IMG/VR virus record: IMGVR_UViG_3300044816_000186
Coordinates: 1 to 33,019 of that record
From: a virus
Reading direction: 5' to 3' (one strand)
Length of the DNA: 33,019 bases
The notes under the pieces were generated by a model. That model was given only the letters and a program-made list of their open reading frames with translations, was not told the origin of the DNA and did not search any database. The position numbers were made by a program, and so were the translations under genes. Each line of letters begins with the position of its first letter. Position 1 is the stretch's first letter. Positions 1 to 33,019 of this stretch are shown here, one piece after another.

Positions 1-396
1 TTGGAGTACCGTGCCGTTTCCTGCCGTGGCCGTCAGGCTGGACGCGGCGTTCGCCGTACCGTCAGCGCCGGTTTGATTTTTGGCGACGGTAACATTGCTC
101 GCCGTCCACACCGCGTTGGTGAGATCGCGGTTCCATTTAACGACGTTAGTGCGCGCCTCTTCGACCAGTAACCCTAAGTCGGTAATTCGCAACGCGTTGG
201 CCGCGAACGCGACAAGATTGCCGGTGCTGTCCAGCGCGTATGCGGTCGATGCGCGTGCGCAAGACAACAAAGTAGCAAGTGTGCCGCCATAGATACGACC
301 GCCAGCAAAATCTATATCGACGCTCGCGCCAGTCAATACCCAAGAGGGTGCCCGCCTACCCCGCAAAAGCGCCCGCTGCGCGCCGATGAAACGCAT
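1..396 (-). CDS. Phage tail fibre-like protein, N-terminal part (cut by window edge)
   Basis: An open frame starts at the ATG at 396 and runs for 132 codons without a stop to base 1, so the C-terminus is missing. The ATG overlaps the stop of the upstream gene (TAATG). The translation reads MRFIGAQRALLRGRRAPSWV and later contains GLLVEEARTN, followed by a stretch rich in Asn/Thr/Ala (W..DLTNAVWTASNVTV). The run 'LSCARAST..A..GNLVAFAANALRITDLGLLVEEARTN' is a pattern I know from phage particle and tail-fibre proteins that precede carbohydrate-binding or adhesin domains. The role is inferred to be host-surface contact. The DNA is visibly less GC-biased than the tail genes to its right, which fits a recently exchanged adhesin. 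The exact family is not certain. Confidence 0.7.
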   Translation of the reverse strand, partial: MRFIGAQRALLRGRRAPSWVLTGASVDIDFAGGRIYGGTLATLLSCARASTAYALDSTGNLVAFAANALRITDLGLLVEEARTNVVKWNRDLTNAVWTASNVTVAKNQTGADGTANAASSLTATAGNGTVLQ

Positions 397-1088
397 TATG
401 GCACCAGCACAAGTTCGATATCGCGCGCCGCCGCCTGATTGACCGGCGTGACTGCGGTGCCGGAGCGCACCTTCACAAAGCGCGTGCCGAGGAAATCAAC
501 CAGCGCCAAGATGATACTGCGGCTGGCGGCGGCGACGACGCTATATTCGGTTCCTTGGGCATCGTAGCAATCGCGGTAGGTCACGCCATCCGCGCTGGTC
601 TGAAGTGTGATGTTCGCAGCGGTCCAGGCGGCTGGCATGTTGATCTTGGCAAGGCGCGCAGTGCCGCAATCGACGGCGCCGGAGAGCGCCGCGCCGCTGG
701 CGATGGTGGCGGTGGCAGTGGAAAGCTGCGCCGCGCCGGCGATAACGACCTGGCCGATGGTGTCGCCGCGCGCCACCGCCGCCGCCGCGATGAAGGACAG
801 CTTGTCGCCGGCATTGACCGCGAGCATGCGCGGCGCGCCGGGAGCGACCAGCACCCCGTTCAACGCGGTCGCGATCGGGTCGATGCCGGCCGCCACATAG
901 ACCGGCGCGTCGAGCGCGATCACCGCGGCATAAATCGATTTCCAGGCATCGCCGGCCGGCACCAGCGGCCGCGCGCCGGCGGCCGTCGCCGTTCCGGTCA
1001 CGGCCAAGCCGCGCACCGGCGGCGGCAGCAGCCGGTCGACCACTTGTCCGCCGGCGGCGTGAAAGAATTCGATATCGATGATGGGCAT
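396..1088 (-). CDS. Hypothetical phage tail-associated protein, 230 aa
   Basis: The 230-residue protein starts MPIIDIEFFHAAGGQVVDRL, with a GGAG-type ribosome site just upstream of the ATG at 1088. It has no signal peptide or membrane span. The middle is Ala/Thr/Gly-rich (about residues 85-140). The C-terminal half contains ITLQTSADGVTYRDCYDAQG and LVDFLGTRFVKVRSGT, a beta-rich pattern I associate with small phage surface or fibre-accessory proteins (a 'measured value with deviation' type beta-sandwich). It sits between the endolysin and a tail-fibre gene and is coupled to the latter by TAATG. A virion or adhesin-accessory role is an inference from position; I do not recognise a named family. 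Confidence 0.75.
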   Translation of the reverse strand: MPIIDIEFFHAAGGQVVDRLLPPPVRGLAVTGTATAAGARPLVPAGDAWKSIYAAVIALDAPVYVAAGIDPIATALNGVLVAPGAPRMLAVNAGDKLSFIAAAAVARGDTIGQVVIAGAAQLSTATATIASGAALSGAVDCGTARLAKINMPAAWTAANITLQTSADGVTYRDCYDAQGTEYSVVAAASRSIILALVDFLGTRFVKVRSGTAVTPVNQAAARDIELVLVP

Positions 1089-1180
1089 GATCGGCTCCGG
1101 GCTGGAAAAAGGAAGGGCGGACGGCGGGGATGGACGCGAGCGAGGGGGCCGCTTTCAGCGCCCGCTGGCCGCGGCGAAAC

Positions 1181-1687
1181 TCACGCGCCCGGCATCACGT
1201 AGGCGAGCACGCGCGCGCGCGGATACACCGCCTCGCGCACGCGGTTATTGTGATTGCCGGAAACCACGACCGGATTGCCGCCGGCGTCGATGCCGGTGAC
1301 GATGCCGACATGCCCGCCGCTCCCGCGCGCCATCACCGCGATGGCGCCGATGCGCGGACCTGATATCCGTTGCCCGTACTGCGCGAAGTCGCGCGCCCGG
1401 TCAGAATGCAGCCGCCGGTGACCGGTGTTGGGCAGCACCACCCGGTCGATGAAGGCGCCGCACCACAGCGTATGCCGCAGCCCGAGCTGCGCGGCGGTGG
1501 CGCCGAGATGCCGGCGCGCTTCCGCGGCCAGGCCGGCATCGCCCGCGGGCGCGCCGCGGGCGGCGCCCGCCGGGCAATCGATGCGGTCGCAATAGGCATG
1601 CAGCGCGGCCCGCATGGGCTTGGCGGCGGCGGGGGTCGTGACGAAGGCAAGCGCCATCGCCGCGACGAGAAGTCGTCGGTGCAGCAT
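1181..1687 (-). CDS. Secreted endolysin, NlpC/P60-CHAP-like (TIGR02594-type) peptidase
   Basis: This 168-residue protein probably cleaves peptidoglycan peptides for host lysis. Residues 1-23 (MLHRRLLVAAMALAFVTTPA...) are a classic signal peptide ending in AAA-K, so export by Sec is expected and the holin may only trigger release. The catalytic set is visible: Cys76 in TLWCGAFI, His126 in GGHVGIV and a third polar residue in GNHNN (145-147). Length and motif spacing match the TIGR02594 family of alphaproteobacterial phage lysins. The start at 1687 is preferred because AAGGA lies about 8 bases upstream and the signal peptide follows at once; an in-frame ATG farther upstream would fall in the palindromic repeat. 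The gene is separated from the membrane lysis genes by that repeat. Confidence 0.88.
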   Translation of the reverse strand: MLHRRLLVAAMALAFVTTPAAAKPMRAALHAYCDRIDCPAGAARGAPAGDAGLAAEARRHLGATAAQLGLRHTLWCGAFIDRVVLPNTGHRRLHSDRARDFAQYGQRISGPRIGAIAVMARGSGGHVGIVTGIDAGGNPVVVSGNHNNRVREAVYPRARVLAYVMPGA

Positions 1688-1733
1688 GTCAGGTTCCTTG
1701 TTTGGTGAAATCCGGCGATGCGCCGGGACATTT

Positions 1734-1846
1734 CCCGCTAGTGCATGATCCCGAAAAGTGGGAACCGGTTTTCGGAAAAGATCATGCACAAGCAAAATGT
1801 TAGGCACGCACAGTGATTCAACCTAAACGGATCGCGCTCTAGCGGG
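1734..1846. repeat. Interspersed palindromic (MITE/REP-like) element of Rhizobiales type
   Basis: The ends form an 8-bp inverted repeat, CCCGCTAG (1734-1741) and CTAGCGGG (1839-1846). Inside is a nested palindrome: GTGCATGATC (1741-1750) pairs with GATCATGCAC (1780-1789), and CCGAAAA (1751-1757) with TTTTCGG (1769-1775). The right part contains the segment 'GATTCAACCTAAACGGATCG'. I recognise this combination as a dispersed chromosomal repeat of Bradyrhizobium, Rhodopseudomonas and relatives. It encodes no protein. It lies between the coiled-coil membrane protein and the endolysin, and its right end supplies the stop codon (TAG, 1839-1841) of the former. Confidence 0.85.
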
Positions 1847-2240
1847 TGCGCCGCTTCACGCGCACGATCTCGTCGAGCGCATTCTTGATGCCTTTGAGCA
1901 ATCCCACCTGCTCGGCCAGCGGGTCCAGGAACCTGCCGGATTGCTGCCGCTGATCGTCGAAGCGCTGCGCCAAATCCTTTTGCTGGCGGGCGATGGTTTC
2001 CAGCCCTTCGCCGATCCGCCGCAGCAATCCCTCGATCGCCGCCAGGCTCTTAAGCGCCGCCGCCATTGGGCCGTCGAAATAGAAGCGGGGCATGGTGTCG
2101 GCGGGCTCCGGCGCGGCATCGCCGCGCTTGTCGCGGGTGCCCTGGCGGATGGCCGCCAGCCCGCCCAGCAGCAGCACGATCGCCACCGCGAATTGCACGA
2201 TCGGCCAGGCGCCGAGGCTGCTAATTGGTAGGTCGAACAT
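1839..2240 (-). CDS. Membrane-anchored coiled-coil protein of the lysis cassette, 133 aa
   Basis: Residues about 13-31 (IVQFAVAIVLLLGGLAAIRQ) form one transmembrane segment. They are followed by a Pro/Asp-rich linker and then a long amphipathic helix (about 58-128: AALKSLAAIEGLLRRIGEGL, ETIARQQKDLAQRFDDQRQQ) likely to be a coiled coil. This topology resembles an inner-membrane spanin (Rz-like) component, but there is no detectable outer-membrane lipoprotein partner, so that call is tentative. The start overlaps the preceding membrane protein gene by 20 bases. The stop codon lies inside the palindromic element at 1734-1846, so the protein may once have had a different C-terminus. Confidence 0.72.
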   Translation of the reverse strand: MFDLPISSLGAWPIVQFAVAIVLLLGGLAAIRQGTRDKRGDAAPEPADTMPRFYFDGPMAAALKSLAAIEGLLRRIGEGLETIARQQKDLAQRFDDQRQQSGRFLDPLAEQVGLLKGIKNALDEIVRVKRRTR

Positions 2241-2643
2241 CGGATGCGGCCCGGTAACAGGAAATCAATTCGCCAACCATCAGGAAGAGATAAACCGGCA
2301 AGCCCATCGACAGCGAGTTGGTGAATTGCGAATTGTAGGCGAGCGCGAACAGCATCTGCCCCCAGATGCCCGCCCCCACCAGCGCGCCGGCGGCGCGGCA
2401 ATAAGGCCCCCAGGGCTGCCACACCCCGTTGGCGTAGAGCGCCAGCAGGCGCGTCACGCCGCAGAGCGTGAACAGCGGCCCGACCAGCGCGGCGGTGAAG
2501 CCGGTGGCCAGCAGGATATGGAAATTGCCGTTGGCGATCGAATTGGGGGAAATCGCCAGAACGACGGCGATGCCGAGCATCATCAAAGATGTCAGCCACT
2601 CGAACAGCCGGTTACGGCAATGATGCGCGATGGCGTTGAACAT
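2221..2643 (-). CDS. Polytopic membrane protein of the lysis cassette, 140 aa
   Basis: The protein begins MFNAIAHHCRNRLFEWLTSL. Four hydrophobic segments are visible, at about residues 17-34, 40-62, 84-103 and 111-130. The ATG at 2643 shares its A with the holin stop codon (TGATG), so translation is probably coupled. The context (holin immediately before, coiled-coil membrane protein and endolysin after) suggests a lysis-related role such as a second holin or an antiholin, but this is inference from neighbours. I do not recognise a family. Longer readings starting upstream lie inside the holin gene and are less likely. Confidence 0.7.
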   Translation of the reverse strand: MFNAIAHHCRNRLFEWLTSLMMLGIAVVLAISPNSIANGNFHILLATGFTAALVGPLFTLCGVTRLLALYANGVWQPWGPYCRAAGALVGAGIWGQMLFALAYNSQFTNSLSMGLPVYLFLMVGELISCYRAASDVRPTN

Positions 2644-3257
2644 CAAGGCGCACGCTTGAGCGCGTTGAGCAGGCTGCCGAGCACCCCTGGCGATACTTCG
2701 CCGGTGAGCGTGGCCTGCTTGTCGCGCGAGCGCGCATAGACATAGCCGGTGGCGGGCACGGTGATGACGCCGAGCAGCATGGCGAGCGCGCCGATCAGCC
2801 CGACCAGGGCGGTGAGCGCGGTCGATATGCCGGCCGCGTCGAAGCGGCAGACCACCACCGCGACCGCCGCCACCAGGATGACGCAGAACAGCGCCACCAC
2901 CAGGGCATAGACGTAGAGGATCATCGGCCGGGCGCGGCGCACGAAGGCGTCGTCGGAGCCGGCCTCCGCGCGCGCGGTCTGATTGATCTCGCGCAAGGCG
3001 GCGCCGGCGAGCTCGGCCTCGGCCTTCAGCGCCTCGGACCATTGCGCCTCCGCCGTGGCCACGGCCGCGCTGGCGCGCTCCGGCGGCACTTGCCGCAGCA
3101 TCTTGTCGATCGCCGCCGGGGTCGCCGCCGGCGCGCCGAGCGCGTCGGCCAGGATCTTGCCGGCGGCGCCGCCGAGCGGGCCGCCGAGCGCGGCGCCCAG
3201 CACCGGCGCGCCGAGCGCGATCACGCTCTCGGCGATCTTTCCGAAATCGAAGTCCAT
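2643..3257 (-). CDS. Holin, GTA_holin_3TM-like
   Basis: The 204-residue protein has a hydrophobic Gly/Ala-rich N-terminal region (about 9-42: VIALGAPVLGAALGGPLGGA), a charged helical middle rich in Ala/Glu (about 45-105), and two strong transmembrane spans (about 112-137 and 143-172). The second span is followed by the signature GYVYARSRDKQ. The order 'RARP - TM - TM - GYVxGRSxxK' is typical of the alphaproteobacterial gene-transfer-agent/phage holin family (GTA_holin_3TM). It is expected to form lesions in the inner membrane at the time of lysis. It follows the tail-fibre module and leads the lysis cassette, with a TGATG junction to the next gene. Confidence 0.85.
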   Translation of the reverse strand: MDFDFGKIAESVIALGAPVLGAALGGPLGGAAGKILADALGAPAATPAAIDKMLRQVPPERASAAVATAEAQWSEALKAEAELAGAALREINQTARAEAGSDDAFVRRARPMILYVYALVVALFCVILVAAVAVVVCRFDAAGISTALTALVGLIGALAMLLGVITVPATGYVYARSRDKQATLTGEVSPGVLGSLLNALKRAP

Positions 3258-3291
3258 GGCGGTGTTCTCCCGGTCGAGGCGCGCGGGCGCC

Positions 3292-4002
3292 TCAGGTGAT
3301 GATGATGCCGCGCAGTTCCATCACCTCGATCAGATGCGGGGTGATGACCTCCAGTATTTCCTGCTCGCTGAGCGCGCGGTTGTAGACCGCGGCGGCGGCC
3401 ATTTCTGTCGTATTGGCAAAGGTCGCATAGGCCTTGCCGATCAGCAGGGTGCGGCTGCCGGCCAGCTTCGGGCTGGCGGGTGCGCTGACGACGATCTCGC
3501 TGCGGCGCGGCCAGTAGAGCTTCTGCGCCGGCGGCCCATTGGCGATGGTCTGCGCGATCAGCTCAAAACGCGCCAGGTCTGTTTGCGCGATGGCCGAGCT
3601 GATCGCGATATTCGTGTCGGTGAAGAATCCGCCGGCGCGGAACCGGCTCGTGGCGCCGTAGAGCATCGCATAGGTGTTGGTGGTGTTCAGATAACTGGCG
3701 ACATACGCGACGTTGGATGCCCCGGCAGGCTTGCCGATGGCGATCAGGGTCAACGCCGCCGTATCAATAATACCGGTGTCGATATAATTCGCGGAGGTGA
3801 ACACCGCCGAGGCGGCATTGTAGGTCGGCGTGCCGGTGACGGTGGCGTCGGCGCCGCCGGGCGCCCAGTTCTTCCGGCTGGCGGCCGCGTCGCCGCCGAG
3901 CAGATACCAGCCGAGCAGGCCGTCCACGATCGGCGGGGTATAGACCATGCTGCCGATGTTCTTGGCAAAGGTCTCGCCGGCGAGCTGGATGAAAAGCGCC
4001 AT
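3292..4002 (-). CDS. Tail protein with LamG/concanavalin-like fold, 236 aa
   Basis: The protein starts MALFIQLAGETFAKNIGSMV and continues with VDGLLGWYLLGGDAAASRKN. The middle has alternating short beta strands (YIDTGIIDTAALTLIAIGKP; RFELIAQTI). Residues about 205-221 read AAAAVYNRALSEQEILEV, the C-terminal signature of LamG/concanavalin-like jelly-roll domains ('vYnRALsxxEi'). Such domains on phage tails commonly bind glycans. The ATG has a GGAG ribosome site and lies 18 bases after the SGNH-domain tail gene, placing it in the host-recognition module just before the lysis genes. Carbohydrate binding is inferred from fold and position. Confidence 0.82.
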   Translation of the reverse strand: MALFIQLAGETFAKNIGSMVYTPPIVDGLLGWYLLGGDAAASRKNWAPGGADATVTGTPTYNAASAVFTSANYIDTGIIDTAALTLIAIGKPAGASNVAYVASYLNTTNTYAMLYGATSRFRAGGFFTDTNIAISSAIAQTDLARFELIAQTIANGPPAQKLYWPRRSEIVVSAPASPKLAGSRTLLIGKAYATFANTTEMAAAAVYNRALSEQEILEVITPHLIEVMELRGIIIT

Positions 4003-4020
4003 GACGGTTTCGCTCCGGGA

Positions 4021-6105
4021 TCAGGTGATGGGGGCTTCGAGGATCGGCGACCAGGCATGCAGCTTCAGCGCCAGCCCGCCGGGATCGTAGGGATCGACGA
4101 TGTCGCCCCGATTGTCGCGCAGGCAGGTGCGCGCGCCGGTGAGACGGCCGCTGTTGGAGGCGCCGCGGAATCCGATCTGCAGCATGCAGCCGGTCGCCGG
4201 GATGGCAGAGGCGCATTCAAAGCGCACGCGGTCGCGCCCCACCAGCTCCGGCCGCTGTAGCAGCGCGATGTCGGCCCCGGCGGTGTTGTCGCGGATGACC
4301 AGACCGTAATTGCCGGGATCGACCACCTGAGTGGTGTCGAACACCAGCCGGCTGCCGGGGAAGCGGAAGCGCACGGTGAGGATATTGCCCTGGCGCACGA
4401 TCTCGGCGACGCGGAAATCCTCGCGCGGCTTGTCGTCGATGCGCAGGCGCTTGGCGATATAGGCGTGATAGGCGCCGAGCCAGATGTACGACGTGGCGGT
4501 GAGGTGAACCTCGTCGTGGAAATCCATGAAATAGGTCGGGGTGGAGAGCACAAGGTTGGAGTCCTCGTCGCAGGCCTCCAGCTGCGCCAGCGCGATCTCC
4601 GGATAAGGCTTGGCATAGAAAATATGCGAGCAGACCTGCGCCACCGGCATCAGCACCGGCGGGTTGTTCGGCACGTCGGTGGCGATCGCGCTCTGGAAAT
4701 CCGTCCGCAGCGTCTTGATCGCCGGCTTGTAGACCGCCTTTGTTGTCGCCAAGGCGACATCCTGCTCGCCTTGCATGAGATTCAAATATCCCACGCAATA
4801 GGTGCGGCGCATCGCCGCCGCCTTTTGCGCGGCGTAATGCACATGCGCCACCGCGCGGTCGAAATAGGCCGTGCCTTGGGAAAGCTGCGCGATCGACTGG
4901 CCGGGCTCGCCGGCGGCGCTGGCCATGAATTGCGTGCCGGTGCCCCAGGCAGTGAGGCCGTTTTCCGCCGCGGCCAATTCCATGATCGTGTCGGTGAAGC
5001 CGATCAGCCCGGTCTCGCGGGTCATTTCCACAAACGGCACCAGCGGCCCGGCATAGGCCACCGCCGGGTCGGCGGAAAAGGTCTGCGGCAACGTGCCGTT
5101 GGTGAAGGTCAGCGCAGTGAAGCGCTGCGCCAGCGAGGCCGGCAGGCTGGTCCAGCCGATCGAGAGGCTCTGTCCGTAATTCAAGGCGTGGACGATGTCG
5201 TGCGAGAACTTGGCGGCCGGACGCGGCCGGTCGGTGATGCCCGCCGCCTCCACCTTGCCGCTGCCGCGCCGGATACCAAAGCTGACGCTGTTGTTGATGC
5301 CGAGCGCGAAGGCCCAGACGTCGTTCTGCACCACGCTGAGCTTGTGGGTGCCGATGCGCAGGCCAACGCAGTGCAGCAGCAGGTCGCGGCCGAGCCCGAC
5401 CGCGAGCTTGCCGAGGCTGTCCGCCACGCCCCAAAAGAACAGGCTGAAGGCCTGGCTGAATTGCATCCCGAAATCCGCGACCACATTGATCCTTGCAAAA
5501 TTGATCGCGGTGGTGCCGAGGATGCCGCCGGGATTGGCGGAGCACACCCACAGCGTATTGGCGTTGAGCGTGCCCAAGGGGACGGCGACGATCGCGCCGG
5601 CGTGATCGTCGTAGCTGTCGAAATCGGGAGCGCGGGTCGCGGGCGTGGCCGCGCCGTTCCAGGTATAGATGCCGTTGTCGGCGGCGGCGGCCTGATCCTT
5701 GGCGAGGAACGTCTGCCCGGCGGACATCGCCACGCCGTCGATCGACGCGCCCGGCGCCGCCAGGTTGATCGGTGCCACGCTCGCAGCCCGCACCTGCGCG
5801 CGTTTGCCGAACAGCAAATCCTCGATATCGAATTCGCCGGCGGTGCCATTGGCCACATGCCGCCAAGTCTGCACCAGCGCGTCTTTGCTCACCTTGATCT
5901 GATAGGCCCCGCCTTCGGCGTAGCAGGTCACCCGTGCGCCGTCCGGCCAGGCGAATGGATTCCCCAGCGAGACCAGGCCATCCCGGTCGGCATAGACCGG
6001 CACCAGCGGCTGCCCGGGAATGTCCGCGCGCACTTCGACGGTGATGGCGGAAAGCGCGTTGCCGGCCTGATCCTGGGCCGCGAAATTGATCGCCGCGAAG
6101 GCCAT
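4021..6105 (-). CDS. Tail fibre/spike protein with an SGNH-hydrolase (acetylesterase-like) domain
   Basis: This 694-residue protein has an N-terminal virion-attachment-like part (about 1-95: ITVEVRADIPGQP, PVYADRDG, GGAYQIKVS), a linker domain (about 105-210) and an esterase-like region. The SGNH blocks are visible: block I NYGQSLSIG with Ser313, a Gly/Gln-rich block near 400-411 (EPGQSIAQLSQG), block III-like LMQGEQDVA at about 444-451, and the terminal dyad Asp531/His534 in FHDEVHLT. A C-terminal beta-rich domain (about 560-694) may bind ligand. By analogy with sialate O-acetylesterase and acetylxylan-esterase families it could remove O-acetyl groups from host LPS or exopolysaccharide during adsorption; the substrate is unknown. 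It is joined to the tail hub gene by a TAATG overlap. Confidence 0.85.
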   Translation of the reverse strand: MAFAAINFAAQDQAGNALSAITVEVRADIPGQPLVPVYADRDGLVSLGNPFAWPDGARVTCYAEGGAYQIKVSKDALVQTWRHVANGTAGEFDIEDLLFGKRAQVRAASVAPINLAAPGASIDGVAMSAGQTFLAKDQAAAADNGIYTWNGAATPATRAPDFDSYDDHAGAIVAVPLGTLNANTLWVCSANPGGILGTTAINFARINVVADFGMQFSQAFSLFFWGVADSLGKLAVGLGRDLLLHCVGLRIGTHKLSVVQNDVWAFALGINNSVSFGIRRGSGKVEAAGITDRPRPAAKFSHDIVHALNYGQSLSIGWTSLPASLAQRFTALTFTNGTLPQTFSADPAVAYAGPLVPFVEMTRETGLIGFTDTIMELAAAENGLTAWGTGTQFMASAAGEPGQSIAQLSQGTAYFDRAVAHVHYAAQKAAAMRRTYCVGYLNLMQGEQDVALATTKAVYKPAIKTLRTDFQSAIATDVPNNPPVLMPVAQVCSHIFYAKPYPEIALAQLEACDEDSNLVLSTPTYFMDFHDEVHLTATSYIWLGAYHAYIAKRLRIDDKPREDFRVAEIVRQGNILTVRFRFPGSRLVFDTTQVVDPGNYGLVIRDNTAGADIALLQRPELVGRDRVRFECASAIPATGCMLQIGFRGASNSGRLTGARTCLRDNRGDIVDPYDPGGLALKLHAWSPILEAPIT

Positions 6106-9071
6106 TATATCCTCGGTCCTTGAATATCGACGCTGCCGATTTCGGTGACGAAGCTGTCGCCCTCGATCGCGGTGCCGGCAGCACCGCCGGCGCCGCCGGC
6201 CACACCGCCTGCACCGGCGACACCGCCCGCTCCGGCCGCGCCGCCGTCGCCGCCGCGGCGGCCGCTATTGTTGCCGTTGCCGCCGACGCCGGCCGCGTCC
6301 GCGCTGCCGTCGCCGCCCTTGGCGCCGCCGCCGCGCTTGGTGCCGCCCAGACCGGGTTTCTGGCCCTGCCCGCCGCCGCCGCCGCCGCCGGACGAGCCCG
6401 CATTATCGACGACGCTGACCGCCGCGCCGCCGCCACCGCCGCCGCCGCCGCCCCAGATTTTGCCGTCGCCGTCGAGATCGACCGCCACCCGCACCTTCAG
6501 CGCAGGGCCGCCGCCGGCGCCGGCGGTGGCGACGATATCGCTGGTGCCGCCATCGGCGTTGATATCCTTGAAGGCGCCGCGGCCGCCGCCGCCGCCCTTG
6601 CCCTCGATGCGCCCGCGCACCACGATGGTGAGCGCGATGCCGGCCGGCCAATCGCCGGTGTCGAAGGCGAAGCCACCGACCGCATTGGAGCCGACGATGA
6701 CACCGGCATTGATCACGCAGGTCACTGCGATGCCCGCGGTAGGATCGGGATAGAGGATGTCGTGCTGCGCGCGCCAATTGAAGTTGTTGGTGGCGGTGTC
6801 GATAATGACGAAGCGGTTATTCGGGTCCCAACTGGCGCTGCCGGAGAACAGCATCTCTTCGGCATCGACCATGATCGTCGCCGGCCCCGGCTTCAGCCGC
6901 ACGATCTGGATCGGGCTGACCGCCTCCGCGCCGGCGGCATCCTGTAGGCATTGCGCCGAAATCCGATAGCCGCCACCCAGCACCGGCGGCAGGCTCGACC
7001 GCATGACCGCGAAGCCGACCGAGCGCGGCGGGTCGCGGAAGCGCGCCAGCAGGATGGCGTTCAAGCGGGCAGCGCCGGCGCCGCCGAACTGCGGGATGAA
7101 ACGCGCCTTCACGACCCTGATGGCGGCCGCGCCGTAATCGCTTTCCGCCGCGGCATCGACGGTTTCCAGCACCGAGCGGTAATTGTCGAGATCGTCGACC
7201 CGCTTGGTCGGATCGATCATGCCGTAATAAGTCTGCACCCGCGAGATGCGCTTGTCCGGCTGCTCCTTCACTTCCAGCGTCTCGGCGATGCGGTTGCGGG
7301 CGGTAAACAGATCGCTATCGGAGGCGACTTCGCGGATCACCCGCAGGCGGAGTTTCTGCGCGGTATCGTCCCACCAATGCGCCAGACCGGTCTGCTCGAT
7401 CAGTTCCTCCACCAGCGTCTTGACCGGCGTCGGCTCCGGGATGGTGGCGGTATAGAGCTGCCCCAAAAACGATCCGGTTTCGAGCAGCCAGTCGTCGACC
7501 GGGATGAAGCCGGCCGGGACGCCGGCATAATCCTGCTCCAGGGCGCGGATGATGGCGGCCGCGTCCTGCGCGACGAAGCGCAAGACCACCTGGGCGCGGT
7601 CCTGCGCCTCGTGCGCCGCGGCCTGGGTGCCGAGCTGGCCGCGCACCAAAGTCAGAGCATCGGACGATTGTTCGTAGCCGACCGCGGGAAAGGCGAAAGC
7701 CGCCCCGCCGTAGCGCGCCACCCGCGAGATGCGGACATTGTCGATCCAGCCGTCCCAGCCGTCGGCGCTGGACTGGCCCAGCCCGATGCGCAGGATGGCG
7801 GAAAAATTCGGGATGGCGACCACGGCCGTGGCGCTGGCGACCACGGCCCCGGAGACGAACAGCGTCCAGACATTGCCGAAGCGCTCGACCGCGACATGCC
7901 GGTAGGCCGCCGTGGTGACCTGGCCGGCGGCGGACGCCAGCGCCAGCAATGTGGTTGTGCTGACAATGTCGAAATTGAGCGACCCATTGGCCTTCACATA
8001 GAGCCGCCAGCGCGCGGTGGTGCCGGCGGCATGGCTGACGATGTCATGCTCGGCGGTCAGGCTGCGCGGCTTGACGAAGCCGTCGATGGTGAAATTGCCG
8101 GCGAAGGTCCAGTCGTCGCTGTCGGCCGCGCTGAAGCCGTCTCCGGTGCCGTCGAGCTCGACCGACGCCGTGCCGATCTTGACCGCGCCGACGCCGGCGG
8201 CGAGCGCGGCGCCGCCGATCCGGGTCAGCGTCCGCGCAAAGCCGCTGCTGTCGACGGCGACGATGTCGCCATCGGCGCCGTCGAATTTAGCATAGAGTAG
8301 CGTGTTGGCGTCGTTGCCGGCGGCGGCGTCGCGGGTGAAACCCACGATCTCCTTGCCGCCGATGCAGAGATAGCCGGTCTGCGGATATTCGCCGTTGCCG
8401 ATGCCGGCCGGCAGTAGGCTCGCCGCGGTCGCGGCGGCGGTGATGGCGACGGCGAGATGCCCGTTGGACAATGCGGGCGCCTGCGCGCGGTCGCTGTCCA
8501 AGAGCTTCAGCGGATCCTTGGCGATCAAGGTGAACAAGCCGGCAGCGGATGGGCCGTCGAAGGATTCCACCACATAATGCCGGGCTTCCATGGCGGCGAG
8601 CGCGTCGCCGAGAGCGCCCTGGTACCAGCGCACGCCGCGACCGCGCAAAAACGGCTGGCGCGCGCGGAACTTGCCGAACAGCGTGCCCTGCTCATAGGGA
8701 TCGTAGGGCCGCTCCGCGGCGTATTTGTCGAAGCCGGCGCCGGTGTCGGAATGCTTATGGTCGCCCAGCACCACGGTGAGCACCGCGCGCTCGCCGAGGC
8801 CCTCTCCGAGCGAGACGCGGCCGGGCGCGCAATCGATCTCGCCTTCGATGCACGGGATGCAATCGATCGTGCGCGGCAGATAGTCGGCGTCGACGGCGAA
8901 GCGCAACGTGACCTCTTGCTCGCTGTAATGCGCGCGGTCCTGGCAGGTCGCCTTGGTGTTGAAGCATTTGGCAGCGCCGGTGACGCCGAGCGCAGCGGTG
9001 CACGGCGCCACGCCGTAGGTCAGCGCGCAAGTGGGGATGTCGAGCTCGACATAGCTCAGCGCCTTGGTCAC
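6105..9071 (-). CDS. Tail hub/tip protein with inserted LamG domain and glycine-rich C-terminus
   Basis: The 988-residue protein starts at GTG (9071), overlapping the previous stop as GTGA. The N-terminus is cysteine-rich (Cys15, 24, 36, 43, 71, 74, 81; 'AAKCFNTKATCQDRAHY'), typical of tail hub proteins in alphaproteobacterial siphophages. At about 254-465 a LamG-like jelly roll is inserted (LYAKFDGADGD; FTIDGFVKPRS; HVAVERFGNVWTLFVSG; GWIDNVRISRVARY). It interrupts a hairpin whose halves, CIGGKEIVGFTR and DALTLVRGQLGTQAAAH, would otherwise be contiguous. The hub fold then resumes to about 800. From about 822 to 968 the chain is dominated by Gly/Ala with nine-Gly runs, like the polyglycine adhesin tips of T-even gp38-type proteins. 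The role is tail-tip assembly plus receptor binding. Confidence 0.88.
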   Translation of the reverse strand: MTKALSYVELDIPTCALTYGVAPCTAALGVTGAAKCFNTKATCQDRAHYSEQEVTLRFAVDADYLPRTIDCIPCIEGEIDCAPGRVSLGEGLGERAVLTVVLGDHKHSDTGAGFDKYAAERPYDPYEQGTLFGKFRARQPFLRGRGVRWYQGALGDALAAMEARHYVVESFDGPSAAGLFTLIAKDPLKLLDSDRAQAPALSNGHLAVAITAAATAASLLPAGIGNGEYPQTGYLCIGGKEIVGFTRDAAAGNDANTLLYAKFDGADGDIVAVDSSGFARTLTRIGGAALAAGVGAVKIGTASVELDGTGDGFSAADSDDWTFAGNFTIDGFVKPRSLTAEHDIVSHAAGTTARWRLYVKANGSLNFDIVSTTTLLALASAAGQVTTAAYRHVAVERFGNVWTLFVSGAVVASATAVVAIPNFSAILRIGLGQSSADGWDGWIDNVRISRVARYGGAAFAFPAVGYEQSSDALTLVRGQLGTQAAAHEAQDRAQVVLRFVAQDAAAIIRALEQDYAGVPAGFIPVDDWLLETGSFLGQLYTATIPEPTPVKTLVEELIEQTGLAHWWDDTAQKLRLRVIREVASDSDLFTARNRIAETLEVKEQPDKRISRVQTYYGMIDPTKRVDDLDNYRSVLETVDAAAESDYGAAAIRVVKARFIPQFGGAGAARLNAILLARFRDPPRSVGFAVMRSSLPPVLGGGYRISAQCLQDAAGAEAVSPIQIVRLKPGPATIMVDAEEMLFSGSASWDPNNRFVIIDTATNNFNWRAQHDILYPDPTAGIAVTCVINAGVIVGSNAVGGFAFDTGDWPAGIALTIVVRGRIEGKGGGGGRGAFKDINADGGTSDIVATAGAGGGPALKVRVAVDLDGDGKIWGGGGGGGGGAAVSVVDNAGSSGGGGGGGQGQKPGLGGTKRGGGAKGGDGSADAAGVGGNGNNSGRRGGDGGAAGAGGVAGAGGVAGGAGGAAGTAIEGDSFVTEIGSVDIQGPRI

Positions 9072-9877
9072 GAAATACCCCGCATCTGCAACTCGATCTC
9101 GATCAGGTGGCTGGGATCGGACGGCACCGGCTGCGGATCGTTGATCAGCACGGCGAAGCCGGATTCACGCGGGTAGGTCTGCGGCCGCCAGCCGAAGAAG
9201 AACGGCCGCTCCTGCGCGGCCGCGAGGAAAGGCTCCATCTGCGCGCGATACCAATCCGGATCGAGCAGCATGAACTTGGCCGGCGCCTCGCGGTATTCGC
9301 CGATGACGATGCGGCCGAGGAAATCGCCGCTCTCGGCGCGGCCGTTCACCACGCTGGTCTTGCGGGCGAATTTCAGCGGGGTGTGATCGACATAGAGTCC
9401 GCGCTCCATCACCAGCAGTTTTCCGGCATAGAGCACGGCGGCGCGCGGCGGCGCGGCGCCCGGCTGCAGCCGCAGGATGATTTCGTACAGCGAGCGCGGC
9501 GCGAAGCGGAAGATCACCGGGGCATCGTCCGCCAGGATCGCCGGCTGCACGATCTCGACCGCGGCGGCGCCGGCGGAGGCGCGGCCTTCCACCGACAATG
9601 CGATCGCCGCGCTGCCGAAATTATGCCGCGCCACCGCGATATAATCGAGCGGCGCGGCCGCGTCGGTCAGCAGCGCGACGGTTTGCGCACCGGCATCGGC
9701 GCCGCGCCATTCCAGCGAGGTATTGGGATTGGCGAGATTGCCGACCGGGAAGCCCGCCGCCTCGGTGTCGGCGGTGAGCAGCCCGGCGCTGACGATGTTG
9801 TGCCATCCCACGATCGGGTTGTCGGCTCCGTAGACCTGGACCTCGGAGAGGACCAGGGTATTGGAAAGAACGATCAT
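9068..9877 (-). CDS. Phage tail protein downstream of tape measure, probable distal tail component, 269 aa
   Basis: The protein begins MIVLSNTLVLSEVQVYGADN and is rich in beta strands. Recognisable stretches include NPNTSLEWRGADAG (a discoidin-like 'loss of symmetry' start) and DYIAVARHNFGSAA. In the second half, KTSVVNGRAESGDFLGRIV and ERPFFFGWRPQTYPRE appear. I have seen this combination in proteins that follow the tape measure in alphaproteobacterial siphophages, where they are annotated simply as phage tail protein. Gene order (tape measure, this gene, tail hub) makes a distal tail or baseplate-like protein the best inference. It starts one base after the tape-measure stop and overlaps the hub gene by 4 bases. 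Confidence 0.82.
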   Translation of the reverse strand: MIVLSNTLVLSEVQVYGADNPIVGWHNIVSAGLLTADTEAAGFPVGNLANPNTSLEWRGADAGAQTVALLTDAAAPLDYIAVARHNFGSAAIALSVEGRASAGAAAVEIVQPAILADDAPVIFRFAPRSLYEIILRLQPGAAPPRAAVLYAGKLLVMERGLYVDHTPLKFARKTSVVNGRAESGDFLGRIVIGEYREAPAKFMLLDPDWYRAQMEPFLAAAQERPFFFGWRPQTYPRESGFAVLINDPQPVPSDPSHLIEIELQMRGIS

Positions 9878-9878
9878 G

Positions 9879-12062
9879 CTAAGACAATCTCAGACGATAG
9901 CCGTCCGCGACCATGTCGTTGATGCCGTCCACGATTCCCCGCAGCCATTCGCGATCGAAGCCGCTGCGCGCTTTCACGTTCAGCGTAATCACGGCGGGTG
10001 GACCAGAACCGCCGCCGAGCGGCTCCGCGATGTCGGCTGACCGATATCTGGACAGATCTCCGCCCTGCGCGAAGCGAGGGATGGCGCCGGCGTTGATGGC
10101 TTCCAGCAGTCCATGGTTGTTACGCGCATCCTCAGCGTTGACGACGTATTCGCCGTTCGACAACCAGGACAGAATAGAATCCGAAGTGCCGGTGCCCTCG
10201 CCGGCAATCGCCCCGCCCGACGCCTTCCGCCCCACGCCGCCTACGTCGGCGCCCAACACCCCGGCCATGACCGATCCGCCGCCCGAGAAACCGAAGAGGA
10301 AGCCGCCGATGAGCCGGAATAGCGCCGCCTTGATGGTCATCGCGATCAGGTCGCGGACGATCGACTGCGCGAGCTTGCTAAACGCCTGTTTTGTATTTGC
10401 CGACCCGGTGGCGATGTCGGTGAGAGCATCCGCCGCGGAATCAAGTGAGCGCGTGGAGAAGCTGTCGAGCTGCTTGTGCAGATTTGTTACGTCGTCGATG
10501 GCCGTGGTCAGGCTCGGAAACCGGATTTGCTGGAGTCTCTGAGCATATTTTTCGGCTGACAGGTTACCCGTGTCGTGGAGCAGATTCGTCTCCGCGACTT
10601 TCAAGTTATATTGCTCTGTCGAGGACTTCAGTCCATCGATCACCTTGGCTGCCTGGTTGCGGAGCAACTCATCGTTGAGAAGCTGAAGCTCCGGCGATAG
10701 CTCGGAAACCGACGTGACCGCCGCGTGCCCCGCCGTTCCGAAAAGGTTCAGGCCCTGCGCCATTTCCGGGAAGCCGGGAGCCAGCGCCTTGAAGTCATCG
10801 TTCAAAATCCGCGTCTTGAAACTCAGATCCTCGATCGCCTTTTGGACATCAGGCGAGATCGGGTTGGGCGCCGGTGTAACGGTTAACGTTGCCGGCGCCG
10901 GAGGCGCGTTGCTCTCAGCCAGGATCAGGCTCCGGAATTTTGCTTCCGTGTCCTCGAGATCGTCCCGGTATTTTTCGAGGTTTTTTCTCTGCGCGGCCGT
11001 GCGGTCCTCGACCGGGACCGCTTCTATCCTGCTGATCTGATTGCGCAGATACACCAGGTCGGTATTGAGGATTTTTATTTTATCGGAGGCCGCGACCGAG
11101 GCTGTCAAAAGGCCCAGGACACCGCCGATGACTGCTCCCGGAACGCCGAAGGTGGCGCCGATGCGCATGCCCGCGAAAGCCGCGGTGATTTTCAGAACGT
11201 CTTCTTTATGCGACACCATCCAGGTTATGAGCTTGCCCAAGCTCTCGGCGATATTGCGGACGCCGTTCTGGAACTCCGCAGACGTGAATGTCGCCCGCAG
11301 ATCCTTCATGGCAGGCAACGCGCCAACCGCGATGTTGACCCCGGCGACCTTCAGCGCGGTGCCAAGCCGGTCGAATTCATCATTGGCATCCGACGCCTGC
11401 TTTAGCGTCTCATCGCTGAGCACAAGACCCATGCGATGGGCTTCATCCGCCATCTTGGCGAGATAGGCCGAGCCTTGCACCAAGGTGGGCAATAGCTTCT
11501 GAGCGGACTTACCGAACAGATCGGTGGAAATTTGGGCGCGCTGCATCGGATCGGCGATACCGCCAATGCGATCCGCGATCAGGTTGAAAACCTGGTCGGT
11601 TTTCATCCGCCTGATCGATTCCATCGAAATACCGAGTTGCCCGAGAGCCCTCGATGTCTCGTTGACACCGAGCTGCGCTTCGCCGAGCCGCTTGCTGAGC
11701 TGCAGTAGCGTCCTGTCGAATTCTTCCGTGCTCACGCCGGCGATGCCGGCAGCGTAGCGCAGCTCCTGCAGCGCCCGGGCGCCTATCCCTATCATGTCGG
11801 CGGTTTCGCCGATGCTGTCGCCGAACTGCACGGAGCGCTTGATAAGCGAGATGAAAGCCCCGCCAGCGATGCCGATGGCAGCGTTGCGCAGGTTGAATAT
11901 CTCACCGACAGCTTTGTTGGCGCTGTTCCGGAACGCCAGCATCCCACGCTGCATCTGCGCCGAAGCAGAATTGACGATAGACCTGATCCTGCCCATATCG
12001 GCTTCGATTTCGGCGGCGTTGGCCCGAACCGAAACCCGCAGCGCGCCGACTTCTTCTGCCAT
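9879..12062 (-). CDS. Tail tape measure protein
   Basis: The 727-residue protein sets tail length and is ejected with DNA. The N-terminus (MAEEVGALRVSVRANAAEIE, ADMGRIRSIVNSASAQMQRG) is the standard 'lambda-like/TP901' tape-measure opening of amphipathic helices. A hydrophobic patch follows at about 60-76 (AAIGIAGGAFISLIKRS), then the DMIGIGARALQELRYAA region seen in many tape measures. Further helical segments run to about 560. Two Gly-rich hydrophobic stretches occur at about 575-620 (LIGGFLFGFSGGGSVMAGVL), followed by ASGGAIAGEGTGTSDSIL and LSNGEYVVNA, a conserved C-terminal tape-measure element. The length implies a tail of roughly 100 nm by the usual 1.5 angstrom per residue rule. It lies directly after the two chaperone frames. 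Confidence 0.95.
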   Translation of the reverse strand: MAEEVGALRVSVRANAAEIEADMGRIRSIVNSASAQMQRGMLAFRNSANKAVGEIFNLRNAAIGIAGGAFISLIKRSVQFGDSIGETADMIGIGARALQELRYAAGIAGVSTEEFDRTLLQLSKRLGEAQLGVNETSRALGQLGISMESIRRMKTDQVFNLIADRIGGIADPMQRAQISTDLFGKSAQKLLPTLVQGSAYLAKMADEAHRMGLVLSDETLKQASDANDEFDRLGTALKVAGVNIAVGALPAMKDLRATFTSAEFQNGVRNIAESLGKLITWMVSHKEDVLKITAAFAGMRIGATFGVPGAVIGGVLGLLTASVAASDKIKILNTDLVYLRNQISRIEAVPVEDRTAAQRKNLEKYRDDLEDTEAKFRSLILAESNAPPAPATLTVTPAPNPISPDVQKAIEDLSFKTRILNDDFKALAPGFPEMAQGLNLFGTAGHAAVTSVSELSPELQLLNDELLRNQAAKVIDGLKSSTEQYNLKVAETNLLHDTGNLSAEKYAQRLQQIRFPSLTTAIDDVTNLHKQLDSFSTRSLDSAADALTDIATGSANTKQAFSKLAQSIVRDLIAMTIKAALFRLIGGFLFGFSGGGSVMAGVLGADVGGVGRKASGGAIAGEGTGTSDSILSWLSNGEYVVNAEDARNNHGLLEAINAGAIPRFAQGGDLSRYRSADIAEPLGGGSGPPAVITLNVKARSGFDREWLRGIVDGINDMVADGYRLRLS

Positions 12063-12064
12063 CC

Positions 12065-12361
12065 TCAGTGATCCAGCTTGTTGTTGCGGAGATCCGCGCC
12101 GCCGAAGCGCAAGTTGAGCGTTTCAACCACGCGCATTATTTCTTCAGGCGATTGGCGGCGAACGGAGCGACCTGTGGCGTCAAGTTTTCGCAGGTCGCTA
12201 TTCAGGTCACCGCCGCCCAGCCGCGGTTTGCGCGCATACCAGGCGGCTTTGAACGCGGTAAAAAGATCGTGGCGATAGCGATTGCGATCCCTGTCCGACA
12301 CGGCCTGGCAATAAAGCCGCGTGATATAAGGCGTAGAGTCCCAGAATTCTGACTCCCGCAT
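12065..12361 (-). CDS. Tail assembly chaperone, downstream frame (GT-type extension)
   Basis: This reading frame, counted from its first ATG, has 98 residues beginning MRESEFWDSTPYITRLYCQA. It is in the -1 frame relative to the upstream chaperone gene. The frame is open upstream of the ATG to the A-run at 12402-12406 and would add NLVLAGLEDSIAAG before MRESEF. The sequence 'EDSIAAGMRESEFWDSTPYI' matches the typical small tail-chaperone extension pattern (helix, then 'FW.LTPRE'). It is therefore more likely expressed as a frameshift fusion with the preceding gene, as lambda gpGT is, than as a separate protein. The chaperone coats the tape measure during tail assembly. It ends 2 bases before the tape-measure ATG. 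Confidence 0.75.
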   Translation of the reverse strand: MRESEFWDSTPYITRLYCQAVSDRDRNRYRHDLFTAFKAAWYARKPRLGGGDLNSDLRKLDATGRSVRRQSPEEIMRVVETLNLRFGGADLRNNKLDH

Positions 12362-12364
12362 ACC

Positions 12365-12408
12365 GGCGGCGATCGAGTCTTCTAGTCCCGCCAGAACAAG
12401 ATTTTTGC
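12365..12408 (-). other. Probable -1 ribosomal frameshift signal between the tail chaperone frames
   Basis: On the minus strand the end of the upstream chaperone reads GCA AAA ATC TTG, with five A residues at 12406-12402. A -1 slip on A-AAA moves translation to the frame of the downstream ORF before the zero-frame TAG at 12384-12382. About nine bases 3' of the A-run, GGCGG (12392-12388) can pair with CCGCC (12369-12365), a possible stimulatory stem. The heptamer is not a canonical X-XXY-YYZ, so the efficiency is unclear. Confidence 0.6.
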
Positions 12409-12771
12409 GAGCGCCGGCGGGAGGCGCCCCCGCGGAGGGTTTTGGTCCGGCAGCGCCGGCACCTCCCCCATCCCATGGAATGTCCGCTTCATACCGAGCG
12501 CGATCGCTTCAGTCGCCGAGACGATCGGCGGCGATGCGTCGATAACCATCTCCGCGGTCACCCCCGGCCAGGAGTTACGCAGACCGATCGCCAGCGTCTT
12601 GGCGAGAACCTGCAAATCGAGCGTACCGATAGCCTGGTTGATCCTAACATCGAACTCGGTGCCGAGGATTTCCTGCAAAAGCGCGATGCCGCTCCATCCG
12701 AACCAAAGGATATGCTTCTCACCCCCGATCCGGAACGGAACGTCGCCGCGATGACCATTTGCTGTACTCAT
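12382..12771 (-). CDS. Tail assembly chaperone, upstream frame (gpG/GTA TAC-like)
   Basis: The protein has 129 residues and begins MSTANGHRGDVPFRIGGEKH. The pattern NGHRGDVPF...GG..H.L.FGWSGIALLQEILG, then LAIGLR, WPGVTAEMVIDASPPIVSAT, is that of the small tail-assembly chaperones of gene transfer agents and alphaproteobacterial siphophages ('NP.RGEV...G'). It is expected to bind the tape measure and help polymerise the tail tube. It sits between tail tube and tape measure, the universal siphophage position. Its last codons carry the A-rich slip site that would allow a longer fusion with the next frame. The C-terminal tail GRLPPALAKILFWRD is short and basic. Confidence 0.85.
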   Translation of the reverse strand: MSTANGHRGDVPFRIGGEKHILWFGWSGIALLQEILGTEFDVRINQAIGTLDLQVLAKTLAIGLRNSWPGVTAEMVIDASPPIVSATEAIALGMKRTFHGMGEVPALPDQNPPRGRLPPALAKILFWRD

Positions 12772-12774
12772 GTC

Positions 12775-13209
12775 TTATAGCGAGCCAAGCGTTGGCTTGC
12801 CCGTCACCTTGATCGTGATCGCCACCGTCATTCGATCTTCGATCGGGATCGCATGGCCGAGGCCGGTGACAATCCCATTGAACAACCAATATGTCGCGCC
12901 GTCCGGGAACAGGAGCCGATAGGGCTGTTTGGTTTCGCTCTCGAAATCGGCGACCAGCAGAGCATGCGGATCGGTCGCGCCGGCGCTGGGAACCAGGGCG
13001 ATGGTTTCGCTGATCTCGCCGGCGTCCTTCATTCCTGGAATGAATTCCTTGTAATTACCATCGCTCAACGAGTGGCTGGCATCGATCGCCGCTCTGGTCA
13101 TGTCGGGACCAGAGATCTCGATAAGCTCACCCAGATCGGTAAAGACCGCGGGCGGCGTCTCCCGCTGAAGGCGCACGCCCTTGCCAATTTTCGCGGTGGT
13201 TTCGCCCAT
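12775..13209 (-). CDS. Major tail tube protein
   Basis: The 144-residue protein (MGETTAKIGKGVRLQRETPP...) forms the tail tube. It shows the usual tail-tube sequence profile: an extended N-terminus, ELIEISGPDMTRAAIDASHS, then SDGNYKEFIPGMKDAGEISE and FPDGATYWLFNGIVTGLGHA ending with DRMTVAITIKVTGKPTL. The 'D.S...G....PG..D.GE' element is highly characteristic of lambda gpV/TP901-1-type tail tube proteins. It follows the tail completion gene after 67 untranslated bases and has the best ribosome-binding site of the region (13218-13222), as expected for a protein needed in many copies. Confidence 0.92.
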   Translation of the reverse strand: MGETTAKIGKGVRLQRETPPAVFTDLGELIEISGPDMTRAAIDASHSLSDGNYKEFIPGMKDAGEISETIALVPSAGATDPHALLVADFESETKQPYRLLFPDGATYWLFNGIVTGLGHAIPIEDRMTVAITIKVTGKPTLGSL

Positions 13210-13217
13210 TTATCAAT

Positions 13218-13222
13218 CCTCC
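13218..13222 (-). promoter_or_regulatory. Strong Shine-Dalgarno site of the tail tube gene
   Basis: GGAGG on the minus strand lies 8 bases before the ATG at 13209, inside a 67-base leader that separates the tail tube gene from its neighbour. Most other genes here rely on overlapping stop-start junctions, so this site marks a separately initiated, high-output gene. I see no convincing promoter in the leader. Confidence 0.75.
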
Positions 13223-13276
13223 AAAGGAAGTGAAGTGCGCCCAATGCGCCGTACAGTTGTTGTGACGGGATGGCGG

Positions 13277-13684
13277 CTATGCGCTGATCGTCTCTTCAAA
13301 CCAGATCAAGTAGTCGCGGCTTACGCGGTATAACTTCGGCTCCGACTCGTACAAGGCGCGGCTGTTGTCGAGGAATATGCCCTGAATGGTGCTGTCGCCT
13401 ACGGCCCCACAGTAGCCGTCCAGACGGATCCTGATCTTCTCGGCGACCAAGCAGGCCTCGGCGAAAGTCAAAGCCCACGCATCGATCTGAAAGCGCGAAC
13501 CGCAAAGCTTCAGCGGCCCCTGCTGCGAGCTGTAGGGACGTTGCGCGCTTACCTCGAAATAGGTAACTGCGGGCAGCGCCGGATTTTGCGGGAGCTGCAG
13601 GGGATAGATGCGGGCGGCGCCAACATCGGCCGCCACCGACGCGTCCTCCAGCATCAGTGTGCGCAGGTCCGCGGCGATCGACAT
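13277..13684 (-). CDS. Tail completion/terminator protein (DUF3168-like)
   Basis: The 135-residue protein starts MSIAADLRTLMLEDASVAAD and continues VGAARIYPLQLPQNPALPAV. The pattern of an N-terminal helix, 'RIYPLQLPQNPALPAVTYF', a beta strand with DAWALTFAEACLVAEKIRIR, and a C-terminal RDYLIWFEE strand is typical of DUF3168/gp17-like tail completion proteins. They cap the tail tube and join it to the head connector. The start shares its A with the stop of the preceding gp10-like gene (TGATG), indicating translational coupling. Length and gene order are standard. Confidence 0.9.
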   Translation of the reverse strand: MSIAADLRTLMLEDASVAADVGAARIYPLQLPQNPALPAVTYFEVSAQRPYSSQQGPLKLCGSRFQIDAWALTFAEACLVAEKIRIRLDGYCGAVGDSTIQGIFLDNSRALYESEPKLYRVSRDYLIWFEETISA

Positions 13685-14214
13685 CAGCTTCCCGTGAAGA
13701 ATTTGGTCTGAGACTTAGACAGTTTTCCGGACGCCGTGCGTTTACGCATCCGCGCGACCGCCTTCCTCAGGACGGACCAGATTTCATCGCGCATGATCCC
13801 CAGCACCTTGCCGGAATTGCCGTCCCATGCCGGGCGCATGAAGGGCTCCGGCGGCATGATGCCGACATATTTTCCAGACTTGTGGTAACGCGGACCAGTT
13901 CCGAATTCGACCAGATGCCCATGCGCGCCGCGGGGATAGGAAGGCCCCGCATAAACCGCCACGTCACCCTTCCTGGCGATTCTCTTTTGCCGCTTGGACA
14001 GCGCCGTCGAGATCACTAGGCTGTTGAGCAGACCGTAATCCTTGACAGACTGATGCAGCACCGTGGTCTTCGCACTGTCGAGAACAGGCTGCAGCGCTTT
14101 CTTGCCGGCAGCTTTCACAACGGCATCGGTCAGGGATTTGGGCAATTGGTCGAATAGAGCAGCCAGTTCAGCCCCACCGTCGACCTTGGTCATAAAAACA
14201 TCGCGCCTAGCCAT
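13684..14214 (-). CDS. HK97 gp10-like minor tail/neck protein, 176 aa
   Basis: The protein reads MARRDVFMTKVDGGAELAAL, then FDQLPKSLTDAVVKAAGKKA and a Lys/Arg-rich helical part. The conserved block RKGDVAVYAGPSYPRGAHGH followed by LVEFGTGPRY is the hallmark of the HK97 gp10 family ('GHLVEFGT...Y'), and EPFMRPAWD comes after it. The family sits at the head-tail joint and is thought to act in tail-to-head attachment. I chose the ATG at 14214, which overlaps the previous gene by 8 bases; the internal Met (14193) is an alternative start because no clear ribosome site is visible for either. The C-terminus (KRTASGKLSKSQTKFF) is strongly basic. Confidence 0.9.
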   Translation of the reverse strand: MARRDVFMTKVDGGAELAALFDQLPKSLTDAVVKAAGKKALQPVLDSAKTTVLHQSVKDYGLLNSLVISTALSKRQKRIARKGDVAVYAGPSYPRGAHGHLVEFGTGPRYHKSGKYVGIMPPEPFMRPAWDGNSGKVLGIMRDEIWSVLRKAVARMRKRTASGKLSKSQTKFFTGS

Positions 14215-14551
14215 GGGTGATTGCCGTTTCGTTTCGCGCGCTGCAGTCGACCATGACACCTTCGCGGCGACCGAGTTCCCGCCGGTCCTGGATGTCGTAT
14301 ATGTTGCCATCAAAGACAATACGGTGCTTGGTCGTGACCGACTTCGTCAGATTTGACCACCGGAACTTGAACGAGCAGGCCGACTTGCCGATGAACTGCG
14401 AGGATTGAAACCGCTCCTGCCCGAAGTTCTCGATCTTCTGGGCCCATACCGTCGCCACGGTGATCCAGGACAAGACCTCTTCACCCGTTGCATTCTGGGT
14501 GACGGCCTGTTCCTGGATCTGAATGCGACGGTCGAGATCTCCGGCCTGCAT
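14207..14551 (-). CDS. Phage head closure/head-tail adaptor protein
   Basis: The 114-residue protein starts MQAGDLDRRIQIQEQAVTQN. The N-terminal 'AGxLxxRIxIQxxxxxxNxxGE' followed by W.TVATVWAQKIE is the signature of the SPP1 gp16/HK97 head-tail adaptor family (Phage_H_T_join). The second half holds FKFRWSNLTKSVTTKHRIVF and DGNIYDIQDRRELGRREG, the standard 'R.......I...YDI......GRR.g' end of this family. It plugs the connector and links it to the tail. The start shares a base with the upstream stop (TGATG). Confidence 0.92.
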   Translation of the reverse strand: MQAGDLDRRIQIQEQAVTQNATGEEVLSWITVATVWAQKIENFGQERFQSSQFIGKSACSFKFRWSNLTKSVTTKHRIVFDGNIYDIQDRRELGRREGVMVDCSARNETAITHG

Positions 14552-14961
14552 CAGTTCGCAACGTTCGGGAACTGGATGTCGACCGTCAGGATGGAGACGG
14601 TTTTGGCCAAGCCCAGCAGGCAGACATATTCGCCTGATCCGACGTCCGCGACCGGACAGATGCCGCCAGCGGTATCGCTCAAGTAATAGGCCACGCCGGC
14701 TGTGAGCGTCGCGCCGATGGTGACATCGCCCGACTTCGCAATGGTGAGCGGCTGATCGAGCGCGGCACCGTTCAATGCAATACCTCGGGCCTGTCGCGCA
14801 GCGGCGGTGGCCGAGTTGCTGTCGGCCTTCATATATTTCCCTGTTGGAGGCGATTTATAGACCGGCTGCCCCGCGGTGATGGTTTCCCCCGCAAGGCCGC
14901 TTTCCTTTTCGGCATTTGAACCGGCAACAACGCTGGCAGCAGTCACGGAGAGGTCGGCCAT
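14551..14961 (-). CDS. Capsid decoration/cement-like protein (DUF2190-type)
   Basis: The 136-residue protein reads MADLSVTAASVVAGSNAEKE, with GETITAGQPVYKSPPTGKYM, then ATAAARQARGIALNGAALDQ, PLTIAKSGDVTIGATLTAGV and YYLSDTAGGICPVADVGSGE. This repeated beta layout (TAGQ.VY, GIALNGA, GDV.IGA.L.AG..Y.LS) is one I know from small, abundant head proteins of alphaproteobacterial phages, close to the DUF2190 cement proteins. It probably decorates the capsid surface. The position between the connector and head closure genes is slightly unusual for a decoration protein but recurs in this phage group. Function is by family resemblance. Confidence 0.82.
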   Translation of the reverse strand: MADLSVTAASVVAGSNAEKESGLAGETITAGQPVYKSPPTGKYMKADSNSATAAARQARGIALNGAALDQPLTIAKSGDVTIGATLTAGVAYYLSDTAGGICPVADVGSGEYVCLLGLAKTVSILTVDIQFPNVAN

Positions 14962-14987
14962 GGCAGGCTCCTGGGGTTATAGCAGGG

Positions 14988-15593
14988 TTACGCGGCGTAG
15001 ATGCGGTAGGGCGCCAGCAGCGCGTCGGCGCCGGCCGGCAGCAATTGCAGCGCGGCGGCGGTCTCCGCCACTTCGCCGCGATGCTCGTACAAATGCCCGA
15101 CCATGAGCAGGATGGCGTGGCGGATCGGCGCCGGAACCTCGGCGCCGGCGCCGTAGCCGGCGTCGAAGCGCAGGCGCACGGATTCGGGCTGGCGGCGCGC
15201 GGCCGGCCAGGCCTTGCCATAGGCCAGCGCCAGGTAGGCCTGGCCGCGGCCGCCGGCGCCGATGACGCGGTAGTCGGCGGCATCCAGCAGCCGGTCGCTG
15301 CCGGCGGCGTCCGCGTAGGTCAGCGCGATCGGGCCGGCGGCGACCAGCGGCGGCAGCGGCAGCGCGATGAAATTGCAGCCGGCCGGAAACGCCTCGCAGC
15401 GCAGTTCCAGGGTCTGCCGCACCAGGGCGCGGCCGAGCCAGCCGTCCGGCCCGTCGAGCGCGGCGGTGGCGGCCGCGACCAGATGCGCGATCAGCGCGTC
15501 GTCCTCGCCGTGATCGACGCGCAGCTGCGCCTTGGCCTCGTCGAGCGAGACCGCCGGCACGGCCGGCGGGACGATCACGACGACGGAGCGCAT
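14988..15593 (-). CDS. Head-tail connector protein (HK97 gp6/phiE125 gp8-like)
   Basis: The 201-residue protein starts MRSVVVIVPPAVPAVSLDEA and contains KAQLRVDHGEDDALIAHLVA followed by AATAALDGPDGWLGRALVRQ. 'VSLDEAKAQLRVD..EDDALI..L..AA...' is diagnostic for the gp6-like connector/phiE125 gp8 family that docks under the portal ring. A second half with YADAAGSDRLLDAADYRVIG and IRHAILLMVGHLYEHRGEVA completes the family pattern. The gene starts 2 bases after the stop of the upstream small head protein. The DNA is markedly GC-rich compared with the genes to the left (14.97 kb and below), so a module boundary may lie just beyond it. Confidence 0.93.
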   Translation of the reverse strand: MRSVVVIVPPAVPAVSLDEAKAQLRVDHGEDDALIAHLVAAATAALDGPDGWLGRALVRQTLELRCEAFPAGCNFIALPLPPLVAAGPIALTYADAAGSDRLLDAADYRVIGAGGRGQAYLALAYGKAWPAARRQPESVRLRFDAGYGAGAEVPAPIRHAILLMVGHLYEHRGEVAETAAALQLLPAGADALLAPYRIYAA

Positions 15594-15595
15594 GG

Positions 15596-15970
15596 CTATT
15601 TCTTGCCGGGCTTGGCGTCGGTTTTGGTGTCGGTTTTGGGCGCGGCGGCGCGCTTGCCGCCGGAGGGCGTATCGGGGCCTTCCACGCTGGAGGCGCCGCC
15701 GTCGGCGGCAGCAGCCACGGGAACGGAACGGGCGCGGCGGTCGCGGCCGGGCTTGGCGGATTGCGGCGGCGCGGCTTCCGCCTCCGGCCGCAGCACCGCG
15801 ACATCGGCATCGATCGCCGCATCGCGGTGCACGGTCTCGGCCTTGGCGGCGCGCTCGAATTGCGACGGCGTCAGCGGGACGCGCTCGCCTTTGGCAACCC
15901 GCCTTTCGCCACCGTCGTCCCCCTTGAGGATGAATTCGGCGATGAAGGTACGCGTGATTTTCGTGGCCAT
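15596..15970 (-). CDS. Small head-associated protein with low-complexity tail, 124 aa
   Basis: The protein begins MATKITRTFIAEFILKGDDG and has a short folded-looking N-terminal part (1-60: GERRVAKGERVPLTPSQFER, AAKAET). An Ala/Pro/Lys-rich tail follows (70-124) ending KTDTKTDAKPGKK. The start at 15970 is chosen because AGGAAG lies about 8 bases upstream and the preceding codons look untranslated. It lies between the capsid-linked genes and the connector. I do not recognise a family; the 'GERVPLTPSQFERA' element recalls small proteins that annotate phage head genes. A structural or assembly role is inferred from position only. Confidence 0.75.
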   Translation of the reverse strand: MATKITRTFIAEFILKGDDGGERRVAKGERVPLTPSQFERAAKAETVHRDAAIDADVAVLRPEAEAAPPQSAKPGRDRRARSVPVAAAADGGASSVEGPDTPSGGKRAAAPKTDTKTDAKPGKK

Positions 15971-16013
15971 GATGGTCTTCCTTTGAATGAACGGCGCGGC
16001 CGCACCGGATGGC

Positions 16014-16472
16014 TTACCCGCCGACGATCTGATCGACGGAGGCGGCGTTCTTCTTGCTGGCCAGGCCGGCGCGCGGCGCCAGGCCCAGCACCACCGCGGA
16101 AACCAGACTGGCCGCGGTCGCCACCGTGAGCGAAAGCCGCGCATGGCTGAAACCGCCGGCGACGTCGAGATCGACGGCGCGCAGATTGATCAGCGCCTGC
16201 TTGTTCGACTTGTCGGTGCCGGCCTGGGTCAGTTGCGTCAAGGCGCGGCCGGTGACGTCCTTGGCGGCGGTGCCGCTGACGTCCTTGGCCTGCTGCATCT
16301 TGGCGTCGACGGTGGCGGCGTTGCCAAGGGCGCCTGCCTGCACGACGGCAAGCAAGGCGCCGAAGGTCGACATCGGCAGCCAGGCCGTGGTGACGGTGCC
16401 GGCCGCCTGCGAGACCGGGCTGATCACGGCGAGCAAGGCGACCCGTTCGGTGCCACGAGAGGTGTTGAACAT
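16014..16472 (-). CDS. Hypothetical phage protein next to capsid, 152 aa
   Basis: The protein (MFNTSRGTERVALLAVISPV...) is Ala/Val/Thr-rich, with SQAAGTVTTAWLPMSTFGAL then LAVVQAGALGNAATVDAKMQ and DVTGRALTQLTQAGTDKSNK. This last stretch plus QALINLRAVDLDVAGGFSHA matches a small family placed right after the major capsid gene in alphaproteobacterial siphophages, where a minor head or decoration role has been assumed. A GGAG ribosome site lies about 9 bases before the ATG. The gene follows the strong terminator at 16529-16561, so its transcription depends on read-through or a local promoter I cannot see. Confidence 0.78.
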   Translation of the reverse strand: MFNTSRGTERVALLAVISPVSQAAGTVTTAWLPMSTFGALLAVVQAGALGNAATVDAKMQQAKDVSGTAAKDVTGRALTQLTQAGTDKSNKQALINLRAVDLDVAGGFSHARLSLTVATAASLVSAVVLGLAPRAGLASKKNAASVDQIVGG

Positions 16473-16528
16473 TGCAAATTCTCCAGGGAATGCGCGGGGG
16501 AAAAAGGGCTTACACCTTATGCAAACAG

Positions 16529-16561
16529 AAAAGCCCCGGACGCCGGAGCGCCGGGGCTTTT
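16529..16561 (-). terminator. Intrinsic terminator after the major capsid gene
   Basis: A perfect 11-bp inverted repeat, AAAAGCCCCGG (16529-16539) and CCGGGGCTTTT (16551-16561), encloses an 11-base loop. Read on the minus strand the GC stem is followed by four T residues, and the symmetric A/T flanks make it potentially bidirectional. It sits 25 bases past the capsid stop codon, a common place to limit expression of the genes downstream of the abundant coat protein. Confidence 0.85.
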
Positions 16562-16586
16562 CGTCGTATTGGAAGGGCGCCCGGTT

Positions 16587-18056
16587 TTACGCCGGCACCT
16601 CGAGGGCGACGAAGGGCGCCACTTCGTAGCCGTTCTCTTCCTTGATCGGCCCCTGCAGCCAGGGTGAGCCGTCGACGTTCCAGAAGATCTTGATGATGGT
16701 CTTGTTTTCATTGAACAGGACGTGCTCGGAGGCGGCGACGAAGGGGCCGCTGCCGTCCTTGATCAGATAGTAGCTCCAGTCCCCCAGCAGCACGTCGCCG
16801 TAAGCACCAAGCGCGGGCGCCCGGTTGTTCCATTTGAGCGGATAGCCCAGCAGGGTGCCGGCGAAACCGTCGCGGGCATTGGCGATCCAGATGTTGTTGT
16901 TGTTCTCGTCCTTCAAGGTGGCGATCTGCGGCAGCACCGACTGCGGCACCGACCAGACCGGGGTGAGGCCGCGCATCAGGATGCGGGCCACCATGTTGAC
17001 CAGGTCGAGATACTTGACCGCGTTGGCGGTCTGCCGGTTGACCTTGTAGACCGCCGCCGAATTCAACGCGCCGAGCGGCTTGGACACGCCGTCGCCGCGG
17101 ATGAAGGCATAGTCCTCCGCCGCCGTCACCGCGCCGCGCAGCAGATTCTTGATAAAGGCATCCGCCGCCTGCCAGTTGCGCAGCAGCTTGTCGGTCACCT
17201 TCACCAGGCCGGCGACTTCCTGCGGGATCAGCGTGATCTCCAGCAGCTTGGCATCGGTCTCCGGCTTGGTCGCACCTTCACCGATCCACCTCACCTCGAC
17301 GCCGCCGAACATATTGCCCGGATTGCCGCCGGACTGATCGAGCGCCGGCAGCGTCACGCCGGCGTCGGGCGGGTCTCCGGCCGGGATGACGTTGGCGCGC
17401 GGGCGGACGATGGCGTCCTGCGGCTGGACCAGCATGATCTCGGACCGGAACTGCGGCGGGATGGCAAAACCGCCGGAGGCGCCGGTGTCCATGCGCATTT
17501 CCGCGCGCAGCTCGCCGCCGGCGTTGTCGGCGCCCACGCCCTCGACGAAGTGCAGGCGCTGATCGTTGGGATTGAACCTTACGGCGTGCATGAACTGGCC
17601 GAGGCTTTCGAATTCGCGCGCGGCCTCCGGACCCTGCGGGCGCATGATGCCCTGCCGGCGCGCCGCCGCCGGGGTGACGGCGCCGAGATCCGCGGTGCTG
17701 CCCTGCAGCGCGGCCATGCGGTCGATGCGTTTGACCAGCGCGTCGAGCTCGGCCTTCTTGGCGTCATAGGCGGTCTGTTCCTCGGCGGAAAGATCGCGGT
17801 TTTCGTCTTCCGCGATCCTCAGCATGCCGCCCAGCTCGGCCACCAGCGTGGCGCGTTTTTCGCGCAGCGCATTCAAGGTGGTCGAAATGTCCGCCGCCGC
17901 GAAAGCAGCGACCGGACAGATATAGGGCGTCAGCTCGCGCAACGGATCGGACAGGCCGTGGCCGTGCAGGGGCGGAACGCCGAGCGGCAACAGGGCGGCG
18001 CAGACGAGCAGCGCGGCTACCGCCATAAGCAGGGCCGCTTTTCGCTGGATGGTCAT
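16587..18056 (-). CDS. HK97-type major capsid protein with delta domain
   Basis: The 489-residue protein forms the icosahedral shell. Residues about 58-115 (ISTTLNALREKRATLVAELG, ...AEEQTAYDAKKAELDALVKR) are the coiled-coil delta/scaffold domain normally removed by the head protease. From about 195 on the HK97 fold is evident: GASGGFAIPPQFRSEIM, VIPAGDPPDAGVTLPALDQS, VTDKLLRNW, FIRGDGVSKPLGALN, LLGYPLKWNN and FVALEVP. Unusually, residues about 6-32 are strongly hydrophobic (AALLMAVAALLVCAALLPLG), like a signal peptide or anchor. The start at 18056 is nevertheless supported by a GAGGA site (18064-18068) seven bases upstream. It follows the protease after 92 bases and precedes a terminator. Confidence 0.95.
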   Translation of the reverse strand: MTIQRKAALLMAVAALLVCAALLPLGVPPLHGHGLSDPLRELTPYICPVAAFAAADISTTLNALREKRATLVAELGGMLRIAEDENRDLSAEEQTAYDAKKAELDALVKRIDRMAALQGSTADLGAVTPAAARRQGIMRPQGPEAAREFESLGQFMHAVRFNPNDQRLHFVEGVGADNAGGELRAEMRMDTGASGGFAIPPQFRSEIMLVQPQDAIVRPRANVIPAGDPPDAGVTLPALDQSGGNPGNMFGGVEVRWIGEGATKPETDAKLLEITLIPQEVAGLVKVTDKLLRNWQAADAFIKNLLRGAVTAAEDYAFIRGDGVSKPLGALNSAAVYKVNRQTANAVKYLDLVNMVARILMRGLTPVWSVPQSVLPQIATLKDENNNNIWIANARDGFAGTLLGYPLKWNNRAPALGAYGDVLLGDWSYYLIKDGSGPFVAASEHVLFNENKTIIKIFWNVDGSPWLQGPIKEENGYEVAPFVALEVPA

Positions 18057-18063
18057 ATCGAAA

Positions 18064-18068
18064 TCCTC
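18064..18068 (-). promoter_or_regulatory. Shine-Dalgarno site of the major capsid gene
   Basis: GAGGA on the minus strand lies 7 bases before the ATG at 18056. It decides the start of the capsid gene in favour of the version that carries the hydrophobic N-terminal stretch, since no comparable site precedes the later in-frame candidates. Confidence 0.65.
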
Positions 18069-18148
18069 ATGACGTGAGCCGGCTCGACGACTGCGTCCGC
18101 GCGCGCCGGTATGCGGGCGGCCGCCTCTTCCGAATGGGGAAGGATTTG

Positions 18149-19072
18149 CTAATTCACAGCGCGCAGGCCGAGCGCGCGGCGCTCGCGCGCCGGCGCCAGC
18201 GCCTTGCGGCCGGGCGTGGGCGGCGGCTCCAGCGAGGCGCCGAAGCGCCGCAGGGTTTCATCCAGCGTGCCGATGCGGTCGATCATGCCGGCGGCGAGCG
18301 CGGCCGGCGCCAGCAGCATGCGGCCCTGGCCGTAATTTTCGCGCACGGCCGACAGCGTGGCCTTGCGGTTGCGCGCCAGCGCCGCCACGAAGGTGCCGTA
18401 GACCTCCTTGACCTGGGCCCGCTGGTATTCTTTCGCCGCGTCGGACAGCGGCAGGAAATTCGCGCCTTCGCCCTTGAATTCCGGCTCGCCGATCAGCGTC
18501 TTCTTGACGCCGGCTTTTTCCAGCGCGGCGCTGATGTCGTCGTGCACGCCGAAGACGCCGATGGAGCCGACCGAGCCGCTCGGCGTCAGCACGACCTCAT
18601 CGGCCGCGGAGGCGATCCAATAGGCCGCGCTGGCGGCGGTGGCGTTGACATGCGCGACGATCGGCTTGCCGCCGCGGGCGGCGAAGATCTGCGCCGACAG
18701 CTCATCCGCGCCGGCGGCGGTGCCGCCCGGAGAGTCGACGTCGAGCACCACGGCCTTGACCTGGTCGTCAGCCATGGCCGCGCGCAGCATGGCGCCGAAC
18801 TGCTCGCAGCTGGCGCCGCCGCCGCCGGAAATGTTGCCGACCAGGTTGAGCCGGTTGCCGATGACGCCGCGCAGCGGCAGGATGCCGATGGCGCCTTCGC
18901 GCTTGGCGACGGCCTGCTCCTCGCCCTTGCCGATGCGCGCCGCGATCTCCTCGGCGTTGAACTTGCCGCCGGCCGCCTGCATCGCCAGCAGGTCGAGCAT
19001 CGCCTGCAGCTTTTCCGGCTGCATCGCCCACAGCTCGGACGCGGCGGCCAGCAATATGCGCGCGTATTTCAT
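18149..19072 (-). CDS. Head maturation protease, S49/SppA-like
   Basis: The 307-residue protein cleaves the capsid delta domain and itself during head maturation. The ClpP/SppA fold is clear: GILPLRGVIGNRLN, then VKAVVLDVDSPGGTAAGADE, PIVAHVNATAASAAYWIASA with the nucleophile Ser in TAASAAYW, PSGSVGSIGVFGVHDD, and FKGEGANFLPLSDAAKE with the likely catalytic Lys in EFKGEGA. This Ser/Lys arrangement is the S49 family type found in HK97-like phages. It overlaps the portal gene stop by one base (TGATG) and precedes the major capsid gene, the standard portal-protease-capsid order. Confidence 0.95.
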   Translation of the reverse strand: MKYARILLAAASELWAMQPEKLQAMLDLLAMQAAGGKFNAEEIAARIGKGEEQAVAKREGAIGILPLRGVIGNRLNLVGNISGGGGASCEQFGAMLRAAMADDQVKAVVLDVDSPGGTAAGADELSAQIFAARGGKPIVAHVNATAASAAYWIASAADEVVLTPSGSVGSIGVFGVHDDISAALEKAGVKKTLIGEPEFKGEGANFLPLSDAAKEYQRAQVKEVYGTFVAALARNRKATLSAVRENYGQGRMLLAPAALAAGMIDRIGTLDETLRRFGASLEPPPTPGRKALAPARERRALGLRAVN

Positions 19073-20325
19073 CAGGCGACCTCTTTCATCGGCGCGGCGG
19101 CGGCAGGCGACGGCAGCTCATCGCCGCCGTCCATGCGGTCCTGCTCTTCCAGTTCGCGGACTTCGTTCTGCGTCATCCAGCCGCGGCCGCCGCCGGAGCC
19201 GAGCGCCTGCGAATAATAGGCGGCGCGGCCGGCCATATCGCCGCGCATGATCGCGTTCATGTTGTGCTTGACGTAAAGGCCGCGTTCACGCTCGGGGGAC
19301 GTGAACAGCTTCCAGTTATATTCCTGCTCCCAGGCGCCGATCCAGGGGCTGATCGTTTGACGGACGAAGCCGATCATCAGCTGCTCGATGCCGGTGCCCC
19401 AGGCCGTGGTGCCTTGTTGGCTCTGCAGCAGCACCAGCGGCACGTCATACATGCGCGCGAACTCGGCGATCTGGAATTCGCGGCTGCCGATGAACTGCGC
19501 ATCCTCGGGCGGAATGGTGGTCTGGATGAAGCGCATGCCTTCTTCCAGCACTTTCACCCGATGCGCATTGTCGAGGCCGCCTTGCTTCTCCAACCGCGCA
19601 CCCGGGCTGTCCGGCGGAGCGTCCTCTTTCTTGCCGCCGAGATTCTGCATCGCCTGGCCGGACAGCTTGCCCGGATGCATCAGGAAGCCGCCGCTCTTGG
19701 CGTCGTTGGCGAAGAACTTGCCGCCGAATTTTTCCATCGCCAGCGCCATGCCGACCGCCTGGCGCGCCAGCGCGATCTGCGAGCGGCCGACATAGCCATC
19801 CTGCGAGAGATCCATGACGTGCAGAACGTTGTCGTGGTCGATCGGAAAGTTATGGCCATCAATGACGGTGTGATAGCGCAGCCTGCCGTTTTCGCGCTTC
19901 GGCGTGGTGTTCCACGGGAGCAACGGATACAGGCCGACCGCCTCGCCGCGGCCATTGCGCTCGATTTCGCAATAGCCATTACCCCACAGCAGCGCATGAC
20001 CCTGAACGGTCTTGCGAAGTGTGCGCGACGACATAAAATCGTTCGGCCGCAAACCGAGACGGCCGGACAGCGGGTGCTGGGTGACCGCAACCGACCCGCC
20101 ACCGGCCTGTTTCTCGAAAATACCAACCGGAAATTGGGCGAGCGGATTCGCAATCCGGTTCACGCAAGCATAGACAACCGGCAAATAGAGCGCGGAATGC
20201 TCCGATACATCCATGCCGGCATCGGTTTTGCCGCCGCCGATTATTCGCAGCAGCCAGTGGTTGGGATCGCCGACCGATTGCGACGCGCCCGCGGCCGCCG
20301 CCATGAGATTGAGCCAGTAGCCCAT
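19072..20325 (-). CDS. HK97-type portal protein
   Basis: The 417-residue protein forms the dodecameric ring for DNA entry. Typical portal stretches are LPVVYACVNRIANPLAQFPV, GHALLWGNGYCEIERNGRGE, LYPLLPW, VLHVMDLSQDGYVGRSQIAL (the 'iHi.g.s.DG..G.Spi' motif), EFQIAEFARMYDVPLVLLQ and TISPWIGAWEQEYNWKL. I chose the ATG at 20325; a TTG at 20334 overlapping the terminase stop (TTGA) is an alternative and would add MNP. The C-terminus (ELPSPAAAAPMKEVA) is flexible. It lies between large terminase and head protease. Confidence 0.95.
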   Translation of the reverse strand: MGYWLNLMAAAAGASQSVGDPNHWLLRIIGGGKTDAGMDVSEHSALYLPVVYACVNRIANPLAQFPVGIFEKQAGGGSVAVTQHPLSGRLGLRPNDFMSSRTLRKTVQGHALLWGNGYCEIERNGRGEAVGLYPLLPWNTTPKRENGRLRYHTVIDGHNFPIDHDNVLHVMDLSQDGYVGRSQIALARQAVGMALAMEKFGGKFFANDAKSGGFLMHPGKLSGQAMQNLGGKKEDAPPDSPGARLEKQGGLDNAHRVKVLEEGMRFIQTTIPPEDAQFIGSREFQIAEFARMYDVPLVLLQSQQGTTAWGTGIEQLMIGFVRQTISPWIGAWEQEYNWKLFTSPERERGLYVKHNMNAIMRGDMAGRAAYYSQALGSGGGRGWMTQNEVRELEEQDRMDGGDELPSPAAAAPMKEVA

Positions 20326-20330
20326 CGGAT

Positions 20331-22157
20331 TCAAATCTCGATTTCCACGATGCCGCGTTGCTCGTAAACTGACGGGCCGTCCGCCGCCACCATCGCCAGC
20401 GCTTCGTCCATCACGCCGGCGACGATGCCGTCGATGGAATTCTTCTGGCCGGACTTTTTCTTCGCCGGCACGAAATTCATGTTTTCGTCGAAGCGCACGT
20501 GGCAGTGGCCGGCCATCCAGCGCGCGACCGGATGGCCGCCATGGCCGAGCTCGCCGGCATAAACCCGGCGCTCGAATTCGCGCGAGGCCTCGCCCAAAGT
20601 GCGGGTGCCAAAACGCATTTCGGTGAACAGGTCCTCCGGCAGCGCGGTGGCGTCGTCGCCGGCGGGCGGATTGACCAGCCGGTTATAAAATTCCTTCGCG
20701 CCCCAGGAGTCCCAGCCGATCTTGCTGACGTTGAAACGCTGGCAGTATTCGCGCGCCGCCTTCACCGCCCAATCGCCCGAGAACACGCCGCCCGGCACCT
20801 CCTCGATGGCGCCGGCGTCGCGCCAGCGGTCGAACGGCACCTGCTCGGCGCGCACGCGCTGCTCGATGGTTTCGGACGGCAGCCAGAACTTGAACAGGAA
20901 CTTGGGATGCTCGCCGGCTTCGATCGGCTTGAAGCGCAGCACCATGGCGGCGAAATCGAACGACCAGGTGGAGTCGAAGGCGAGCACGCATTCGCGCCCG
21001 TCCAGCTCGTCGGTTTCCTGCCAGCGCTTCCACGCCTGCTTGTCGGGCGCGCAGGCATCCCACTTTTTCAGCGGCAGCCAGCGGGTCAGGTCCTCGACCC
21101 ACTGATTCAAATGGTAGCGGCGGAACGCGGCCTCGCCCGATGGCGTCTGCGCCTTGGCGAATTCGCTGCGCAGGAACTGTAGCGTGGGCGATAGGCCGAG
21201 CGACGGATTGGCCTGCGCCCACACCTTTTCGTCGCGCCAGTCCGACTCATCAGCGGCCGCGAAAATCACAATCAGCGTGGTGGGATCCTCGATGCGGCCA
21301 TCCAGGATGGCCAAGCTCTCATCCCACAATTCCTTGCCCACCAGCTGCGAGCGCAGACCCGCGGTTGAAGCGTAGAGCCGGGCCGGCTGCAGCGAGGTGC
21401 CTTCGCCCTGGCGCAGGGTGTCCGACAGCGTGCGGCTTGGCCATTCGTGCATTTCATCGCCGACCGTGACAGTGGGCGCGCGGCCATGCTTGCCTTTGAC
21501 CTTGCCGGGCAGCAGCCGGAACGGCGATTTCAGCTTCTGGATCCAGAGCGTCTTGGAAAGAACTCGGACGTCCTGCGCCAGCGTCGGCGTATAGGCGACC
21601 ATGTCGCCCATCTTGTCGAACACCTCGCGCGCCTGCGCTTCGTCATGCGCGAAGCAAAAACCCTGGCCGCGAACCTCGCCCTCGAGCGCCCAGAACAGCA
21701 GCGCCAGCGCGGCGAGAAATTCCGACTTGCCGTTCTTGCGCGGGATCCAGAGCCGCAGCTCCTGGAACAACCGGACATGCAGCGTGGTCGGCAGGCCGCT
21801 GTCTTCGTCGAGCACCTCGATCGGCCGCTTCCAGCCGACGAAGAGGCGGACGATCAACTCCTGCCAGAAAGCCAGACGGAACGGCTTGCCGGCGAAGCGC
21901 TTGGTGGTCAGGCAGAACGTGCGCGGCCACATCGCCACCACGGCATCGGCCTTGGCGGCGTCGAACCATGCGCCTTCCACCGCCGCCGCGCGCCGCCATT
22001 CGACGCGCGCCCAGGCATAGCCGTATTCATCCGCCGCGCGGGTGATCCACTCCGGTTCCGGATGCAAGCAGGCCGGGGTGCCGGCGGCGAGCGCGGCCGC
22101 CGACACGCGCGAGCGCTTTGCGGTTTTTGCTATCGCGGTCGCGGTTGCCGGGGCCAT
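20331..22157 (-). CDS. Terminase large subunit (HK97-like)
   Basis: The 608-residue protein is the packaging motor and DNA-cutting nuclease. The ATPase part has a Walker A variant PRKNGKSEF (about 139-147), the adenine/Q-region before it, and Walker B TVTVGDEMHEW with Asp234/Glu235. The RNase H-like nuclease domain starts with LAFDSTWSFDF (Asp395). Its far acidic residue is in NSIDGIVAGVMD (about Asp576), a typical 'IDg..A..ma' end. The family is the Terminase_1 type common with HK97-like portal and S49 protease. It starts 20 bases after the small subunit gene. Confidence 0.97.
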   Translation of the reverse strand: MAPATATAIAKTAKRSRVSAAALAAGTPACLHPEPEWITRAADEYGYAWARVEWRRAAAVEGAWFDAAKADAVVAMWPRTFCLTTKRFAGKPFRLAFWQELIVRLFVGWKRPIEVLDEDSGLPTTLHVRLFQELRLWIPRKNGKSEFLAALALLFWALEGEVRGQGFCFAHDEAQAREVFDKMGDMVAYTPTLAQDVRVLSKTLWIQKLKSPFRLLPGKVKGKHGRAPTVTVGDEMHEWPSRTLSDTLRQGEGTSLQPARLYASTAGLRSQLVGKELWDESLAILDGRIEDPTTLIVIFAAADESDWRDEKVWAQANPSLGLSPTLQFLRSEFAKAQTPSGEAAFRRYHLNQWVEDLTRWLPLKKWDACAPDKQAWKRWQETDELDGRECVLAFDSTWSFDFAAMVLRFKPIEAGEHPKFLFKFWLPSETIEQRVRAEQVPFDRWRDAGAIEEVPGGVFSGDWAVKAAREYCQRFNVSKIGWDSWGAKEFYNRLVNPPAGDDATALPEDLFTEMRFGTRTLGEASREFERRVYAGELGHGGHPVARWMAGHCHVRFDENMNFVPAKKKSGQKNSIDGIVAGVMDEALAMVAADGPSVYEQRGIVEIEI

Positions 22158-22177
22158 GCATCACTTCTGCTCGCTGA

Positions 22178-22843
22178 TCAATTTGGTTTTCCAGGCGACG
22201 GCGTGTCGAGACGCGCGAGCGAGCCGACCATCGAATTCGCCTCATCGTCCGCCGGCGGCGCATGCGGCGTTGGCTGCTGCGGCTGCGAGCGCACGCGGCC
22301 GAACAGCGTTTCCTCGTCCGCGCGCATCGCGTGTTCGCGGATCAGCTTGTTGCGGTCGAGCGGCGTCAGGCCGTATTTTTCCGCCAGGTCGAGCATCATC
22401 TTGGCGGCGAAGTCGCGGCGGCTGACGGCGGGATTTTCCCGCAGCATGATTCCGGATTTGCCATCCTTGCCCTTGGCGATGGTCGGAACGCCGACCGAAT
22501 AGCCCTTGTCGAGGATGTCGCGATTGGCCAGCACGAATTCGGCGGCGTAGATGCAGAACATCGCGAAGGTGTAGCGGTCGAGCGTGGTCAGCAAATGCAG
22601 CTTGTCGAGCCGCGGCGCGTATTCGCGCCAGATGATGGTGGCCGGCGCGAGCCGCTTGTCCTCGAGGAAAATCGGCAGCGCCTGGATGTCCGCGCCGGTG
22701 CCGGCCTGCGCGAGCAGTTGCGCGTCGCGGGCGGCGGCGCGTTCCATTTTCGCCAGCGCGATTTCGGTCTTGTTCTTCCGCTTGCCCGGAAAGCCCTTGG
22801 CCTTCTGGTCCCGCGGATCGTCAGCGCGCCGTCCCCGTGCCAT
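22178..22843 (-). CDS. Terminase small subunit, P27-like
   Basis: The 221-residue protein recognises phage DNA and hands it to the large subunit. The N-terminus is basic (MARGRRADDPRDQKAKGFPG, KRKNKTE). It is followed by LPIFLEDKRLAPATIIWREY, APRLDKLHLLTTLDRYTFAM and FCIYAAEF, the 'a...W...ap.L...g.lt..D...la.yc..w..y' pattern of the P27 family. NPAVSRRDFAAKMMLDLAEK and YGLTPLDRNKL complete it. The ATG at 22843 is chosen because CGGAG lies just upstream; longer readings run through the palindrome at 22862-22886. It is the first gene of the late operon. Confidence 0.92.
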   Translation of the reverse strand: MARGRRADDPRDQKAKGFPGKRKNKTEIALAKMERAAARDAQLLAQAGTGADIQALPIFLEDKRLAPATIIWREYAPRLDKLHLLTTLDRYTFAMFCIYAAEFVLANRDILDKGYSVGVPTIAKGKDGKSGIMLRENPAVSRRDFAAKMMLDLAEKYGLTPLDRNKLIREHAMRADEETLFGRVRSQPQQPTPHAPPADDEANSMVGSLARLDTPSPGKPN

Positions 22844-23007
22844 GTGCTCCGTCCGTTGAAACACTGTGGGGAAATTCCCCACAGTGATGCGCGCGCCCCC
22901 CAAAAAAAACATTTCGCCGAATTTCGCGACCAAAAAAGAAGGGTTACACAACCGGTCCGGGGGGAAAACACGGCGACTTTTGCCCCCCCTCCCCCTCAGT
23001 GGTGCAA
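22844..23007 (-). other. Leader between HNH endonuclease and small terminase genes
   Basis: These 164 bases contain no gene. Read on the minus strand they hold G-rich runs just after the HNH stop (GGGGGAGGGGGGG), a stretch with T6 (near 22935) and T8 (near 22903) preceded only by weak stems, and then the 25-bp palindrome described separately. I could not identify convincing -35/-10 elements. The T-runs could be weak terminators or simply an AT-rich opening region. Confidence 0.5.
22862..22886. promoter_or_regulatory. 25-bp palindrome upstream of the small terminase gene (copy A)
   Basis: Two perfect 12-base arms, CACTGTGGGGAA and TTCCCCACAGTG, flank a single central A. The element ends 18 bases before the terminase ATG, just upstream of its ribosome site. 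A near-identical copy lies before the NusG-like gene (24253-24277); I noticed no others in the window. It may be an operator for a dimeric regulator or, as RNA, a hairpin with an AAUUU loop. There is no T-run after it on the minus strand beyond TTT, so a terminator is less likely. Confidence 0.75.
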
Positions 23008-23421
23008 CTACCCCCGCTCGCCACCGCCCAGCAGTTCGAGGGTCAAGGCGATGGCCGTCGCACTGTCGAGGCGCAGGTCAGCCATTGTCGCCTTGCCTTG
23101 CGCATACAGCAGCTCGAGCTTCTGCTTGACCACGTTGTGGTGCCAATCGCAGACCGCCTGCCAGTTGGCGCTATCCCAGAACAGCCCCGCCTCACCCTTG
23201 TGCGGGACCACGTGATCCACCGTGCTTGCCGCCTTGATGCGCCCGATGGCCTCGCATCCCAGGCAGAGCGGATGCTCCGCCTTGTAGGCCTTGGCGCCGC
23301 GGTCCCACGCCGCGCTATAGCCGCGCCGCCGCGCGCTGCCCCGGCGGCCGTCGTATTCCTTGACTTGTTGCGATGGCGCCGGCGCATGCCGCGCGCGGAA
23401 CAGCTTGGGCCGCGCAGGCAT
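23008..23421 (-). CDS. HNH endonuclease
   Basis: The 137-residue protein has a basic N-terminus (MPARPKLFRARHAPAPSQQV; RGSARRRGYSAAWDRGAKAY). It then carries the HNH core: zinc pair Cys53/Cys56 (LCLGCEA), the catalytic VDHVVPHKG with Asp69-His70, Asn86 in SANWQAVC, and Cys91 with DWHHNVVKQ (His94/His95). In HK97-like phages an HNH protein encoded next to the terminase genes stimulates terminase cutting at cos sites, and the position directly before the small terminase fits this. It is preceded by a purine-rich ribosome site (AGGGGG). Confidence 0.93.
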   Translation of the reverse strand: MPARPKLFRARHAPAPSQQVKEYDGRRGSARRRGYSAAWDRGAKAYKAEHPLCLGCEAIGRIKAASTVDHVVPHKGEAGLFWDSANWQAVCDWHHNVVKQKLELLYAQGKATMADLRLDSATAIALTLELLGGGERG

Positions 23422-23445
23422 CGACGCCCCCTACCTAAACGGCAA

Positions 23446-23469
23446 CGGCCCCGGTGGATGCCGGGGCCG
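23446..23469 (-). terminator. Hairpin between the NusG-like and HNH genes, possible terminator
   Basis: A 9-bp perfect inverted repeat, CGGCCCCGG (23446-23454) and CCGGGGCCG (23461-23469), has a 6-base loop. On the minus strand it is followed by TTGCCGTTT, a poor U-tract, so it would be a weak or conditional terminator. It ends 24 bases before the HNH start codon. Confidence 0.45.
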
Positions 23470-23492
23470 CTTGCGGAATTGCGCTGCCAAAC

Positions 23493-23547
23493 GCGTGATT
23501 TGGCGCGTGATCGTGTCCGTGATTGAAAGCGTGATCGGCGGCGTGAT
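23493..23547. repeat. Five 12-bp tandem repeats (GCGTGAT + 5)
   Basis: GCGTGAT occurs at 23493, 23505, 23529 and 23541, with the variant CCGTGAT at 23517, all in exact 12-base register. The spacers (TTGGC, CGTGT, TGAAA, CGGCG) are not conserved. The array begins at the stop codon of the NusG-like gene and lies upstream of the HNH gene. The regular one-turn-plus spacing suggests a cooperative protein-binding array rather than coding repeats. Confidence 0.8.
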
Positions 23548-24224
23548 CAAAGCTTTTCGATATCAGCGATAGACAGCTCGACGAGGTTTTGCCGCCCGAA
23601 CAGAAAGACCCAGATACTGAGTCTCGCGCTCTGGTCAAGCTTGTCCACCGGAACGTCGGGGACGGTTTCCACGCTCCCGTTAAACCCGGCGAAGCTTCCA
23701 TTGCGAATACGCACCTGCTCTCCCACCTCGTACATGAACTGTTTCAAAGAGACGCCGGCAACGATTTCGCCATTACGCTCGCGCGCCATCAATTCGTCGA
23801 TTGCAACGTCGTCGATGTACGCGGGCTGTGGGACAGAACTTTCCCCATCGCAGATCAAACCCTGCACCCCCAGCAGCTTGAAAACCTCATGGCAGCGCGG
23901 GTCGCAAAGATCGAGCCGGAGGAACGGATAACGCGGAAATAGCGCCACCTCGACTGACCGCATGATCGGCACGCCGCTGTTGCGCTGGCTTGGTGCCAAC
24001 AGCCGTTTCGGCGTCGCGCGCAGTTCAAGGCATTGCGGAATGTAAATATCCCAATCGCTGATCCGCTTCACAACATCTCTCACTTTGGCATCCGGCGCGC
24101 CAACACAATGCGCGGCATACCAATGTCTTCCCGCCAGCCCGCGCTTGGTCAGAATTTCAGTACGCACCACTTCCCACGGTCTCATTGATTTCGGCTTAGC
24201 GTGTTCTTCTTTGGTCTTGATCAT
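23547..24224 (-). CDS. Phage-encoded NusG/RfaH-family transcription elongation factor
   Basis: The 225-residue protein has an N-terminal extension of about 32 residues. An NGN-like domain follows (about 33-150: HWYAAHCVGAPDAKVRDVVK; IYIPQCLELRATPKR; VALFPRYPFLRLDL; CHEVFKLLGVQGLICDG), then VPQPAYIDDVAIDELMARER. A KOW domain comes last (about 165-225: YEVGEQVRIRNGSFAGFNGS, then WVFLFGRQNLVELSIADIEK). 'F.GEQVRI..G.FAGF.G.V' and 'f.R...vels...ie' are core NusG signatures. Members bind RNA polymerase and modulate pausing and termination; specialised paralogues such as RfaH and LoaP drive read-through of long operons. The GAGG site six bases before the ATG supports the start. It lies between replication and late genes, with matching palindromes upstream of it and of the terminase. 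Confidence 0.88.
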   Translation of the reverse strand: MIKTKEEHAKPKSMRPWEVVRTEILTKRGLAGRHWYAAHCVGAPDAKVRDVVKRISDWDIYIPQCLELRATPKRLLAPSQRNSGVPIMRSVEVALFPRYPFLRLDLCDPRCHEVFKLLGVQGLICDGESSVPQPAYIDDVAIDELMARERNGEIVAGVSLKQFMYEVGEQVRIRNGSFAGFNGSVETVPDVPVDKLDQSARLSIWVFLFGRQNLVELSIADIEKL

Positions 24225-24252
24225 TCACTGCCTCGTTTTTCCGGTACCGCGA

Positions 24253-24277
24253 CACTGCGGGGAAATTCCCCACAGTG
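24253..24277. promoter_or_regulatory. 25-bp palindrome upstream of the NusG-like gene (copy B)
   Basis: CACTGCGGGGAA and TTCCCCACAGTG flank a central A; one base (24258) departs from perfect symmetry and from copy A at 22862-22886. One further outer pair (A24252/T24278) extends the arms. It ends 28 bases before the ATG at 24224. Conservation of both arms and of the centre in two leaders argues for a shared regulator or shared RNA structure. Confidence 0.75.
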
Positions 24278-24369
24278 TTTCCGGGAGAGACCCGGGAGGA
24301 TGAAAACGTCCGTTCAAGCAACCCTCCCGCTTCGTTTGCATCGGTAAAACCTGAGTCTTTGGAGTCACT

Positions 24370-24542
24370 TGGGATATTTGGGAGGATTGGGAGCTTGTTT
24401 CCAAGTGACCCTGTCGCGCGCCCCCGCGCGCATGCGTGAGTCCGCCATGAAAAAAGCTCCCAATCCGCCCACAGTCTCCCAATGTCAGCAAAATCAACGC
24501 ACTGCACGCGCGGCCAGCCTCCCAAAACCGGGACCATGGGAG
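24370..24542. repeat. Cluster of TTGGGAG motifs with interlocking inverted repeats
   Basis: TTGGGAG occurs at 24378-24384 and 24387-24393 on the plus strand and as CTCCCAA at 24457-24463, 24476-24482 and 24519-24525; TTGGGAT (24370) and ATGGGAG (24536) are near-matches. The wider form is roughly WTTGGGAGNNT. Two copies extend to a 13-bp inverted repeat, GGATTGGGAGCTT (24384-24396) with AAGCTCCCAATCC (24454-24466). GTCACTTGG (24364-24372) pairs with CCAAGTGAC (24401-24409). Two more TTGGGAG copies lie within the helicase gene at 26240 and 26301. The arrangement looks like iterons or an operator array. Confidence 0.7.
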
Positions 24543-24544
24543 GA

Positions 24545-26503
24545 TCAACCGATAAATTCATCACTCCCGTCACGCTCGCCAGCCGACGCATCGGCGGCAG
24601 AGCGCGGCCGCCCGCTGAGGTCGATGAAGTCGCTCTCCGCTCTGATCAGTTTGATGTCGAGCCAGAACATCACGCTCGACTTGTCTTTCTTGTAGCCGCG
24701 CTCGGTCATCGCATTGGCTAAGCCGCGGTGCTTCCATTCGGTGCCGCCATTGGCCTGCGCATGCGCGTTGAACACGGCCAGCAGCTTGCTCGACTGTACT
24801 TTCTCGCCGACCGCCGCCACCACGCAGGCTTCCAAGAAGCGGCCGAGCTGGTCGCTGTCGCGTCGATATTCCGCCGTCGCCTGTTCCACCTCGTCGGGAA
24901 ACACCAGTCCGTGTTCCATCCAGTCGGAAAGGCCGTCCAGCATCCAGTTCAAGATGCCGGAGGCTTCGCCCCGCAGCTTCTTGGTCAGCATGCGGTCACG
25001 TTCTTCCTTCGGGATCATCACCAGCCACGGCACCAGCTTGATGCGGCTCCAGATGCCCTCGTCAGCGCCGCCGATCTTCGGGCGGTGATTGCCGGAAACC
25101 GTAAGTTTCATGATTGGGACGAAGCGGAACATCGGAAGATTGAGATTGCGCGCCTGGATCGGCTCGCCGCCGGTCACCAGCTTGATGAAGCCTTCGTCGA
25201 AGCTGACGCCCTTGTTCGGCTCTGACGTCCGCACCATGCGCGCGTTGTAAAGCAGAGCGCGCGCCGGCGTCGGCGCATTGGCGTTGGCTTCGCGGCCGCT
25301 CGCCAGGAAAGTTTCTATCGGCACGGTCTCGGCATAGTCGCCGCCGACATGCGAGGTGGAATCCTCAAACACGGATTTGCCGTTGCGGCCGCCGCCGATG
25401 AACAGCGCGATGCAATGCTCGCTGGCATCGCCGGTCATCGAATAGCCGCGCCATTGCTGCAGGAAGCGGCGCATTTTCTCCGGCGGCTGCACCCGCTTGA
25501 GGAAGGCGTCGAATTGCGGGCGCTCGGCATCGGGCTTGAACGCGACCGGCGCCAGCTTGGTGATGAGGTCGGCCGGGTCATGCGGCTTCAGCCGGATATA
25601 GTCGCCATAGGCCAGCCAGCTCTGCCAGTCGCCCTGCTCTTCGCTCCAGTCGCGCCGGCAGACCAGCGTGCCGTTGGCCACGTTGATCATCATCGGATCG
25701 GCGTCGAGCTCGGCGGTGTTGACGGTCAGGTAAGCCCCGGCGTTTTTTTCGATCGAGACGATCTTCGAATTGGCTTCGGACTTGCGGCCCCAGGCGGCGA
25801 GCCGCACCGACAGGCCATCCAACAGTTTGATGCGCGCCTTGGCCTTGGCCGCGGATTCCTTTTCGGCTTTTTTGTTTTGCGCGCCGGCGGCTTCCTTGGC
25901 GGCGGCGTGTTTCGGCTTTTGCTTCCCGCGCGCTCCCAGTCCCTGCATTTCCGCCGCCAGCGCCTTGGCCTCCAGCTGGATCGCACGGACAGTTTCATGC
26001 TCCGCCCGGCGCACCACCTGGTCGGCGCCATCGCGGCTCCAGCGCTGGCCGTCCCACCACAGCCAGCCGATGGCCTGGCACCACATCAGCTTCCCGCGCT
26101 GGCGCTCGACGAAGCGGTCGGCATTGCCGAGATCGGTCAGTGGAAAAAATCCGAGGCGGCGATTGAGCGCGTCCGTGCTTTCATTGGTCGCGCGCCCGCC
26201 CCTTTCGCCCCAACCACGCTGTCCACCACTTCCTCCCGTTTGGGAGCTTGCCGGTTGCTTACCCGCTGCAAGCGGGTCGGCATGCGAAAACGCAGAAGAA
26301 TTGGGAGGGTCGGAGGAGCGGGAAGCAGCCGCGGCGGCGGTGGCGACGGCATCGGTCGGGGAGGCAGGAAAGGATCGGCCGCGCGGCTTCGCCGGCGCGC
26401 CATTTTTTTGCAAAGGGGAAGAGTCGGTGATCGCCGGCCGCAGCGGCGCCGCCGCGTCGTCCACGATGCGCAGGATCGCGGCGATGGCTTCCTGCCGGGT
26501 CAT
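24545..26503 (-). CDS. D5/P4-family replicative helicase (SF3), primase-helicase C-terminal type
   Basis: The 652-residue protein unwinds DNA for phage replication. Residues about 1-110 are low-complexity. The D5_N-like region spans about 115-360 (FFPLTDLGNADRFVERQRGK; LTVNTAELDADPMMINVANG; KRVQPPEKMRRFLQQWRGYS). The SF3 ATPase core shows Walker A GGGRNGKSVF (about 370-379), Walker B-like ARMVRTSEPNKG (Glu about 428), motif C KLTVSGNHRPKI (Asn about 472) and an arginine-finger region DEGIWSRIKLVPW. No AEP primase domain is present; priming is supplied by the preceding Toprim gene. The ATG at 26503 overlaps the stop of a 12-codon bridge ORF. A Lys/Ala-rich insertion (about 190-225) is odd. Confidence 0.93.
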   Translation of the reverse strand: MTRQEAIAAILRIVDDAAAPLRPAITDSSPLQKNGAPAKPRGRSFPASPTDAVATAAAAASRSSDPPNSSAFSHADPLAAGKQPASSQTGGSGGQRGWGERGGRATNESTDALNRRLGFFPLTDLGNADRFVERQRGKLMWCQAIGWLWWDGQRWSRDGADQVVRRAEHETVRAIQLEAKALAAEMQGLGARGKQKPKHAAAKEAAGAQNKKAEKESAAKAKARIKLLDGLSVRLAAWGRKSEANSKIVSIEKNAGAYLTVNTAELDADPMMINVANGTLVCRRDWSEEQGDWQSWLAYGDYIRLKPHDPADLITKLAPVAFKPDAERPQFDAFLKRVQPPEKMRRFLQQWRGYSMTGDASEHCIALFIGGGRNGKSVFEDSTSHVGGDYAETVPIETFLASGREANANAPTPARALLYNARMVRTSEPNKGVSFDEGFIKLVTGGEPIQARNLNLPMFRFVPIMKLTVSGNHRPKIGGADEGIWSRIKLVPWLVMIPKEERDRMLTKKLRGEASGILNWMLDGLSDWMEHGLVFPDEVEQATAEYRRDSDQLGRFLEACVVAAVGEKVQSSKLLAVFNAHAQANGGTEWKHRGLANAMTERGYKKDKSSVMFWLDIKLIRAESDFIDLSGRPRSAADASAGERDGSDEFIG

Positions 26504-26538
26504 GCTCTTAGCGCCTCGCGCGCCATTAAGCCGTTCAT
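26500..26538 (-). CDS. 12-codon bridging ORF between primase and helicase
   Basis: MNGLMAREALRA is encoded by 12 codons plus TGA. Its ATG overlaps the primase stop (ATGA, 26538-26535) and its TGA overlaps the helicase ATG (ATGA, 26503-26500). The exact double overlap suggests that it carries ribosomes across the otherwise uncoupled 31-base gap. The peptide itself is unlikely to have a function. Confidence 0.5.
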   Translation of the reverse strand: MNGLMAREALRA

Positions 26539-27689
26539 GCCGCCTCGCGCAGTAGATCGTCGAAGTCGCCGCCGGCCGGTGCCCAGGCCGCGACGATCGC
26601 CAGCCCCGGCCGGGCGAAGCGCTGCGCCGCGCGCGCCAGCGTGCATTCGGTCAGGAAGCGGTCGGAGGTGGAATCGCCGAGCAGCACCAGGCGCTCGACG
26701 CTCGGCGGGATCTCGATCCCCGGCGCCGCCATGTCCGGAACGGGACCGCCGACGCGGCGCGCGCGCCCGGTCGGCGTCTTCAGCAGCGGATGCGCGACGG
26801 TGGCGGCGGCCTTGCCGCCGAGATTGCCCAGGTCGGCGGCGCTCCAGAAGCCGGCGCCGGCGAGATCGCGCCCGCCTTCGTGCATGGCCGTCCACACCGC
26901 CAGCACCTTCTCGATGCCTTCGCCCAGGATCAGCGCGCGCGCATCCTTGGTTTCGGTCAGGTCGATATGGCCGCCCTTCTTCGAGCCGCGCATCTTCTTG
27001 ACCTGCAGCACGCCGCCGGTCTTCGGATCGACGATCACCGCTTTGCCTTTCGGCCGCGACAGATCCAGCCAGGTGCGGTGCACGCCCTTGAATTTTCCGC
27101 CGCGCTGGATGCAAGCCAGCAGCGCCGGCCCGGTATGGATCAGCCGCGCCTTCGGCCGGTCCTCGACGTAATAGCGCGCGCCGGGGTCGAAGCGCAGCCG
27201 CAGGTCGGGCGGGAAATCCAGCCCGCGCCGGCGCAGATAGTCTTCCGCGACGGTGCCGCCGATCGGCCGGCCGCCGCGCCAGATGTCCCAGGCCAAGCGG
27301 CGCTCGCGCTCGCGATATTCGTTATTCTCCGCCGCGCGCGCCGCCTGCAGCTCGGCGCGCGCTTCCTCGGCGCGCCTGACTTCCTCCGTATCCTGTGGCC
27401 GGGTGCCGCCCAGCCGCGCCACCGCTTCCAGGAAATCCAGGTTCTCCCGCAGCATGACCAACTTGATGACGTCGCCGCCGTCTTCGCAGGTCGCGCAGAC
27501 CCAGCCATCCGCGTTGCATTCGAAGCTGGTGGAGTCCGCCGCCTTTTCGTTTTTGGAATGCAGCGGGCAGGGACCGATCAGGCCGAGCTTGCCGCCCTTG
27601 CGCAGCGCGACCCATTGGCCCGCCACTTTGTCGCAAGGATTGTCGCGCCGCAACGCGTCTAGCTGGTGTGGCGAGATCAGGCCGGTCAT
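26535..27689 (-). CDS. DNA primase with CHC2 zinc finger and Toprim domain
   Basis: The 384-residue protein makes RNA primers for the helicase encoded next. The zinc finger is visible at the N-terminus: CPLH (Cys41, His44) with CATC (Cys65, Cys68), the CHC2 layout of DnaG-like primases. A helical linker (about 100-135) leads to AEDYLRRRGLDFPPDLRLRF. A Toprim domain carries ALILGEGIEKVLAVWTA (Glu257) and LVLLGDSTSDRF (Asp339, Asp343). The 'YL..RGL..P...R' and 'GEG.E..LA....' elements are typical of phage primases paired with P4/D5 helicases. The ATG at 27689 shares a base with the preceding stop (TAATG). Confidence 0.93.
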   Translation of the reverse strand: MTGLISPHQLDALRRDNPCDKVAGQWVALRKGGKLGLIGPCPLHSKNEKAADSTSFECNADGWVCATCEDGGDVIKLVMLRENLDFLEAVARLGGTRPQDTEEVRRAEEARAELQAARAAENNEYRERERRLAWDIWRGGRPIGGTVAEDYLRRRGLDFPPDLRLRFDPGARYYVEDRPKARLIHTGPALLACIQRGGKFKGVHRTWLDLSRPKGKAVIVDPKTGGVLQVKKMRGSKKGGHIDLTETKDARALILGEGIEKVLAVWTAMHEGGRDLAGAGFWSAADLGNLGGKAAATVAHPLLKTPTGRARRVGGPVPDMAAPGIEIPPSVERLVLLGDSTSDRFLTECTLARAAQRFARPGLAIVAAWAPAGGDFDDLLREAA

Positions 27690-27880
27690 TATTCCTCGAC
27701 CGGTTCGGCCAAAGGATCGTCCGTTTCGCTGACAATGAGGTAGCCCGTGCCAAGGCACACGTCGCACGTTGGCGGGTCCGGATAGAGACAACAGCAGCAG
27801 TCTTCGCCGCAGGTGCATTCGCCTTCGCGAAAGCCTCCGACGCAGTACCCACAATCCACCCGATAGCGCGCCATGCTCAC
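27689..27880 (-). CDS. Small cysteine-rich (zinc-binding-like) protein, 63 aa
   Basis: MSMARYRVDCGYCVGGFREG is followed by ECTCGEDCCCCLYPDPPTCD and VCLGTGYLIV. Ten cysteines in 63 residues, including four in a row, and an end like a DnaJ-type CxxCxGTG motif suggest one or two small zinc-binding knuckles. The tail is acidic. The start overlaps the upstream stop (ATGA), and the stop is joined to the primase start (TAATG). I do not recognise a named family; zinc or nucleic-acid binding is an inference from the cysteine pattern. Confidence 0.75.
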   Translation of the reverse strand: MSMARYRVDCGYCVGGFREGECTCGEDCCCCLYPDPPTCDVCLGTGYLIVSETDDPLAEPVEE

Positions 27881-28134
27881 TCCCCGTCATGCTCGATGTG
27901 TTGTTGTTCCGGGTCCGGCTCCTGCCGCGGCGACAACAGCATCCAGGGATGCGCCAGCACGGCAACGCGGATGATCGCCGGCGTGGTGTTGAAGGCGCGC
28001 GCCGCGGCCGCCACCGTGGGCGGCTTCTCTCCGGCTTGCATCCACGACCACACGCTCACAGCAATGGAAAGCTGCTCCTGGTGGATTCCCGCTTCCTCGG
28101 ATTCATCCGAGAGAATTTCGGTGTAGAGCGCCAT
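27877..28134 (-). CDS. Hypothetical phage protein with helix-turn-helix-like segment, 85 aa
   Basis: The protein reads MALYTEILSDESEEAGIHQE, then QLSIAVSVWSWMQAGEKPPT and VAAAARAFNTTPAIIRVAVL. The last stretch, 'PPTVAAAARAFNTTPAIIRVAV', has the alternation of a helix-turn-helix (helix, turn at Asn-Thr-Thr, recognition helix). A short acidic tail follows. It could be a small DNA-binding protein of the replication operon. It starts 2 bases after the preceding stop and ends in an ATGA junction. The HTH reading is by eye only. Confidence 0.72.
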   Translation of the reverse strand: MALYTEILSDESEEAGIHQEQLSIAVSVWSWMQAGEKPPTVAAAARAFNTTPAIIRVAVLAHPWMLLSPRQEPDPEQQHIEHDGE

Positions 28135-28136
28135 CG

Positions 28137-28490
28137 CTATTTCCCTTTCCCGTTGAGCCGGTCGCGCATCACCGGATCGCTGACGACGTGCTCAAACAGC
28201 CGCAGCAGCGCTTTCACCTCCGCCACCTCGCGCCGCGCCCAGCGCGGGTCGGCCGGCGCGCCCGCGCTGGGCGCGGCCACGCTTTGCAGCGAGCCTTCCG
28301 CCCGCGTCAGCAGGGTGATCAGCCGCTCGCGCATGCGCGCGAAGGTCATCGGCGCGCAGCCCGGCGCCGCCTCCTGCAGGCCCCATTGCAGCCCGCAGCG
28401 CTCGCAGATCATCAGCGCGTCGACCTGCGTGGCCTTGCAGGCCGCGGCGGCGGCGGGTGCCGGCTCCGTCGTATGGATCATCGGCGTCAT
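28137..28490 (-). CDS. Hypothetical phage protein with CxxC motif, 117 aa
   Basis: MTPMIHTTEPAPAAAAACKA precedes DALMICERCGLQWGLQEAAP, giving one CxxC pair and flanking cysteines (Cys18 and Cys45 region). A helical second half (MRERLITLLTRAEGSLQSVA; RREVAEVKALLRLFEHVVSD) follows. It may be a small zinc-ribbon protein. It is part of the chain of overlapping early genes (ATGA at its start). No family is recognised. Confidence 0.72.
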   Translation of the reverse strand: MTPMIHTTEPAPAAAAACKATQVDALMICERCGLQWGLQEAAPGCAPMTFARMRERLITLLTRAEGSLQSVAAPSAGAPADPRWARREVAEVKALLRLFEHVVSDPVMRDRLNGKGK

Positions 28491-28705
28491 TTCTTGCCGC
28501 CGGCAACGACTGAAAGATCAGGCGCCGCGCCATCGATCGGTGTGATTCCTTCGCACCCGCAACGCGGGCATGCCACGTCGCGCGAGGGATCATCGATCGG
28601 GATCAGGATTTCAATAATCGTTGCGCGGCGCTGGCAAAAAGGACACAGCCATATTTGCCTTCGCTCGATTAACTCGGCGATTGTCTCTTCTTTTTCGTCG
28701 CCCAT
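28487..28705 (-). CDS. Small zinc-ribbon-like protein, 72 aa
   Basis: MGDEKEETIAELIERRQIWL is followed by CPFCQRR and, 21 residues later, CPRCGCEG. Two CxxC pairs form a plausible single zinc ribbon. Between them lies ATIIEILIPIDDPSRDVA. The start shares a base with the preceding stop (TGATG). A role in nucleic-acid or protein binding is a guess based on the fold. Confidence 0.75.
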   Translation of the reverse strand: MGDEKEETIAELIERRQIWLCPFCQRRATIIEILIPIDDPSRDVACPRCGCEGITPIDGAAPDLSVVAGGKK

Positions 28706-29022
28706 CAGCTTCCCTCCGCGCGTGGCAGCGCGACGCCGCAGGCGGCGAACCAGTCGCGGATATGCGCGGCCAGCTTGTCCTGCCCGATCTCCAGCGACGT
28801 CGCCGGCATGCCGCCGTGCTGGCCGCCCGGCAGATACGACGCCCAGTAGAACTTCACGTTGCGGCCGCCGTGGTTCGGCCGCACCACGCCGCAATCGATC
28901 ACGCCCACCCGCGCCACCACGCCGCCGCCCTGCGGCAGGAAGCGGATCGGCGCATGCGCGCGGCAATCGTCCGGCGCTTCCCCGTCCGGCGGCGCCGGCA
29001 AGGCGGCGAAGCGGCCGCTCAT
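28705..29022 (-). CDS. Hypothetical early phage protein, 105 aa
   Basis: The protein starts MSGRFAALPAPPDGEAPDDC and contains VVARVGVIDCGVVRPNHGGR, then NVKFYWASYLPGGQHGGMPA and a C-terminal helix IGQDKLAAHIRDWFAACGVA. A compact alpha/beta fold is likely. No membrane span, signal or known motif is visible, and I do not recognise the family. It overlaps the acetyltransferase gene by four bases (ATGA). Confidence 0.7.
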   Translation of the reverse strand: MSGRFAALPAPPDGEAPDDCRAHAPIRFLPQGGGVVARVGVIDCGVVRPNHGGRNVKFYWASYLPGGQHGGMPATSLEIGQDKLAAHIRDWFAACGVALPRAEGS

Positions 29023-29468
29023 GACGCTGCCCTCGCGCCCGGCAGATCGATCGCCATCTGCAGCGCCTCATCGGCGTAGCCTTCGCTGCGCGCCAGACCC
29101 TGCATCCCGGCGTTGTTCATTGCGGTGCCGAACAGCACGCGCCGGAAGCCCGATCGTTGCGCGGCGGCGACAACGGCCCGCATCAGCCGCCGGCCGTATC
29201 CACAGCGCCGCCGCGGCGGAGCCACGTAGATGAGATCGAGCCAAACACGGCCATTGCCCATATCCCCAAAAACGGCGAAGCCGCAGATCAACCCGATCGA
29301 ATCCTCCAGCCAGACAACAGCGTCATCGTGATCAAGCTCGCGGCGATCGGCGGGAACCCAGCCCTCGCTTTTTCCGCGCGAAAATATCGCCGCGATGCCC
29401 GCCTGTATCTTCGCAGGGGCTTCCTGCAGCGTCGCTGCCGTGTGTAGCGATGCCTCGTTGTTGTTCAT
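29019..29468 (-). CDS. GNAT-family N-acetyltransferase
   Basis: The 149-residue protein transfers an acetyl group from acetyl-CoA to an unknown amine. The GNAT elements are clear: VVWLEDSIGLICGFAVFGD, then MGNGRVWLDLIYVAPPRRRC (motif D/A strand), GYGRRLMRAVVAAAQRSGF (the R/Q-x-x-G-x-G/A acetyl-CoA loop, here RRRCGYGRRL), RRVLFGTAMNNAGMQGLAR (motif B) and SEGYADEALQMAIDL. The start at 29468 overlaps the previous stop (ATGA); longer readings lie inside the neighbour. A GNAT in a phage early operon may modify a host protein or a small molecule; the target is unknown. Confidence 0.85.
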   Translation of the reverse strand: MNNNEASLHTAATLQEAPAKIQAGIAAIFSRGKSEGWVPADRRELDHDDAVVWLEDSIGLICGFAVFGDMGNGRVWLDLIYVAPPRRRCGYGRRLMRAVVAAAQRSGFRRVLFGTAMNNAGMQGLARSEGYADEALQMAIDLPGARAAS

Positions 29469-29683
29469 GGTGTTTGTCCCGCTTCGTCCTCGAGGCGCAT
29501 CAGCTGTCCGGAAATCTTGATCACGAGGTTGCTGCGGCCGAAGCCCACGCATTCGATCTGCGCGCTGACGACGCCGGCCAGCGGCGCGCCATCGACGAAG
29601 ATGCGCAGCTCGCCCTTCGCCATCCGGCGCACGGTCAGCATGCGGTCGCCCCCCCCCCCGACTGTCGCGCGGCTTGCCGTCAT
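29465..29683 (-). CDS. Small hypothetical protein with poly-Gly-encoding G11 tract, 72 aa
   Basis: MTASRATVGGGGDRMLTVRR precedes MAKGELRIFVDGAPLAGVVS and AQIECVGFGRSNLVIKISGQ. The second part looks like a compact beta-rich domain ('G.l.I.vdG.pl..V'). The ATG at 29683 overlaps the previous stop (ATGA). An in-frame ATG at 29641 lies after the G11 tract (29649-29659), which could itself act as a ribosome site, so the true start may be there, giving a 58-residue protein. No family is recognised. Confidence 0.65.
   Translation of the reverse strand: MTASRATVGGGGDRMLTVRRMAKGELRIFVDGAPLAGVVSAQIECVGFGRSNLVIKISGQLMRLEDEAGQTP
29649..29659 (-). repeat. Homopolymer of 11 G (minus strand)
   Basis: Eleven consecutive C on the plus strand lie within the first codons of the 72-residue gene at 29465-29683. 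Such tracts are prone to length change by polymerase slippage and to sequencing error. Confidence 0.85.
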
Positions 29684-30492
29684 GCCGGAATCCATTGATC
29701 GCGGCCCACGCTGCGCCCGGCGCCGCGCTGCAAGGTTTGCCGCACCTTCGCCTTCCAATTCGGATTACGCTTCGCCTTGGGATGATGCTGGAATGCGCGA
29801 TAAAGATCGGCGACCGGCACAGGGCCGTCGTTGCTGCGCAGCCATTCCGCGACCACGGCACGCCAGCTCTTCGCCGCCTGGTCGTTTTCCAGCGCTCCGA
29901 TCAGAACGAAGCGGGCAAAGTGCTGCGGTTCGAAAATCCCGCGCAATACAGGCTCGCCGCGCTTCGGCTCTGGAATATACCGGCAGTCGAATTGCTCCAA
30001 GACGTCGGCGTCGGCGAAGCCAAATGCCCACAGCACCACCGGAGCGCCGGAATTCGCGACCTTGCCAAAATATTTCGATTTTCGTTTCGTGATCGTGCAG
30101 GGGTTTCCATGCACGTCGCGGAATACCACCCTTCCGGCGAGCCAAAGCTTGGCGGAAGCATGGTCGAACAGTGGGCGAAACCAGCGCGTGTCGGTGCGGA
30201 CGTGTAACAGCAAGACGCCGCGGCCATGCTCGATAATCTTGCTGATGAATTGACCGACGATCCGGGTATCGAATGGCGGATTCAGCCACGGGCGTTCGAT
30301 GCCGTGTTTGCGCCAATCCATCGTCAGGCAGTTTTGCTGTTCGGTGATGTTGCGCTCGGTGCCGATATTCCATGGCCTCTGGGCGCCGGTCGCGGCGTCG
30401 GTATCGAAGCCGCCCAACGGTTCCCAGATATAGCGCGGCGTAAAGCGCGATTGATCGACGCCGACAATGCGCTGATGCGATCCCATCGTCAT
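29680..30492 (-). CDS. Phage DNA N6-adenine methyltransferase (Dam-type)
   Basis: The 270-residue protein starts MTMGSHQRIVGVDQSRFTPR, followed by YIWEPLGGFDTDAATGAQRP (the substrate-proximal 'TP...wep...FD.DaA' of the phage Dam family) and RPWLNPPFDTRIVGQFISKI, with catalytic motif IV NPPF at residues 71-74. GVLLLHVRTDTRWFRPLFDH and VVFRDVHG continue the fold. The C-terminal part (about 200-270: AKSWRAVVAEWLRSNDGPVP) may be a DNA-recognition helix bundle. It probably methylates phage DNA against host restriction. Composition is less GC-biased than its neighbours. Both ends are ATGA junctions; I chose the ATG at 30492 for this reason. Confidence 0.88.
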   Translation of the reverse strand: MTMGSHQRIVGVDQSRFTPRYIWEPLGGFDTDAATGAQRPWNIGTERNITEQQNCLTMDWRKHGIERPWLNPPFDTRIVGQFISKIIEHGRGVLLLHVRTDTRWFRPLFDHASAKLWLAGRVVFRDVHGNPCTITKRKSKYFGKVANSGAPVVLWAFGFADADVLEQFDCRYIPEPKRGEPVLRGIFEPQHFARFVLIGALENDQAAKSWRAVVAEWLRSNDGPVPVADLYRAFQHHPKAKRNPNWKAKVRQTLQRGAGRSVGRDQWIPA

Positions 30493-30674
30493 GCCGCCTC
30501 GCTTTCGTCGCGCGCGCGAAAGCATGGCGGCGGCAGCAGCAGCACCACGTCGCTCGGGATCAGGCCGGCCACGCTGTCCTCGTGGGGGCGCCAGCCGTTC
30601 CACAGCCAGACCGGCGCTTCCGGCGCCGGCACATAGAGCCCACGCGGGCGGTGGCGGGCGAGGCGGCTGATCAT
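30489..30674 (-). CDS. Hypothetical small protein, 61 aa
   Basis: MISRLARHRPRGLYVPAPEA is followed by PVWLWNGWRPHEDSVAGLIP and SDVVLLLPPP. The protein is Trp/Pro-rich with no known motif. It is accepted as real because it fits exactly between two methyltransferase genes with ATGA overlaps on both sides. Longer readings through the upstream gene are unlikely. Confidence 0.65.
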   Translation of the reverse strand: MISRLARHRPRGLYVPAPEAPVWLWNGWRPHEDSVAGLIPSDVVLLLPPPCFRARDESEAA

Positions 30675-32653
30675 TCGGCCGCTTCCTGCGCCGCCGCCTT
30701 CGACGCCTTGGCGACATTGCCGCGCCGGCGCAGCGGCGGCGGCACCCCGCCGGCGAGCGCGACGACATCCTGCCAATGCTGACGGATGGCTTTCTCTTGC
30801 TCTTCGTAATGGCCGCCCCACGGCAGGCGGTTTTCGAATTTGCCGCAGGTGCAGGTCGCCACGCTTTGGCCGTCCGGATTGGTCATCGTGACCGGATGAT
30901 CGAGCGAGGCCTCGCAGGCGGTGCAGATGCCGGCATCCCGCTCCGACCAGGCGCAGCCGCCCGGGCAGGCCTGGTCTTGGGTGCAGCCGCAGACCCGGCA
31001 GGATTTTGCCTTTTTTTCCCTCTCGCTTTTTTCTTCCCTCCCCCCTTGCGGGGGAGGGTCAGGGAGGGGGGTCGTTCCGGCCGCCGCCGCCAGCTCGAGC
31101 GCCGCGTCACGCGCTTCCGCCGGCGCGTGCTTACCGACCTGGTCGCCGTGGCAATCCCACAACGGGCCTTCGCCGCCGGTCGAGAAGATCGCGGCATACC
31201 GCGCCGCCGGCGTGACGCGCTCCACCAAGCGATAGAACTCTTCCGGCTTCTGCGAATTCGCCCGCCGCGGCGCCGGTAGGAACGTGGTCGGCGGGTCTTT
31301 CCCATAGACATCGATCAGCGGCTTGCCGCGCGTCAGCAGAATCACATGCTCGGTCTGGTCGCGCAGTACCTGGCCGCGACCGATCCTGTCCTTCTTCCAG
31401 GTCAGCATGGTGACCGGCTGACCCTTGGCATCGTCGTCGGCCTTGCCGCCGACAAGCGCGACATCGAAGCCCAGCGCGGCGATCACATGATGCGCGTAGC
31501 CTTTCACCAGATGATGGTTCGGCACATGCAGCCACACCGAGCAATCATCGGCGAGGATCGGAACGATCTGCTCGCGCGCGAACTTGCAGCAGGATTTGAT
31601 CGACATTTCTGGATAAGGCCGGAAGCTGCGGCCGGCGGCGTCAATCGCCTCCTGCTCCTTCTCGCCTTCGGCCGGCCACGGAAAATCGACCGACACCGTT
31701 TTGTAGGGGCCTTGCATCGGCAGTGGCGGCGGCGCTTTGCGGAGCGCATCAGTCTGCTGCATCACCTTCAGCCGCTTATGCGGGCCGTCGACCCGGCCGC
31801 TCTTGTCCATGTCGGCTTTCAGCTTGCCGAATTTTTTCGGGTTCTGTTCCGCCGCCTCGACGATCTCCTCCGCCTTCGCCAGGGTCTTGCGGTCCTTGCC
31901 GACGAAGCGCGCGGCGTGGTCGGCGGCGCGGCCCTTGGCCTCCGCCTTCGCGGCCTTGCGCCCGGGCGCGGAGCCGCCGTGCTTGCGCTGGCGATCCTTC
32001 GCCAGCTTTTTCAGCTGCGCCTCGATATCGCGCTTGATGGCGACGGCTTCCGAGGGGGTGAAATCCTTGCGTTCGGCGTTCTCGTCCCGTTCGCCGGCGA
32101 CGATGGAATCGATATCGACCACATGCACCGGGATCGGCTGCCGGGCGAAGCGCGAGCGCGCCCAGGCCTTCATGCGGCGGTCGCCGGCGATCAGCTTGTC
32201 GTGCCCGTCGATGACGATCGGCTGCAGCAGCGCGCCGCGGGCGTCGATCGAGCGCGCCAGGGCGGCGATATCGCCATAGTCTTTGCGATGCCGGCGCCCG
32301 ACCTTGATCTGCGAAAGTTCGCGCGTGTCCTGGCCGAGCCGGCGGCGCGCCGCGGTTGCCAGATCCTCGCCCTTGCGCAGATCCAGCGGTCCGCCGAAGC
32401 CCGAGGTCGGGCCGGTGAGCATGAAAGTGGCGCGCGTGCGCTTGGCTTTGCTGGCGCGCGGCGCCGCCGCCGGCATCCGCCCGCCAAGGTGCTTGTCCTT
32501 GATCTTCGGACGATTGCTCGACGTCAGAGTCGCTTTGAAGGTCGGCGTGAACGCGAAGGCCTTTCGAGATTTTACTGTCCCGCGCGCGGGCTTCCTGTTC
32601 GTTTTTGCCTTCACCTTATGCGCCCGCTTCCCCTTCGCCGCTTTTTTCGTCAT
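30671..32653 (-). CDS. ParB-like/MT-A70-like adenine methyltransferase fusion with C-terminal cysteine cluster
   Basis: The 660-residue protein has a basic N-terminus, then a ParB/Srx-type domain (about 113-220: YGDIAALARSIDARGALLQP; IVIDGHDKLIAGDRRMKAWA with GDRR at 157-160). An MT-A70-like methyltransferase domain follows (about 316-500: YKTVSVDFPWPAEGEKEQEA; CSVWLHVPNHHLVKGYAHHV; EHVILLTRGKP; KPEEFYRLVERVTPAARYAA). The catalytic motif reads DFPW (323-326) instead of DPPW. A linker contains the peptide encoded by a GC palindrome (about 532-540). It is followed by CRVCGC...CPGGC...CTAC and CTCG (552-603), a probable zinc-binding cluster common in phage proteins. It likely modifies phage DNA at N6-adenine. 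The start overlaps the previous stop (ATGA). Confidence 0.88.
   Translation of the reverse strand: MTKKAAKGKRAHKVKAKTNRKPARGTVKSRKAFAFTPTFKATLTSSNRPKIKDKHLGGRMPAAAPRASKAKRTRATFMLTGPTSGFGGPLDLRKGEDLATAARRRLGQDTRELSQIKVGRRHRKDYGDIAALARSIDARGALLQPIVIDGHDKLIAGDRRMKAWARSRFARQPIPVHVVDIDSIVAGERDENAERKDFTPSEAVAIKRDIEAQLKKLAKDRQRKHGGSAPGRKAAKAEAKGRAADHAARFVGKDRKTLAKAEEIVEAAEQNPKKFGKLKADMDKSGRVDGPHKRLKVMQQTDALRKAPPPLPMQGPYKTVSVDFPWPAEGEKEQEAIDAAGRSFRPYPEMSIKSCCKFAREQIVPILADDCSVWLHVPNHHLVKGYAHHVIAALGFDVALVGGKADDDAKGQPVTMLTWKKDRIGRGQVLRDQTEHVILLTRGKPLIDVYGKDPPTTFLPAPRRANSQKPEEFYRLVERVTPAARYAAIFSTGGEGPLWDCHGDQVGKHAPAEARDAALELAAAAGTTPLPDPPPQGGREEKSEREKKAKSCRVCGCTQDQACPGGCAWSERDAGICTACEASLDHPVTMTNPDGQSVATCTCGKFENRLPWGGHYEEQEKAIRQHWQDVVALAGGVPPPLRRRGNVAKASKAAAQEAAE
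31036..31058. repeat. GC-rich palindromic repeat inside the methyltransferase linker
   Basis: CCCTCCCCC (31036-31044) and GGGGGAGGG (31050-31058) form a 9-bp perfect stem with a 5-base loop (CTTGC). It continues into AGGGAGGGGG (31061-31070). I recognise this as the interspersed palindrome that yields 'PLPDPPPQGGR'-type peptides in many alphaproteobacterial proteins. It is in frame and does not break the gene. Confidence 0.75.
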
Positions 32654-33009
32654 GACGCCCGCGCCCCTTCGCTCTGTGTGGATTTTTTCCGCCGCGGCCG
32701 CCGCTGCAGCCCCTCTGCCGCCGCGATCTTCGCGACCCGGCTGTAGGAAATGAGGAAGTCGTATGCGATGTCGAAATAGGGAATCTTGTCTTGCAGCGCC
32801 TGGCGGACCCGCGCGCGATCGCCGGCTGAGAGTCCGTCTATCGCCGCCGCGTGACGGGCGCGAACCTCAGGGTCCGCCATCGCCGCCGCGTGACGGGCGC
32901 GAACCTCAGGGTCCGCCATCGCCGCCGCGTGACGGGCGCGAACCTCAGGGTCCGCCATCGCCGCCGCGTGACGGGCGCGAACCTCAGGGTCCGCCATCGC
33001 AAGCTTCAT
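32650..33009 (-). CDS. Repeat-containing protein with C-terminal HTH-like segment (5' end possibly outside window)
   Basis: From the ATG at 33009 the protein has 119 residues: MKLAMADPEVRARHAAAMAD, four perfect copies of the 13-residue unit MADPEVRARHAAA, then IDGLSAGDRARVRQALQDKI and PYFDIAYDFLISYSRVAKIA with AAEGLQRRPRRKK. The C-terminal stretch 'IAYDFLISYSRVAKIAAAEGL' resembles a helix-turn-helix of the resolvase/terminase type. The frame stays open to the right window edge (codons for SAA precede the ATG), so more repeats and the real start may lie outside. The repeat units resemble the 'ADPEfRaRHaaA' strings of NUMOD-type DNA-binding regions. Its stop overlaps the methyltransferase start (ATGA). 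Confidence 0.75.
   Translation of the reverse strand: MKLAMADPEVRARHAAAMADPEVRARHAAAMADPEVRARHAAAMADPEVRARHAAAIDGLSAGDRARVRQALQDKIPYFDIAYDFLISYSRVAKIAAAEGLQRRPRRKKSTQSEGARAS
32842..32997. repeat. Four perfect 39-bp tandem repeats
   Basis: Units run 32842-32880, 32881-32919, 32920-32958 and 32959-32997 with no mismatches. Each encodes 13 residues in frame, so copy number can change without frameshift. Absence of any base difference suggests recent expansion. A partial match continues toward the window edge. Confidence 0.95.
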
Positions 33010-33019
33010 CGCCGCGCTC

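Follow-up and report, generated by a model that had tools for sequence, protein, structure and literature searches.

A NusG paralogue between the replication and packaging genes of Hyphomicrobiales phages: a candidate late antiterminator beside a separate candidate operator

The presence of a NusG/RfaH-type gene at the border between the replication and the virion genes of a phage raises the question of what such a protein does there and through which site it acts. The stretch of DNA analyzed here (the window) is a whole IMG/VR virus record of 33,019 bp, which is probably incomplete; its features are collected in Table 1. The original prediction held that NusG recognizes a palindrome lying just ahead of both its own gene and the small terminase gene, and in this way allows RNA polymerase to traverse the late operon. 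We arrive at a different reading, to which we assign a probability of roughly one half (0.52): two separate devices, namely a NusG that would act as a late antiterminator at terminator-linked sites and a distinct dyad operator that would tune nusG and terS. Related loci are denoted by L-numbers.

Table 1. Features of the window, ordered from the replication genes to the late operon.
Feature	Positions	Strand	Basis
ParB_N / MT-A70 fusion protein, candidate palindrome binder	30671-32653	minus	PHROG, domain and relative searches
D5-type primase/helicase, upstream of nusG	24545-26503	minus	Pfam, PHROG
CCTCCC/GGGAGG iteron-like array around an alternating GC core	24278-24544		sequence
Palindrome copy upstream of nusG, CACTGCGGGGAAATTCCCCACAGTG, half-sites CACTGTGGGGAA and CACTGCGGGGAA	24253-24277		kept in L259 at 9495-9519
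Phage NusG paralogue (NGN + KOW), 225 aa	23547-24224	minus	Pfam, PHROG, PDB sequence matches, AlphaFold + Foldseek
Five RATCACG direct repeats, 12-13 nt apart, from the nusG stop codon on	23490-23549	minus	sequence
GC-rich terminator-like hairpin directly after nusG, weak T-tract	23444-23471	minus	terminator and folding scans
Degenerate copy of the terminator-linked motif, CCGTTTAGGTAGG	23430-23442	minus	read from sequence
HNH endonuclease, first gene past the nusG terminator	23008-23421	minus	PHROG
HNH-terS spacer with CCGGACCGGTTG and T-runs kept in L259; possible cos region	22887-23007	minus	position
Palindrome copy upstream of terS, CACTGTGGGGAAATTCCCCACAGTG, perfect dyad, odd centre	22862-22886		kept in L259 at 11137-11161
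Small terminase subunit (terS), start ATG 22843	22178-22843	minus	Pfam, PHROG, L259 comparison
Strong intrinsic terminator after the capsid gene, within the late operon	16529-16561	minus	terminator scan
Terminator-linked motif, CATAAGGTGTAAG, after the capsid terminator; family consensus CATAGGGTRTGCGG	16509-16521	minus	motif scan

By sequence and predicted fold the protein is firmly placed in the NGN-KOW superfamily, with both domains represented. Its ORF is matched by PF02357 (NGN) at 23.4 bits (cut-off 22.2) and is assigned to PHROG 6386 'transcription antiterminator', and residues 89-224 match E. coli NusG in a search of PDB sequences. A structure prediction of the two domains had been proposed together with the original prediction, and Foldseek recovered both folds from the AlphaFold model: the NGN domain resembles RfaH (chain 8pen_P, TMt 0.74) and the C-terminal KOW beta-barrel resembles the E. 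coli NusG CTD (2jvv, TMt 0.80, 42% identity). The original assignment as a NusG/RfaH-type gene was thereby borne out. The protein stays below the cut-offs of both the housekeeping NusG equivalog TIGR00922 (57.2 versus 135.7 bits) and the RfaH equivalog TIGR01955 of NCBIfam (32.5 versus 144.5 bits). In one lineage of these NusGs (L036, L038, L028, L105, L039, L040, L024, L104, L033, L021 and L102) the KOW domain is missing, and NGN is followed by a Lys/Arg-rich stretch of low confidence and then by a short conserved C-terminal segment. If the phage NusG is indeed a late switch, KOW-less lineages would reveal which part of the protein such a switch requires.

We have gathered related phages from viral contigs and bacterial genomes by a profile search with the D5 primase next to nusG; among the hosts on record are Bradyrhizobium, Mesorhizobium, Tardiphaga, Xanthobacteraceae, Beijerinckiaceae and Lichenifustis. 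After removal of duplicates a D5 relative was found in 176 loci, 42 of which, all among the closer D5 relatives, carry a NusG-like ORF just 3' on the same strand. With the window included, at least 43 phages, mostly of Hyphomicrobiales, have NusG placed after the D5 primase and ahead of the terminase genes. Phages that lack NusG have other genes after D5, such as a DUF6362-like gene (L073), a gene with a weak DUF6456 match (L047) or a ParB-like gene (L023), so that the position looks like a slot for late regulators. The window NusG, used as a query in viral contigs either as a single protein or as an alignment, proved too divergent for a direct search. Matches to NusG in a collection of named phages were set aside: the annotated ones that we examined were host nusG genes on misfiled bacterial contigs, and the rest are unannotated.

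The region behind nusG is clearly enriched in terminators. A hairpin with a T-tract occurs within 350 nt past the nusG stop codon in 24 of 43 loci, versus 96 of 860 (11%) random same-strand windows (Fisher p 1e-11), and in several relatives two terminators stand in tandem ahead of the HNH gene and terS. The strong terminator that had been proposed behind the capsid gene was located as well. NusG in the late slot, followed by terminators and then by packaging genes, is the arrangement expected of a late antiterminator. The part of the original prediction that makes NusG a late-gene switch is therefore upheld by the gene order in dozens of phages, whereas the part that makes the palindrome its target is not (see below). 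On this basis we lean towards regarding the phage NusG as a late antiterminator. More specifically, the protein would be expressed at the close of the replication block and ride the host RNA polymerase as a late regulator, letting it pass the intrinsic terminators directly behind nusG and again within the late operon. In the window, the weak T-tract of the nusG terminator and the degenerate motif copy that follows count against this explanation.

A short motif is linked to these terminators. In the relatives many terminators behind nusG precede CATAGGGT and similar sequences. Within 24 nt past sense-strand terminators ATA[AG]G[GT] is present in 16 of 66 cases in loci with NusG and in 0 of 83 in loci without it, and behind antisense terminators of the former in 0 of 29; these counts are exploratory, the motif having been found after looking, and they are not independent, because phages with and without NusG partly fall into separate subclades. 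An independent test was provided by a scan of 2.9 million viral contigs with the pattern GGGCTTTTN{2,9}CATAGGGTR, for which no protein reference was used. The pattern occurred in 56 stretches, with a GC-rich hairpin ahead of the T-tract in 32 of them. In 24 of these 32, some of which belong to the D5 clade already sampled, a same-strand NusG ORF precedes the element by 58-651 nt, as compared with a baseline of 1 in 73 loci of other phages that were recruited via distant ParB relatives. Of the eight hairpin-backed matches without NusG, five are truncated less than 500 nt away by the end of their stretch. In 12 of the 24 NusG-adjacent stretches none of the window genes used gave a match, but many of these 12 are short. 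Across the 45 elements listed, which include tandem copies within one phage, the common build is a GC hairpin, TTTT, about 4 nt and CATAGGGTRTGCGG. This motif is the most likely candidate for the cis element of the phage NusG system; its placement downstream of the terminator would suit a pausing or loading site that serves the stretch beyond, a component of the terminator, or a transcript start.

Several other elements were noted in the same region. Repeats of ATCAC or CCACC are found in L057, L054, L017, L027 and L034 at the place equivalent to that of the RATCACG repeats of the window. In L033-L040 and L026, GCCCTCCTTGGGCGTTTCCTCCCTAGACTT is conserved past the nusG terminator and is followed by another hairpin and then by the HNH gene; it is a candidate cos site, and the HNH-terS spacer of the window is, by its position, possibly a cos region too. 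The iteron-like array directly after the D5 gene probably represents the replication origin, and its last iteron abuts the nusG copy of the palindrome; the iteron sequence in this spacer varies among the phages (CTATCCC in L054, CCTTCC in others). No Rfam family was found within 15500-25500.

The palindrome occurs before nusG and terS as had been described, and no third copy is present in the window. The two 25-bp copies are 24/25 identical, and no other near-perfect palindrome in the window reaches their length. A search for their 19-bp core that tolerated up to 3 mismatches found these two sites only in the 33 kb, and none in 100 shuffled sequences; four further viral contigs contain the core in T4-like or coding contexts and have no NusG, which we took as chance. 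The odd-centred dyad reads CACTGTGGGGAA-W-TTCCCCACAGTG and ends about 28 nt before the ATG of nusG and about 18 nt before that of terS. The nusG copy has one asymmetric base, a change of T-A to T-G on the nusG strand. Differences between half-sites, for example CACTGT, CACTCC and CACTGC, are neither mirrored nor G.U-biased. A manual reading of the window and five relatives gave ten asymmetric half-site positions, of which only two are G.U. They are confined to 6-9 bp from the centre, a clustering with p 2e-5. The changes break RNA pairing yet keep the bipartite DNA half-site CACTNNGGGGAA. Being asymmetric and not G.U-biased, they favour a DNA operator over an RNA hairpin, and their clustering points to a bipartite half-site with a loose middle. 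The palindrome was rejected as an intrinsic terminator since it has no T-tract, and its centre, GAAUUUC, lacks the UNCG loop of a LoaP-type hairpin.

How the palindrome relates to NusG can be judged from the related phages. According to the original prediction, NusG would read the palindrome in the nusG and terS leaders, either as RNA or as a hairpin of the non-template strand, load there and antiterminate the late operon. The immediate proximity of the palindrome to both genes is in line with this, its RNA form folds well, and a leader hairpin is indeed required by LoaP, another NusG paralogue (PMC12691694). In addition, the two-copy state is preserved in the sister phage L259, which has the palindrome at both places and exactly two copies in 34,951 bp. 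The two phages share 81% identity in TerL, 80% in DnaG, 74% in TerS, 73% in the ParB N-domain, 70% in HNH and 52% in D5. Their NusGs, however, are only 29% identical over 120 aa, having diverged too far to give a protein match in that record, so the palindrome was kept while NusG diverged. A palindrome of the same type is found about 280-305 bp past the D5 stop codon in five relatives with NusG (L054, L057, L017, L022 and L340), and at the matching D5-relative position in L023, L047 and L032, of the same clade, whose whole records, which may be fragments, gave no NusG match. In L016 it lies about 2.1 kb past D5, just ahead of another gene; at least six tandem CAGCCACCCTGG repeats are located upstream of it (L016 12772-12855). 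Quite different leader dyads are seen in L017 and L027, whose NusGs resemble that of the window more, and no second copy was found near the terminase genes of other NusG phages. Thus, the palindrome is neither limited to NusG carriers nor does it change with NusG, and its presence in phages lacking the gene is an outcome that had been named in advance as speaking against recognition by NusG. Together with the asymmetric changes this makes an RNA hairpin read by NusG very unlikely, and we have discarded it. A simple dimeric repressor or activator site, which had been offered as an alternative, fits the asymmetry and the decoupling better, and quite likely the palindrome serves as a DNA operator without being recognized by NusG.

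The operator would be a dyad with half-site CACTNNGGGGAA and centre W, placed beside the replication origin and before terS, and bound as a dimer by another phage protein, thereby co-regulating the transcription of nusG and the terminase genes. No sigma-70-like promoter was found at either palindrome site, which counts against this explanation. The foremost candidate for this protein is the ParB-like/MT-A70 fusion, an assignment that we make tentatively. An orthologue is present in 7 of 7 testable palindrome phages and in 0 of 21 others (18 others were taken in the statistical test), an association in which shared ancestry may have a part. The ParB_N domain of the window protein scores 19.0 bits, below the cut-off of 26.3; the ParB carriers L048 and L263 are without such a palindrome, and L062 and L073 have even-centred palindromes and lack this ParB. 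The correlation of half-site similarity with ParB identity (rho 0.60, p 0.12, n = 8) is no more than suggestive. The same protein could also bind the palindrome as a parS-like or origin-linked site for replication or partition, with the second copy beside cos and no role in transcription. The fixed distance from the D5 stop codon, the contact with the iteron array, the orthologue that tracks the palindrome and the possible cos spacer next to the terS copy all agree with such a site; the displaced copy of L016 and the position of both window copies immediately upstream of ribosome-binding sites argue against it, and we consider it rather unlikely. For the terminator-linked motif a late promoter or transcript start behind the terminator, with NusG acting elsewhere, has to be weighed as well. 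A position directly 3' of terminators and 5' of the HNH and terminase genes would suit a promoter. Nevertheless, promoter-like hexamers are absent from 22800-24600, the tandem copies of CATAGGGTRTGCGG each have their own hairpin ahead, and one copy lies mid-operon, past the capsid gene, all of which renders the promoter unlikely.

The expression of nusG seems to be controlled in other ways in other phages. A different leader, with a hairpin GTTC-N7-GAAC and a near-constant 7-nt loop ('group B'), is shared by 22 NusG phages, the window not among them, and shows two-sided changes in 7 of 9 pairs. As a site for NusG it was rejected, being confined to nusG leaders and absent from the window. In 22 loci a conserved hairpin, CCAGCA-N-UCGA-loop-UCGA-N-UGUUGG, overlaps the ribosome-binding site of nusG (e.g. 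L020:11027-11057). One of its pairs is G.U in 17 of the 22, which points to RNA, and it looks like a translational control element. Both leader hairpins suggest control over nusG expression.

Returning to the two-device reading, terminators in NusG phages often carry the downstream CATAGGGTRTGCGG, and a widespread phage NusG family might, somewhat speculatively, constitute a new class of late switch. Its members would each act at one or more terminator units (GC hairpin, U-tract, CATAGGGTRTGCGG), located immediately past the respective nusG gene and in some cases repeated in the late operon, with KOW replaced by the Lys/Arg-rich tail in some lineages. The open papers that we searched describe no phage NusG as a late-gene regulator. 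If the reading is right, a paralogue of the universal elongation factor of the host serves the phage as late switch, and the short linked DNA element makes the prediction and testing of targets direct.

Specialized NusGs have been described that serve operons for capsules, toxins, antibiotics and conjugation (PMC12691694, PMC7819879, PMC7593976), and rfaH-like genes have already been noted on prophages (PMC7593976). LoaP of Bacillus velezensis acts through an UNCG-type RNA hairpin in the leader, ahead of the terminator (PMC12691694). The phage system resembles it in having a NusG paralogue that adjoins its presumed target operon, intrinsic terminators in the leader and a proposed processive antitermination. 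It differs in that its element lies downstream of the terminator, in its setting in a phage late operon and in a palindrome without UNCG loop. It speaks against the proposed reading that the known loading sites (nut, ops and the dfn hairpin) are upstream of the terminators they overcome, whereas CATAGGGT is downstream. With RfaH the window protein shares the NGN and KOW domains, although it stays below the RfaH equivalog cut-off. A minority of the linked elements, none of them in the window, have the form TGCGGTAG, which comes close to the ops core GGCGGTAG; the likeness is partial. ParB-fold fusions are common in phages (PMC12704722). The palindrome is similar to operators of the ParB/KorB type in that the phage has a ParB_N protein and a long palindromic site in one or two copies, whereas the site is unlike known parS and the candidate binder is an MT-A70 fusion. 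Finally, the position of the phage nusG matches the arrangement of the lambda regulators. In the N/nut and Q/qut systems the regulator gene likewise stands at the border of a gene block, with a terminator directly behind it and the later genes beyond. Lambda N and Q are not homologues of NusG, and N partners with the NusG of the host, whereas the candidate regulator in the window is itself a NusG paralogue.
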